DNA from: a virus
Virus record (IMG/VR): IMGVR_UViG_3300050033_000401
Coordinates: 1-35,549 of that record
Strand: one strand, 5' to 3'
Length of the DNA: 35,549 nucleotides
Shown here one piece after another: positions 1-35,549 of this stretch. A program made the translations under genes and the position numbers. Numbering within the stretch: position 1 is the stretch's first letter; the number at the start of each line of letters is the position of its first letter. The notes beneath the pieces were generated by a model, which did no database searches, was not told the origin of the DNA, and worked only from the letters and a program-made list of their open reading frames with translations.

Positions 1-759
1 GATAACTACTTCCGTAACATGGATGTCATTAAGCCCCACCGCACCGTTACTGTCACCCAGAAGTTACACGGTACGTCTGTTCGCATTGGCCACACAATTG
101 TCCTGCGCAAGCTGAACTTTATGGAACAACTACTAACCAAAGCTGGTGTTAAAATCCAGACCCACGAATATGCCCACGTTGGTGGTAGCCGTAAGGTGAT
201 TAAAGACCCGGACTCAACTACCCAAAATGACTTCTACGATTCCGATATCTGGACGGCCGAGGCCATGAAGTTAAAAGGAATACTGCCCGAGAACTACCTG
301 ATATATGGAGAGTTGATTGGATTCACACCTGAGGGGGCTGAGATTCAAAAGGGTTACTCCTACGATGTCCCAGCCATGACCTGTGACCTGTACGTCTACC
401 GTATCGCTGTCATCAATAACTCAGGTCTAGTCGTTGACCTAGTTTGGAGTCAGGTCAAAGAATTATGCCGTGACTGGGGACTAAAGGCTGTACCTGAGCT
501 ATGGACAGGCCTCATGGCTGACTTCAAGCCCGAGGATTGGATAGACAAGCGTCTGCACGATGAAGGCTACGCTAATGCCCTCCAGCTATCGCAGAAGTCC
601 ACCAAGAAACAACCAATCGTCGATGAGGGTATCTGTATACGGGTAGACGGACTGGCACCGTACACTCTAAAATGTAAAAGCCCGATTTTCTTGGGCTACG
701 AAACTAAAATGTTAGACGAAGAGGCGCTTGATCTCGAGTCGGAAGGAAGTACAGTATGA
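1..759 (+). CDS. RNA ligase (Rnl2/DRB0094-like), 5' end cut by window
   Basis: ATP-dependent RNA ligase of the nucleotidyltransferase superfamily, expected to seal 5'-phosphate and 3'-hydroxyl RNA ends. Counting from the ATG at 19, the adenylated lysine motif I is KLHG at residues 15-18. A motif III-like GELIG follows near residue 98, motif IV is DEGICIRVD and motif V is LKCKSP close to the end. The frame is open from base 1 and the six codons before the first ATG resemble the usual start of the ligase domain, so the true start probably lies outside the window. The stop overlaps the start of the kinase gene by four bases (ATGA), suggesting coupled translation of ligase and kinase. The motif set is clear; assignment to the DRB0094-type subgroup rests on the KLHGTS signature and is less certain. 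Confidence 0.85.
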   Translation, partial: DNYFRNMDVIKPHRTVTVTQKLHGTSVRIGHTIVLRKLNFMEQLLTKAGVKIQTHEYAHVGGSRKVIKDPDSTTQNDFYDSDIWTAEAMKLKGILPENYLIYGELIGFTPEGAEIQKGYSYDVPAMTCDLYVYRIAVINNSGLVVDLVWSQVKELCRDWGLKAVPELWTGLMADFKPEDWIDKRLHDEGYANALQLSQKSTKKQPIVDEGICIRVDGLAPYTLKCKSPIFLGYETKMLDEEALDLESEGSTV

Positions 760-1625
760 CCAAGCTAATTTATTTGAAGGGGTTACCCGCATCCGGGAAG
801 AGTACTTGGGCTATCGAACAGGTAAAGAAATCTAATGGACATACCAAGCGACTCAATAAAGACGACCTCCGCTCTCTACTTGATGCCGGTATTTATAGCC
901 GCGTTAATGAACATTTTGTTGTCAAGACTGAACATGAAATGTCAATTGGGATTCTAGCAGCCGACCACAACTTAATCATAGATAATACTGGATTCAACGC
1001 TACCCACGAAGACTACTATCGTGAACTTGCTAAGCAATTCGAAGTTGAGTTTGATGTCAAGTTCATCGATACTCCATTAGATACCTGTATCGAACGTGAT
1101 GCCAAGCGCCCTAACCCAGTCGGTGAAAAGGTCATCCAGAAGATGTACGACCAGTATCTAAAACCAAAGGGTGCCCAAGCTGTCCACATCATGGCTCCGT
1201 ACATCAAGCCAGCTGATAAACCCAGGGCTATCATTTCTGATATCGATGGTACGCTGGCTCACTTTGCAGGCCGTAGTCCGTACGACTATAGTAAGGTTAG
1301 CGAAGACACAGTCGACGACACCGTGAGGGATATTGTAGCTAACTATGAGCACTCACATCGAGTAATTCTCATGAGTGGACGACCCGAGAGTTGCCGTCAA
1401 GCTACTGAGGTTTGGCTTAACTCAAATAACATCTACTATGATGACTTATTTATGCGCCCAACAGGTGACAGCCGCAATGACGCTATCATTAAGCAGGAGT
1501 TATTCGATGAGCATGTCCGCAATAACTACCAGGTTGATTTTGTCCTAGACGACCGCGACCGAGTAGTCAACACATGGAGATCAGCCGGCCTGAAAGTACT
1601 TCAGGTTGCTCCGGGGAATTTCTAA
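756..1625 (+). CDS. pnk: Polynucleotide kinase/phosphatase (T4 Pnk type)
   Basis: Bifunctional RNA end-healing enzyme: an N-terminal P-loop kinase phosphorylates 5'-OH ends and a C-terminal HAD-type phosphatase removes 3'-phosphates or 2',3'-cyclic phosphates, leaving ends a ligase can join. The P-loop GLPASGKST is at residues 9-17, the HAD nucleophile motif DIDGT at 162-166, and the later HAD motifs appear as MSGRP and a DDRDRVV segment near the end. At 289 residues it is close to T4 Pnk (about 300) and seems intact. It starts at ATG 756, inside the stop of the ligase gene, and ends in TAATG that starts the next gene. Adjacent ligase and kinase, as in T4-like RNA repair, support the function. 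Confidence 0.93.
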   Translation: MTKLIYLKGLPASGKSTWAIEQVKKSNGHTKRLNKDDLRSLLDAGIYSRVNEHFVVKTEHEMSIGILAADHNLIIDNTGFNATHEDYYRELAKQFEVEFDVKFIDTPLDTCIERDAKRPNPVGEKVIQKMYDQYLKPKGAQAVHIMAPYIKPADKPRAIISDIDGTLAHFAGRSPYDYSKVSEDTVDDTVRDIVANYEHSHRVILMSGRPESCRQATEVWLNSNNIYYDDLFMRPTGDSRNDAIIKQELFDEHVRNNYQVDFVLDDRDRVVNTWRSAGLKVLQVAPGNF

Positions 1626-1933
1626 TGGTATGGCGTCCAGGTAATAACAAAGCGAAAGTCATGGCATCAGCCCACCCAAGTTTTGAGATTGTCTACCACC
1701 GCCTATGTCCATTTTGCCTAGACACAGCACCCGATGATGACCACCACTGTGCCGGCAGTGACGTTGTAGTAAACGAACTCCGCAATCGCCTAGACGATGA
1801 ACGCGAGCTACAAGACAAGCTGCCATTAGCGTATTGTACCCACGATGATATACTTGCTCGTCGCCCCAAATATCTATTAAAGAACGCTGAGCGTTTGGCT
1901 CGGAGGAGTAGACATAATGACACCCACAAATAA
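1625..1933 (+). CDS. Small Cys/His protein, unknown function
   Basis: 102-residue protein not recognised as a known family. It contains CPFC followed after about ten residues by HHC (near residues 27-42), a possible zinc knuckle, then a charged helical half rich in Arg, Glu and Asp. The frame is open further upstream to 1574, but that would overlap the kinase by 50 bases; the ATG at 1625 overlaps the kinase stop as TAATG, the junction used repeatedly in this genome, and is the better start. It overlaps the Fic gene by 17 bases. Its place between kinase and Fic gene suggests co-transcription with the RNA repair set. Zinc binding is inferred from spacing only. Confidence 0.7.
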   Translation: MVWRPGNNKAKVMASAHPSFEIVYHRLCPFCLDTAPDDDHHCAGSDVVVNELRNRLDDERELQDKLPLAYCTHDDILARRPKYLLKNAERLARRSRHNDTHK

Positions 1934-2420
1934 ACACATCCTCCATATGCTACGGGAAAGTAACGCCATCGAGGGTGAGTTTAGCCGTAACTCCTTGATA
2001 GATTCCCACCGTGCCTGGAAGTATATCATGCAGTTTGATGAGTTAAATAATAATATTATTAAGGAGACCCACCGCCTGCTAACCTGTCGCCTATTGGCAC
2101 GTAAGTATGCCGGCGACTGGCGTGACTGCCCTGTCACTATCGGCCGAGTTGTTAAATGGCAGCCTAAGATAGTTATAGATAGTCAGATGCGTGACTACTG
2201 CGCTAAGTTATCGGCCTCTAAGACTGGCTATGATGCTATCGCCCTGCACTTAGAGTTCGAATCTATTCATCCATTTATAGATGGCAATGGGCGGATGGGC
2301 AGAATACTAATGAACTGGCGTCAACTTAAGAGCGGGTTTCCACTAATAGTATTTGATGCTGCCACTAAGTATGAAGTCTATTACCCATTATTCCATAACG
2401 ATAGCCAGCTCGATGGCTAG
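1917..2420 (+). CDS. Fic-domain protein (probable AMP/NMP-transferase)
   Basis: 167-residue Fic protein. The core motif HPFIDGNGRMGR at residues 118-129 matches the family consensus HxFx(D/E)GNGRxxR exactly, including the catalytic His and the phosphate-binding Gly-Asn-Gly-Arg. Fic enzymes usually transfer AMP or another nucleotide monophosphate to a protein hydroxyl group. An (S/T)xxxE(G/N) inhibitory motif is present as SNAIEG at residues 15-20; in the family this glutamate blocks the active site, so the protein looks like a self-inhibited (class II-like) Fic enzyme and not the toxin half of an antitoxin-dependent pair. A strong GGAGGAG lies about ten bases before ATG 1917. It sits in the RNA repair operon. 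The target (host translation factor, defence protein or another) cannot be read from the sequence. Confidence 0.88.
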   Translation: MTPTNKHILHMLRESNAIEGEFSRNSLIDSHRAWKYIMQFDELNNNIIKETHRLLTCRLLARKYAGDWRDCPVTIGRVVKWQPKIVIDSQMRDYCAKLSASKTGYDAIALHLEFESIHPFIDGNGRMGRILMNWRQLKSGFPLIVFDAATKYEVYYPLFHNDSQLDG

Positions 2421-2670
2421 CATCAACGTTGATTACTCGCCCGACGATCCCAATGCCCTACACTACATTGAGTTCGACCCCAAGACCGATATCTATAGTT
2501 TTAATCTGCCACTACCGTTTGATAAGCGGGAGTCACTCGACCCCCTCAAGCACCAGTTGTACCAACATCTAGTCCAGGAGTTGGTAGATAGGATAGCCCC
2601 TGATTACTTAGAGCAAACTGGTTTTGAACTTATGCAATACAAACTGGTAATCGTAAAGTTTGGCGACTAG
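2413..2670 (+). CDS. Hypothetical protein, 85 aa
   Basis: Unrecognised 85-residue acidic protein. The frame is open to a TTG at 2353, but that would run 68 bases inside the Fic gene; the ATG at 2413 overlaps the Fic stop by only eight bases and is preferred. The first half reads as beta-strand-like with many Asp and Pro; the second half contains a likely amphipathic helix (Leu-rich, around residues 45-65). No motif allows a function. It ends the first plus-strand transcription unit, just before a promoter at 2676-2703. Confidence 0.65.
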   Translation: MASINVDYSPDDPNALHYIEFDPKTDIYSFNLPLPFDKRESLDPLKHQLYQHLVQELVDRIAPDYLEQTGFELMQYKLVIVKFGD

Positions 2671-2675
2671 TAGAA

Positions 2676-2703
2676 TTGATATATCCTGAGCTTTTGGTAT
2701 ACT
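2676..2703 (+). promoter_or_regulatory. Sigma70-like promoter with extended -10
   Basis: -35 TTGATA at 2676-2681, a 16-base spacer, then TATACT at 2698-2703 preceded by TGG, which makes an extended -10. The expected transcription start, six to eight bases after the -10, falls at about 2709-2711, on the ATG of the next gene, so the transcript may be leaderless or nearly so. Confidence 0.7.
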
Positions 2704-2710
2704 ACATGGC

Positions 2711-3100
2711 ATGATAACCATAATCCAAATGATAGGTTTCGTTATAGTGATGTATATCATCTATTCTGTTATCCGTACCCCTTGTGACTACGATAGGCCA
2801 GGGATGGATATACCATTCGCTAAGCGCCAGGCTTGGTGGGATGACTTGCACGGCATAGTTGAGACTGACGACACTACCTACGCTCGGCTGACTGAGCTGG
2901 TATATACTAATGTATCTGACGCCAAGATAGACGAGCTGAGGTGGGTCAATGACATGCTAGTTGACGCTCCGAGTGTAATCGACGCCGTTCAAGCAGTCAA
3001 AGCCCATGCCGCCCAAATAGATCATTTCAAAAACATCAAAAAAGTAAACGAGTTAGAACATGATACCAGCAAAATCAATAGGAATTACCCAACCAGCTAA
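2711..3100 (+). CDS. Single-pass membrane protein, unknown, 129 aa
   Basis: Residues about 3-20 form one strongly hydrophobic segment (Ile/Val/Met-rich) with almost nothing in front of it, followed by a charged, mainly helical domain of about 105 residues. This predicts a protein anchored in the inner membrane by its N-terminus. No catalytic motif was recognised. The ATG at 2711 directly follows a strong promoter and has no ribosome binding site in front of it. The 3' end overlaps the predicted start of the nucleotidyltransferase gene by 41 bases. A phage membrane protein expressed from its own promoter could take part in exclusion or membrane takeover, but that is speculation. Confidence 0.75.
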   Translation: MITIIQMIGFVIVMYIIYSVIRTPCDYDRPGMDIPFAKRQAWWDDLHGIVETDDTTYARLTELVYTNVSDAKIDELRWVNDMLVDAPSVIDAVQAVKAHAAQIDHFKNIKKVNELEHDTSKINRNYPTS

Positions 3101-3761
3101 ACCTACGATGATTATCCTTGAGGGTATCACCGGCAGTCGCGCCTACGGACTCGACAATAAGGATAGTGACACAGACATCAAGGGCATCTATGTTGCCCCA
3201 ACTCGTGACATCTTAGGTCTATTTAAGACCCGCGAAACTTACGACCACGTTGACCCTGACTGGGTATACCACGAGGTGGGTAAGTTCATCGAGCTAGCTC
3301 TTAAGGGTAACCCGACTATCCTAGAGATGCTTTTCCTTGAAGGCTACACTCAGCTAGCCCCACTTGGCAAGTATCTAGTCGATAACCGCCATCTATTTCT
3401 AAGTGATAACGTCAAGAACTCCTATGGTGGCTACGCTTTCCATCAAGTATCGGCTCTCAACGCCCGCCAGTACGGCTTTGGCCACGGCCGCAACAAACGC
3501 TACGAGAAACACGCCCGACATTGCTTCCGTCTACTACTTCAGGGCCGCCAGCTATTAGAGAGCGGTACACTACAGGTTAGGGTGACACCAGAGCAGCGCG
3601 AGGAGCTGTTCGCCGTTGGTAAGTTGCCGGTTAGCGACCTAGTGACAAAATTTACCGATGAGTATAACCATTTCCGGGATGTAACATCAGTGCTACCACC
3701 CAACCCAGACAAAGATGGTGTCAACAAGATACTACTTAAGATTCGGAAGGGCAACTGGTGA
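3060..3761 (+). CDS. Predicted nucleotidyltransferase (YcgL/COG3541-like)
   Basis: Pol-beta-superfamily nucleotidyltransferase. The family signature is present: Gly-Ser at residues 25-26 followed by RAYGL and the acidic pair D37-x-D39, then a helical C-terminal part of about 130 residues. Family members are found in bacteria and large phages; their substrates are not well established. The ATG at 3060 overlaps the previous gene by 41 bases; an alternative ATG at 3108 starts just before the conserved strand and avoids the overlap, and neither has a good ribosome binding site, so the first 16 residues are doubtful. The stop overlaps the next gene as GTGA. It lies next to RNA ligase, Pnk and CCA enzyme, as if part of nucleic-acid end processing, but no substrate can be named. 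Confidence 0.85.
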   Translation: MIPAKSIGITQPAKPTMIILEGITGSRAYGLDNKDSDTDIKGIYVAPTRDILGLFKTRETYDHVDPDWVYHEVGKFIELALKGNPTILEMLFLEGYTQLAPLGKYLVDNRHLFLSDNVKNSYGGYAFHQVSALNARQYGFGHGRNKRYEKHARHCFRLLLQGRQLLESGTLQVRVTPEQREELFAVGKLPVSDLVTKFTDEYNHFRDVTSVLPPNPDKDGVNKILLKIRKGNW

Positions 3762-4066
3762 TTAGCGAGATACTAGAACCACTTGATCGCCTGGCTACCG
3801 AGCTACTACAGGAGGACGACGCCCACCGCTCCCACTTCGTACGTTACTCGGATGAGGACATAGTTAGTGCTGTATTAGTCTTCCAGCACGTCCTAGGGAA
3901 TCGAGCAGCTTGGTATTATATCGACATGCACGACCCCAACCGCTCTGACATTGATACCAACCAGATTGCCACCGATTTAGGCACAGGAATCAGCGACCTA
4001 GTTATGAAGATGGCTAATTTTGACATTAAAAAACACTACGCCGAGTCGGCTACTTACGAATCTTAA
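3758..4066 (+). CDS. Hypothetical protein, 102 aa
   Basis: Unrecognised acidic, probably all-helical protein. It starts with GTG at 3758, overlapping the nucleotidyltransferase stop by four bases, so translation is likely coupled and the two products may act together. No cysteine motifs, signal peptide or membrane segment are visible. It is the last gene before the promoter of the CCA-type enzyme. Confidence 0.7.
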   Translation: MISEILEPLDRLATELLQEDDAHRSHFVRYSDEDIVSAVLVFQHVLGNRAAWYYIDMHDPNRSDIDTNQIATDLGTGISDLVMKMANFDIKKHYAESATYES

Positions 4067-4074
4067 AAATACCA

Positions 4075-4102
4075 TTGACTTCTATCTAGCTACAGTTATA
4101 AT
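4075..4102 (+). promoter_or_regulatory. Strong sigma70-like promoter for CCA-type gene
   Basis: -35 TTGACT at 4075-4080, 16-base spacer, perfect -10 TATAAT at 4097-4102. The predicted start near 4109 gives a leader of about 28 bases before ATG 4137, with no clear Shine-Dalgarno sequence. Confidence 0.8.
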
Positions 4103-4136
4103 GATAACCAATAGCCATAAACAAGATATACATAGC

Positions 4137-5099
4137 ATGGATAAAACCAAATTACTTATTGCCCAAGTCGAGGAGATTATTTCCCCAGTCTACTTAGTTG
4201 GCGGTTCGGTTCGTGACATGTTGCTTGGCCGCAAGCCTAAGGATTTCGATTTTACTACCCCTATGTCACCAGATGACGTCGAGGCTCGGGTGAAGGCGAC
4301 TGGTCACCGGGCTTACTCCATTGGTAAGCGCTTTGGTACGATTGGGTTTAAACTCAACGGCAACTACGTTGAGGTAACTACCTTTCGTCAGGAGAGCTAC
4401 ACGCCCAACAACCGTAAACCCCAGGTCAAATTCGTCGTTGACCTACGTGACGACCTATCCCGCCGTGACTTCACTATCAATGCTATCGCCTTGTCCTCGG
4501 CTAGCGAATACTTTGACCCGTTTAGTGGCCGACTGGATATCATCGCCCGTAAAATCAAAGCTGTTGGTAGCCCACGGCAACGTTTCACCGAAGACCCCCT
4601 AAGAATGTTGCGAGCCGCTCGCCTAGCCTCCCAGCTAGACTTCGAAGTCGACCCTAACTTGATAGGCTACATGCGTAAGTGTGCGCCTTTAATCTTGTCC
4701 GTCGCTCGTGAGCGCTGGGTTCAGGAGATGGATAAACTACTGCTGTCACCGTCACCCATGCGTGGCCTAGAGATATTAGTTCAGACTAGAGTAATGGACT
4801 ACATGATACCATCGCTGTCGGTAGTTTTAAGTACCCCCCGAGCTGAACGCCTGGCACTTGACTTGCGAGATGCTCCCTTGAATGCCGACACTAGGTGGGG
4901 AGTGCTGTTGTCCTACATCGGCCATGCCTACGATACCGATACCACCCCTAAGAATGACTACCTTAAGGTCGGACTTGGTATGGCTGTTGGTACCGGACTA
5001 TACCTTAGGTTCTCCAACGACCGCATGGATGAGGTCAACTCCATCTTCCGCTTAAAATCAGTTGGCTATTACCTTAGGAGCCAGCAGGATGAAGCCTAG
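4137..5099 (+). CDS. cca: tRNA nucleotidyltransferase / poly(A) polymerase family (CCA-adding type)
   Basis: Class II CCA-adding/poly(A) polymerase-type enzyme, expected to build or repair the 3' CCA end of tRNA. The head domain shows GGSVRD at residues 22-27 and the catalytic pair D37-F-D39, then a beta-rich part ending in RRDFTINAIAL, DPFSGRLDI and the neck motif EDPLRMLRAARLA. At 320 residues it is shorter than many cellular enzymes (about 400) and no HD phosphohydrolase domain is visible. The frame is open back to a TTG at 4020, but the ATG at 4137 lies downstream of a strong promoter and starts the conserved fold, so it is preferred. Template-independent poly(A) addition cannot be excluded from motifs alone. 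Confidence 0.9.
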   Translation: MDKTKLLIAQVEEIISPVYLVGGSVRDMLLGRKPKDFDFTTPMSPDDVEARVKATGHRAYSIGKRFGTIGFKLNGNYVEVTTFRQESYTPNNRKPQVKFVVDLRDDLSRRDFTINAIALSSASEYFDPFSGRLDIIARKIKAVGSPRQRFTEDPLRMLRAARLASQLDFEVDPNLIGYMRKCAPLILSVARERWVQEMDKLLLSPSPMRGLEILVQTRVMDYMIPSLSVVLSTPRAERLALDLRDAPLNADTRWGVLLSYIGHAYDTDTTPKNDYLKVGLGMAVGTGLYLRFSNDRMDEVNSIFRLKSVGYYLRSQQDEA

Positions 5100-5167
5100 G
5101 TAGCGACCAAGGTAGCTATTAACCCTGACCGCACAATATTAAAACTACCAATAAGGAAACAACAAAC

Positions 5168-5359
5168 ATGGAATTTACAATCAACGAAGATATAGTATCA
5201 ATCGCCGGCGAAGAGTCAACCTGGGTTGCAGCTGGTACTTATAATGTCGTCCGTTATCTTGACAAGCGCCGCCTAATTATTGACATCACCGAGGCCGGCG
5301 CACCCAACCGCCAGATAGCTGTTGTAGCTAAGAACCTCGGCACGCTCACCCGAGTTTAG
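5168..5359 (+). CDS. Small hypothetical protein, 63 aa
   Basis: Unrecognised 63-residue protein, mostly beta-strand-like with alternating hydrophobic residues, which could form a small SH3-like or OB-like barrel. The ATG follows an A-rich leader ending in ACAAAC with AAGGAAA about ten bases upstream, a leader style repeated at many starts in this genome. Confidence 0.65.
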   Translation: MEFTINEDIVSIAGEESTWVAAGTYNVVRYLDKRRLIIDITEAGAPNRQIAVVAKNLGTLTRV

Positions 5360-5370
5360 CTCCACCCAAA

Positions 5371-5399
5371 TTGCTTTTTATAGGGTAATGCTGTTTAAT
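5371..5399 (+). promoter_or_regulatory. Possible promoter for NinG-like gene
   Basis: TTGCTT at 5371-5376, 17-base spacer, TTTAAT at 5394-5399. The -35 is weak (three of six consensus bases) and the -10 is good (five of six). Placed 32 bases before ATG 5431 in the only gap here. Confidence 0.4.
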
Positions 5400-5430
5400 A
5401 TAGCTGTACAGTTACCTTATAAAAACGAAC

Positions 5431-6006
5431 ATGGTTAAAAAACAAACCCCGATTCTAAGTAAACCCTGCAAGTTATGCAAGTCTACTTTTCATACCCAAA
5501 CTTTTTGCCCCGACAAGCCCAAGAAACCGCTTCAACGGACAGCCATTAAACGAGTAGTCAAGCCAATGGTAGTTAAGAAAAAGGCAGTTGTTAAACCAAA
5601 GACCAAGCACCTCAGCCGTAAGAAAGTAGTCAAGCAATTAGATGCTGCCTACTCGCAGTACATTAGACTTAAGGATGCCAGGATGCTGAATGGTAAACTG
5701 AAAGCTACCTGTGTCACCTGCCTATCTACCAAGTACTGGCGCGAGCAGCAGAACGGTCACTTCTTTACCCGCGGTAGATACTCAACCCGTTGGAATGACA
5801 TCAACTGTCACGTCCAATGCCCGGCCTGCAACATCTTCTTAAAGGGTAACTATATTCCATACACCCTATATATGATTGACCGCTACGGCCGTGAAACCGT
5901 TGACCGCCTCGAGAAATTATCTAAGACTCCGACCAAGATTCCAACTATTGAGCTAGTCGAACTGACCAAATCCTACCAACAAAAAGTCAAAGCCATCCTC
6001 GGATAA
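5431..6006 (+). CDS. NinG-like recombination nuclease (lambda NinG/Rap family)
   Basis: 191-residue basic protein resembling lambda NinG (Rap), a structure-specific endonuclease of phage recombination. The N-terminus has a zinc-binding-like set Cys13, Cys16, Cys26, followed by a Lys/Arg-rich linker. The core contains CVTC, then a segment with NGHFFTRG, a CHVQCPACN motif and a Tyr-Gly-containing helix, in the order seen in the family (HNH-like fold). It starts at ATG 5431 after an A-rich leader. Its location between the RNA end-processing genes and a metallophosphoesterase suggests this end of the genome handles replication and recombination. Motif order is convincing; activity is inferred. 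Confidence 0.8.
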   Translation: MVKKQTPILSKPCKLCKSTFHTQTFCPDKPKKPLQRTAIKRVVKPMVVKKKAVVKPKTKHLSRKKVVKQLDAAYSQYIRLKDARMLNGKLKATCVTCLSTKYWREQQNGHFFTRGRYSTRWNDINCHVQCPACNIFLKGNYIPYTLYMIDRYGRETVDRLEKLSKTPTKIPTIELVELTKSYQQKVKAILG

Positions 6007-6031
6007 AACAAATACAAACAAAGGAAGTACC

Positions 6032-6220
6032 ATGATAACAGTCCGACCCACCAAGGTAGAATACATTGTTATTCAGCCGATCAACCCAGTCACCAACGAT
6101 GATATCCAAGATGACTTAGTTGACAAACTAAAAGACCTCGTCTTTCGAGGCTATATTATACTGTCATCGGCCGGTAGCTCTGATGGCGCTGTCCATTACG
6201 TCCTAGTTAAGAACTACTAG
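6032..6220 (+). CDS. Small protein, DUF1737-like
   Basis: 62-residue protein with the pattern strand, helix, then a strand ending in a Tyr/Val-rich C-terminus that resembles the small DUF1737 fold (Y-x-V near the start, an amphipathic helix, Gly-Tyr, then a beta hairpin). AAGGAAG lies eight bases before the ATG. The last codon and stop overlap the stop of the converging metallophosphoesterase gene in a palindromic CTAG. Family assignment is by pattern only. Confidence 0.6.
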   Translation: MITVRPTKVEYIVIQPINPVTNDDIQDDLVDKLKDLVFRGYIILSSAGSSDGAVHYVLVKNY

Positions 6221-7491
6221 GAACAAAACTTAACGGTGTCGCGTGCTCGAGCCAGGTTAGACTTGGATTCCTCGAGCATGATTTCGTATTGGGTGACGAT
6301 GCCATCGCTGTTGGATACCAGGAACATATTCTGAGAGGCTCGGCCGGTAGCAGCTAACTTTTCTTGAGCGAATTCACTGCTAGATTCAACCGTACCATTG
6401 AAGTAGGCTTTGCGGTTGCCGAACGTCAGCATAGTAGGTGTGTGGAAGTGGCCGAGCATTAGGTAATCCCATGGCTCTTCGATAGCATCGATCCAACCCA
6501 GGGCTTTACGTTGGGTACCGGCGAAAGGTATGCCGTCGATGCCACTAATCTGGTCACCGTGGCAAAGCAAGAATCCCCAGTCCCCGATACGGTCAATAGC
6601 GTACCAGCTACGTTGCCCAGTGCCAGCGGGTACTTGAAAGGTAACCCGTGGTTCGTGGTAGTTTTGGTTGTGGTAGAGCGACTCTAACCAGCTGTATAGA
6701 ATTCGGTCGACGTTTGACTCTGGGTCAATACTGGCGCTCTTAGAACCAATCCGGCCATGGTTGCCGATGACGCCAACGATTTCGATATGTTCGAATGTCC
6801 CTAGCATATCGACGATGAACTGCTGTAGTATCTGCCAGCCGGCTTTAATCTGGGTATAGATACCACCCGATATAGTGTAGGCTTGGCCCGGAAAAATGTC
6901 TTCGCCCTCCAAGATATCACCAAGTAGGTGGATATGGAGTTCACGGATAGAGTATTGCAGTGATAGCGCCTCAACGTTACGGATAATCTTATCGGCTAGC
7001 AGTTTCATGCGCCTAGAACAAACCTCAACATTATAAGTTGAGGTAATCTTGCCAAGCTGGAGGTCAGATAGGCTGACTACCACAGTATGCTCGCCACCCA
7101 CAGCATCCGGTATCACCCTTACTATAGGCATGACTAATTCTAGGCCGGCCATTGCTTCGTGCAAAACCCCCTCAAGGGTACTACTATATTCAACTTTGCT
7201 AGATTTAGATTCGTCCAGCTGGCGTTGGGCGGTATGTAGTCGTCGCAAAAGTAAGGCGTTTTTCTCTACCAACAGCTCAACTTCGGTCTTATCGCCGCTG
7301 ATTATTAAAGTCTGGTAGGTAGTATCTAGCCGTGGGTCAACCAGTCTGTGATCCTTGATAGCTAGTAATTTCTTGTTGCGCGTCCGATTAATGGTGGTCC
7401 ACTTGAAGTCTGGGTATTGCCTCATTAGGGCTTGCTTACTGAGAGTGAGTAAGTAGTAAAGGTCTTTGCCTTGCCATTCCATTCTGTTCAT
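6217..7491 (-). CDS. Calcineurin-like metallophosphoesterase with N-terminal DNA-binding-like region
   Basis: 424-residue metal-dependent phosphoesterase. The motifs occur in order: DLQLGK at 143-148 (Gln where many members have His), GD at 191-192, GNH at 243-245, HGD at 311-313 and GHFH at 347-350. The family includes SbcD/Mre11-type nucleases as well as protein and nucleotide phosphatases. The first 60 residues look like a helix-turn-helix segment rich in Arg and Lys, and residues about 70-100 could form a coiled coil, consistent with a nucleic-acid substrate, though this is inferred. It is on the opposite strand to the early genes, with its own promoter at 7541-7569, and converges on them. 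The start ATG 7491 has no strong ribosome binding site. Confidence 0.85.
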   Translation of the reverse strand: MNRMEWQGKDLYYLLTLSKQALMRQYPDFKWTTINRTRNKKLLAIKDHRLVDPRLDTTYQTLIISGDKTEVELLVEKNALLLRRLHTAQRQLDESKSSKVEYSSTLEGVLHEAMAGLELVMPIVRVIPDAVGGEHTVVVSLSDLQLGKITSTYNVEVCSRRMKLLADKIIRNVEALSLQYSIRELHIHLLGDILEGEDIFPGQAYTISGGIYTQIKAGWQILQQFIVDMLGTFEHIEIVGVIGNHGRIGSKSASIDPESNVDRILYSWLESLYHNQNYHEPRVTFQVPAGTGQRSWYAIDRIGDWGFLLCHGDQISGIDGIPFAGTQRKALGWIDAIEEPWDYLMLGHFHTPTMLTFGNRKAYFNGTVESSSEFAQEKLAATGRASQNMFLVSNSDGIVTQYEIMLEESKSNLARARDTVKFCS

Positions 7492-7540
7492 TGTATGTTT
7501 TCAAGCTGAGGGAAATCCCCATCTATCTCCTATGGTGGGA

Positions 7541-7569
7541 AGTATAAGCGATATATTTTTAAAAAGCAA
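7541..7569 (-). promoter_or_regulatory. Sigma70-like promoter for metallophosphoesterase
   Basis: On the minus strand: -35 TTGCTT at 7569-7564, 17-base spacer, -10 TATACT at 7546-7541. Predicted start near 7534, leader of about 43 bases. Confidence 0.65.
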
Positions 7570-7622
7570 GCCCTAAATATTTTGAGCCTAAGTCAAGTCC
7601 ACTACACCACATTTATACCAGC

Positions 7623-7650
7623 TTGTAAATATAACGTAGTATGAGATAAT
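7623..7650 (+). promoter_or_regulatory. Possible promoter for small gene at 7682
   Basis: TTGTAA at 7623-7628, 16-base spacer, GATAAT at 7645-7650, 32 bases before ATG 7682. It stands back to back with the metallophosphoesterase promoter in the 190-base divergent gap. Confidence 0.4.
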
Positions 7651-7681
7651 TCAAGTATATAAAACAAACAGTTAAAAAAAG

Positions 7682-7876
7682 ATGAATGATAATAATAAAC
7701 CTACTGAAAACAAGCAGAAGCGTAAGTACGTCAAAAAATCTATGATGATACTCCGAAGTAATAACGATTACATCGATCATAACTACTACGCCAAGCTTCT
7801 CGAGAAGAGCAAGGAATCCAACAAGCTGATTCTTGCCAAGTACGGCGCATCACCCAACCAAAAAACACCCGTATAA
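7682..7876 (+). CDS. Small basic protein, 64 aa
   Basis: Unrecognised. Asn/Lys-rich N-terminus (about residues 1-20) followed by a helical segment with several Tyr and Lys. The net charge is positive, so nucleic-acid binding is possible. The leader is A-rich (ACAAAC and a run of A with GATG). The stop codon lies inside the loop of a terminator hairpin, so the gene is a self-contained single-gene unit transcribed away from the metallophosphoesterase. Confidence 0.65.
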   Translation: MNDNNKPTENKQKRKYVKKSMMILRSNNDYIDHNYYAKLLEKSKESNKLILAKYGASPNQKTPV

Positions 7877-7887
7877 TGCGGGTGTTT
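7864..7887. terminator. Bidirectional rho-independent terminator
   Basis: Eight-base-pair stem AACACCCG / CGGGTGTT with a seven-base loop. A-rich sequence lies on the left and TTTATTT on the right, so it can terminate both the plus-strand gene ending at 7876 and the minus-strand cluster ending at 7905. Confidence 0.8.
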
Positions 7888-7904
7888 ATTTGTATCCTTG
7901 CAGA

Positions 7905-8315
7905 CTAGGCAGTCGGTAGGTTGGGAACTTTGGCGTCAATGAAGACTTTAGCTGTGTAAGCTGCCCAGTTTAGAAGCCCTGGGATGCCCAGTGCGGCCAA
8001 ATCTGGTGCGAGGTGCACATTAGCGACGAAAGCGCCTACAATCGTCACCAGGTAAGCTCCTAGCGTCCATAGAAGTATCTCGACCGACTTACCAACGGCA
8101 CTGTCAAAGAACTTAACAGCAGCTTTACCTAGTTGAGTTCTCTCAAACTCGGCTACGATAGCGTTAGTTTGACTAACGACTGCCGCTTGGACTACAGGTT
8201 TGACTTGGGCAATGACGGCGTCGGTGGCTGCCTGAATGACAGCTGGCGTGACGACTGGGGCGACCGGTGGTACAACAGCTGGTTCGGCTGGAGCGACTGG
8301 GGTTACTGGTGGCAT
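7905..8315 (-). CDS. Pro/Ala-rich membrane protein, holin candidate
   Basis: 136-residue protein. Residues 1-30 are a Pro/Val/Ala repeat, residues 30-70 an Ala-rich helix, and residues about 75-100 a hydrophobic segment (Leu, Trp, Val, Ile, Gly-rich) followed by a second weaker one around 105-125. This predicts one or two membrane spans with an extended N-terminus. GGAG lies eight bases before ATG 8315. It is the last gene of the cluster containing the endolysin, which makes a holin role reasonable, but no holin family was recognised and it could equally be a structural membrane protein. Confidence 0.7.
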   Translation of the reverse strand: MPPVTPVAPAEPAVVPPVAPVVTPAVIQAATDAVIAQVKPVVQAAVVSQTNAIVAEFERTQLGKAAVKFFDSAVGKSVEILLWTLGAYLVTIVGAFVANVHLAPDLAALGIPGLLNWAAYTAKVFIDAKVPNLPTA

Positions 8316-8347
8316 TATTTATTTCTCCGTGTTTATTTTAATTGGGT

Positions 8348-8737
8348 TTACTTAGCTTTTGTATCGGCTGGGCTATCTACTACTTTAGCATCAGCGGGTG
8401 CAGCTGTCACTGGGTCAGCGGCTTTTTTAGCTGGGGCTGGGGCGTCAGCGGGTGCAGCATCTTTAGCTACGGCTTTCGGAACAACTACTTCACCACCACG
8501 GCCACGAAGTGCCTCGGGGGCAACAGCGAGTTGAGGGGCTAAGTCTTTATTAGGGCGTCCAGTAGCTGCAGGTTGGCCAGCAAGGTCGGGCTGAACTGTA
8601 TAGACGAAAGTTTGGTTACCGTCTTTATCAGGGTCACCAACTGGTCGGATACCTTTAATCAAAGCTGGTAGCCAGACATCATCAAGTAGGATGTCTACCT
8701 TATCTTCGAGTGCATAAGCGGGTTTAAGTTGTGTCAT
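8348..8737 (-). CDS. Small protein with SH3-like N-terminus and Ala/Pro tail
   Basis: 129 residues. The first 50 form a beta-rich module (KVDIL, WLPALIKGI, FVYTV) that resembles an SH3/Tudor-like barrel. Residues about 70-129 are a low-complexity Ala/Pro/Asp/Lys tail like the one that starts the next gene. An excellent AGGAGGA lies before ATG 8737, and a perfect TATAAT with an extended -10 lies 33 bases upstream. Function unknown; expressed with the putative holin. Confidence 0.75.
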   Translation of the reverse strand: MTQLKPAYALEDKVDILLDDVWLPALIKGIRPVGDPDKDGNQTFVYTVQPDLAGQPAATGRPNKDLAPQLAVAPEALRGRGGEVVVPKAVAKDAAPADAPAPAKKAADPVTAAPADAKVVDSPADTKAK

Positions 8738-8769
8738 TTATCCTCCTAGGATTTAAATATTCTATTACT

Positions 8770-8778
8770 ATTATAGCA
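8770..8778 (-). promoter_or_regulatory. Extended -10 promoter element
   Basis: Minus strand TGCTATAAT (8778-8770): a perfect -10 with the extended TGn, which can work without a good -35. The predicted start near 8763 precedes the AGGAGGA and ATG 8737 in the right order. Confidence 0.55.
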
Positions 8779-8785
8779 TTGCATC

Positions 8786-8809
8786 GGCAGTAACGTAGGG
8801 GTTACTGCC
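8786..8809 (-). terminator. Nine-base-pair hairpin at end of 56-aa gene
   Basis: Perfect stem GGCAGTAAC / GTTACTGCC with a six-base loop; the stop codon of the 56-residue gene (8802-8804) lies in the stem. No T tract follows, so it may be a weak terminator, an RNA-stabilising hairpin or an operator next to the extended -10. Confidence 0.5.
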
Positions 8810-8972
8810 TGATATTACGCTTAAACTTGTTAACTTTGGTAACGATTTTACCATACCAGTTCGTTGTCGCCCGTGAGGGTATGACGTCTTCGATTAGTTT
8901 CGGCCACTGCCGACGTTGTTGTCGTTTCTTGGTTGATATACCAACGGTTACTGAGAAATCAGGTTTACGCAT
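8802..8972 (-). CDS. Very basic 56-aa protein
   Basis: Short open frame, below the usual length cut-off. It begins at ATG 8972, which overlaps the stop of the HNH gene as TAATG, exactly as at many real junctions in this genome, and ends at TAA 8804-8802 inside a hairpin. The product has about 15 Lys/Arg among 56 residues and only three acidic residues, with a basic stretch near residues 15-21, so nucleic-acid or membrane-surface binding is plausible. No family recognised. Alternatively a fortuitous frame, but coupling and charge argue for a gene. Confidence 0.55.
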   Translation of the reverse strand: MRKPDFSVTVGISTKKRQQRRQWPKLIEDVIPSRATTNWYGKIVTKVNKFKRNIRQ

Positions 8973-9496
8973 TATATTTGGTCAACCTCTCCGGCTATTA
9001 AGCCATTATCTATTATTAGGTCGGCACTAGCATTGGCGACTACATCATCTAGGATATACCCAGTCAGGATAAACCGCTTGCAAGACTCGAGAGCGTCACC
9101 GATGTGGTGGATGCCACGCGCCTTGCTTCTATGGTCGATGTCACACAGTACCAACATGTTCTTAGGTGAGTCGATGAAGTTATTCAGACTCTTGCGGTCA
9201 GTTACCTCGGGATATTCCTTACCAACCTTGATTGGATCGATGGCATCAGCGAACTCACGTTGTAGCGGCCAGTGGTGGGTTTCGAGTTGTTTAGCCCCCA
9301 GGGGGTTAGCTATTGGGTCGGATAGTGTCGACAGCCGAACACCACAATCCCGACAGGGCATGTCGAGGATGTGGGTCAGCAGTTTGTGGGTGGCGTTATA
9401 TTCGGGTGTCGAGGCTCGGGGTGGGTGAGCCGGGTAGAACAGGTCAAGGTTTTTAGTCTCGCTGTCGCTTTGGGCATGGGTCGGAACTTCTTCCAT
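8972..9496 (-). CDS. HNH endonuclease-like protein
   Basis: 174 residues from ATG 9496. The core shows CxxC at Cys48/Cys51, His74-His75, then Asn113, Cys118 and His122 in an NMLVLCDIDH segment, the order expected for an HNH nuclease with a zinc-binding scaffold. A TTG at 9511 is in frame further upstream, but the ATG at 9496 overlaps the amidase stop as TAATG and is preferred. The gene lies inside the lysis cluster between amidase and a small basic protein. It may be a free-standing homing-type nuclease or a packaging-linked HNH protein; the sequence does not decide. The core motifs are less canonical than those of the two other HNH genes here. Confidence 0.7.
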   Translation of the reverse strand: MEEVPTHAQSDSETKNLDLFYPAHPPRASTPEYNATHKLLTHILDMPCRDCGVRLSTLSDPIANPLGAKQLETHHWPLQREFADAIDPIKVGKEYPEVTDRKSLNNFIDSPKNMLVLCDIDHRSKARGIHHIGDALESCKRFILTGYILDDVVANASADLIIDNGLIAGEVDQI

Positions 9497-10488
9497 TATT
9501 GTTTTCGGCAACCACCGGCCCAGAAGTAATTACCACGAACTGATTTATACCACAGGTTAGTAGTGACACCACCTTGGCTGACGTTCTCACCACCTACCTC
9601 AGAAGCATAGGTCACGACGTTACCGGCGTGGAGCATGCCATCTGGCGTATTAGCTTGACCACCCAGTGCGCCCGTAGATGGTTCTTTCCGAACATTTAGG
9701 GTAGCGAATGTCACCACGACCGTACCACCTTGGGCTTGAGCAACCTGAGCGGGAGCTGGAGCGTGATTCCAGTTAGTGTTGGCGGCCCAGACCCAGTGCC
9801 CGTTCCAGGCTTTTAGCCAGACATTACGGCCGTCACCATAAGGGTCTTGTCCGATGGTGTAGCCGACGATATCGATGACTGCACCAACGGCGTTAGAGCC
9901 AACTGGAGTATTACCAGCGGTTGTAGCTACGGTACGTACATTAGCTGTACTGGTAACGGTAACTTGGCCAGTCCAGTTGACGACGTTATCACCAACAGCG
10001 GGTGGAGGTGTGACAGACGGCTGGGCAATAACGTTAGCACCACCTAGCTCTTGAGCGGCCATATTAACAAGGCGCTCGATGTCAACCGTACCACAACATT
10101 GGGTTGATACCACTTGAGAGTGTTTAAGTATGTGAGCACGGTCACACGGAATGCCAAATTGCTTACAGACTTGAGCGATGCGAGCGGCGCTAGTAACGTA
10201 AGTAGCGTCGGAGGCTAGGCGGCTAGGGTCAGCGGAGTGTTCGAAACCAACCGAGCGCAGGTTCATATTCCAGTCACCGGCATGCCAGGCGGTGTTATTC
10301 CAGTCAACGTATTGGTGATCGTTGCTATCTTCAAAGCCATCGTGGGCAGAGGTTTGGCGAACAGTATTTTGGAAAGTTGTGTCAGCGCTAGCTAGGGTAC
10401 CGTCCATCCAGTGCACGATAATGCGGTCGACTTTAGTACCACTACGTCCGGCAGTAAAGTTTGGTGATCCGATTTGTGTTAATGTCAT
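9496..10488 (-). CDS. Endolysin: N-acetylmuramoyl-L-alanine amidase with two SH3b domains
   Basis: Peptidoglycan hydrolase that cuts the bond between N-acetylmuramic acid and L-alanine to release phage. The catalytic Amidase_2 domain spans about residues 10-155. Zinc ligands by analogy with T7 lysozyme are His26 (IIVHW), His123 (LKHSQ) and Cys131, with a conserved Glu in the FEHS segment. Two bacterial SH3 domains follow, about residues 170-245 and 252-330, separated by an Ala/Pro linker, and probably bind the cell wall. There is no signal peptide, so release should need a holin. The total of 330 residues is normal for a modular endolysin. GGA lies close before ATG 10488. The modular layout favours a host with an accessible wall. 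Confidence 0.9.
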   Translation of the reverse strand: MTLTQIGSPNFTAGRSGTKVDRIIVHWMDGTLASADTTFQNTVRQTSAHDGFEDSNDHQYVDWNNTAWHAGDWNMNLRSVGFEHSADPSRLASDATYVTSAARIAQVCKQFGIPCDRAHILKHSQVVSTQCCGTVDIERLVNMAAQELGGANVIAQPSVTPPPAVGDNVVNWTGQVTVTSTANVRTVATTAGNTPVGSNAVGAVIDIVGYTIGQDPYGDGRNVWLKAWNGHWVWAANTNWNHAPAPAQVAQAQGGTVVVTFATLNVRKEPSTGALGGQANTPDGMLHAGNVVTYASEVGGENVSQGGVTTNLWYKSVRGNYFWAGGCRKQ

Positions 10489-10511
10489 ATATTGTTTCCT
10501 TGCTTATTGGT

Positions 10512-11222
10512 TTACGGTGTGGCTGGTGGTGTCGTTAGGTCGACTGGGTTAGGGCAGGTAGCCGGAGCGACAATAGTATATTGATTACGGTAGGCACTGT
10601 CGGGTTCGTTGACGTACTTCCAAGCCTCGTACTCAGTTGGGACGGCGTTGACTGTCCGAGTGACACAGGAGAAGAAAACAGCTGGAGCCGCTGGCCCAAC
10701 TGGACCGACTGCACCATTCGCGCCATCTGCGCCAGCTAAGCCCATTGGACCCTGGCATAACATACTGAAACAATAAGCCGTAACGGCTGCTGCAGTTTGA
10801 GCATCAGTGGCCGACAGCCCAGGAATACCTTGGATACCTTGTAATCCCTGGATACCAGCTGTGCCTTGAACGCCCTGTAGACCAGCTAACCAGGCTACGG
10901 TTGAACCCGCATAGCCATGGTCTTGAGCTAATTGATAGGCTGATTCACCATCGCTACCTTGTGCACCCCGGAATGGGATAGGTATTAGGGATAACAGCCA
11001 GTCGGTTTCGTTGCCCTTGTAGCCATGAGCGACGGCAATTTGGTAGGCACTCTTGCCGTTAGCACCAGGGGTAGGAGTAATAGTCGTCCCTCCAAGGTTA
11101 TAATTCTGGCCCCGAGCGGACAGCGTCGATATGGTTGAGATATTAGTATAGGTTAACCACCCAAGTAAACAGATAACTGCTACTAGCATAGTTGGGAATA
11201 TATATTTTCGAAGTCGTTTCAC
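10512..11222 (-). CDS. Membrane-anchored collagen-like protein
   Basis: 236 residues. A basic start followed by a hydrophobic span (about residues 10-27) forms a signal anchor. The outer part has two copies of a module beginning (K/E)SAYQxAxxHGY and ending in a Trp-Leu segment (around residues 55-75 and 92-112), each followed by Gly-x-y collagen-like repeats (about 113-135 and 158-180). The final 50 residues contain three Cys. The SAY-type modules followed by collagen repeats are common in phage and bacterial surface fibres. It starts with GTG, overlapping the previous stop as TAGTG. It lies between the endolysin and coiled-coil proteins, so it may be displayed on the host envelope or link lysis and tail genes. 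Confidence 0.75.
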   Translation of the reverse strand: MKRLRKYIFPTMLVAVICLLGWLTYTNISTISTLSARGQNYNLGGTTITPTPGANGKSAYQIAVAHGYKGNETDWLLSLIPIPFRGAQGSDGESAYQLAQDHGYAGSTVAWLAGLQGVQGTAGIQGLQGIQGIPGLSATDAQTAAAVTAYCFSMLCQGPMGLAGADGANGAVGPVGPAAPAVFFSCVTRTVNAVPTEYEAWKYVNEPDSAYRNQYTIVAPATCPNPVDLTTPPATP

Positions 11223-11512
11223 TATTTGACTTTCCCGGCGTTCATAAGGATTTGCCAGACATTACTTGTTAATAGATAAAGCAACGCCGAGGCTAACATC
11301 CAGACAATACGTGCCCATAGTTTGTTTTTATCTTGGAGTTCTTTAAGGCTGTTGTTGACCGACAGAAGAGCCAGGGCTAGGGCGTCCTTGGTAACATAGG
11401 TTAGGTTATTGGATATCAAAAGCTGTTTGATTTCCTTTAACTCCTGAGCGATGGCTTCGACTTGATAGTTCTTAGCGGGCGCTTCCATCTCCAGCTGGCT
11501 TTTGTTCGTCAT
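11222..11512 (-). CDS. Coiled-coil protein with C-terminal membrane span (XhlA-like layout)
   Basis: 96 residues: a charged coiled-coil-like region (about 15-65) and a C-terminal hydrophobic segment (about 68-88, Trp/Leu/Ala-rich). This layout resembles XhlA-type haemolysin/holin-associated proteins. GGAAACAAACACCT precedes ATG 11512. Together with the next-door endolysin it could take part in lysis, but family membership is based on layout only. Confidence 0.7.
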   Translation of the reverse strand: MTNKSQLEMEAPAKNYQVEAIAQELKEIKQLLISNNLTYVTKDALALALLSVNNSLKELQDKNKLWARIVWMLASALLYLLTSNVWQILMNAGKVK

Positions 11513-11571
11513 AGGTGTTTGTTTCCGTTTTTTATTTTGTTGTTAGGCTGTAATTATTATATCTTAGGAAA

Positions 11572-11808
11572 CTATTTTGATAAATCCCTGAGTAATTCTA
11601 GTACTTGTTGCTGAGTAGCCAGAGCGGTCGTGTTGTTATGCAGAATTTGACGGTTCGTACTGGTCATTTCAGCCGTCAGAGTATCTAACTTAAGGGTTAG
11701 GCTATCGACGTCATCCTGGAGGGTCTGTATTTGGTCATTGGTAGTCTGTACGTAAACTGCCAATCGCTTGATTGAAATATATATCTTCTTGCCAAGACCT
11801 AGCATCAT
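11572..11808 (-). CDS. Small coiled-coil protein, 78 aa
   Basis: The N-terminus is basic and hydrophobic (about residues 1-20), followed by a heptad-like helix rich in Leu, Thr, Gln and Asp to the end. It probably oligomerises. ATGs at 11808 and 11805 are both possible starts. No family recognised. It may pair with the coiled-coil membrane protein encoded 60 bases downstream. Confidence 0.65.
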   Translation of the reverse strand: MMLGLGKKIYISIKRLAVYVQTTNDQIQTLQDDVDSLTLKLDTLTAEMTSTNRQILHNNTTALATQQQVLELLRDLSK

Positions 11809-11918
11809 ACTTACCTATCTATCTTTGAAGTCGTATTTATTTTATTAACGTCGCTACCCTTAGTCTACCACTTTGGTGTAATCGGCTTATGAATAACAGA
11901 GTTAGACACTAGAATCTA

Positions 11919-11947
11919 TTGACTTTATTTAGCCTCAGGGATAAACT
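11919..11947 (+). promoter_or_regulatory. Sigma70-like promoter of the DUF4352-like gene
   Basis: TTGACT at 11919-11924, 17-base spacer, TAAACT at 11942-11947. Predicted start near 11954; AAGGAG at 11977-11982 lies eight bases before ATG 11991. A complete plus-strand expression signal inside the minus-strand late region. Confidence 0.65.
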
Positions 11948-11990
11948 AATGATACAGGACGAGTAAAGATAATAATAAGGAGAATATATC

Positions 11991-12572
11991 ATGTCGACAG
12001 ACAACAATAACAAATCATGGTACGCCAGACACAAAGTACTAACGGTGATTGGCGTTCTAGTGCTACTAGGTTTAGTAGGTTCCGCCTTCGCACCTAAAGA
12101 CAGCACGGGGGTATCTACTACTCCAGCGTCAAACGCTCAGGCCGCTACACCGCCCAAACCAGCCGCCAAAGTTGGTGATGTTATCAACGTCGGGGGTGAT
12201 AAGGGCTTAGCTATAACGTTGACCCAAGTCATCGATCCAGCTACACCTGCTAGTCAATATATCAGCCCAGATGCCGGTACTCGTTACGTATCAGCCCTGA
12301 TAACGATTACTAACAAGGGCACGGCTAGTGTGAAAGATGATGCTAATAACGACGTCACCTTAATTGGGTCAGACAATCAAAGCCAGACGTCTAACTTCAC
12401 CCCAGTGGCGGAGTGTACTGACTTTGCCAACGGCGTCTTTAATATAGCGGGGGGAGCGTCTGCTACTGGCTGTGTTACATTCCAAGTCCCCAATAGCACA
12501 ACGCCAGCCAAGATTCAGTTTACTGGTAACAGCGGTTTATCCGGTGATACCGCCGAGTGGCTCGCTAAGTAG
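11991..12572 (+). CDS. Exported DUF4352-like Ig-fold protein, moron candidate
   Basis: 193 residues. The short basic N-terminus and hydrophobic span (about 15-33, ending in Ala-Phe-Ala) form a signal peptide or anchor. A Thr/Ala/Pro linker follows (about 38-58), then a beta-rich domain of about 130 residues with the pattern of DUF4352 (VGDVINVGG, a VTITNKG-like strand, and a Cys pair around 144 and 163). DUF4352 domains are secreted or lipid-anchored Ig-like proteins. No lipobox is seen. It is transcribed opposite to its neighbours, with its own promoter, AAGGAG and downstream hairpin, the usual dress of a moron expressed independently of the lytic programme. Superinfection exclusion or surface modification is a possible role, not shown. 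Confidence 0.75.
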   Translation: MSTDNNNKSWYARHKVLTVIGVLVLLGLVGSAFAPKDSTGVSTTPASNAQAATPPKPAAKVGDVINVGGDKGLAITLTQVIDPATPASQYISPDAGTRYVSALITITNKGTASVKDDANNDVTLIGSDNQSQTSNFTPVAECTDFANGVFNIAGGASATGCVTFQVPNSTTPAKIQFTGNSGLSGDTAEWLAK

Positions 12573-12593
12573 GCTAGCTCTAAGCGACAAGTA

Positions 12594-12614
12594 ACCCCTC
12601 TACTCAGGAGGGGT
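12594..12614. terminator. Hairpin after DUF4352-like gene
   Basis: Seven-base-pair stem ACCCCTC / GAGGGGT with a seven-base loop, between the converging ends of the plus-strand gene at 12572 and the minus-strand gene at 12600. The T tract is poor on both sides, so its strength is uncertain. Confidence 0.55.
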
Positions 12615-12932
12615 ATTTGTCATAAAGAAAGTTGGCCCAAGGGTATCGTATCTAGGCTGAACGGTATCGTTACCACACTGAGTGCATAGGTTACCATAAC
12701 GATCGTCGCTAAAACCACCACATGCCTGGCAATTACCACAGGCATTACAGATAGTCTCGGGCCGATGAAATACCCGACCGCATACAACACATAGATTAGT
12801 TGTTAGTTCATTTTCAATAGGGTCGGGTTTTAGCCGGGTGTGGTTAGGAACTCGAGTCCCCATAGGATGATTGCGACGTAGCCGCATCTCACCGCTAGTA
12901 GGGTTATACGGCTTGTGATTATGATTTGGCAT
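12600..12932 (-). CDS. Zinc-ribbon protein, 110 aa
   Basis: The C-terminal half contains four CxxC-type pairs (CVVC, CNAC, CQAC, CTQC, about residues 48-87), typical of double zinc ribbons. The first 40 residues are basic and rich in His, Asn, Arg and Pro. It starts at ATG 12932, overlapping the stop of a tail gene as TAATG, so it is translated with the fibre genes. It could be a structural zinc protein or bind nucleic acid; no specific family is recognised. Confidence 0.7.
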   Translation of the reverse strand: MPNHNHKPYNPTSGEMRLRRNHPMGTRVPNHTRLKPDPIENELTTNLCVVCGRVFHRPETICNACGNCQACGGFSDDRYGNLCTQCGNDTVQPRYDTLGPTFFMTNTPPE

Positions 12933-13393
12933 TAGTGTACACCTATAACTTGGTAAAGCATCTCGGCCTTTAGTATCCTAATATATATTGGAAATCCCCC
13001 TACGAGTGTCCATGAACTCCAGTTGCAAAACGATAATGGGAAGTTAATGTAGATGGTGTTGTCCCCGGTGGCAGAAATCAACGATGTCAAGTCAAGGACG
13101 AAATCGATTACCCCGGCTACAGGCGTATAGTTCAGTGGAATTAAGGGACCCGATACGCTACCAACCGATATACTTGGTATGTGCTGCTCAAGGGTTGGTA
13201 CTCCAGAATCAAACGTACAGGCAAAGTGTATTGACATAGATTTAGTTTGGTATAGATTGTATGGCTGGACGATATTGAACCCGACGTATGCGAAAGTATT
13301 AGTATAGTCATAGACTGGCCCGCATGCCGTCGCCCCTATACCTACTACCTTTAGGCTAAGTGGAAAGATTGGTTTAGCTGATTGACTACCCAT
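12932..13393 (-). CDS. Putative tail/fibre protein with MGSQ N-terminus
   Basis: 153 residues, predicted all-beta, with no signal peptide. The N-terminus MGSQ...KP...P matches those of the next two genes upstream (MGAQDK and MGSQDK), which points to a shared docking peptide. The rest reads as a jelly-roll-like beta sandwich with aromatic-rich strands. The start follows the previous stop by two bases. Function is inferred from location among fibre genes. Confidence 0.65.
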   Translation of the reverse strand: MGSQSAKPIFPLSLKVVGIGATACGPVYDYTNTFAYVGFNIVQPYNLYQTKSMSIHFACTFDSGVPTLEQHIPSISVGSVSGPLIPLNYTPVAGVIDFVLDLTSLISATGDNTIYINFPLSFCNWSSWTLVGGFPIYIRILKAEMLYQVIGVH

Positions 13394-13395
13394 GG

Positions 13396-14565
13396 TTAAA
13401 TCCTTTGGTCATAATCGAGGTGAATAAATTTGAATTGATCTGGATTGCCCCACGGTGGATGCCAGTAAACTGCTGTCGTTGGGTTGGGTTGGTTACCCCA
13501 CCAGAATGTAATAGCGATACGCCCGACGTTACCCTGGGTAATGAACGGGAAGTCAACCGGAAAAGAGTTGGTGTCAACTAGGTTGTAGAAAGTTGACGAT
13601 CCATCAGTGGCAACTACGGCATGGGCATTGACTGATGCCCCAAACTGGTCAAATGCAGTGTAGCGCCCCGTTCCTGAGTATATGCTCGCTGCATTGGTAT
13701 TGTTACCCAGAAAGTAGTAGTCCGCACTACTCAAGGTCTGCTGGCGTACCATAATATAGTACGTCTGGCCGATAGTCACATTAACGGCATTGGTTAGCTT
13801 GAGACTTATTGAATTGAGAGTGATCCAGTAGTTGAGTCCGTTATCGCCGACGTTATAGCTAAGGTTATTACAAAACGCCGTGCAGCTAGCATCAGTAGTT
13901 AACCCGCTGGGTGGCACAGTGACGGCCGTGTACGTCGGCTGGAGCGTACCCAAGTGGGCATAGAAATTGTGGTTGGAATCCCACAGTTCAAATACCAAAG
14001 GGAAGTACGTTGTGTGGTCAGTCGTATTAGTATGGAAAAGTCCAGCGAAGAAGAACCCAGATAGTTGAGCCTGTTTGGGTACAAAGCCCTGGCCGACCAT
14101 TTGGGTGTGACCGAATCCCGTACCCTGCTGGACATAGCCTGGATAGCTGTAGCGCCCCTGGTCGTTTTGGTAGTTGGTATTGGCCGGCTGAGAGGTAAAT
14201 TGTGTATTAAGAACATACGGTGGTAGCCCAGTGCCCCCAGGTATAATAATTGAGTCACCCCAAGAGGTGGATGTACCCGGTACGACAAGCTCATCGGGGA
14301 TATCGTCTGCCTGACCAGCTATCACGTATGGTACCAGTTGGGTTGTAGCGTACGTATCAGAAAATATTTCAAAGGTTACATTCTGACTAATTAGCGACCG
14401 GTTATTGACATCAAATGGGTCGCAGTCTAGCCAAAAAGTGTAGCGCGAACAGCCTGTAGGCGGTGCACCAACTCCACCTGCGCCACCTAAATAAGCTAGC
14501 AAAACGTAATCCTGCTTAAAGGTATTAAGTGGTATTGCCGCTGGTTTTTTATCTTGTGCGCCCAT
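13396..14565 (-). CDS. Putative tail/fibre protein with MGAQDK N-terminus, 389 aa
   Basis: Large beta-rich protein with many Thr, Tyr, Asn and Gly. The frame is open to a GTG at 14616, but the ATG at 14565 overlaps the previous stop as TAATG and begins with MGAQDK, matching its neighbours, so it is chosen. The N-terminal third and the C-terminal two thirds look like separate beta domains; the middle (about residues 165-300) contains strands typical of lectin-like or discoidin-like sandwiches. No enzyme motif was seen. Probably a receptor-binding or decoration protein of the tail tip. Confidence 0.7.
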   Translation of the reverse strand: MGAQDKKPAAIPLNTFKQDYVLLAYLGGAGGVGAPPTGCSRYTFWLDCDPFDVNNRSLISQNVTFEIFSDTYATTQLVPYVIAGQADDIPDELVVPGTSTSWGDSIIIPGGTGLPPYVLNTQFTSQPANTNYQNDQGRYSYPGYVQQGTGFGHTQMVGQGFVPKQAQLSGFFFAGLFHTNTTDHTTYFPLVFELWDSNHNFYAHLGTLQPTYTAVTVPPSGLTTDASCTAFCNNLSYNVGDNGLNYWITLNSISLKLTNAVNVTIGQTYYIMVRQQTLSSADYYFLGNNTNAASIYSGTGRYTAFDQFGASVNAHAVVATDGSSTFYNLVDTNSFPVDFPFITQGNVGRIAITFWWGNQPNPTTAVYWHPPWGNPDQFKFIHLDYDQRI

Positions 14566-15125
14566 TATGGTGTTACCAATGCCGACCCTGTTATGAAGAA
14601 CTTCTGAAGATGCCACAGAGCGCCGTTAGCTGGCGATTGGGGAAAGTGGACACCGACAACATAAGAATCAGAGCTGTAGTTGGGTGAGCCTGGTTGGGGA
14701 ATCAATTGGAGAATGTTCAACTTGTATGCGGTCAGCGGTTGCCCAGCCTGGCCAGTTAGGGGAGTTGCTTGCCCTGTTATGAGTAGGTGTGCCTGCTGGA
14801 TATAGGCAGCCGTCGGCACAGTTGCTATATAGCCAGTGCTGTCATAGCCCGAACCAGCTGATACATAGAATTGCGGGGATGTTTCGGTGCTATCGAACGT
14901 TAGACTGATATTGAGGTAAGCCTGGATAATTTGGCCGTAGCGTGGACGCAGAATACGTACCATGAAATCCTTTTGACCACCTATGATGTAATAGAATGGA
15001 CTTACATCTCCAGTACGCTTGGCAACCATAACATCTTGATCCGAACCCTCACTACGGTTATACCCCATAATCTGCCCTATGTATGGGATAGCTTGCATAC
15101 GGAGGCTTTTATCTTGGGAACCCAT
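14565..15125 (-). CDS. Putative tail/fibre protein with MGSQDK N-terminus, 186 aa
   Basis: Predicted beta-rich protein. The N-terminus MGSQDK followed by IPY is the third copy of the motif in this row. It starts at ATG 15125, overlapping the stop of the C1q-like fibre gene as TAATG, and its own stop overlaps the next start in the same way, so four consecutive genes are translationally linked. Function unknown beyond a likely tail role. Confidence 0.65.
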   Translation of the reverse strand: MGSQDKSLRMQAIPYIGQIMGYNRSEGSDQDVMVAKRTGDVSPFYYIIGGQKDFMVRILRPRYGQIIQAYLNISLTFDSTETSPQFYVSAGSGYDSTGYIATVPTAAYIQQAHLLITGQATPLTGQAGQPLTAYKLNILQLIPQPGSPNYSSDSYVVGVHFPQSPANGALWHLQKFFITGSALVTP

Positions 15126-15730
15126 TAGGTAGCGCTCACTAAGAACCCACTCATGTATGTTACAGTTGTGCCCCCATCAACAGCTCGACCTGCCTCCCCA
15201 CAATAACCATATAGTTCAATATAATCACCAGCCGTAAATTTATCAAATATACATATGTTTGGTCGCCCAATACTTGACCCCGACCCACTTGCCGGAGTAG
15301 TGGAGGCTAGTATAAATAGGGAACCATTTTTATACATTGCCGCCTGTTGTTGCCCAGATGTTGAACCGGATTGGGTTATGGCTACCTGTGCGCATAGGCA
15401 ATAGAAGCCAGTTATCGGTACCACAAACCTATTGGTTGACAGATTAAAGTTGCTACTTGTATCAAATACTGCGGTATTAATGGCAACTTTCGTCCAGGTA
15501 CTAGATGCCATCGATGTTACAGCGCTTGGGTAACATTTAAATTTGTATGGGTTATACGCTACATTAGATACGGTAATACCGGCTGCAAGATGCCGACTTA
15601 TTATAACTCCATCGTTCATACCTACTCCTGTGTTAAAAGAGCCGTCGTTTGAGCCAAGAACGTTCCATTTGGCAGTCGTAGGTTGTTCGCCTGCGATGAC
15701 CGACCATGCTGTATAAATTGAACTTGGCAT
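15125..15730 (-). CDS. Tail fibre, shared anchor plus C1q-like C-terminal domain
   Basis: 201 residues. The first 55 residues are the anchor shared with three other genes here (MPSS-x-Y...W-x-V...GE-x-PTT-x-KWN-x-LG...RH). Residues about 65-200 look like a C1q/TNF-type jelly roll: W-x-K, NT-x-FDT, NRF, P-x-x-G-x-Y, then alternating strands to the C-terminus. Such trimeric heads often bind receptors. AGGAG precedes ATG 15730. An endonuclease VII-like gene separates it from the next fibre. Confidence 0.75.
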   Translation of the reverse strand: MPSSIYTAWSVIAGEQPTTAKWNVLGSNDGSFNTGVGMNDGVIISRHLAAGITVSNVAYNPYKFKCYPSAVTSMASSTWTKVAINTAVFDTSSNFNLSTNRFVVPITGFYCLCAQVAITQSGSTSGQQQAAMYKNGSLFILASTTPASGSGSSIGRPNICIFDKFTAGDYIELYGYCGEAGRAVDGGTTVTYMSGFLVSAT

Positions 15731-15754
15731 AGTAACTCCTAAACCCCAACTTGG

Positions 15755-16276
15755 TTAAGCTGCAAGGTAGGCGATAGCGCTTTGCAGTATTGCCGATGAT
15801 TCCATAGCATGACCGATAAATCTGTTACAATTCCCACACAATAAACCCCGAATGCAGCGACCACAAGACCCACCAGCTGGGCAACAGACATGGTCGTGGT
15901 CGATAGCGAGCTTTTTTTTGGTAGGTGGTTTTTTACAGATAGCGCAAACACCGTTTTGATACGCAAGTAGGGTTGTGTACTTCTCTGGGGTGAGTCCGTA
16001 TAAGGCCAGTCGCCTAACGGCCTGTTGTTTCTGCTGTTTTGCTTTATTTCGTTGATAGTATTCCTTGTGCCAACGAAGACAGTACTCTTTGTTGGAATTT
16101 TCCCACTCTTTTGTTTTTTTAATTCTCTTTGTTTTATTTCTTTGATATGATTCCAAGTTGAATAATCTTTTGCAAACCTTGCAATGATAATCGTAACCAT
16201 CCCTGGAGTGTTTCCAAACAAAAAAGTCGGTGAGTATTTTTTCTTTTTTACACCTAGAACATATTTTTGTTTGCAT
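15755..16276 (-). CDS. Endonuclease VII-like HNH nuclease, probably homing
   Basis: 173 residues. The N-terminal zinc finger (CSRC about residue 6, CKVC about 36) is followed by a Lys/Arg/Gln-rich helical region with repeated EYYQRN-like segments. The C-terminal recombination endonuclease VII fold (about residues 95-165) has CAIC, then AIDHDH with the catalytic His and Asp, a CGRCIRGLLCGNCN zinc segment and an Asn-rich end. Such genes often move as free-standing homing endonucleases. It sits between two fibre paralogues on the same strand, consistent with an insertion. A DNA-junction resolving role as in T4 gp49 is the alternative. Confidence 0.85.
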   Translation of the reverse strand: MQTKICSRCKKEKILTDFFVWKHSRDGYDYHCKVCKRLFNLESYQRNKTKRIKKTKEWENSNKEYCLRWHKEYYQRNKAKQQKQQAVRRLALYGLTPEKYTTLLAYQNGVCAICKKPPTKKKLAIDHDHVCCPAGGSCGRCIRGLLCGNCNRFIGHAMESSAILQSAIAYLAA

Positions 16277-16311
16277 TGCATATTAATCATACTATGTTCT
16301 CATAATGAAGT

Positions 16312-16989
16312 TTACGTTTTAATCAGGTATTGGCAAACTGAATATGGTTGGAGGTTATTATGTGCCCCACCGGACCCGGCATTTTGTATCGAAATATTTG
16401 ATCCATTCCATGTTGTCTGGGTTGTTCCCCAGGTAATTTGCTGAGCTGAGCCAGATAAAGTAAGCCTATTTGTGCTACTACCAGAGGTAATAGCTGGTTG
16501 TGCACCCGAGATACTATCGTGGTTATGGCCAGGGTCATTAACACCATGGTAGTGAACTGGCATTTCGCTCCAAGATAATGTGTGGTTAGTTTCGCCACCG
16601 ACTTGGCCGAGAGTTGCAAAGTTGGTGTCACCGGCGTTGAGGCCGACCGGAACACGACTCTGGAAAGTCGGTAAATTAAAGGTGGTCGTACCGTTACCGA
16701 CACCGTAAGTAGTACCAATAAGGGCGTAGAGAACGTTGTAGGTAGTACGGCTAACAGCTGACCCATCACATATCAGCCACTGGGCGCTTGGTGCGGCTGA
16801 GGCGGCATACATATGGATTGTACCGGTTGGTATCATGTCGGTCTGGATATGTCGCCAGAGAATAATGCTATCGTTAAAACCTAGTCCAGTATTAAAAGAC
16901 CCGTCATTTAGACCAAGTAAATTCCATTTCGTAGTAGTAGGCTGTTCGCCAACTGTGACGCTCCATGTCGTATATCCTGAACTTGGCAT
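16312..16989 (-). CDS. Tail fibre, shared anchor plus phage tail collar domain
   Basis: 225 residues. The shared anchor covers about residues 1-50. The middle (about 55-120) is a phage tail collar domain: PTGTIHMYA, WLICDGSAVSRTTY, LYALIGTTYG, then a FNLPTFQSRVP segment, which is the family signature. The C-terminus has His-rich HNHDS and a closing Gln-Tyr-Leu-Ile segment as in short tail fibres. It probably forms a trimeric receptor-binding fibre. The start at ATG 16989 is 14 bases from the previous stop. Confidence 0.85.
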   Translation of the reverse strand: MPSSGYTTWSVTVGEQPTTTKWNLLGLNDGSFNTGLGFNDSIILWRHIQTDMIPTGTIHMYAASAAPSAQWLICDGSAVSRTTYNVLYALIGTTYGVGNGTTTFNLPTFQSRVPVGLNAGDTNFATLGQVGGETNHTLSWSEMPVHYHGVNDPGHNHDSISGAQPAITSGSSTNRLTLSGSAQQITWGTTQTTWNGSNISIQNAGSGGAHNNLQPYSVCQYLIKT

Positions 16990-17003
16990 CTAATTCTCGC
17001 TTT

Positions 17004-17528
17004 TTATTTTATTTTTTTGTGTGTGAAGCCGTCGGTTGATGAGTGGCCGTTGCCGAGGTCTTTGACGTCGGGTTTGAAATTCGTCGCTACGATACGCTGT
17101 CTAATCTTAGCCTCGATATGTGGCTCCATAGATGGAATACCGCCACCGTTCCACGGTGTTTCCTCGATAAGACCCTTTTCAATTGAGCTAAGCCGGGAAT
17201 CATTACCGCAGATACATGAATAACCCATCGCTCCGTCCAGGCGCTTGCGGCTGGCTAGCAACTTATCACCAATAACGATCCGACGTAGGCCCTGGTGGTG
17301 GTTAACTAAATTGGACTGAACCTGATTTCTATCTAAGACCCACATACAGAGGTCAGCTCCACAGCTTTCGCAGACAACTAGCTGGACAAACTCGAAGTTG
17401 TCCTCGTAGTATTTTACAATTTCGGCAGCTTCAGCTTTTTCGGCTGCGGCTATGTCTGGGTTGGGTGTTTTCAGCAAGTTGGTGACATGCTGGGCTGTTT
17501 TTTCGTCAACGTTAGATAAATCTCGCAT
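17004..17528 (-). CDS. Hypothetical protein with Cys pairs, 174 aa
   Basis: Unrecognised, mostly helical and acidic at the N-terminus. Two Cys pairs, CESC near residue 53 and CIC near residue 105, could bind one zinc ion. The C-terminus is rich in Asp, Gly and Lys. It opens the minus-strand fibre operon and diverges from the plus-strand fibre pair; a TATACT lies at 17564-17559 but without a good -35. Could be a fibre assembly chaperone by position only. Confidence 0.65.
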   Translation of the reverse strand: MRDLSNVDEKTAQHVTNLLKTPNPDIAAAEKAEAAEIVKYYEDNFEFVQLVVCESCGADLCMWVLDRNQVQSNLVNHHQGLRRIVIGDKLLASRKRLDGAMGYSCICGNDSRLSSIEKGLIEETPWNGGGIPSMEPHIEAKIRQRIVATNFKPDVKDLGNGHSSTDGFTHKKIK

Positions 17529-17544
17529 ATGTTAATAATAACAC

Positions 17545-17629
17545 TTTATCGCCAGATTAGTATATGTATGGTATAACATTTATAATGGTTGTATATGGCA
17601 ACAACAACTTCTAATTTTAGGGCGATAAA
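17545..17629. repeat. Inverted repeat bounding the divergent fibre promoter region
   Basis: Perfect nine-base arms TTTATCGCC (17545-17553) and GGCGATAAA (17621-17629), 67 bases apart. The two arms lie next to the two divergent start codons (17528 and 17632). The left arm overlaps the -35 of the plus-strand promoter. It could be an operator pair, a recombination site or chance. Confidence 0.5.
17549..17577 (+). promoter_or_regulatory. Possible promoter of the plus-strand fibre pair
   Basis: TCGCCA at 17549-17554 (four of six consensus), 17-base spacer, TATAAC at 17572-17577 preceded by TGG (extended -10). A second perfect TATAAT at 17581-17586 lacks a matching -35. Confidence 0.45.
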
Positions 17630-17631
17630 TA

Positions 17632-18207
17632 ATGCCTAGCTCGGGCTACACACTCTGGTCAGTAATCGCCAGCGAAATGCCGACGACTTCTAAGTGGAAT
17701 CTGCTTGGTGCTAATGACGCAAGTATGAACACCGGCCTTGGTTTTAATGATGGGGTACTTATAGCACGCCACTTCTCGAACGGTGCCGCCGGAACTTCTG
17801 CGGTTAAGCCGAACTTCTTCCAGTCAACGGGTAATACTAATGGAACCGGTACGCGTTCGTCGTCAACTAGTAGTTTTACAGTGCCGGGCACATCGATCAT
17901 CTATACAACTGGCCCATCTAACGAATTACTACAAATAACCGGCAGCGGCTTATTAATGGCCAGCATCCAAGGTGGCGGAATGGCTATACAGGTTAATGCT
18001 ACTACCATCGGCCGCAGAACATATACTGACCTTCTTAACTTTAATACTCACTATCCACGAACTCTATTCTTAGCTGCCCCCAATACTACCTATACCATTA
18101 CACTCCAGGTGTTATCATCGGGTGCAACAAGCATTTGTAATGCAACTACAGATGTGGCCCCTAACTTTACGCCCGTACTAGAGATGATTGCTTGGGGGAG
18201 AACTTAA
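17632..18207 (+). CDS. Tail fibre, shared anchor, plus-strand copy 1
   Basis: 191 residues. Residues 1-50 are the shared anchor (MPSSGYTLWSV, then PTTSKWNLLG). The C-terminal 135 residues are beta-rich, Thr/Ser/Gly-rich and not recognised; they probably form a trimeric head of unknown specificity. It is the first of two genes read opposite to the rest of the tail region. The ribosome binding site is weak (AGGG eight to ten bases upstream of the ATG). Its stop overlaps the next start as TAATG. Confidence 0.75.
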   Translation: MPSSGYTLWSVIASEMPTTSKWNLLGANDASMNTGLGFNDGVLIARHFSNGAAGTSAVKPNFFQSTGNTNGTGTRSSSTSSFTVPGTSIIYTTGPSNELLQITGSGLLMASIQGGGMAIQVNATTIGRRTYTDLLNFNTHYPRTLFLAAPNTTYTITLQVLSSGATSICNATTDVAPNFTPVLEMIAWGRT

Positions 18208-18758
18208 TGCCTAGTTCTGGATACGTATTATGGTCGGTGACAGCCGGTGAACAGCCGACCACAGCTAAATGGAATCTGCTAGGTTCAAACGATGCTAGTT
18301 TTAATGCCGGTAACGGACTTAATGATAGCGTCATTGTCGCTCGACACCTTGCGAACGGATCAGTTACACCCCCAGCTGCTAACGATTTGACCAAAGCCGT
18401 TAACCGTCAGAATATTACAACGAATAGCGTTGTAACAAACCAACTTATCCAATATGGATGGGGATATTTTACTGGTAGCGGCGCTCGTAGCCAATCTCAG
18501 ACAGTAACATTCCCAGTTGCCTATGATAATGTGCCAATGGTAGTTCTTAGCTATAATGGTGCCCGCAATACTTCTAGGGGGGTACCTGCTAGCCCGTCAG
18601 ATGCCATCGATGGCTACTACGATGTGATTCATGGCACTGCCGCTGTAGCAACTACAACTAATGTTATTGCCGCCATAAGCTTCTTAGATGCTGCGAGTAT
18701 CCCAACGGCAATGTATCACCTTTATTCTTGGATAGCGATAGGCACTAAAGCCCGCTAG
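18207..18758 (+). CDS. Tail fibre, shared anchor, plus-strand copy 2 (possible H-type lectin-like head)
   Basis: 183 residues from ATG 18207; a TTG at 18192 is in frame but inside the previous gene. The anchor covers about residues 1-50. The C-terminal part contains a TVTFPVAYDNVPMVVLS segment that resembles the H-type lectin-like heads of some fibres, followed by further strands; this assignment is tentative. GGGGGAG lies about nine bases upstream. It ends one base before the stop of the converging hub gene. Confidence 0.75.
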   Translation: MPSSGYVLWSVTAGEQPTTAKWNLLGSNDASFNAGNGLNDSVIVARHLANGSVTPPAANDLTKAVNRQNITTNSVVTNQLIQYGWGYFTGSGARSQSQTVTFPVAYDNVPMVVLSYNGARNTSRGVPASPSDAIDGYYDVIHGTAAVATTTNVIAAISFLDAASIPTAMYHLYSWIAIGTKAR

Positions 18759-18759
18759 C

Positions 18760-20904
18760 CTAAGGCGCTATTTGATCGGTCGAGCCAATCTGGCTGACAT
18801 TAATCTGGAAGTAGATAGTCAAGACTTTGACTTCTAGCCCTAGCGTCTGGGTAATTAGATTATCCCCATCGGCCCCCATAGCGATACTGACAATCGTGTA
18901 GTTGAGCAGCTGGCTAGCATCCTGGATATTAACCGCTACCTCATCGCCAATTTGGAGTTGCATAGCTGGGAACACATCAGCAGTAAGACGCTGGTATGGC
19001 TGGGCGAAGTCAGTTACCAGCTGATGGGCGTTAGAATTAGCCGTCGATGGGCTTTGAATCAAGTCATTTTGGATAGTAATCGCCTGGCCACTATTAGCTG
19101 GGTTAGTTCCATATAGTTTAATCGAGGCGGCATCTGAATACTCGGTATTAATGATGTAGGTGACCTTAGCTGGCGTACCGTAAAGGGCAAACTGGGTAAC
19201 ATAAATTGGAATCGTCGAGGTATTTAGGAATGTTATTTGGTAATTACTACCGTTGAGCTGGGTAGCACTAGAGGCAATGTTAGTTAGGCTGGCTCCCGAA
19301 ATATATAGATACCCACCGGCGTCTGGCCCAGTACCATCGGTATTGAAGTTAGCCGTGAAGTTAGATGCGTGGGCAGATGTACTAGCGGTATAGTATACCG
19401 GATCGTCGACTGACGTAACTGGTAGCGCCCCATCACTATCCTGAAAGTCAGCTGATATTACTACCGACCCAACTGGTATCGATGTTGACGTTGATGCGCC
19501 CGGTGTACCATTCCAGTTGAAGACGTTGGTATTGGTATAGTTAGTGCCACCATCGAAGTACGTCGCAAGGATGTTGACTGTCTGGAGAATGACGGCATCG
19601 ACATATAAAGTCGCAGCTGCGGTGTTGCCTTTGACGCCCAAAGTAGACGATGCGACGCTTGGGGTGAACGTCCAGGTGATTAAATCCCACGCTCCACTCA
19701 ACGTAAGAGCCGCTGAGGACGCTCCACCCGCAGTTTCGTATAGCTGAGCGGTTTGACCGGCTGTGCCCTTTACGTAGGCTCTGGCGGTGTAGGACTGTCC
19801 AGTCGTGTAAGTTATCGGCGTAGTTGCTTTAGGCACAAAAGTCGCTAACCCGACCATTGATAGGCTGGAGATGCCAACATAGAACTGGGCTGTGCTCTGG
19901 CTGAGGGTAGTACTAACACCTGTCCAGCCGGTAATATTGGACTCAAAACTAGGGTTGGCGATTAGGTTGGTAAAGGTCGTCGACGATGGCGATGGCGGTA
20001 CTAATGTCGCAGAGGTCATTTCCCAGACCTTCTGCTTGGCCTGAACGCTACGGGGGTTAGCCGTAACGATGACATCATTAATAACTGGGCTGTCGGCCGG
20101 TTGGACATTGGTCATAGTAGTCTCATCAAAAGAATACTGGACGGTATTGTTATTTGGGATGTGCTGGCGATTCCAGAAATGAGCGATACCATTCTCGTCA
20201 AAGAAGAACAGTGCCTGCTCGGCCTCACACAGCGCCTGGATTATATCGCCGATCTTCAGGTTGTAGGGCGAGTAGAACCCAATCGGCTGTTGCAGGCTCT
20301 GTTCCAGTACGTATTGGCTGGAGGTCAGACCTACCTCAGCTAAGAGAGAGGCAATAATGGCATCAGCATAGACATTAACCTGTATCGGCGTCGTAGTAGA
20401 CTTGTAGTTATTGAGGTAGTCCATCATGTCGTAGGCATTAGTTGAGAACAGGCGGTTCTGGACGTCGTTAATCGGCATAGTGGTGTAGCCAGTAAAGACG
20501 TTGATCGATTCTGTCCCGAACCCAGCTGATATCTTGATTGGCCGACCGAGAGTAATGTACGAGCCGATAGTTGCGTCGAAGTTAGGTAGGAACAAGAGAG
20601 AGGTGTTGTCTAGTTGGACTGTAGCCTGCGCCCCGACAATACCATAAGGGTATTGGCCTAGGTCGCGAGTCACCGTCCAGGCTGTGGCATAATCGCTATA
20701 ATCAATGTACTGAAAGATATCCATAAAGGCTGGTATCCCGTTAGCACCTAAAATCATATCCGGCCCGCCAATCGTGCTCGTGCCAATTGTCCAGAAGTGG
20801 ACGCTGGTATTAAGAGTCTTGGCAAAACTAATTAATACCCCATAGTTAATTTTGGATAGGCTACCGGTTGACGAAGCGAGGAAGGCGGATGATACAGTTT
20901 GCAT
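18760..20904 (-). CDS. Tail hub/minor tail protein with carbohydrate-binding-like insert
   Basis: 714 residues, encoded after the tape measure and a small distal tail protein, the usual place of the tail hub (Tal-like). Residues 1-300 contain a segment (about 178-247) with a helical ADAI-x-SLL part followed by LCEAEQALFFFDENGIAHFWNR, like the hub domain of siphovirus minor tail proteins. Residues about 312-442 begin NLIANPSFESNITGW and end with YVDAVIL, the hallmark of CBM4/9-type carbohydrate-binding modules. The rest is beta-rich with hub-like strands at the C-terminus. It probably binds host surface glycans. No peptidase motif was seen. Confidence 0.8.
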   Translation of the reverse strand: MQTVSSAFLASSTGSLSKINYGVLISFAKTLNTSVHFWTIGTSTIGGPDMILGANGIPAFMDIFQYIDYSDYATAWTVTRDLGQYPYGIVGAQATVQLDNTSLLFLPNFDATIGSYITLGRPIKISAGFGTESINVFTGYTTMPINDVQNRLFSTNAYDMMDYLNNYKSTTTPIQVNVYADAIIASLLAEVGLTSSQYVLEQSLQQPIGFYSPYNLKIGDIIQALCEAEQALFFFDENGIAHFWNRQHIPNNNTVQYSFDETTMTNVQPADSPVINDVIVTANPRSVQAKQKVWEMTSATLVPPSPSSTTFTNLIANPSFESNITGWTGVSTTLSQSTAQFYVGISSLSMVGLATFVPKATTPITYTTGQSYTARAYVKGTAGQTAQLYETAGGASSAALTLSGAWDLITWTFTPSVASSTLGVKGNTAAATLYVDAVILQTVNILATYFDGGTNYTNTNVFNWNGTPGASTSTSIPVGSVVISADFQDSDGALPVTSVDDPVYYTASTSAHASNFTANFNTDGTGPDAGGYLYISGASLTNIASSATQLNGSNYQITFLNTSTIPIYVTQFALYGTPAKVTYIINTEYSDAASIKLYGTNPANSGQAITIQNDLIQSPSTANSNAHQLVTDFAQPYQRLTADVFPAMQLQIGDEVAVNIQDASQLLNYTIVSIAMGADGDNLITQTLGLEVKVLTIYFQINVSQIGSTDQIAP

Positions 20905-20905
20905 A

Positions 20906-21244
20906 TTATTTCTCGACGATAGTGATATCCATGTCCTTTAGCATGCTGGCTCCAGGGATATACTCAGCTTCGGCCACAGTTGCGAAGCCCGTAAAAGTAA
21001 AGCCCGAGGCGACGTTACTGTAAGTAATGGCTGCACCACCGCCATAGACGTAAGCAACAATCTGGGCGTACTGGGTTTGGTTAAGAGCTGCGAAGTGGAG
21101 GGACGCCTGTTTCTTTTGAGCCTCCCAATAGCGGTGGACGCCGCCTTTAATAGACTCACGGTCAACGACCTTCTGCTTAATTTCCTCTTTTAAGCCCGAG
21201 GGTTGGGCAATGGTATAGTCTCCATTAAAACCAATTAACGACAT
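20906..21244 (-). CDS. Small tail protein (distal tail/hub accessory candidate)
   Basis: 112 residues: a beta-rich start, a helical centre (about 20-60) and a beta-rich end with a GGGAAITYS turn. No signal peptide. It lies between the tape measure and the hub gene, where distal tail proteins are encoded, and its stop is one base from the hub start. AGGAGAAAAACAAACAA precedes the ATG. No family recognised with certainty. Confidence 0.7.
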   Translation of the reverse strand: MSLIGFNGDYTIAQPSGLKEEIKQKVVDRESIKGGVHRYWEAQKKQASLHFAALNQTQYAQIVAYVYGGGAAITYSNVASGFTFTGFATVAEAEYIPGASMLKDMDITIVEK

Positions 21245-21321
21245 TTGTTTGTTTTTCTCCTAGGGATAGCTTGCCTTTTAACCCTATTATAGCCGATAGC
21301 GCAAGCCTGCGCCATGAACGT

Positions 21322-24300
21322 CTAGGTTCCTGACATTATGCCGATGTTCGGTAGCTTATCTGAGGTACCGTTACGACGCGCAATCTGTTGCAACTGCTGG
21401 TAAATCTTAGTAGCAAACTGCTGGGCTTCAAGTTGGTTGCCCATCATAACTTGGGTATTGATAGTAATGTTGACCGTACCACCGCCCCCACCGCCACTAG
21501 CCACAGCTGCCATCTTCTGGGAGTTAGCGTTAGATATAACGTTAGACCCTCTTGGTAGCTGGACAAGTTCTGGCCCACGCTCACCGACAAGTGCCATACC
21601 ACCCGAGAAGTTCTCGACACCTGAGGCGAACTTGGGTACACCTAGAGTTCCAATTGAACCGATATGAACCCCTGAGATATGATTAATGACGCCCGTAACA
21701 GCGTTAATCGAACCGATAAAGCCATTGATGATACCGACTGCGCCACTTAGGACGCTGTTGACAACGCTACGAAAAGCTCCGCCGATAGCATTACCAACGG
21801 CAGTACCGATGCCACCAAAGATACCGACGATGCCACCCCATACCCCGCCAAAGAATCCGACAAGGCCGTTGAAGATATTAACGATTCCATCCCAGGCTCC
21901 ACGGAAGACTCCGGCAAACCAACCACCAACTGCCCCGAAGATACTAACAATACCGTTCCATACGCCCCGGAAATAACCCCCTACCGTATTCCAGATAACA
22001 ACTATACCATTCCAAGCGGCCGTAAAAATAGCACTAAACCAAGCGATGACCGGCGTAAATATTGCCACGATACCGTTCCAGATGGCCGTGTAGTATGCTA
22101 TTACAAAATCCCAAATTAGTTTGATGCCAGCCCAAGCCAGTCCGAAGATAAGTGTGAAGAAAGCTACAACACCATTCCAGATAGCCTTAAGTGCATTGAC
22201 TTCCGCCGTCATAACGCTGACGACAAAACCCACTACGGCGCTGAAAATAGCCTTGATTCCTTCCCATAAACCTGCGAAGAAGGGGCCAATCGTCTTCCAG
22301 TTCATGATGATTAAACCAAGGGCGAATGAGAAAGGCCAGAAGATAACTGCCAGAATAGTTAGGCCCCATGTCTTAAAGAAAGAGACGATGGCGTTAAAGG
22401 CAGTACTAATACCCTTAGTGATACCATTCCATACGCTAGCAAACCAGCCAGCCACCGCGCCCCAAACGGATTTAATACCATTCCAGGCATCGGCCGCCCA
22501 TTTACTAACATTAGCCCACAACTCGGCCATGAATTTAGATATCGCACCCCAGTTAGCGATAATGAGTCCGGCCACAGCTACGACAGCCGCAATGATCCAA
22601 CCAACTGGACCCATACCGATGAGCCAGGCAGCCGCCATGCGCGCGCCCATAATTAAAGCTTGAAACCCGGTAGCGATAAAGCCAGCCGCCATGTTGATGA
22701 AGACTGGTACGAAAGCTATAGCTGCTTGAGCACCAGCTAGCACCCACGCTCCAGCTGTTTTGACGGCACTAATAACTGCCCGTGTGCCAGCTATAGCAGC
22801 TTGGGCAACGAGCTTACCGAATGCAATAGTTGCCTGTGTGCCAATCGTGATGAGGGCCGGTACGAATACCGAGCCGACTACTATCGCAATATCAGTTAGC
22901 CAACCCTTACTGTCATTAAACCATTTCTTGATATTGGTAAAGGTATCGGTTACTACTGTCTTGACGGCGTTGAAAACTCCAGTAAAGAAGTTGCCAGCTG
23001 GCTGCCAAGCTTTCATGACAATAGACCAGGCCTCACTAGCAGCTTTGGAGATTTGAGGCCAGAAGGAGATTAGAAGTACAACAACAACAATGACCGCCAT
23101 GATAGCTAATATGACTGGGTTAAATGCCATCTCGCCGGCCGCTAGCCTACTAGATATACCCAGGAGGTCCATTGCACCCTTAACAACGGCCGTGGCCTTG
23201 GCTAGCCCAACCATAATCAAAATCATAGTGCCAACTGCACCCACGGCAATGATAACCGCGGCGGCTAGTTCTCGGTGACCGACTACAAAGGCGGTAATTG
23301 GCCCGACAATAGCTACGATAATACCCATCAGCGTAGTCATGGCTGGTAGCAAAGCTTGCCCGACGGCGATAAAGGTTGCATTAAGCGCTTCCTTGGCCTG
23401 CTGTTGCTTGAAGTTAAAGGTCGACTGAATTTCAGCCCAGCCCTTAACGTTATTGCCAGCCTCAGTTGTTGTACCAGCTACCTTCTTAATAGCCCCGTTC
23501 ATGTAGTCGGCGTTCTCACCGGTTACCTGGAGGGCAACGTTCATGCCCGACTGGTCACCCATAGCCTTAGATAGCGCCTGGGTATAGTTCTGCATAACTG
23601 GGCTATTACCCTTGACGGCCGTACTAAATCCGTTAGCCTTGTTGGCCAGTGATTGCCACTGCGTCATAAGGTTAGCTTGGTCGGCTGGCAACGCCTTAAC
23701 GTCTAAGCGCCATTGCTTCAGGCTAATCTGGCCGGTGGTAAATCCGTTAGCCAACGCCTGCATATTAGCCGGCATAGACTTAAGCATAGTATTGGCGTTA
23801 TCGGTTGCCTGGGCAACTTTGGCGAAAGTACCAATCGCAATCTTGCCCGATGGGTCAAGCTTGGCCTGAATAGCATTAGATACATCTAGTAGTGTCCCCG
23901 ATAGTCCCTTGGTGCTGAGCATAGTACTTAGGTCGCCGGACTTGATACCTAGCTGGCCAAGCTCGTCGGTCATCGTTGAGGTCGGAGCAGCCAAGTGCTT
24001 CATTGCGTCGGCCATATTCTCAGTTGCCTGCTGAGCTGAAACACCATGAACGGTGATAGTAGCGAGGACGCCCGTAACATCAGCTAAGTTGACATTAAGC
24101 GCAGAAGCGATAGGTAGGATATTATGGAGCGATCCAGTAAAGTCCTGGAAACTTGTCTTACCTTCACCTGATGCCGTGACGAGTTCGGATGTCACCTTAG
24201 CGGCATCGCTGGCCTTGAGGTGATAGTCTTGCAGTGCCGATGTCACAGCGTCTGTGACTGTCGTTACATCAGCATTTTCAGCTTTAGCTCCCTGGGCGGC

Positions 24301-24879
24301 CGCTGTTAGAATTTGTAGCCCGTCTGCTCCGTGGTGTCCTGCCTTCTCGACGATGAACATCGAGTCGCTTAACTGAGTCAGGGATGTACCGGTGCTGACC
24401 GACATATTTAAGAGGCCGTCACTAACGACCTTAAGTCCAGATTGAGTTTCACCGGCCGCCGTTACAAGGCGAAGTAATGATGCCTGGTAGTCACCAGCCG
24501 CTTGAACAGCCTTACCACCGATATAGACAGCGGCCGCCAGACCGATGGCTATCATCCCCGCCTGTATTTTGCTGATTCCCCCGCCAGATCCAGCAATCTT
24601 GGCGTCCATTTCTTTCATGGCGGCCACACTGGTCGCAGCCGCTTCCTCGCTAGCGGCTGATATCCTGGCCATTGAGGCGACAGTCAAGTCAGACGCTCCA
24701 ACCATTGAAGCGCCAGTTTCAGTAACAGTCGCATCGAGTTTATCTAAAGCCGCAGAAGCTTGGACCGACGCCTTGTCAGCCGATACTCCAACCGATTTAA
24801 GGGCATCATCAATAGCAGCAAGCTGGGCAGTAGCTGCGTCTTTTGCCGCAATGATGATTTGCAGAGTTGAAGTATCCAT
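21322..24879 (-). CDS. Tail tape measure protein (TP901 type)
   Basis: 1185 residues, setting the tail length and guiding DNA ejection. Residues about 1-130 are coiled-coil/Ala-rich. About 130-330 match the TP901-type core (a GDYQASLLRLV start, TGTSLTQLSDSM, then the ASALNVNLADVTGVLATI segment). Several hydrophobic spans lie between 500 and 760, and about 760-1070 holds a Trp-rich repeat (W-N-G-I every 20-40 residues). A Gly-rich turn precedes the C-terminal coiled coil. At about 1.5 angstrom per residue the tail would be near 175 nm, an estimate. The leader is ACAAACAGC with no strong Shine-Dalgarno sequence; translation may rely on the chaperone gene upstream. Confidence 0.95.
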   Translation of the reverse strand: MDTSTLQIIIAAKDAATAQLAAIDDALKSVGVSADKASVQASAALDKLDATVTETGASMVGASDLTVASMARISAASEEAAATSVAAMKEMDAKIAGSGGGISKIQAGMIAIGLAAAVYIGGKAVQAAGDYQASLLRLVTAAGETQSGLKVVSDGLLNMSVSTGTSLTQLSDSMFIVEKAGHHGADGLQILTAAAQGAKAENADVTTVTDAVTSALQDYHLKASDAAKVTSELVTASGEGKTSFQDFTGSLHNILPIASALNVNLADVTGVLATITVHGVSAQQATENMADAMKHLAAPTSTMTDELGQLGIKSGDLSTMLSTKGLSGTLLDVSNAIQAKLDPSGKIAIGTFAKVAQATDNANTMLKSMPANMQALANGFTTGQISLKQWRLDVKALPADQANLMTQWQSLANKANGFSTAVKGNSPVMQNYTQALSKAMGDQSGMNVALQVTGENADYMNGAIKKVAGTTTEAGNNVKGWAEIQSTFNFKQQQAKEALNATFIAVGQALLPAMTTLMGIIVAIVGPITAFVVGHRELAAAVIIAVGAVGTMILIMVGLAKATAVVKGAMDLLGISSRLAAGEMAFNPVILAIMAVIVVVVLLISFWPQISKAASEAWSIVMKAWQPAGNFFTGVFNAVKTVVTDTFTNIKKWFNDSKGWLTDIAIVVGSVFVPALITIGTQATIAFGKLVAQAAIAGTRAVISAVKTAGAWVLAGAQAAIAFVPVFINMAAGFIATGFQALIMGARMAAAWLIGMGPVGWIIAAVVAVAGLIIANWGAISKFMAELWANVSKWAADAWNGIKSVWGAVAGWFASVWNGITKGISTAFNAIVSFFKTWGLTILAVIFWPFSFALGLIIMNWKTIGPFFAGLWEGIKAIFSAVVGFVVSVMTAEVNALKAIWNGVVAFFTLIFGLAWAGIKLIWDFVIAYYTAIWNGIVAIFTPVIAWFSAIFTAAWNGIVVIWNTVGGYFRGVWNGIVSIFGAVGGWFAGVFRGAWDGIVNIFNGLVGFFGGVWGGIVGIFGGIGTAVGNAIGGAFRSVVNSVLSGAVGIINGFIGSINAVTGVINHISGVHIGSIGTLGVPKFASGVENFSGGMALVGERGPELVQLPRGSNVISNANSQKMAAVASGGGGGGTVNITINTQVMMGNQLEAQQFATKIYQQLQQIARRNGTSDKLPNIGIMSGT

Positions 24880-24914
24880 GCTGTTTGTTTTTTACACTTT
24901 ATTTGTTTTTATTG

Positions 24915-25549
24915 CTATGTGTTGCTGTTCATTTTAGAACGAGCTTCGGCCATTTTATTATCACGCTCTTCGCGCTTTGAAATAGCGTCCCATATCTTTA
25001 AGTGTATCACGGTTTCTTCGTAATCTTCGAGGTCAGCTTCGGCTGCGGTCAGTCCAAATTCGGTTCGTAATCGATGCCGAGCTAGCCAATATTTGGTGTC
25101 TGCATTGTCGTCTTCTTCGTCATCATCGATGTCGTAGATAATTAGACGTTCAATGCCGGCTAGGATTTTGGGTCGGGGCTACCAGCCAGTAGTGCAACAG
25201 ACTTGGTAATTACCTCAGTTGGTAGGTCTTCGATGTCATCAACTGTGATGTCAGATAGGGCGTTGCCATCGTAGCCACGTCCATCGATGAAGTGATCCTT
25301 AACGATAGTTAGGACTTGCTCGAGGTTGTCGAGTGTACCAGCTGGTACGTCGCTGGCGGGAGCGACAATAGCCTTGCCGTCAAATCCAACGTTAGATGGT
25401 ACAGCTGGTGGGGTAGCTGGAGCGCTTAGCTTAGCAAACTCACGCGTCTCAGCGAAAGTCATGCTACGGAAGTTAAGGAATGCACCAGTATCCCAACCTT
25501 GGCCAAGAAAGGCCAGGTCGAGTTTTTTCTTTACTGTAAATGTCGTCAT
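24915..25549 (-). CDS. Tail assembly chaperone GT, made by -1 frameshift
   Basis: The reading frame of the short chaperone, shifted by -1 at CCCAAAA (25172-25166), continues open for 83 codons to TAG 24917-24915, giving a product of about 211 residues. The extension is acidic (a run of Asp/Glu near its residues 12-22) and then charged-helical, as in gpT extensions. It lies directly before the tape measure start, where lambda gpG-GT and its many relatives are found. No independent ribosome binding site starts the extension. Decoding is inferred from heptamer, frame and position. Confidence 0.8.
25160..25549 (-). CDS. Tail assembly chaperone G
   Basis: 129 residues, the unshifted product, predicted to chaperone tape measure and tail tube assembly. 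The N-terminus is a short beta part with TFTVKKKL, followed by an Ala/Pro/Asp-rich linker and a helical C-terminal half. GGAG lies seven bases before ATG 25549. The stop TAG comes one codon after the slippery heptamer. The identification rests on position between the tail tube and tape measure genes and on the frameshift signal rather than on a recognised motif. Confidence 0.8.
   Translation of the reverse strand: MTTFTVKKKLDLAFLGQGWDTGAFLNFRSMTFAETREFAKLSAPATPPAVPSNVGFDGKAIVAPASDVPAGTLDNLEQVLTIVKDHFIDGRGYDGNALSDITVDDIEDLPTEVITKSVALLAGSPDPKS
25166..25172 (-). promoter_or_regulatory. Programmed -1 frameshift slippery site CCCAAAA
   Basis: Minus-strand heptamer C CCA AAA in the zero frame (Pro-Lys codons), the X XXY YYZ form, one codon before the stop of gene G. 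The -1 frame is open for the next 83 codons. Confidence 0.8.
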
Positions 25550-25577
25550 AGTTTTCTCCTTTTTATTTTGTTTGGGT

Positions 25578-26555
25578 CTAGTAAGTGGTAACAGCGTTGG
25601 TCAAAACAGCTGAAATCGTCTTCGACGTTGTCAGGTCGTATGTACCCGTAAAGCTTACCGTTTGTGTAACGATGTTGTCAATACCTTGCTCAGGTTTGAA
25701 GTCGTTCAGGTAAACAGCAGGTAGGGTAAATATTAGGCTAGGGGCGGCCGCTGTACCTAGTAGGACATCGGTATTAACGATAGCCAGTGATAGAGCCTGC
25801 TTGGTGTTGGCAAAGCGTAGGGCTTCATAGGTGCTATCAGTGAAGCGAAGGACAAACTCACCGTTGACTTCAATGCTTTGGGCAAAGATATCAGATGGAC
25901 CGTCTTGGCCGATGATGTAGTAAGGCATTAGGTTCTTGTTGATAGTCAACTTCAGGCTAGCGGTTGGGATAGCTAGGGCAGCTGCAAGTCCAGCGACGTT
26001 GGCAGCAATCTTAGTCGTAACATGCTTGCCCTTAAACTCGTTCTCAGCAATGAAAGCTGGGGCAGTACCGGTACCAGTAACACCATAAAAGGCGGTGAAG
26101 TTAGTAGCGTGACGAACAAAGTCGCCAGCTTTAGCGGTAACTTCGAATGATCCGACCATGGCATTGGTAAAGTGGAGTCGGGCGTTTGGACTGACTCGAG
26201 TAACCGACAGTGATGCACCAGTATTAGACTGAGCTTCCGTGAAGGTGTGGTCATAAATAATTGTTTCAGTGCTGTGTAGGGCAACTGCATAAGTACCGAA
26301 GACGCCGTAAAGGATATTACCAATGGCACGGTCGGTGATTTTACCACTGATCTGGCCAGTCGATGAGTTCTCCATGATTTCAGCACCACTGTAGCGGTCA
26401 AGGACGCCAATGGCAGACTGGTTAAATTGGGTGGTTGCCTTGTTGTAGAAGTCGGCCGTTTCCCATCGCATCCAGTAAGTAGGGGTTAGGTAGGTTCCAC
26501 GGGTTGCTTCATGAGCCAACCCATACTCAATTAATCGACCAGAGTAATCTGTCAT
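25578..26555 (-). CDS. Major tail (tube) protein
   Basis: 325 residues, predicted all-beta with Thr/Ala/Ile-rich strands and no signal peptide. The order tail tube, chaperone G/GT, tape measure is conserved in siphoviruses, and the length fits a tube protein with an added domain. It starts at ATG 26555, overlapping the previous stop as TAATG. No single motif identifies it, so the call rests on position, size and composition. Confidence 0.75.
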   Translation of the reverse strand: MTDYSGRLIEYGLAHEATRGTYLTPTYWMRWETADFYNKATTQFNQSAIGVLDRYSGAEIMENSSTGQISGKITDRAIGNILYGVFGTYAVALHSTETIIYDHTFTEAQSNTGASLSVTRVSPNARLHFTNAMVGSFEVTAKAGDFVRHATNFTAFYGVTGTGTAPAFIAENEFKGKHVTTKIAANVAGLAAALAIPTASLKLTINKNLMPYYIIGQDGPSDIFAQSIEVNGEFVLRFTDSTYEALRFANTKQALSLAIVNTDVLLGTAAAPSLIFTLPAVYLNDFKPEQGIDNIVTQTVSFTGTYDLTTSKTISAVLTNAVTTY

Positions 26556-26773
26556 TATTTAGTTTCCTTTGTGTTTATTTCTTTTAGTTTTTCAGCGAAT
26601 AATACTTCGGCTTCTGCTAAGCTTGTCGCTTTAACCATAACGCCTGCGGACGTAAAGGAGTATTCCTGCACATCAGCCTTACTAGCAGCCACTGGGGCAT
26701 CTTTAATAACGGCTGGTGGCGTGACCACTACCGGACTTTGGGGTACATCTGTAACTTTTTGAACATCAACCAT
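26555..26773 (-). CDS. Small protein, 72 aa, translationally coupled to tail tube gene
   Basis: Val/Pro-rich N-terminal 30 residues, then a beta hairpin and an amphipathic helix ending in Lys/Glu. No family recognised. The ATG follows a leader ending in ATACAAAC. It is coupled to the tube protein (TAATG), which suggests a structural or assembly role. Confidence 0.65.
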   Translation of the reverse strand: MVDVQKVTDVPQSPVVVTPPAVIKDAPVAASKADVQEYSFTSAGVMVKATSLAEAEVLFAEKLKEINTKETK

Positions 26774-26830
26774 GTTTGTATTTTCTTTCTTATACTACTT
26801 ATTGTACTATCTGGCTAGCTTATTGTGCAA

Positions 26831-27310
26831 CTATGCGTTATTAGTGTTAACCGTCTTAGCGCACTGGAGGGTGATACGTGCCATTAAGAGGTCACCCGAA
26901 CCACTCTCGACCATTGACCAAGACGATGGAACAGGTCGTAGGAAATCACAGACTGCCTCGGCTGAACTACCGTATTGGTTATTCATATTTAGGTCGTTAG
27001 AGTTATCAAAAGCATCGAGCGCTAGGTCAAGCAATTGACGCATGGTGCTGAATGAAGTGGCGTAACCACCAGTGCTCGATTCAATCGGTATGAACATATC
27101 CACGAAGAAGGCATAGGTACGTAGGTTCTGGTTAATCGTGGCGTAGTCCGAGATGTTGTCGGATGGCACGATGGTAGCCGCCGGCGTACCCAGGAACTCA
27201 GTTGTCGGATATTCTTTGATGTCGCTAAAGACAGTATCGCCACTATTAGTAATACCGGCTAGCACGCTGTTAATTGCCGCTGACATATTCTGCATCGTTA
27301 GTGAACTCAT
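26831..27310 (-). CDS. Tail terminator candidate, 159 aa
   Basis: N-terminal helix, then mixed strands; the last third contains two Cys. By gene order (after connector, closure and gp10-like proteins, before the tube protein) it occupies the tail terminator slot (lambda gpU-like). GGCGGAG lies before ATG 27310. It ends before a stretch with a possible promoter (TTGCAC, 18 bases, TACAAT) that is too weak to list separately. Confidence 0.6.
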   Translation of the reverse strand: MSSLTMQNMSAAINSVLAGITNSGDTVFSDIKEYPTTEFLGTPAATIVPSDNISDYATINQNLRTYAFFVDMFIPIESSTGGYATSFSTMRQLLDLALDAFDNSNDLNMNNQYGSSAEAVCDFLRPVPSSWSMVESGSGDLLMARITLQCAKTVNTNNA

Positions 27311-27314
27311 GTTT

Positions 27315-27794
27315 TTACTCCGCCATTAGGGTTTTTATCATTAATAGGAATTGGGCTTTGACAAGTGGATTGGCTCGCCGATACGTCCGACCAACGAAAG
27401 GATTAGCTTTCTGGCCCTTTTGGTGGGTGCCGATGATGTAGTACCCTTTGGCATTCTTGATTCCCCAGCCGGGGTTAATTCGTGTTGCCATGACCTTTTT
27501 GGTCTTAACGGTTATTGGGGAGTTCCTCTTGCCGAAAGTACCGGAGCCTAAGTCTACAGCTTCACCATATAATATTTTAGTGCCAATAATCGCAACGCCG
27601 GGCGCAACTGAAAAGCTAATTGAGTTACGCAGCATACCGTTTCGGCTTGGTGCCTCTTCGCGCATGATACCCTGGGTTAGGATTGCGCTCTTAGCTAACG
27701 TGGCTTGAATAGCCGCCTTAGCGCGAGCTGGTAATGTTGCCCACCTGGCTTCGACGCCGGCTAGTTCTGGAATATCAAGGGTGAAAGTAGCCAT
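27315..27794 (-). CDS. HK97 gp10-like neck protein
   Basis: 159 residues. The pattern of an N-terminal helix pair (Ala-rich), then REEAPSRNGMLRNSISF, GTKILYGEAVDLGSGTF and a closing NPFVGRTY...A helix matches the HK97 gp10/head-tail joining family, which connects the closed capsid to the tail. It lies between the head closure and terminator candidates. Start ATG 27794. Confidence 0.8.
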   Translation of the reverse strand: MATFTLDIPELAGVEARWATLPARAKAAIQATLAKSAILTQGIMREEAPSRNGMLRNSISFSVAPGVAIIGTKILYGEAVDLGSGTFGKRNSPITVKTKKVMATRINPGWGIKNAKGYYIIGTHQKGQKANPFVGRTYRRANPLVKAQFLLMIKTLMAE

Positions 27795-27802
27795 CGGTCA
27801 GC

Positions 27803-28138
27803 CTACTGGTCTGGTGTCGCTTTAGGTTGTTCGGTTAACAAGACCTCGAGGTGGCTGACAAGGTTGCCATAGTCACGATTCATTGATCCTGTTACGTTGT
27901 AGCGCTTACCGGTCTGGTCAATAATATAGTCGCTAATCTGGATATCAGCCCCCGACTTGAAGTAACCGTTGTAGGTACGACCGTAGGCCATGTTGGTTGT
28001 CGAATAGAACTCGGCAATCACCGGCTGGATTAAACAAGCCAACCCAGTTTCAACCTGTTGGTAAGCGCTTTTCCAACCCGTCGTGGCGGTATTGCGGTAG
28101 ACGCTGGCGACGTGGGTGAATTTATCATCCAGAATCAC
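27803..28138 (-). CDS. Head closure/stopper candidate, 111 aa
   Basis: Beta-rich protein with a central hairpin and DIQISDYIIDQTGKRYNV, the sort of segment seen in small SPP1 gp16-like closure proteins. It starts with GTG at 28138 overlapping the previous stop (TAGTG). The position after the connector and before the gp10-like gene supports the call; no exact family was recognised. Confidence 0.65.
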   Translation of the reverse strand: MILDDKFTHVASVYRNTATTGWKSAYQQVETGLACLIQPVIAEFYSTTNMAYGRTYNGYFKSGADIQISDYIIDQTGKRYNVTGSMNRDYGNLVSHLEVLLTEQPKATPDQ

Positions 28139-28836
28139 TAGACGACTCCGACGTTGCGTTTCTTATAGACGTTCAAAACACCAAGGCAGTCTGGGTTAGA
28201 GTGCAACGCCGCCCGAACATTGGTCTGGAAGTCAACTTCCATATCACCGACCTTCTCGCGCTTGACGCCGAGGTTTTTACGCAGGGTGTAGAGTGATAGA
28301 CAGATGTCTAGGCAGGCCAAAGCTATCTCTGGGGGCACACCATAGACGCCGTAGTGGTACTTAACGCTAATAGTCTGGTAACCAGACGCAATCGTGCCAA
28401 AGAAGCTAGGAGAGTCCCCAGACCAGGCGTTAGAGTCATAGCTGTTAAAGTAATTACCACCGAGGACGATTCGGCCGTCGTCACGCCAGACGTATTCAGC
28501 TGAATTGAGTACCGTCCATGAGTTCATGGTCGAAATACCGAGCTTTAGCTCATCAATGCTAGCAATATCTGTGTTGTAAAGGTATAGTAACTTGCCCGCA
28601 TAACCGTCGTATAGCTCTCCATTGAGTTTTCCCTCCTGTGTTGTTATATCATTGTAAGCCGAAGTGATAGTGTTGTCGGTTGGATCACCCCAGCCGAATG
28701 TTCGTTTGGTATAGCGGTCTATAAAAGCCATCACTTTTGGAATAAGCAATTTAATATAGATATCCTCGGATGAGTCGACAATGCCTAGGTAGGCACGGAC
28801 TTCCTGGTATGTAACGTAGGGTTGTTGTGTTGGCAT
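28138..28836 (-). CDS. Head-tail connector (adaptor, gp6/gp15-like)
   Basis: 232 residues. The N-terminus VTYQEVRAYLGI, DIYIKLLIPKVMAFIDRYTKR is the typical start of head-tail adaptor proteins, followed by a beta insert (about 55-155) and a C-terminal helix region with PPEIALACLDICLSLYTLR. These rings join the portal to the closure protein. The beta insert makes it longer than many relatives (about 100-150 residues). Start ATG 28836 after an A-rich leader. Confidence 0.8.
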   Translation of the reverse strand: MPTQQPYVTYQEVRAYLGIVDSSEDIYIKLLIPKVMAFIDRYTKRTFGWGDPTDNTITSAYNDITTQEGKLNGELYDGYAGKLLYLYNTDIASIDELKLGISTMNSWTVLNSAEYVWRDDGRIVLGGNYFNSYDSNAWSGDSPSFFGTIASGYQTISVKYHYGVYGVPPEIALACLDICLSLYTLRKNLGVKREKVGDMEVDFQTNVRAALHSNPDCLGVLNVYKKRNVGVV

Positions 28837-28904
28837 GTTTATGTTTCTGCGTAGACCGCGGAGTTTTTATTTTTATCTGCTGTCCTCATTTTAACACTAA
28901 AGAA

Positions 28905-28924
28905 AGGAGGGCGTAAACCCTCCT
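28905..28924 (-). terminator. Terminator-like hairpin after 94-aa gene
   Basis: Minus strand: stem AGGAGGG / CCCTCCT with a six-base loop followed by TTTCTTT. Placed 37 bases after the stop of the 94-residue gene. It may lower transcription into the neck genes or be read through. Confidence 0.6.
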
Positions 28925-28960
28925 GACTCATCACGTTTTTTGTTTTTGTGTTTGTTTAAA

Positions 28961-29245
28961 CTATTTGTTTTCGCCGTGAAGCTTTTTTTCAAGCTTGCGG
29001 TGTTCAACTGCGTTCAATACATGATTATCAAGCAGCAGTTGTTCATCTTTAAGAGGGTCGAATAGACGCACCTTGACTCGTTCGTTACGTGGACCGAAGT
29101 CGGTAACGGAGTTATCGCGAGTAAGCAGCTTATCGGCAGCTACGCGGTTGACGGTAAATACTTCGCCCTTACGGTAAGGTGTAATCGTATCGAGGGCTAC
29201 AAGAGTAACTTTTTCGACTTCTGGGTTTGTTTCTGTTTCTGCCAT
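28961..29245 (-). CDS. Hypothetical head-region protein, 94 aa
   Basis: Unrecognised. Charged, with a beta-rich first half (VTLVAL, YRKGEVFTV) that could be an SH3-like barrel and a Lys/Glu/His-rich helical end. It lies between the capsid and connector genes, a usual place for small head decoration or completion proteins. GGAG before ATG 29245; the closest promoter is the one at 29273-29301. Confidence 0.65.
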   Translation of the reverse strand: MAETETNPEVEKVTLVALDTITPYRKGEVFTVNRVAADKLLTRDNSVTDFGPRNERVKVRLFDPLKDEQLLLDNHVLNAVEHRKLEKKLHGENK

Positions 29246-29272
29246 TTATTTCTCCAATTGGTTATGTTGGTT

Positions 29273-29301
29273 ATTATACAAGGATTAAATCTGCGGGTCA
29301 A
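29273..29301 (-). promoter_or_regulatory. Near-consensus sigma70 promoter for neck and tail genes
   Basis: Minus strand: TTGACC (29301-29296), 17-base spacer, perfect TATAAT (29278-29273). Predicted start near 29266, leader of about 20 bases with GGAG before ATG 29245. The -35 overlaps the stop codon of the homing endonuclease gene. Confidence 0.8.
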
Positions 29302-30032
29302 ACATCAGCCGGTATGACGATATCAGACTTGCCAAGGTATTTAATCTCGGCGTTACGACGAACGATTGTTGCTTCGGCTAGAGTTGGATGCGTACCGAGG
29401 TAGATAACTTTACCCTCGACAGTAAGGGTTGCTTGCCACTTACCACTTGATTTGTGGTAGCCAACACCGACCACGCCAGACTTATTATTGCTTTGGTGAT
29501 GGTTATAGATTTTAGTATGCGGTATTGGGGTGATATTGCGCCAATTAGGTATACGGTTAAAGGAAGCAAATTCACCAAATTGTTCTAAGGCGGCATGGTT
29601 ATAGGCAATGGCGCAATCTAGCTCAGTATCAAATGTACCAAGACCGAGTGCCTTGCCTACAGATTTAATCCGACACCACCACACCTTATACCGAGCGTCA
29701 TAGTAGCATCCTTTGAAGGTAGACTTATGGGTATTGCGACTATTTTCTGCCTGCGACGCTGGCCGCAAGTTTGATTCTTGATTATCTACCGTCAGTCCAT
29801 TTTTATGATCTATTATCACCCCTGGACTAGCGTTCATAATAAGTCGGTGCATGCGTACTTCTTTTCTATCTTTGCCAATCCATATATATGCAACGGAATA
29901 TATCATATCGCTACTTCCTGATATCTTAGCGTACCAAGTAAATCGACTGAGGAATGGATATATGTCATTATCTACTAATGCGAATTCGTATATACCAACG
30001 GCATTTTTACCATGTAGTTTTATCTTTTTCAT
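29298..30032 (-). CDS. HNH homing endonuclease with two AP2 domains
   Basis: 244 residues. The HNH core (about 55-90) contains MHRLIMN, IIDHKNGLTVDNQESNLR and ENSRNTHKS, a strong match to phage homing endonucleases. Two AP2-type DNA-binding modules follow, about 95-145 (GCYYDARYKVWWCRI, AIAYNHAA) and about 188-235 (GVGYHKSSGKWQATL). AGGAGG precedes ATG 30032. It sits after the terminator of the capsid gene and before a promoter that restarts the operon, as expected for an invader tolerated by the late genes. The last bases hold the -35 of that promoter. Confidence 0.92.
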   Translation of the reverse strand: MKKIKLHGKNAVGIYEFALVDNDIYPFLSRFTWYAKISGSSDMIYSVAYIWIGKDRKEVRMHRLIMNASPGVIIDHKNGLTVDNQESNLRPASQAENSRNTHKSTFKGCYYDARYKVWWCRIKSVGKALGLGTFDTELDCAIAYNHAALEQFGEFASFNRIPNWRNITPIPHTKIYNHHQSNNKSGVVGVGYHKSSGKWQATLTVEGKVIYLGTHPTLAEATIVRRNAEIKYLGKSDIVIPADV

Positions 30033-30067
30033 TTGATACCTCCTATAGTTAATTGCAGCCCTAGTGT

Positions 30068-30098
30068 AACAAAAAAGACCCTGCGGTGCAAGGTCTTT
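30068..30098 (-). terminator. Strong rho-independent terminator after capsid gene
   Basis: Minus strand: stem AAAGACC / GGTCTTT with an eleven-base loop and a TTTTTTGTT tract, 20 bases after the stop of the capsid gene. Confidence 0.85.
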
Positions 30099-30118
30099 GA
30101 TGTTTTTTGTGTTATAGA

Positions 30119-31231
30119 CTAGGCTACAACAGCGGTGAGTTGAGCAAATGCGTCTACGGCAGCAAGCTGACCGTCGAGGCGTTCGCCCACTTTGACAGCA
30201 GCCCTGTGTTGAGCAAAGCTTGTACCTTCTTGTGTCGATACTTCAGAGAAGATACTTTCACGGTCACCAACTAGGTAGTAGCTGAGGTCGCCAAAGTAGA
30301 TTTCAGAAGCATTTGTACCACCACCAAGGTTAGTAGGGATGTCGTTCTGAACTAGAACTGGCTTGCCAAGAAGCGTAGGGGTTGTACCCTCAGTCGTAAG
30401 AACTTGTCCGTAACCCTCTTCGTAAAGGTAACGACCGGTTGTGTCCTTCAAGCGACGGATGACTGCAAGAGTCGCGTCGTTGATGATCCAAACTGGCTTA
30501 CCGATTTGACGATACTGGTAAGGAAGCGCGTGGTACAGGTTGATTAGGTCGTCACCAACAAGGTGAGCGCCGGCCTGTGCGATTGTGTGAGTGAACGTGT
30601 ACTGACGGATACCCTTTGGTTGACCAGTTCCTGAACCAATCATGAAGGCAGTATCTTCTGAGCGACCGATAGCGGCAGCAAATCGTTGCATAATCCAGTC
30701 GGTTAGGTTCTGGTTGATAGCAGAATCAGATAGGATTTGGCGTGACATACGGGAGATACCAATCAGGTTGTTAGCGTTAAGGATAACTTCGCCGAAGATT
30801 GGGTCACTTTGGGTGATGGTAGCAAGCTCAGCAGTCCAGTTAGCGTTAACGGTGCTGGTCTCAACAGGGACCTGCAAGCTGTCGCTGCTCATTGGAAGAA
30901 CAGTAGCGTAGGCACGGATGACGGGTAACTTGTAAAGCAATTCAATCAGTGTTGAACTGAACTCTAGTGGTACCAGGTAACCACCACCATCAGAGGCAGT
31001 ACCAAGGTCTTTAAGGACAGCGGAGTCATTCTCAGCCATTCCACGAAGGAAGGCACCAATGACGGTCTTAGTTGCTTTAGGGTCTTTACGGTGTGGGGCG
31101 TCGGCTAGCTTGTCGTCAAAGATAGCTTTCTTGATTTCAGCAGCTTCGTCAGCAGATTTTGCAGTTTTGACTGCTTCAGCAGCTTCACGAGCAGCGGCGA
31201 CAGCGGCGGATTTGATTTCTTCGAGTGTCAT
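30119..31231 (-). CDS. Major capsid protein (HK97 fold)
   Basis: 370 residues. The first 70 are a helical, Ala/Lys-rich region that the prohead protease probably removes. The mature part begins near GGGYLVPLEFSSTLIELL and shows family features: ANWTAELATITQSDPIFGEV (E-loop and following strand), FMIGSGTGQPKGI and the C-terminal P/A-domain strands ending in AVDAFAQLTAVVA. This is the shell protein of the icosahedral head. It is followed by a strong terminator and preceded by the protease gene. No promoter was clear directly upstream, so it is probably read from the protease promoter at 32990-33018. Confidence 0.95.
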   Translation of the reverse strand: MTLEEIKSAAVAAAREAAEAVKTAKSADEAAEIKKAIFDDKLADAPHRKDPKATKTVIGAFLRGMAENDSAVLKDLGTASDGGGYLVPLEFSSTLIELLYKLPVIRAYATVLPMSSDSLQVPVETSTVNANWTAELATITQSDPIFGEVILNANNLIGISRMSRQILSDSAINQNLTDWIMQRFAAAIGRSEDTAFMIGSGTGQPKGIRQYTFTHTIAQAGAHLVGDDLINLYHALPYQYRQIGKPVWIINDATLAVIRRLKDTTGRYLYEEGYGQVLTTEGTTPTLLGKPVLVQNDIPTNLGGGTNASEIYFGDLSYYLVGDRESIFSEVSTQEGTSFAQHRAAVKVGERLDGQLAAVDAFAQLTAVVA

Positions 31232-31292
31232 TTCGATGTTTCTTTCTATTTATTTCAATTATTGGTTTCTGTTTTTGTGTAGTGGTCTACTA

Positions 31293-32936
31293 CTATTCGG
31301 CTTTGCGAATTAGCTCTAGCTCGGCGTTTACAGCTCGGACTACTTCTTCAGCTTGCTCATCAGTGAGGTTGTTTGGGTCAATTACTTCACCCTTTTCCTC
31401 TTGGTCTGCACCGTCGTCAACATCAGTCGCCGACTTAACTTCGCCCTGCTCGCCAGCTTTGTCGCTGTCTTCACTAACTTCTTTGTTAGAATCTTCTTCA
31501 ACTGCTGAATCAACAACAGGTTCTGCTTTAGCACCGTCCTCTTCTACAGGGGCAACGGCGACTACTTCAGGTGTCACTGGGGCTACTGGTGCAACTGGAG
31601 CGACTGGTTCAACAGGCGGAACAGTTTGGTCACCGGCAACGGCCGCGACTGGTTCAACAACTACGTTAGCATCCTTTTTGGAGACTGACTTTCGTTGATC
31701 TTCGTCATCGCTGGTAGTAGAACCATCTGCTTCCATACCGAGCATTTGCTCGACGGTTTTCAGGTGTGCCTGCATTTCTGCGTGCATTGCCTTGAGGGTA
31801 TCCTTCTCTGAATCAGATAGGGTGGCCTTGGTTTTTTCTACTAGAGCATCTTTTTGACTTTTTGTCATATCCTTATTATCGGTGGGTTCTGACGTTTTTG
31901 TCAACCCCTCACCGTCCTTGGCCAATTGCTTGTCCTTGATGAACTCAATCATGGCCTTAACTTTGTCTTTATCAACACCATCTTGAAGGGCGTGCATGAC
32001 TGGGCCGAGCTGGTCAACAGCTGTCTCACCATCGTCATCATCAGGCACGACTACATCACCGGCTGCTACTTGCATAAATAGGTTAGCTAGCTCGTTTAGC
32101 AGGACTGGGAAGTCAGCAACAGCTGTCTCACCGTCATACCAGACGTCCTGGAATGCCCACCAGATGTCATAAACCTGCTCCATTAATTCCCATTTGACTT
32201 CAGCACTGGCTTCTTTATCTAGTTCGTCGGCAATAGCGCCCTTTTTGAGTTGTTTTTTCACGTGAATATCTTCCTTTTCAATGGTTGATGTCTTATTAAT
32301 TGCTTGGTCAAGGGCTTTGGTAGCGGCGGTCATCTTAGAGCGTAGGCTTTTGGCTTGCTTCTCACTAATAACGTCCATCTTGTAGGCCAGTGCTAGAGCT
32401 TGAGGGTTGGCAGGTACGACTACGGCTGAAATTTCCAGCAGCTCAGCGCTAGTAAAGGTATAACCCTCCTGCCAGTTACCGTCGGCCTCTAGGGGAATAA
32501 ACCCGACCGAGAAGGCGAATAGGAAACCGTTGCGGTATAGATTCCAAACCGTGTCAGCTAGATCGTACAGACCCTCGGGTGGGGCTTGGTAGACAAATTG
32601 AAGTTGACCTTTATCGTTAACACCGATTTCAATCGCTCGTCCGACTGGTGGGGTGTTGTAGTCATGTGCCCATGGAATAACTGGGTTGGCGATGAAGTTA
32701 TCAAGAATCCAACCAGACTGGTCAACCGAATCACCCTGGCGATCAACAACGGATGTTGAACCGACAGCCGTAAAGGTGCGGGCTTCATCATCAAACGTAC
32801 CGATTTTAAATGTAATTTGCTGGAACTGTTTAGTTTCAGACTTCAGTTCAGTCTGGGCTTGGCCAGCTGCTTTTTGCTGCCACCATTCGGCCTTATTCTG
32901 CCGATGGATTGCGGCGACGGTCTTCGTCATTGTCAT
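31293..32936 (-). CDS. Prohead protease (S78-like) with long acidic, scaffold-like tail
   Basis: 547 residues, more than twice the length of ordinary HK97 prohead proteases. The protease domain covers about residues 40-190 with DRQGDSVDQSGW, the putative catalytic His91 in PWAHDY, Ser143 in FSVGF and Glu168 in ELLEIS, then VVVPANP. After about residue 210 comes a helical, Asp/Glu-rich region (to about 420), then a Pro/Val/Ala stretch (PVAPVAPVAPV) and a final acidic helix. The extra part probably acts as an internal scaffold, as no separate scaffold gene is visible. GGGAAATAAAC precedes ATG 32936; a second in-frame ATG lies two codons later. Confidence 0.9.
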   Translation of the reverse strand: MTMTKTVAAIHRQNKAEWWQQKAAGQAQTELKSETKQFQQITFKIGTFDDEARTFTAVGSTSVVDRQGDSVDQSGWILDNFIANPVIPWAHDYNTPPVGRAIEIGVNDKGQLQFVYQAPPEGLYDLADTVWNLYRNGFLFAFSVGFIPLEADGNWQEGYTFTSAELLEISAVVVPANPQALALAYKMDVISEKQAKSLRSKMTAATKALDQAINKTSTIEKEDIHVKKQLKKGAIADELDKEASAEVKWELMEQVYDIWWAFQDVWYDGETAVADFPVLLNELANLFMQVAAGDVVVPDDDDGETAVDQLGPVMHALQDGVDKDKVKAMIEFIKDKQLAKDGEGLTKTSEPTDNKDMTKSQKDALVEKTKATLSDSEKDTLKAMHAEMQAHLKTVEQMLGMEADGSTTSDDEDQRKSVSKKDANVVVEPVAAVAGDQTVPPVEPVAPVAPVAPVTPEVVAVAPVEEDGAKAEPVVDSAVEEDSNKEVSEDSDKAGEQGEVKSATDVDDGADQEEKGEVIDPNNLTDEQAEEVVRAVNAELELIRKAE

Positions 32937-32989
32937 GTTTATTTCCCTTTGATTTTTTGTTTTGTCAATAGACTTGTTTACTAATGTAT

Positions 32990-33018
32990 ATTATGAGTTA
33001 TTGGGGCAATTATTGCAA
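32990..33018 (-). promoter_or_regulatory. Promoter candidate for protease and capsid genes
   Basis: Minus strand: TTGCAA (33018-33013), 17-base spacer, CATAAT (32995-32990, five of six). Predicted start near 32984, leader of about 48 bases. A TTGACA further downstream has no matching -10. Confidence 0.5.
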
Positions 33019-33028
33019 AGCTGTAGCC

Positions 33029-33358
33029 TTATACAATTCCGCTGACCTCTATAGTAACGTCCGAGGTTTCAACCGAGCTATCGGCATAGGTAATTCGAAT
33101 GTTAGCGTCATAGATACCCTCAACTGGAGTATCACCAGTCACCCAGGCATAGCTAACAATCCCATTAGGTGCGTCGGTAATCGTGCAGAGCGTGTGGGCT
33201 GTATTTGTCCGCAGGGTCGTCATCGGGTTCTGTATGTAGAAGTTAACCGTACAACCGGTCAGGTTGATGGCGCTAGCTCCTGCGCGAGCGATCGTAAACT
33301 TCACCGCTGGGGCAGTGTCATTTACAAAAGTATATATAATGGGCGGTGTCGAGTTCAT
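33029..33358 (-). CDS. BppU N-terminal-like Ig protein, 109 aa
   Basis: Single beta-sandwich domain with the pattern of the BppU/DUF2479 N-terminal family: FVNDTAPAVKFTI, LTGCTVNFYI, GIVSYAWVTGDT, EGIYDANIRITYADSSVET. In lactococcal phages this domain anchors fibres to the baseplate. Here it stands alone, directly after the long repeat fibre gene, so it may connect that fibre to the virion. Start ATG 33358 after GGAAACAAAA. Confidence 0.75.
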   Translation of the reverse strand: MNSTPPIIYTFVNDTAPAVKFTIARAGASAINLTGCTVNFYIQNPMTTLRTNTAHTLCTITDAPNGIVSYAWVTGDTPVEGIYDANIRITYADSSVETSDVTIEVSGIV

Positions 33359-33390
33359 TTTTGTTTCCTATATCTATTATCTATCTTATC

Positions 33391-35547
33391 TTATTGCTCG
33401 GTTATTGATATGGTGGCGCTATCGAGGGTCACGGTGGCTTGTTTGACGGGTAGGCTTAGGCATACGTTGCTAGTGTTTGGCAGGCTTACGTTAATGACCT
33501 GACTAGCTGGAAGTTGGATTTGGATTTGAGGGTTGCCTAGGGTGATATCAACCTTGACGACAACCGATGGGATGATAGAGGCGGTGGCTGTTTGGGTCTT
33601 GGTTAGGTTCTTCTCAATATGAGCTAGGCTAGTCTGGGTCTTATAGAAAGTTTGACCAACCGCTAACTGGGTCTTGGTCTTGTTGGTGGCAATCCGAGCG
33701 ATAGCCGTCTGGGGTTTGATGACAGCCAGAGCGATGCGACCTAGAGCTAGCTGATTCTTGCTCAAATTAGCAGCGACTCGTCCAACCGCCGGTTGAGTCT
33801 TGATTGTCGTCTGAGCAATCCGACCTAGGGCCGGTTGAGTTTTAGTAAAGTTGCGACTAATTCGACCGATTGCAGTTTGGGTTTTAGATAGGTTAGTGGC
33901 TACCCGGCCGATAGCGGCCTGGGTCTTAGTGCGGTTGTTAGCTATTCGGGCTGTAGTCGACTGGGTCTTGCTGACCGTGCCAGCAATCCGTCCGATAGCT
34001 GGTTGAGTTTTAACAACGACCGCCTTGATATGAGCCGTGGCTGTCTGGTTCTTAGTAGCTATCGAGCTGTTAACCACATTAGCTACAGCCGACTGGGTCT
34101 TAGTAAGATTCTTGGCAACTCGTCCCACGCTCGATTGGGTCTTAGTTAGGTTATTGGCAACTCGAGCAATGGCAGGTTCAGTTTTAGTAAGATTCTTGGC
34201 AACTCGTCCAACCGCTGATTGAGTTTTGGTACTGGCGGTGGCGATACGGGCAACACTAGTTTGGGTCTTGCTACCTGGTAGAACGATCCGGGCGATAGAG
34301 GACTGTGTCTTTGACGTTGCTTGAGCGATTCGGCTAGTGACTGACTGCGCCTTAGTCACATTACCGGCAACCCGACCAGTAGCAGACTGTGTCTTGGTGA
34401 CAGTCTTGGCAATCCGTCCGATAGCGCCCTGGGTCTTGGTAAAGTTAATGGCTATGCGGCCAATAGATGACTGAAGCTTAGTTGGGGTAGCGATGATTCG
34501 GCTGACTACAGTTTGGGTCTTAGTTAGGTTGACAGCAGCCCGAGCAATAGCCGTTTGGGTCTTAGTCCGGATTGACGATGTGATGATATTCGCTACAGCC
34601 GACTGAGTCTTGGTAATAGTTTTAGCAACTCGAGCTACTGCCGTTTGGGTCTTGCTTGGTGTAGCTACGATCCGAGCAACAGTAGATTGGGTTTTGGTGA
34701 CATTAACAGCGACCCGCCCGATTGCGGTTTGGGTTTTTGTTTTAATAGAGGCGGTAACGATGTTAGCGATTGCGGATTGAGTCTTGCTGGAATTGTTAGC
34801 AATGCGTGCAATTGATGTCTGAGCCTTGGTTGATATTAAGGCGACTCGAGCAATCGCTGTTTGAGTAACTGCCTTATTCAGGGCTGTACGACCAGTAGCA
34901 GTCTGTGTCTTGGTAGTAACCTTAGCTACTCGAGCGACTGCTGTCTGAGCCTTAGTTAGGTTGATGGCCGCCCTAGCGATAGCGGTCTGGGTCTTGGTGC
35001 TAGTCTTAGCAATTCGACCAATAGATGATTGCGTCTTGGTGCTAATTGTCGCAACTCGAGATACCGCTGTCTGCGTTTTGGTAGGTACAGCTGAAATCCT
35101 AGCGATAGATGTTTGCGTCTTGGTGCCAGTTTGCCCAACGCGAGCTGTAGAGGTCTGGGTTTTAGTCCCACCGAATGTTCCGTAGACAAAACCATTATAG
35201 AAAGTTGATAGGTCAGTGTAACTTTGTCGCTTAGTACGGTATTGAGCCGAGCCGGTGGCCAGGGCTACGGTTGAACCGAACCACTCTTCCTGGAACATAC
35301 CATCGCGGTCATCGGCGACGTTACTGACCCCGGTGGTGTCGTGGGTGCTGTTGTTACCCATCTTCCACCACTCATCGGCGAATTCAAATAGGAAGTGACC
35401 AGATACGACCGACAGGTAAGACTCAGCCTCTTTAGATAGGGCGAGGTTGCGACTTGACTGGCCAGATTGATCCTCAGCTGGCACGGTCGAGTTATAGTCA
35501 TCGAAGCCGTACTCGGTAATGATAAGTGGTCGAGTAGTAGCACTCAT
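33391..35547 (-). CDS. Long repeat fibre with glycoside-hydrolase-like N-terminal end, possibly 5'-partial
   Basis: 718 residues in the window. Residues 1-125 resemble the last part of a TIM-barrel glycoside hydrolase: LIITEYGFDDY (Glu12 at the place of a nucleophile), FLFEFADEWWK, HDTTG, then FQEEWFG. The beginning of the barrel is absent, and the ATG lies two bases from the window edge, so the gene may start further right. Residues about 129-662 are 38 tandem units of mostly 14 residues with consensus TKTQ(T/S)A(I/V)(A/G)R(I/V)A-x-N-(L/x). The last 56 residues form a beta-rich end domain with one Cys. Probably a fibre or surface filament; enzymatic activity is unproven. Confidence 0.8.
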   Translation of the reverse strand: MSATTRPLIITEYGFDDYNSTVPAEDQSGQSSRNLALSKEAESYLSVVSGHFLFEFADEWWKMGNNSTHDTTGVSNVADDRDGMFQEEWFGSTVALATGSAQYRTKRQSYTDLSTFYNGFVYGTFGGTKTQTSTARVGQTGTKTQTSIARISAVPTKTQTAVSRVATISTKTQSSIGRIAKTSTKTQTAIARAAINLTKAQTAVARVAKVTTKTQTATGRTALNKAVTQTAIARVALISTKAQTSIARIANNSSKTQSAIANIVTASIKTKTQTAIGRVAVNVTKTQSTVARIVATPSKTQTAVARVAKTITKTQSAVANIITSSIRTKTQTAIARAAVNLTKTQTVVSRIIATPTKLQSSIGRIAINFTKTQGAIGRIAKTVTKTQSATGRVAGNVTKAQSVTSRIAQATSKTQSSIARIVLPGSKTQTSVARIATASTKTQSAVGRVAKNLTKTEPAIARVANNLTKTQSSVGRVAKNLTKTQSAVANVVNSSIATKNQTATAHIKAVVVKTQPAIGRIAGTVSKTQSTTARIANNRTKTQAAIGRVATNLSKTQTAIGRISRNFTKTQPALGRIAQTTIKTQPAVGRVAANLSKNQLALGRIALAVIKPQTAIARIATNKTKTQLAVGQTFYKTQTSLAHIEKNLTKTQTATASIIPSVVVKVDITLGNPQIQIQLPASQVINVSLPNTSNVCLSLPVKQATVTLDSATISITEQ
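33562..35163 (-). repeat. Tandem 42-base repeats inside fibre gene (about 38 units)
   Basis: In-frame units of about 42 bases coding 14 residues, occasionally 16. They start at the KTQ of residue 129 and end at residue 662 of the fibre protein. The units have diverged in DNA sequence but hold the Lys, Gln, Arg and hydrophobic positions, so selection acts on the protein. Confidence 0.9.
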
Positions 35548-35549
35548 AA

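Follow-up and report, generated by a model that had tools for sequence, protein, structure and literature searches.

A long array of 14-residue repeats joined to a glycosidase-like domain: a candidate virion fibre of uncultivated tailed phages

Results

The repeat gene and its neighbours

The stretch of DNA analysed here (the window) is a whole IMG/VR record, 35,549 bases long and linear by its classification, the right end of which is the contig end. An open reading frame of which 718 residues are in view (33391-35547 (-)) enters from this right end and is open there. As the contig ends inside the gene, its 5' part and the complete barrel of its enzyme-like domain lie off the contig. Three parts were distinguished in the product. 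Residues 1-127 (35167..35547 (-)) make up a glycosidase-like part, delimited by Bacteroidota homologues, their alignment, profile matches and a homologue in phage L252. The array of 38 repeat units (33571..35166 (-)) was defined by a unit list, the column composition and a family profile from 61 proteins. The last part, about 57 residues and the stop codon (33391..33570 (-)), was assigned from its sequence and from the C-termini of other repeat proteins. It contains several short stretches of beta-like character, each about 10 residues long (VDITLGNPQIQIQLPASQVINVSLPNTSNVCLSLPVKQATVTLDSATISI). This C-terminal part after the array gave no family match; the C-termini of L253 and L254 resemble it in style when compared by eye.

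Directly downstream of the repeat gene lies the gene of a 109-residue BppU_N-like Ig-fold protein (33029..33358 (-)). With 30.8 bits against a Pfam gathering cut-off of 23.1 for BppU_N, the product is indeed the BppU-like Ig protein that had been proposed at this place from the sequence alone; it also matches the minor tail protein family phrog_3639 (E 2.5e-5). The gene of a head maturation protease (31293..32936 (-); Peptidase_S78 in Pfam, phrog_80) and that of an HK97-type major capsid protein (30119..31231 (-); Phage_capsid, E 3.8e-63) come next, so that the repeat gene does precede protease and capsid genes, as first read. The capsid protein has matches in 452 phage records. A head-tail adaptor is encoded at 28138..28836 (-) (phrog_442, E 1.2e-17). 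The whole downstream order is BppU_N-like protein, protease, capsid, HNH endonuclease, connectors, tail genes and tape measure. The tail of this phage has its own fibre genes, collagen-like and collar, at 10512-11222 and 16312-16989. Neither a terminase nor a portal gene was found among the scanned ORFs of the window (small ORFs lay outside the scan), and both therefore probably lie beyond the right contig end.

Three further features of the window were recorded. The HNH endonuclease gene (phrog_99, 29298-30032 (-)) is inserted between the capsid and head-tail connector genes. The protease ORF at 31293-32936 has a long acidic, Pro/Val-rich C-terminal half, roughly residues 240-547, and judging by this composition it looks as if protease and scaffold were fused. 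At the other end of the window, positions 1-5099 (+) carry an RNA-repair-like set, with homologues in PHROGs of RNA ligase, polynucleotide kinase, nucleotidyltransferase and tRNA nucleotidyltransferase.

A 14-residue unit conserved at the protein level

The sequence-only reading had described 38 copies of a 14-residue unit over more than 530 residues, and the same number was counted, from residue 128 to residue 659. Successive units are 14 residues apart in 33 cases, 16 in three and 11 in one. In the 14-residue consensus, TKTQ[TS]A[IV][AG]R[IV]Axxx, K2 and Q4 are each present in 37/38 units and R9 in 31/38, and position 10 is Ile or Val in 34/38. Over the 11-residue core, the mean pairwise identity between units was 55%. 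At identical four-fold degenerate amino acids, third-position identity was 0.36 versus 0.28 expected. As third codon positions are near random despite the 55% identity of the core, the repeats are not recent DNA duplications. TRF reported one 3-copy stretch only in the array. To judge from its codons, the array is old and maintained by selection at the protein level, with no recent expansion.

The N-terminal part resembles the end of a glycosidase barrel

Residues 1-127 are homologous to the C-terminal third of the barrel in Bacteroidota proteins of about 1,050 residues, which were present in 13/99 genomes sampled; the best of these homologues showed 36-38% identity, with E down to 3.8e-7 per genome. 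The window protein contains the motifs RPLIITEYG.D, with the putative nucleophile, FEFADEWWK and EEWFG, and in the alignment with the Bacteroidota homologues P..TE.G.D, WWK and EEWFG are invariant. When compared with PDB, the profile of the homologues matched GH2, GH158 and beta-galactosidase chains, with modest E values (2e-5 to 0.01). The nucleophile motif TE-x-G is presumably placed near the end of strand beta-7 of the clan GH-A barrel; this putative motif and the conserved C-terminal part of the barrel are both present in the window. The acid/base Glu motif reads LGNENN in the Bacteroidota homologues and FGNETN in phage L252, and its equivalent in the window protein lies off the contig. 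The hydrolase-like TIM-barrel end perceived by the sequence-only reading thus stands on homology, on the invariant motifs and on the profile matches, and by these comparisons the first 127 residues represent the C-terminal part of a TIM-barrel glycosidase that is clan GH-A-like.

A homologous glycosidase was found in phage L252 (E 9.5e-9 to the profile, 33% identity), which shares PLIITE and DEWWK with the window part and exceeds the Pfam thresholds of both Cellulase (GH5) and Glyco_hydro_72. There it is a separate gene, two places after the gene A3 described below, and its N-terminal domain resembles the annotated 'tail fiber' of MW202566.1. When a further glycosidase of the L252 type was searched for, only the record of L252 itself matched.

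The repeat defines a family in uncultivated phages

The family was first searched for at the DNA level, with a pattern of two TKTQ motifs spaced by 42 bases; this yielded one genome bin and some 20 additional viral contigs carrying the repeat. A first profile from these loci comprised 543 units in 22 proteins, in which 450/492 short steps were exactly 14 residues. Proteins were taken as members when at least six units scored with the family profile at a spacing of 14 (or 16) residues. After addition of the loci found via a partner gene, the family comprised 61 distinct proteins of six or more units each, 1,333 units in total, of which 1,113 have another unit at exactly +14. A few genes enter these counts twice, in partial and in full form (L040/L229, L080/L228, L084/L231, L058/L281, L077/L230 and L078/L246), so that the independent repeat genes are somewhat fewer. 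The window protein, with 38 units, is a member by the same definition. When 50 repeat proteins were shuffled five times each, 0/250 sequences reached six in-phase units.

The family consensus is T-[KRQ]-T-Q-[TSP]-[AG]-[VIT]-[AS]-R-I-x-x-T-x, and nearly all the proteins come from uncultivated tailed phages. The usual layout is an N-terminal region of about 15-25 or about 215 residues (sometimes at least twice as long), the array and a short C-terminus. This order of N-terminal domain, repeats and short C-terminus holds nearly always in the family, in agreement with the fibre-like architecture read from the sequence alone. The largest array has 53 units, and copy number varies between close relatives: L262 has 20 units versus 7 in L263, with 75-89% identity outside the difference.

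Some loci carry more than one repeat gene. Two neighbouring ones, with 9 and 28 units, are present at L278:7288-12335 (+), and a second short repeat gene lies beside the first in L053 (2678-3229 (-)) and in L032. In L252 (9928-10898 (+)), two adjacent small genes encode 119 and 204 residues with a near-identical N-terminus, MYGETLTI; both carry the repeat, and the 204-residue product is almost wholly repeat (12 units).

When 84,980 prokaryote species genomes were scanned for the exact pattern, one true family member emerged, on a phage-like contig (L147). The many other pattern matches in genome contigs, from Treponema, Nostoc, Bacteroidota and Bacillus, were other low-complexity repeats. Searches by tblastn of INPHARED phages with the whole ORF and with its N-terminal part returned nothing, and peptide-pattern searches with the window protein or the window capsid yielded no viral relative. 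The repeats of a relative gave one weak match each in phages and plasmids, at 25% identity. Matches of repeat proteins to the Pfam families TarH, EzrA, ERM_helical and HD_3 were dismissed as composition artefacts because they were below or near the cut-offs and located on the repeats. The repeat had no match in Pfam or PHROGs (for the repeat proteins tested) or in isolate phages, and no convincing one in PDB; in the open-access papers searched, the only match to its motif was one unrelated vaccine paper. The family, unfamiliar on first reading, was accordingly unrecognised in each of the libraries searched.

Partner genes and gene order

Many repeat genes are preceded by two partner genes, the first encoding A3, a protein of about 170 residues, and the second A4 or A5, of about 120-200 residues. 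The A3 family (for example L228:5101-5649 (-)) is present in dozens of viral contigs; a scan of IMG/VR gave 97 relatives, of which 80 were kept. In 47/59 A3 loci with at least 3.5 kb downstream, a repeat protein was encoded within eight genes. The repeat genes of L262 (2034-3755 (+)) and L263 (3156-4298 (+)) lie upstream of A3, not downstream. The A3 sequence had no match in PHROGs, Pfam, INPHARED or PDB. Its model is a confident beta-sandwich (pLDDT 94), for which the fold search retrieved common-sandwich matches, mostly pilins (Foldseek E 0.03 at best, VIA Z 6.1), and comparison with viral models gave nothing significant. Kinship of A3 with pilins was not retained, as the Z score is only middling and such matches are typical of a common sandwich fold. 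No A3, A4 or A5 match was found in the window; their expected place is at the very end of the contig, which falls within the repeat gene, so the window virus may or may not have them.

The typical order of the cassette is capsid - A3 - A4/A5 - repeat - head-tail adaptor or tail. In the protease-bearing L228 and L284, it reads protease - capsid - A3 - A5 - repeat - head-tail adaptor, and the adaptor gene directly follows the repeat gene in L080, L284 and L302. In L252 the cassette comprises the glycosidase as a separate gene together with the 119- and 204-residue repeat genes. In the genomes with portal and internal virion proteins (L042, L233, L281 and L289), the order is terminase - portal - ... 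- A3 - A4/A5 - repeat - tail protein; for L042, it is capsid - ... - A3 - A4 - repeat - tail protein. The order of the window itself, repeat - protease - capsid, recurs in L067. The head-side position pointed out by the sequence-only reading is thus shared: in most relatives the repeat gene comes after the capsid gene and before the head-tail adaptor or the first tail genes. As for a capsid-attached head fibre, the gene is encoded beside head genes both in the window and in its relatives.

The product could also be a tail or neck (collar) fibre merely encoded beside head genes, with the repeats as its shaft and a glycosidase acting like a tailspike depolymerase. Attachment at the neck or tail is possible because a tail protein gene comes next in the podovirus-like relatives (directly so in L042, L233 and L281) and because the L252 glycosidase has a tail-fibre-like anchor. 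The BppU_N-like neighbour, whose domain is named after a tail baseplate protein and which also matches a minor tail PHROG, points the same way. However, protease, capsid and connector genes separate the window gene from the tail genes, the window tail has fibre genes of its own, and in L228, L284 and L302 the repeat gene stands between capsid and head-tail adaptor. We consider a tail or neck fibre unlikely on balance, while giving it more weight than any other alternative.

Alternatively, the protein would be secreted or displayed by the host, as a lysogenic conversion or biofilm enzyme, and form no part of the virion. In favour of this, the glycosidase homologues come from bacteria, enzymes that are not virion parts are encoded by some phages and the true start of the gene is off the contig. 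But in the relatives the repeat genes belong to the structural module and share their strand with the capsid and tail genes, and the single true member among the prokaryote genomes is itself on a phage-like contig. These arguments make a secreted protein very improbable.

Fold of the repeat

When nine repeats were modelled as a monomer with AlphaFold2, no confident structure was obtained (mean pLDDT 33) and no helix was predicted. This model is weak evidence against a monomeric solenoid or a long helix, and it is equally compatible with an obligate oligomer and with disorder. By Chou-Fasman, the preference for strand over helix was slight (1.07 v 1.02). With respect to a heptad-based helical coiled coil, comparison of the repeat profile with PDB retrieved coronavirus HR1 and designed helical chains, which were treated as a composition artefact, low-complexity 14-periodic profiles being able to give such matches; Pro or Gly is common at repeat positions 5 and 6. 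The repeat of the triple beta-spiral is about 15 residues long. Gly or Pro was present in the turn region of only 10% of 1,113 family units (7/33 in the window), and the classical signature of that fold is therefore absent.

The repeats might instead be a flexible tether, disordered for the most part, that keeps a glycosidase or lectin at a distance from the capsid, as the low-complexity composition, rich in T, A, K and Q, and the pLDDT of 33 for the monomer would allow. Against this stand the strict phase of the units (1,113/1,333 with the next at exactly +14), the near-invariance of Q, R and I across unrelated phages and the conserved alternative spacing of exactly 16 residues. A tether of this kind appears improbable, and the strict 14-residue spacing makes a periodic fold more likely. 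The sequence-only reading had set its fibre against repeats predicted to be disordered and lacking conservation: conservation proved strong, and the monomer model was devoid of confident structure, as either an obligate oligomer or disorder would allow.

Indications of a host

One family member comes from a Patescibacteria bin, in which a 43-kb phage-like contig carries it together with A3, A4 and a chaperonin gene (L315:9372-10952 (-), GroEL-type, Pfam Cpn60_TCP1, E 5.7e-48). The product of 8972-9511 (-) in the window is 71% identical to a protein on this contig (L314); it also has a weak match to the HNH endonuclease of Burkholderia phage Magia. Among 380 Patescibacteria genomes, no second one had the repeat or a relative of the 8972-9511 product, and a Patescibacteria host is therefore a hint only. 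Some family members may serve phages of episymbiotic bacteria.

Discussion

The long ordered array, the terminal globular domains, the position in the structural module and the recurrent partners lead us to regard the gene product as probably a virion fibre, with a shaft of repeats, a glycosidase domain and attachment near the capsid or head-tail junction. On the sequences compared, the best reading is that the shaft carries exchangeable domains, here a glycosidase. From these features we infer the presence of the protein in virions, its oligomeric state, its attachment site and its enzyme activity.

Such a fibre would join the glycosidase to a long thin shaft of 38 beta-prone repeats; a further anchor domain, off the contig, would probably belong to it, and the small C-terminal beta domain would form its end. 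The shaft would probably form as a homo-oligomer and, as most phage fibres are trimers, a trimer is the likeliest form. From a site near the capsid or head-tail junction, the fibre would reach surface polysaccharide, which the glycosidase would trim, and would keep the particle near the cell while separate tail fibres carry out final recognition.

Fibres are already known; the repeat and its A3 - A4/A5 partners are absent from the libraries searched. Dozens of environmental phages that differ in their capsid and tail genes share the repeat and its partners, and the position of the cassette between capsid and connector genes suggests that long fibres are fixed close to the head in a common way. 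Tentatively, and with more doubt than for the fibre itself, A3 - A4/A5 - KTQ-repeat could be an unrecognised virion module common to unrelated phage backbones, namely a head or neck fibre whose shaft has a new oligomeric beta-fold, adjustable length and fused enzymes or binding domains. The natural 204-residue, 12-unit version of L252 would be a minimal fibre and an easy target for structure determination. A profile of the repeat would annotate many 'hypothetical' virion genes together. The shaft, should it prove to be a new fibrous fold, would also be of interest to protein designers.

Among known systems, the head fibre gp8.5 of phi29 is likewise encoded beside the capsid gene and has an N-terminal part followed by a long fibrous part, but it has 280 residues and a supercoiled helix-turn-helix stem with no such repeat (PMC6542822). 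No sequence match was found between gp8.5 and the repeat protein; gp8.5 is a demonstrated head fibre (PMC6542822), whereas the window protein is a candidate. The triple beta-spiral shafts of adenovirus and reovirus also maintain a short beta-type repeat over a long shaft, but their turns are usually Gly or Pro (PMC7565637), against 10% of units in the present family. Short beta repeats are found too in the beta-bracelet fibre of Orsay virus CP-delta, which is attached to the capsid; this protein of an unrelated virus differs in being pentameric, with five-residue strands and three-residue loops in the pattern (L/V)x2Vx4V (PMC7565637). The N-terminal domain of lactococcal BppU (PF10651) is matched by the 109-residue neighbour product and not by the repeat protein, and it sits in baseplates, whereas the BppU_N-like gene of the window has no adjoining baseplate genes. 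Finally, a glycosidase in a phage virion has a precedent in Gp255 of Bacillus phage vB_BpuM_BpSp, which aids cell entry, the part proposed here for the window domain (PMC4870245). Gp255 is a GH25 enzyme and a separate, baseplate-bound protein (PMC4870245), whereas the window domain is clan GH-A-like and fused to the repeats.
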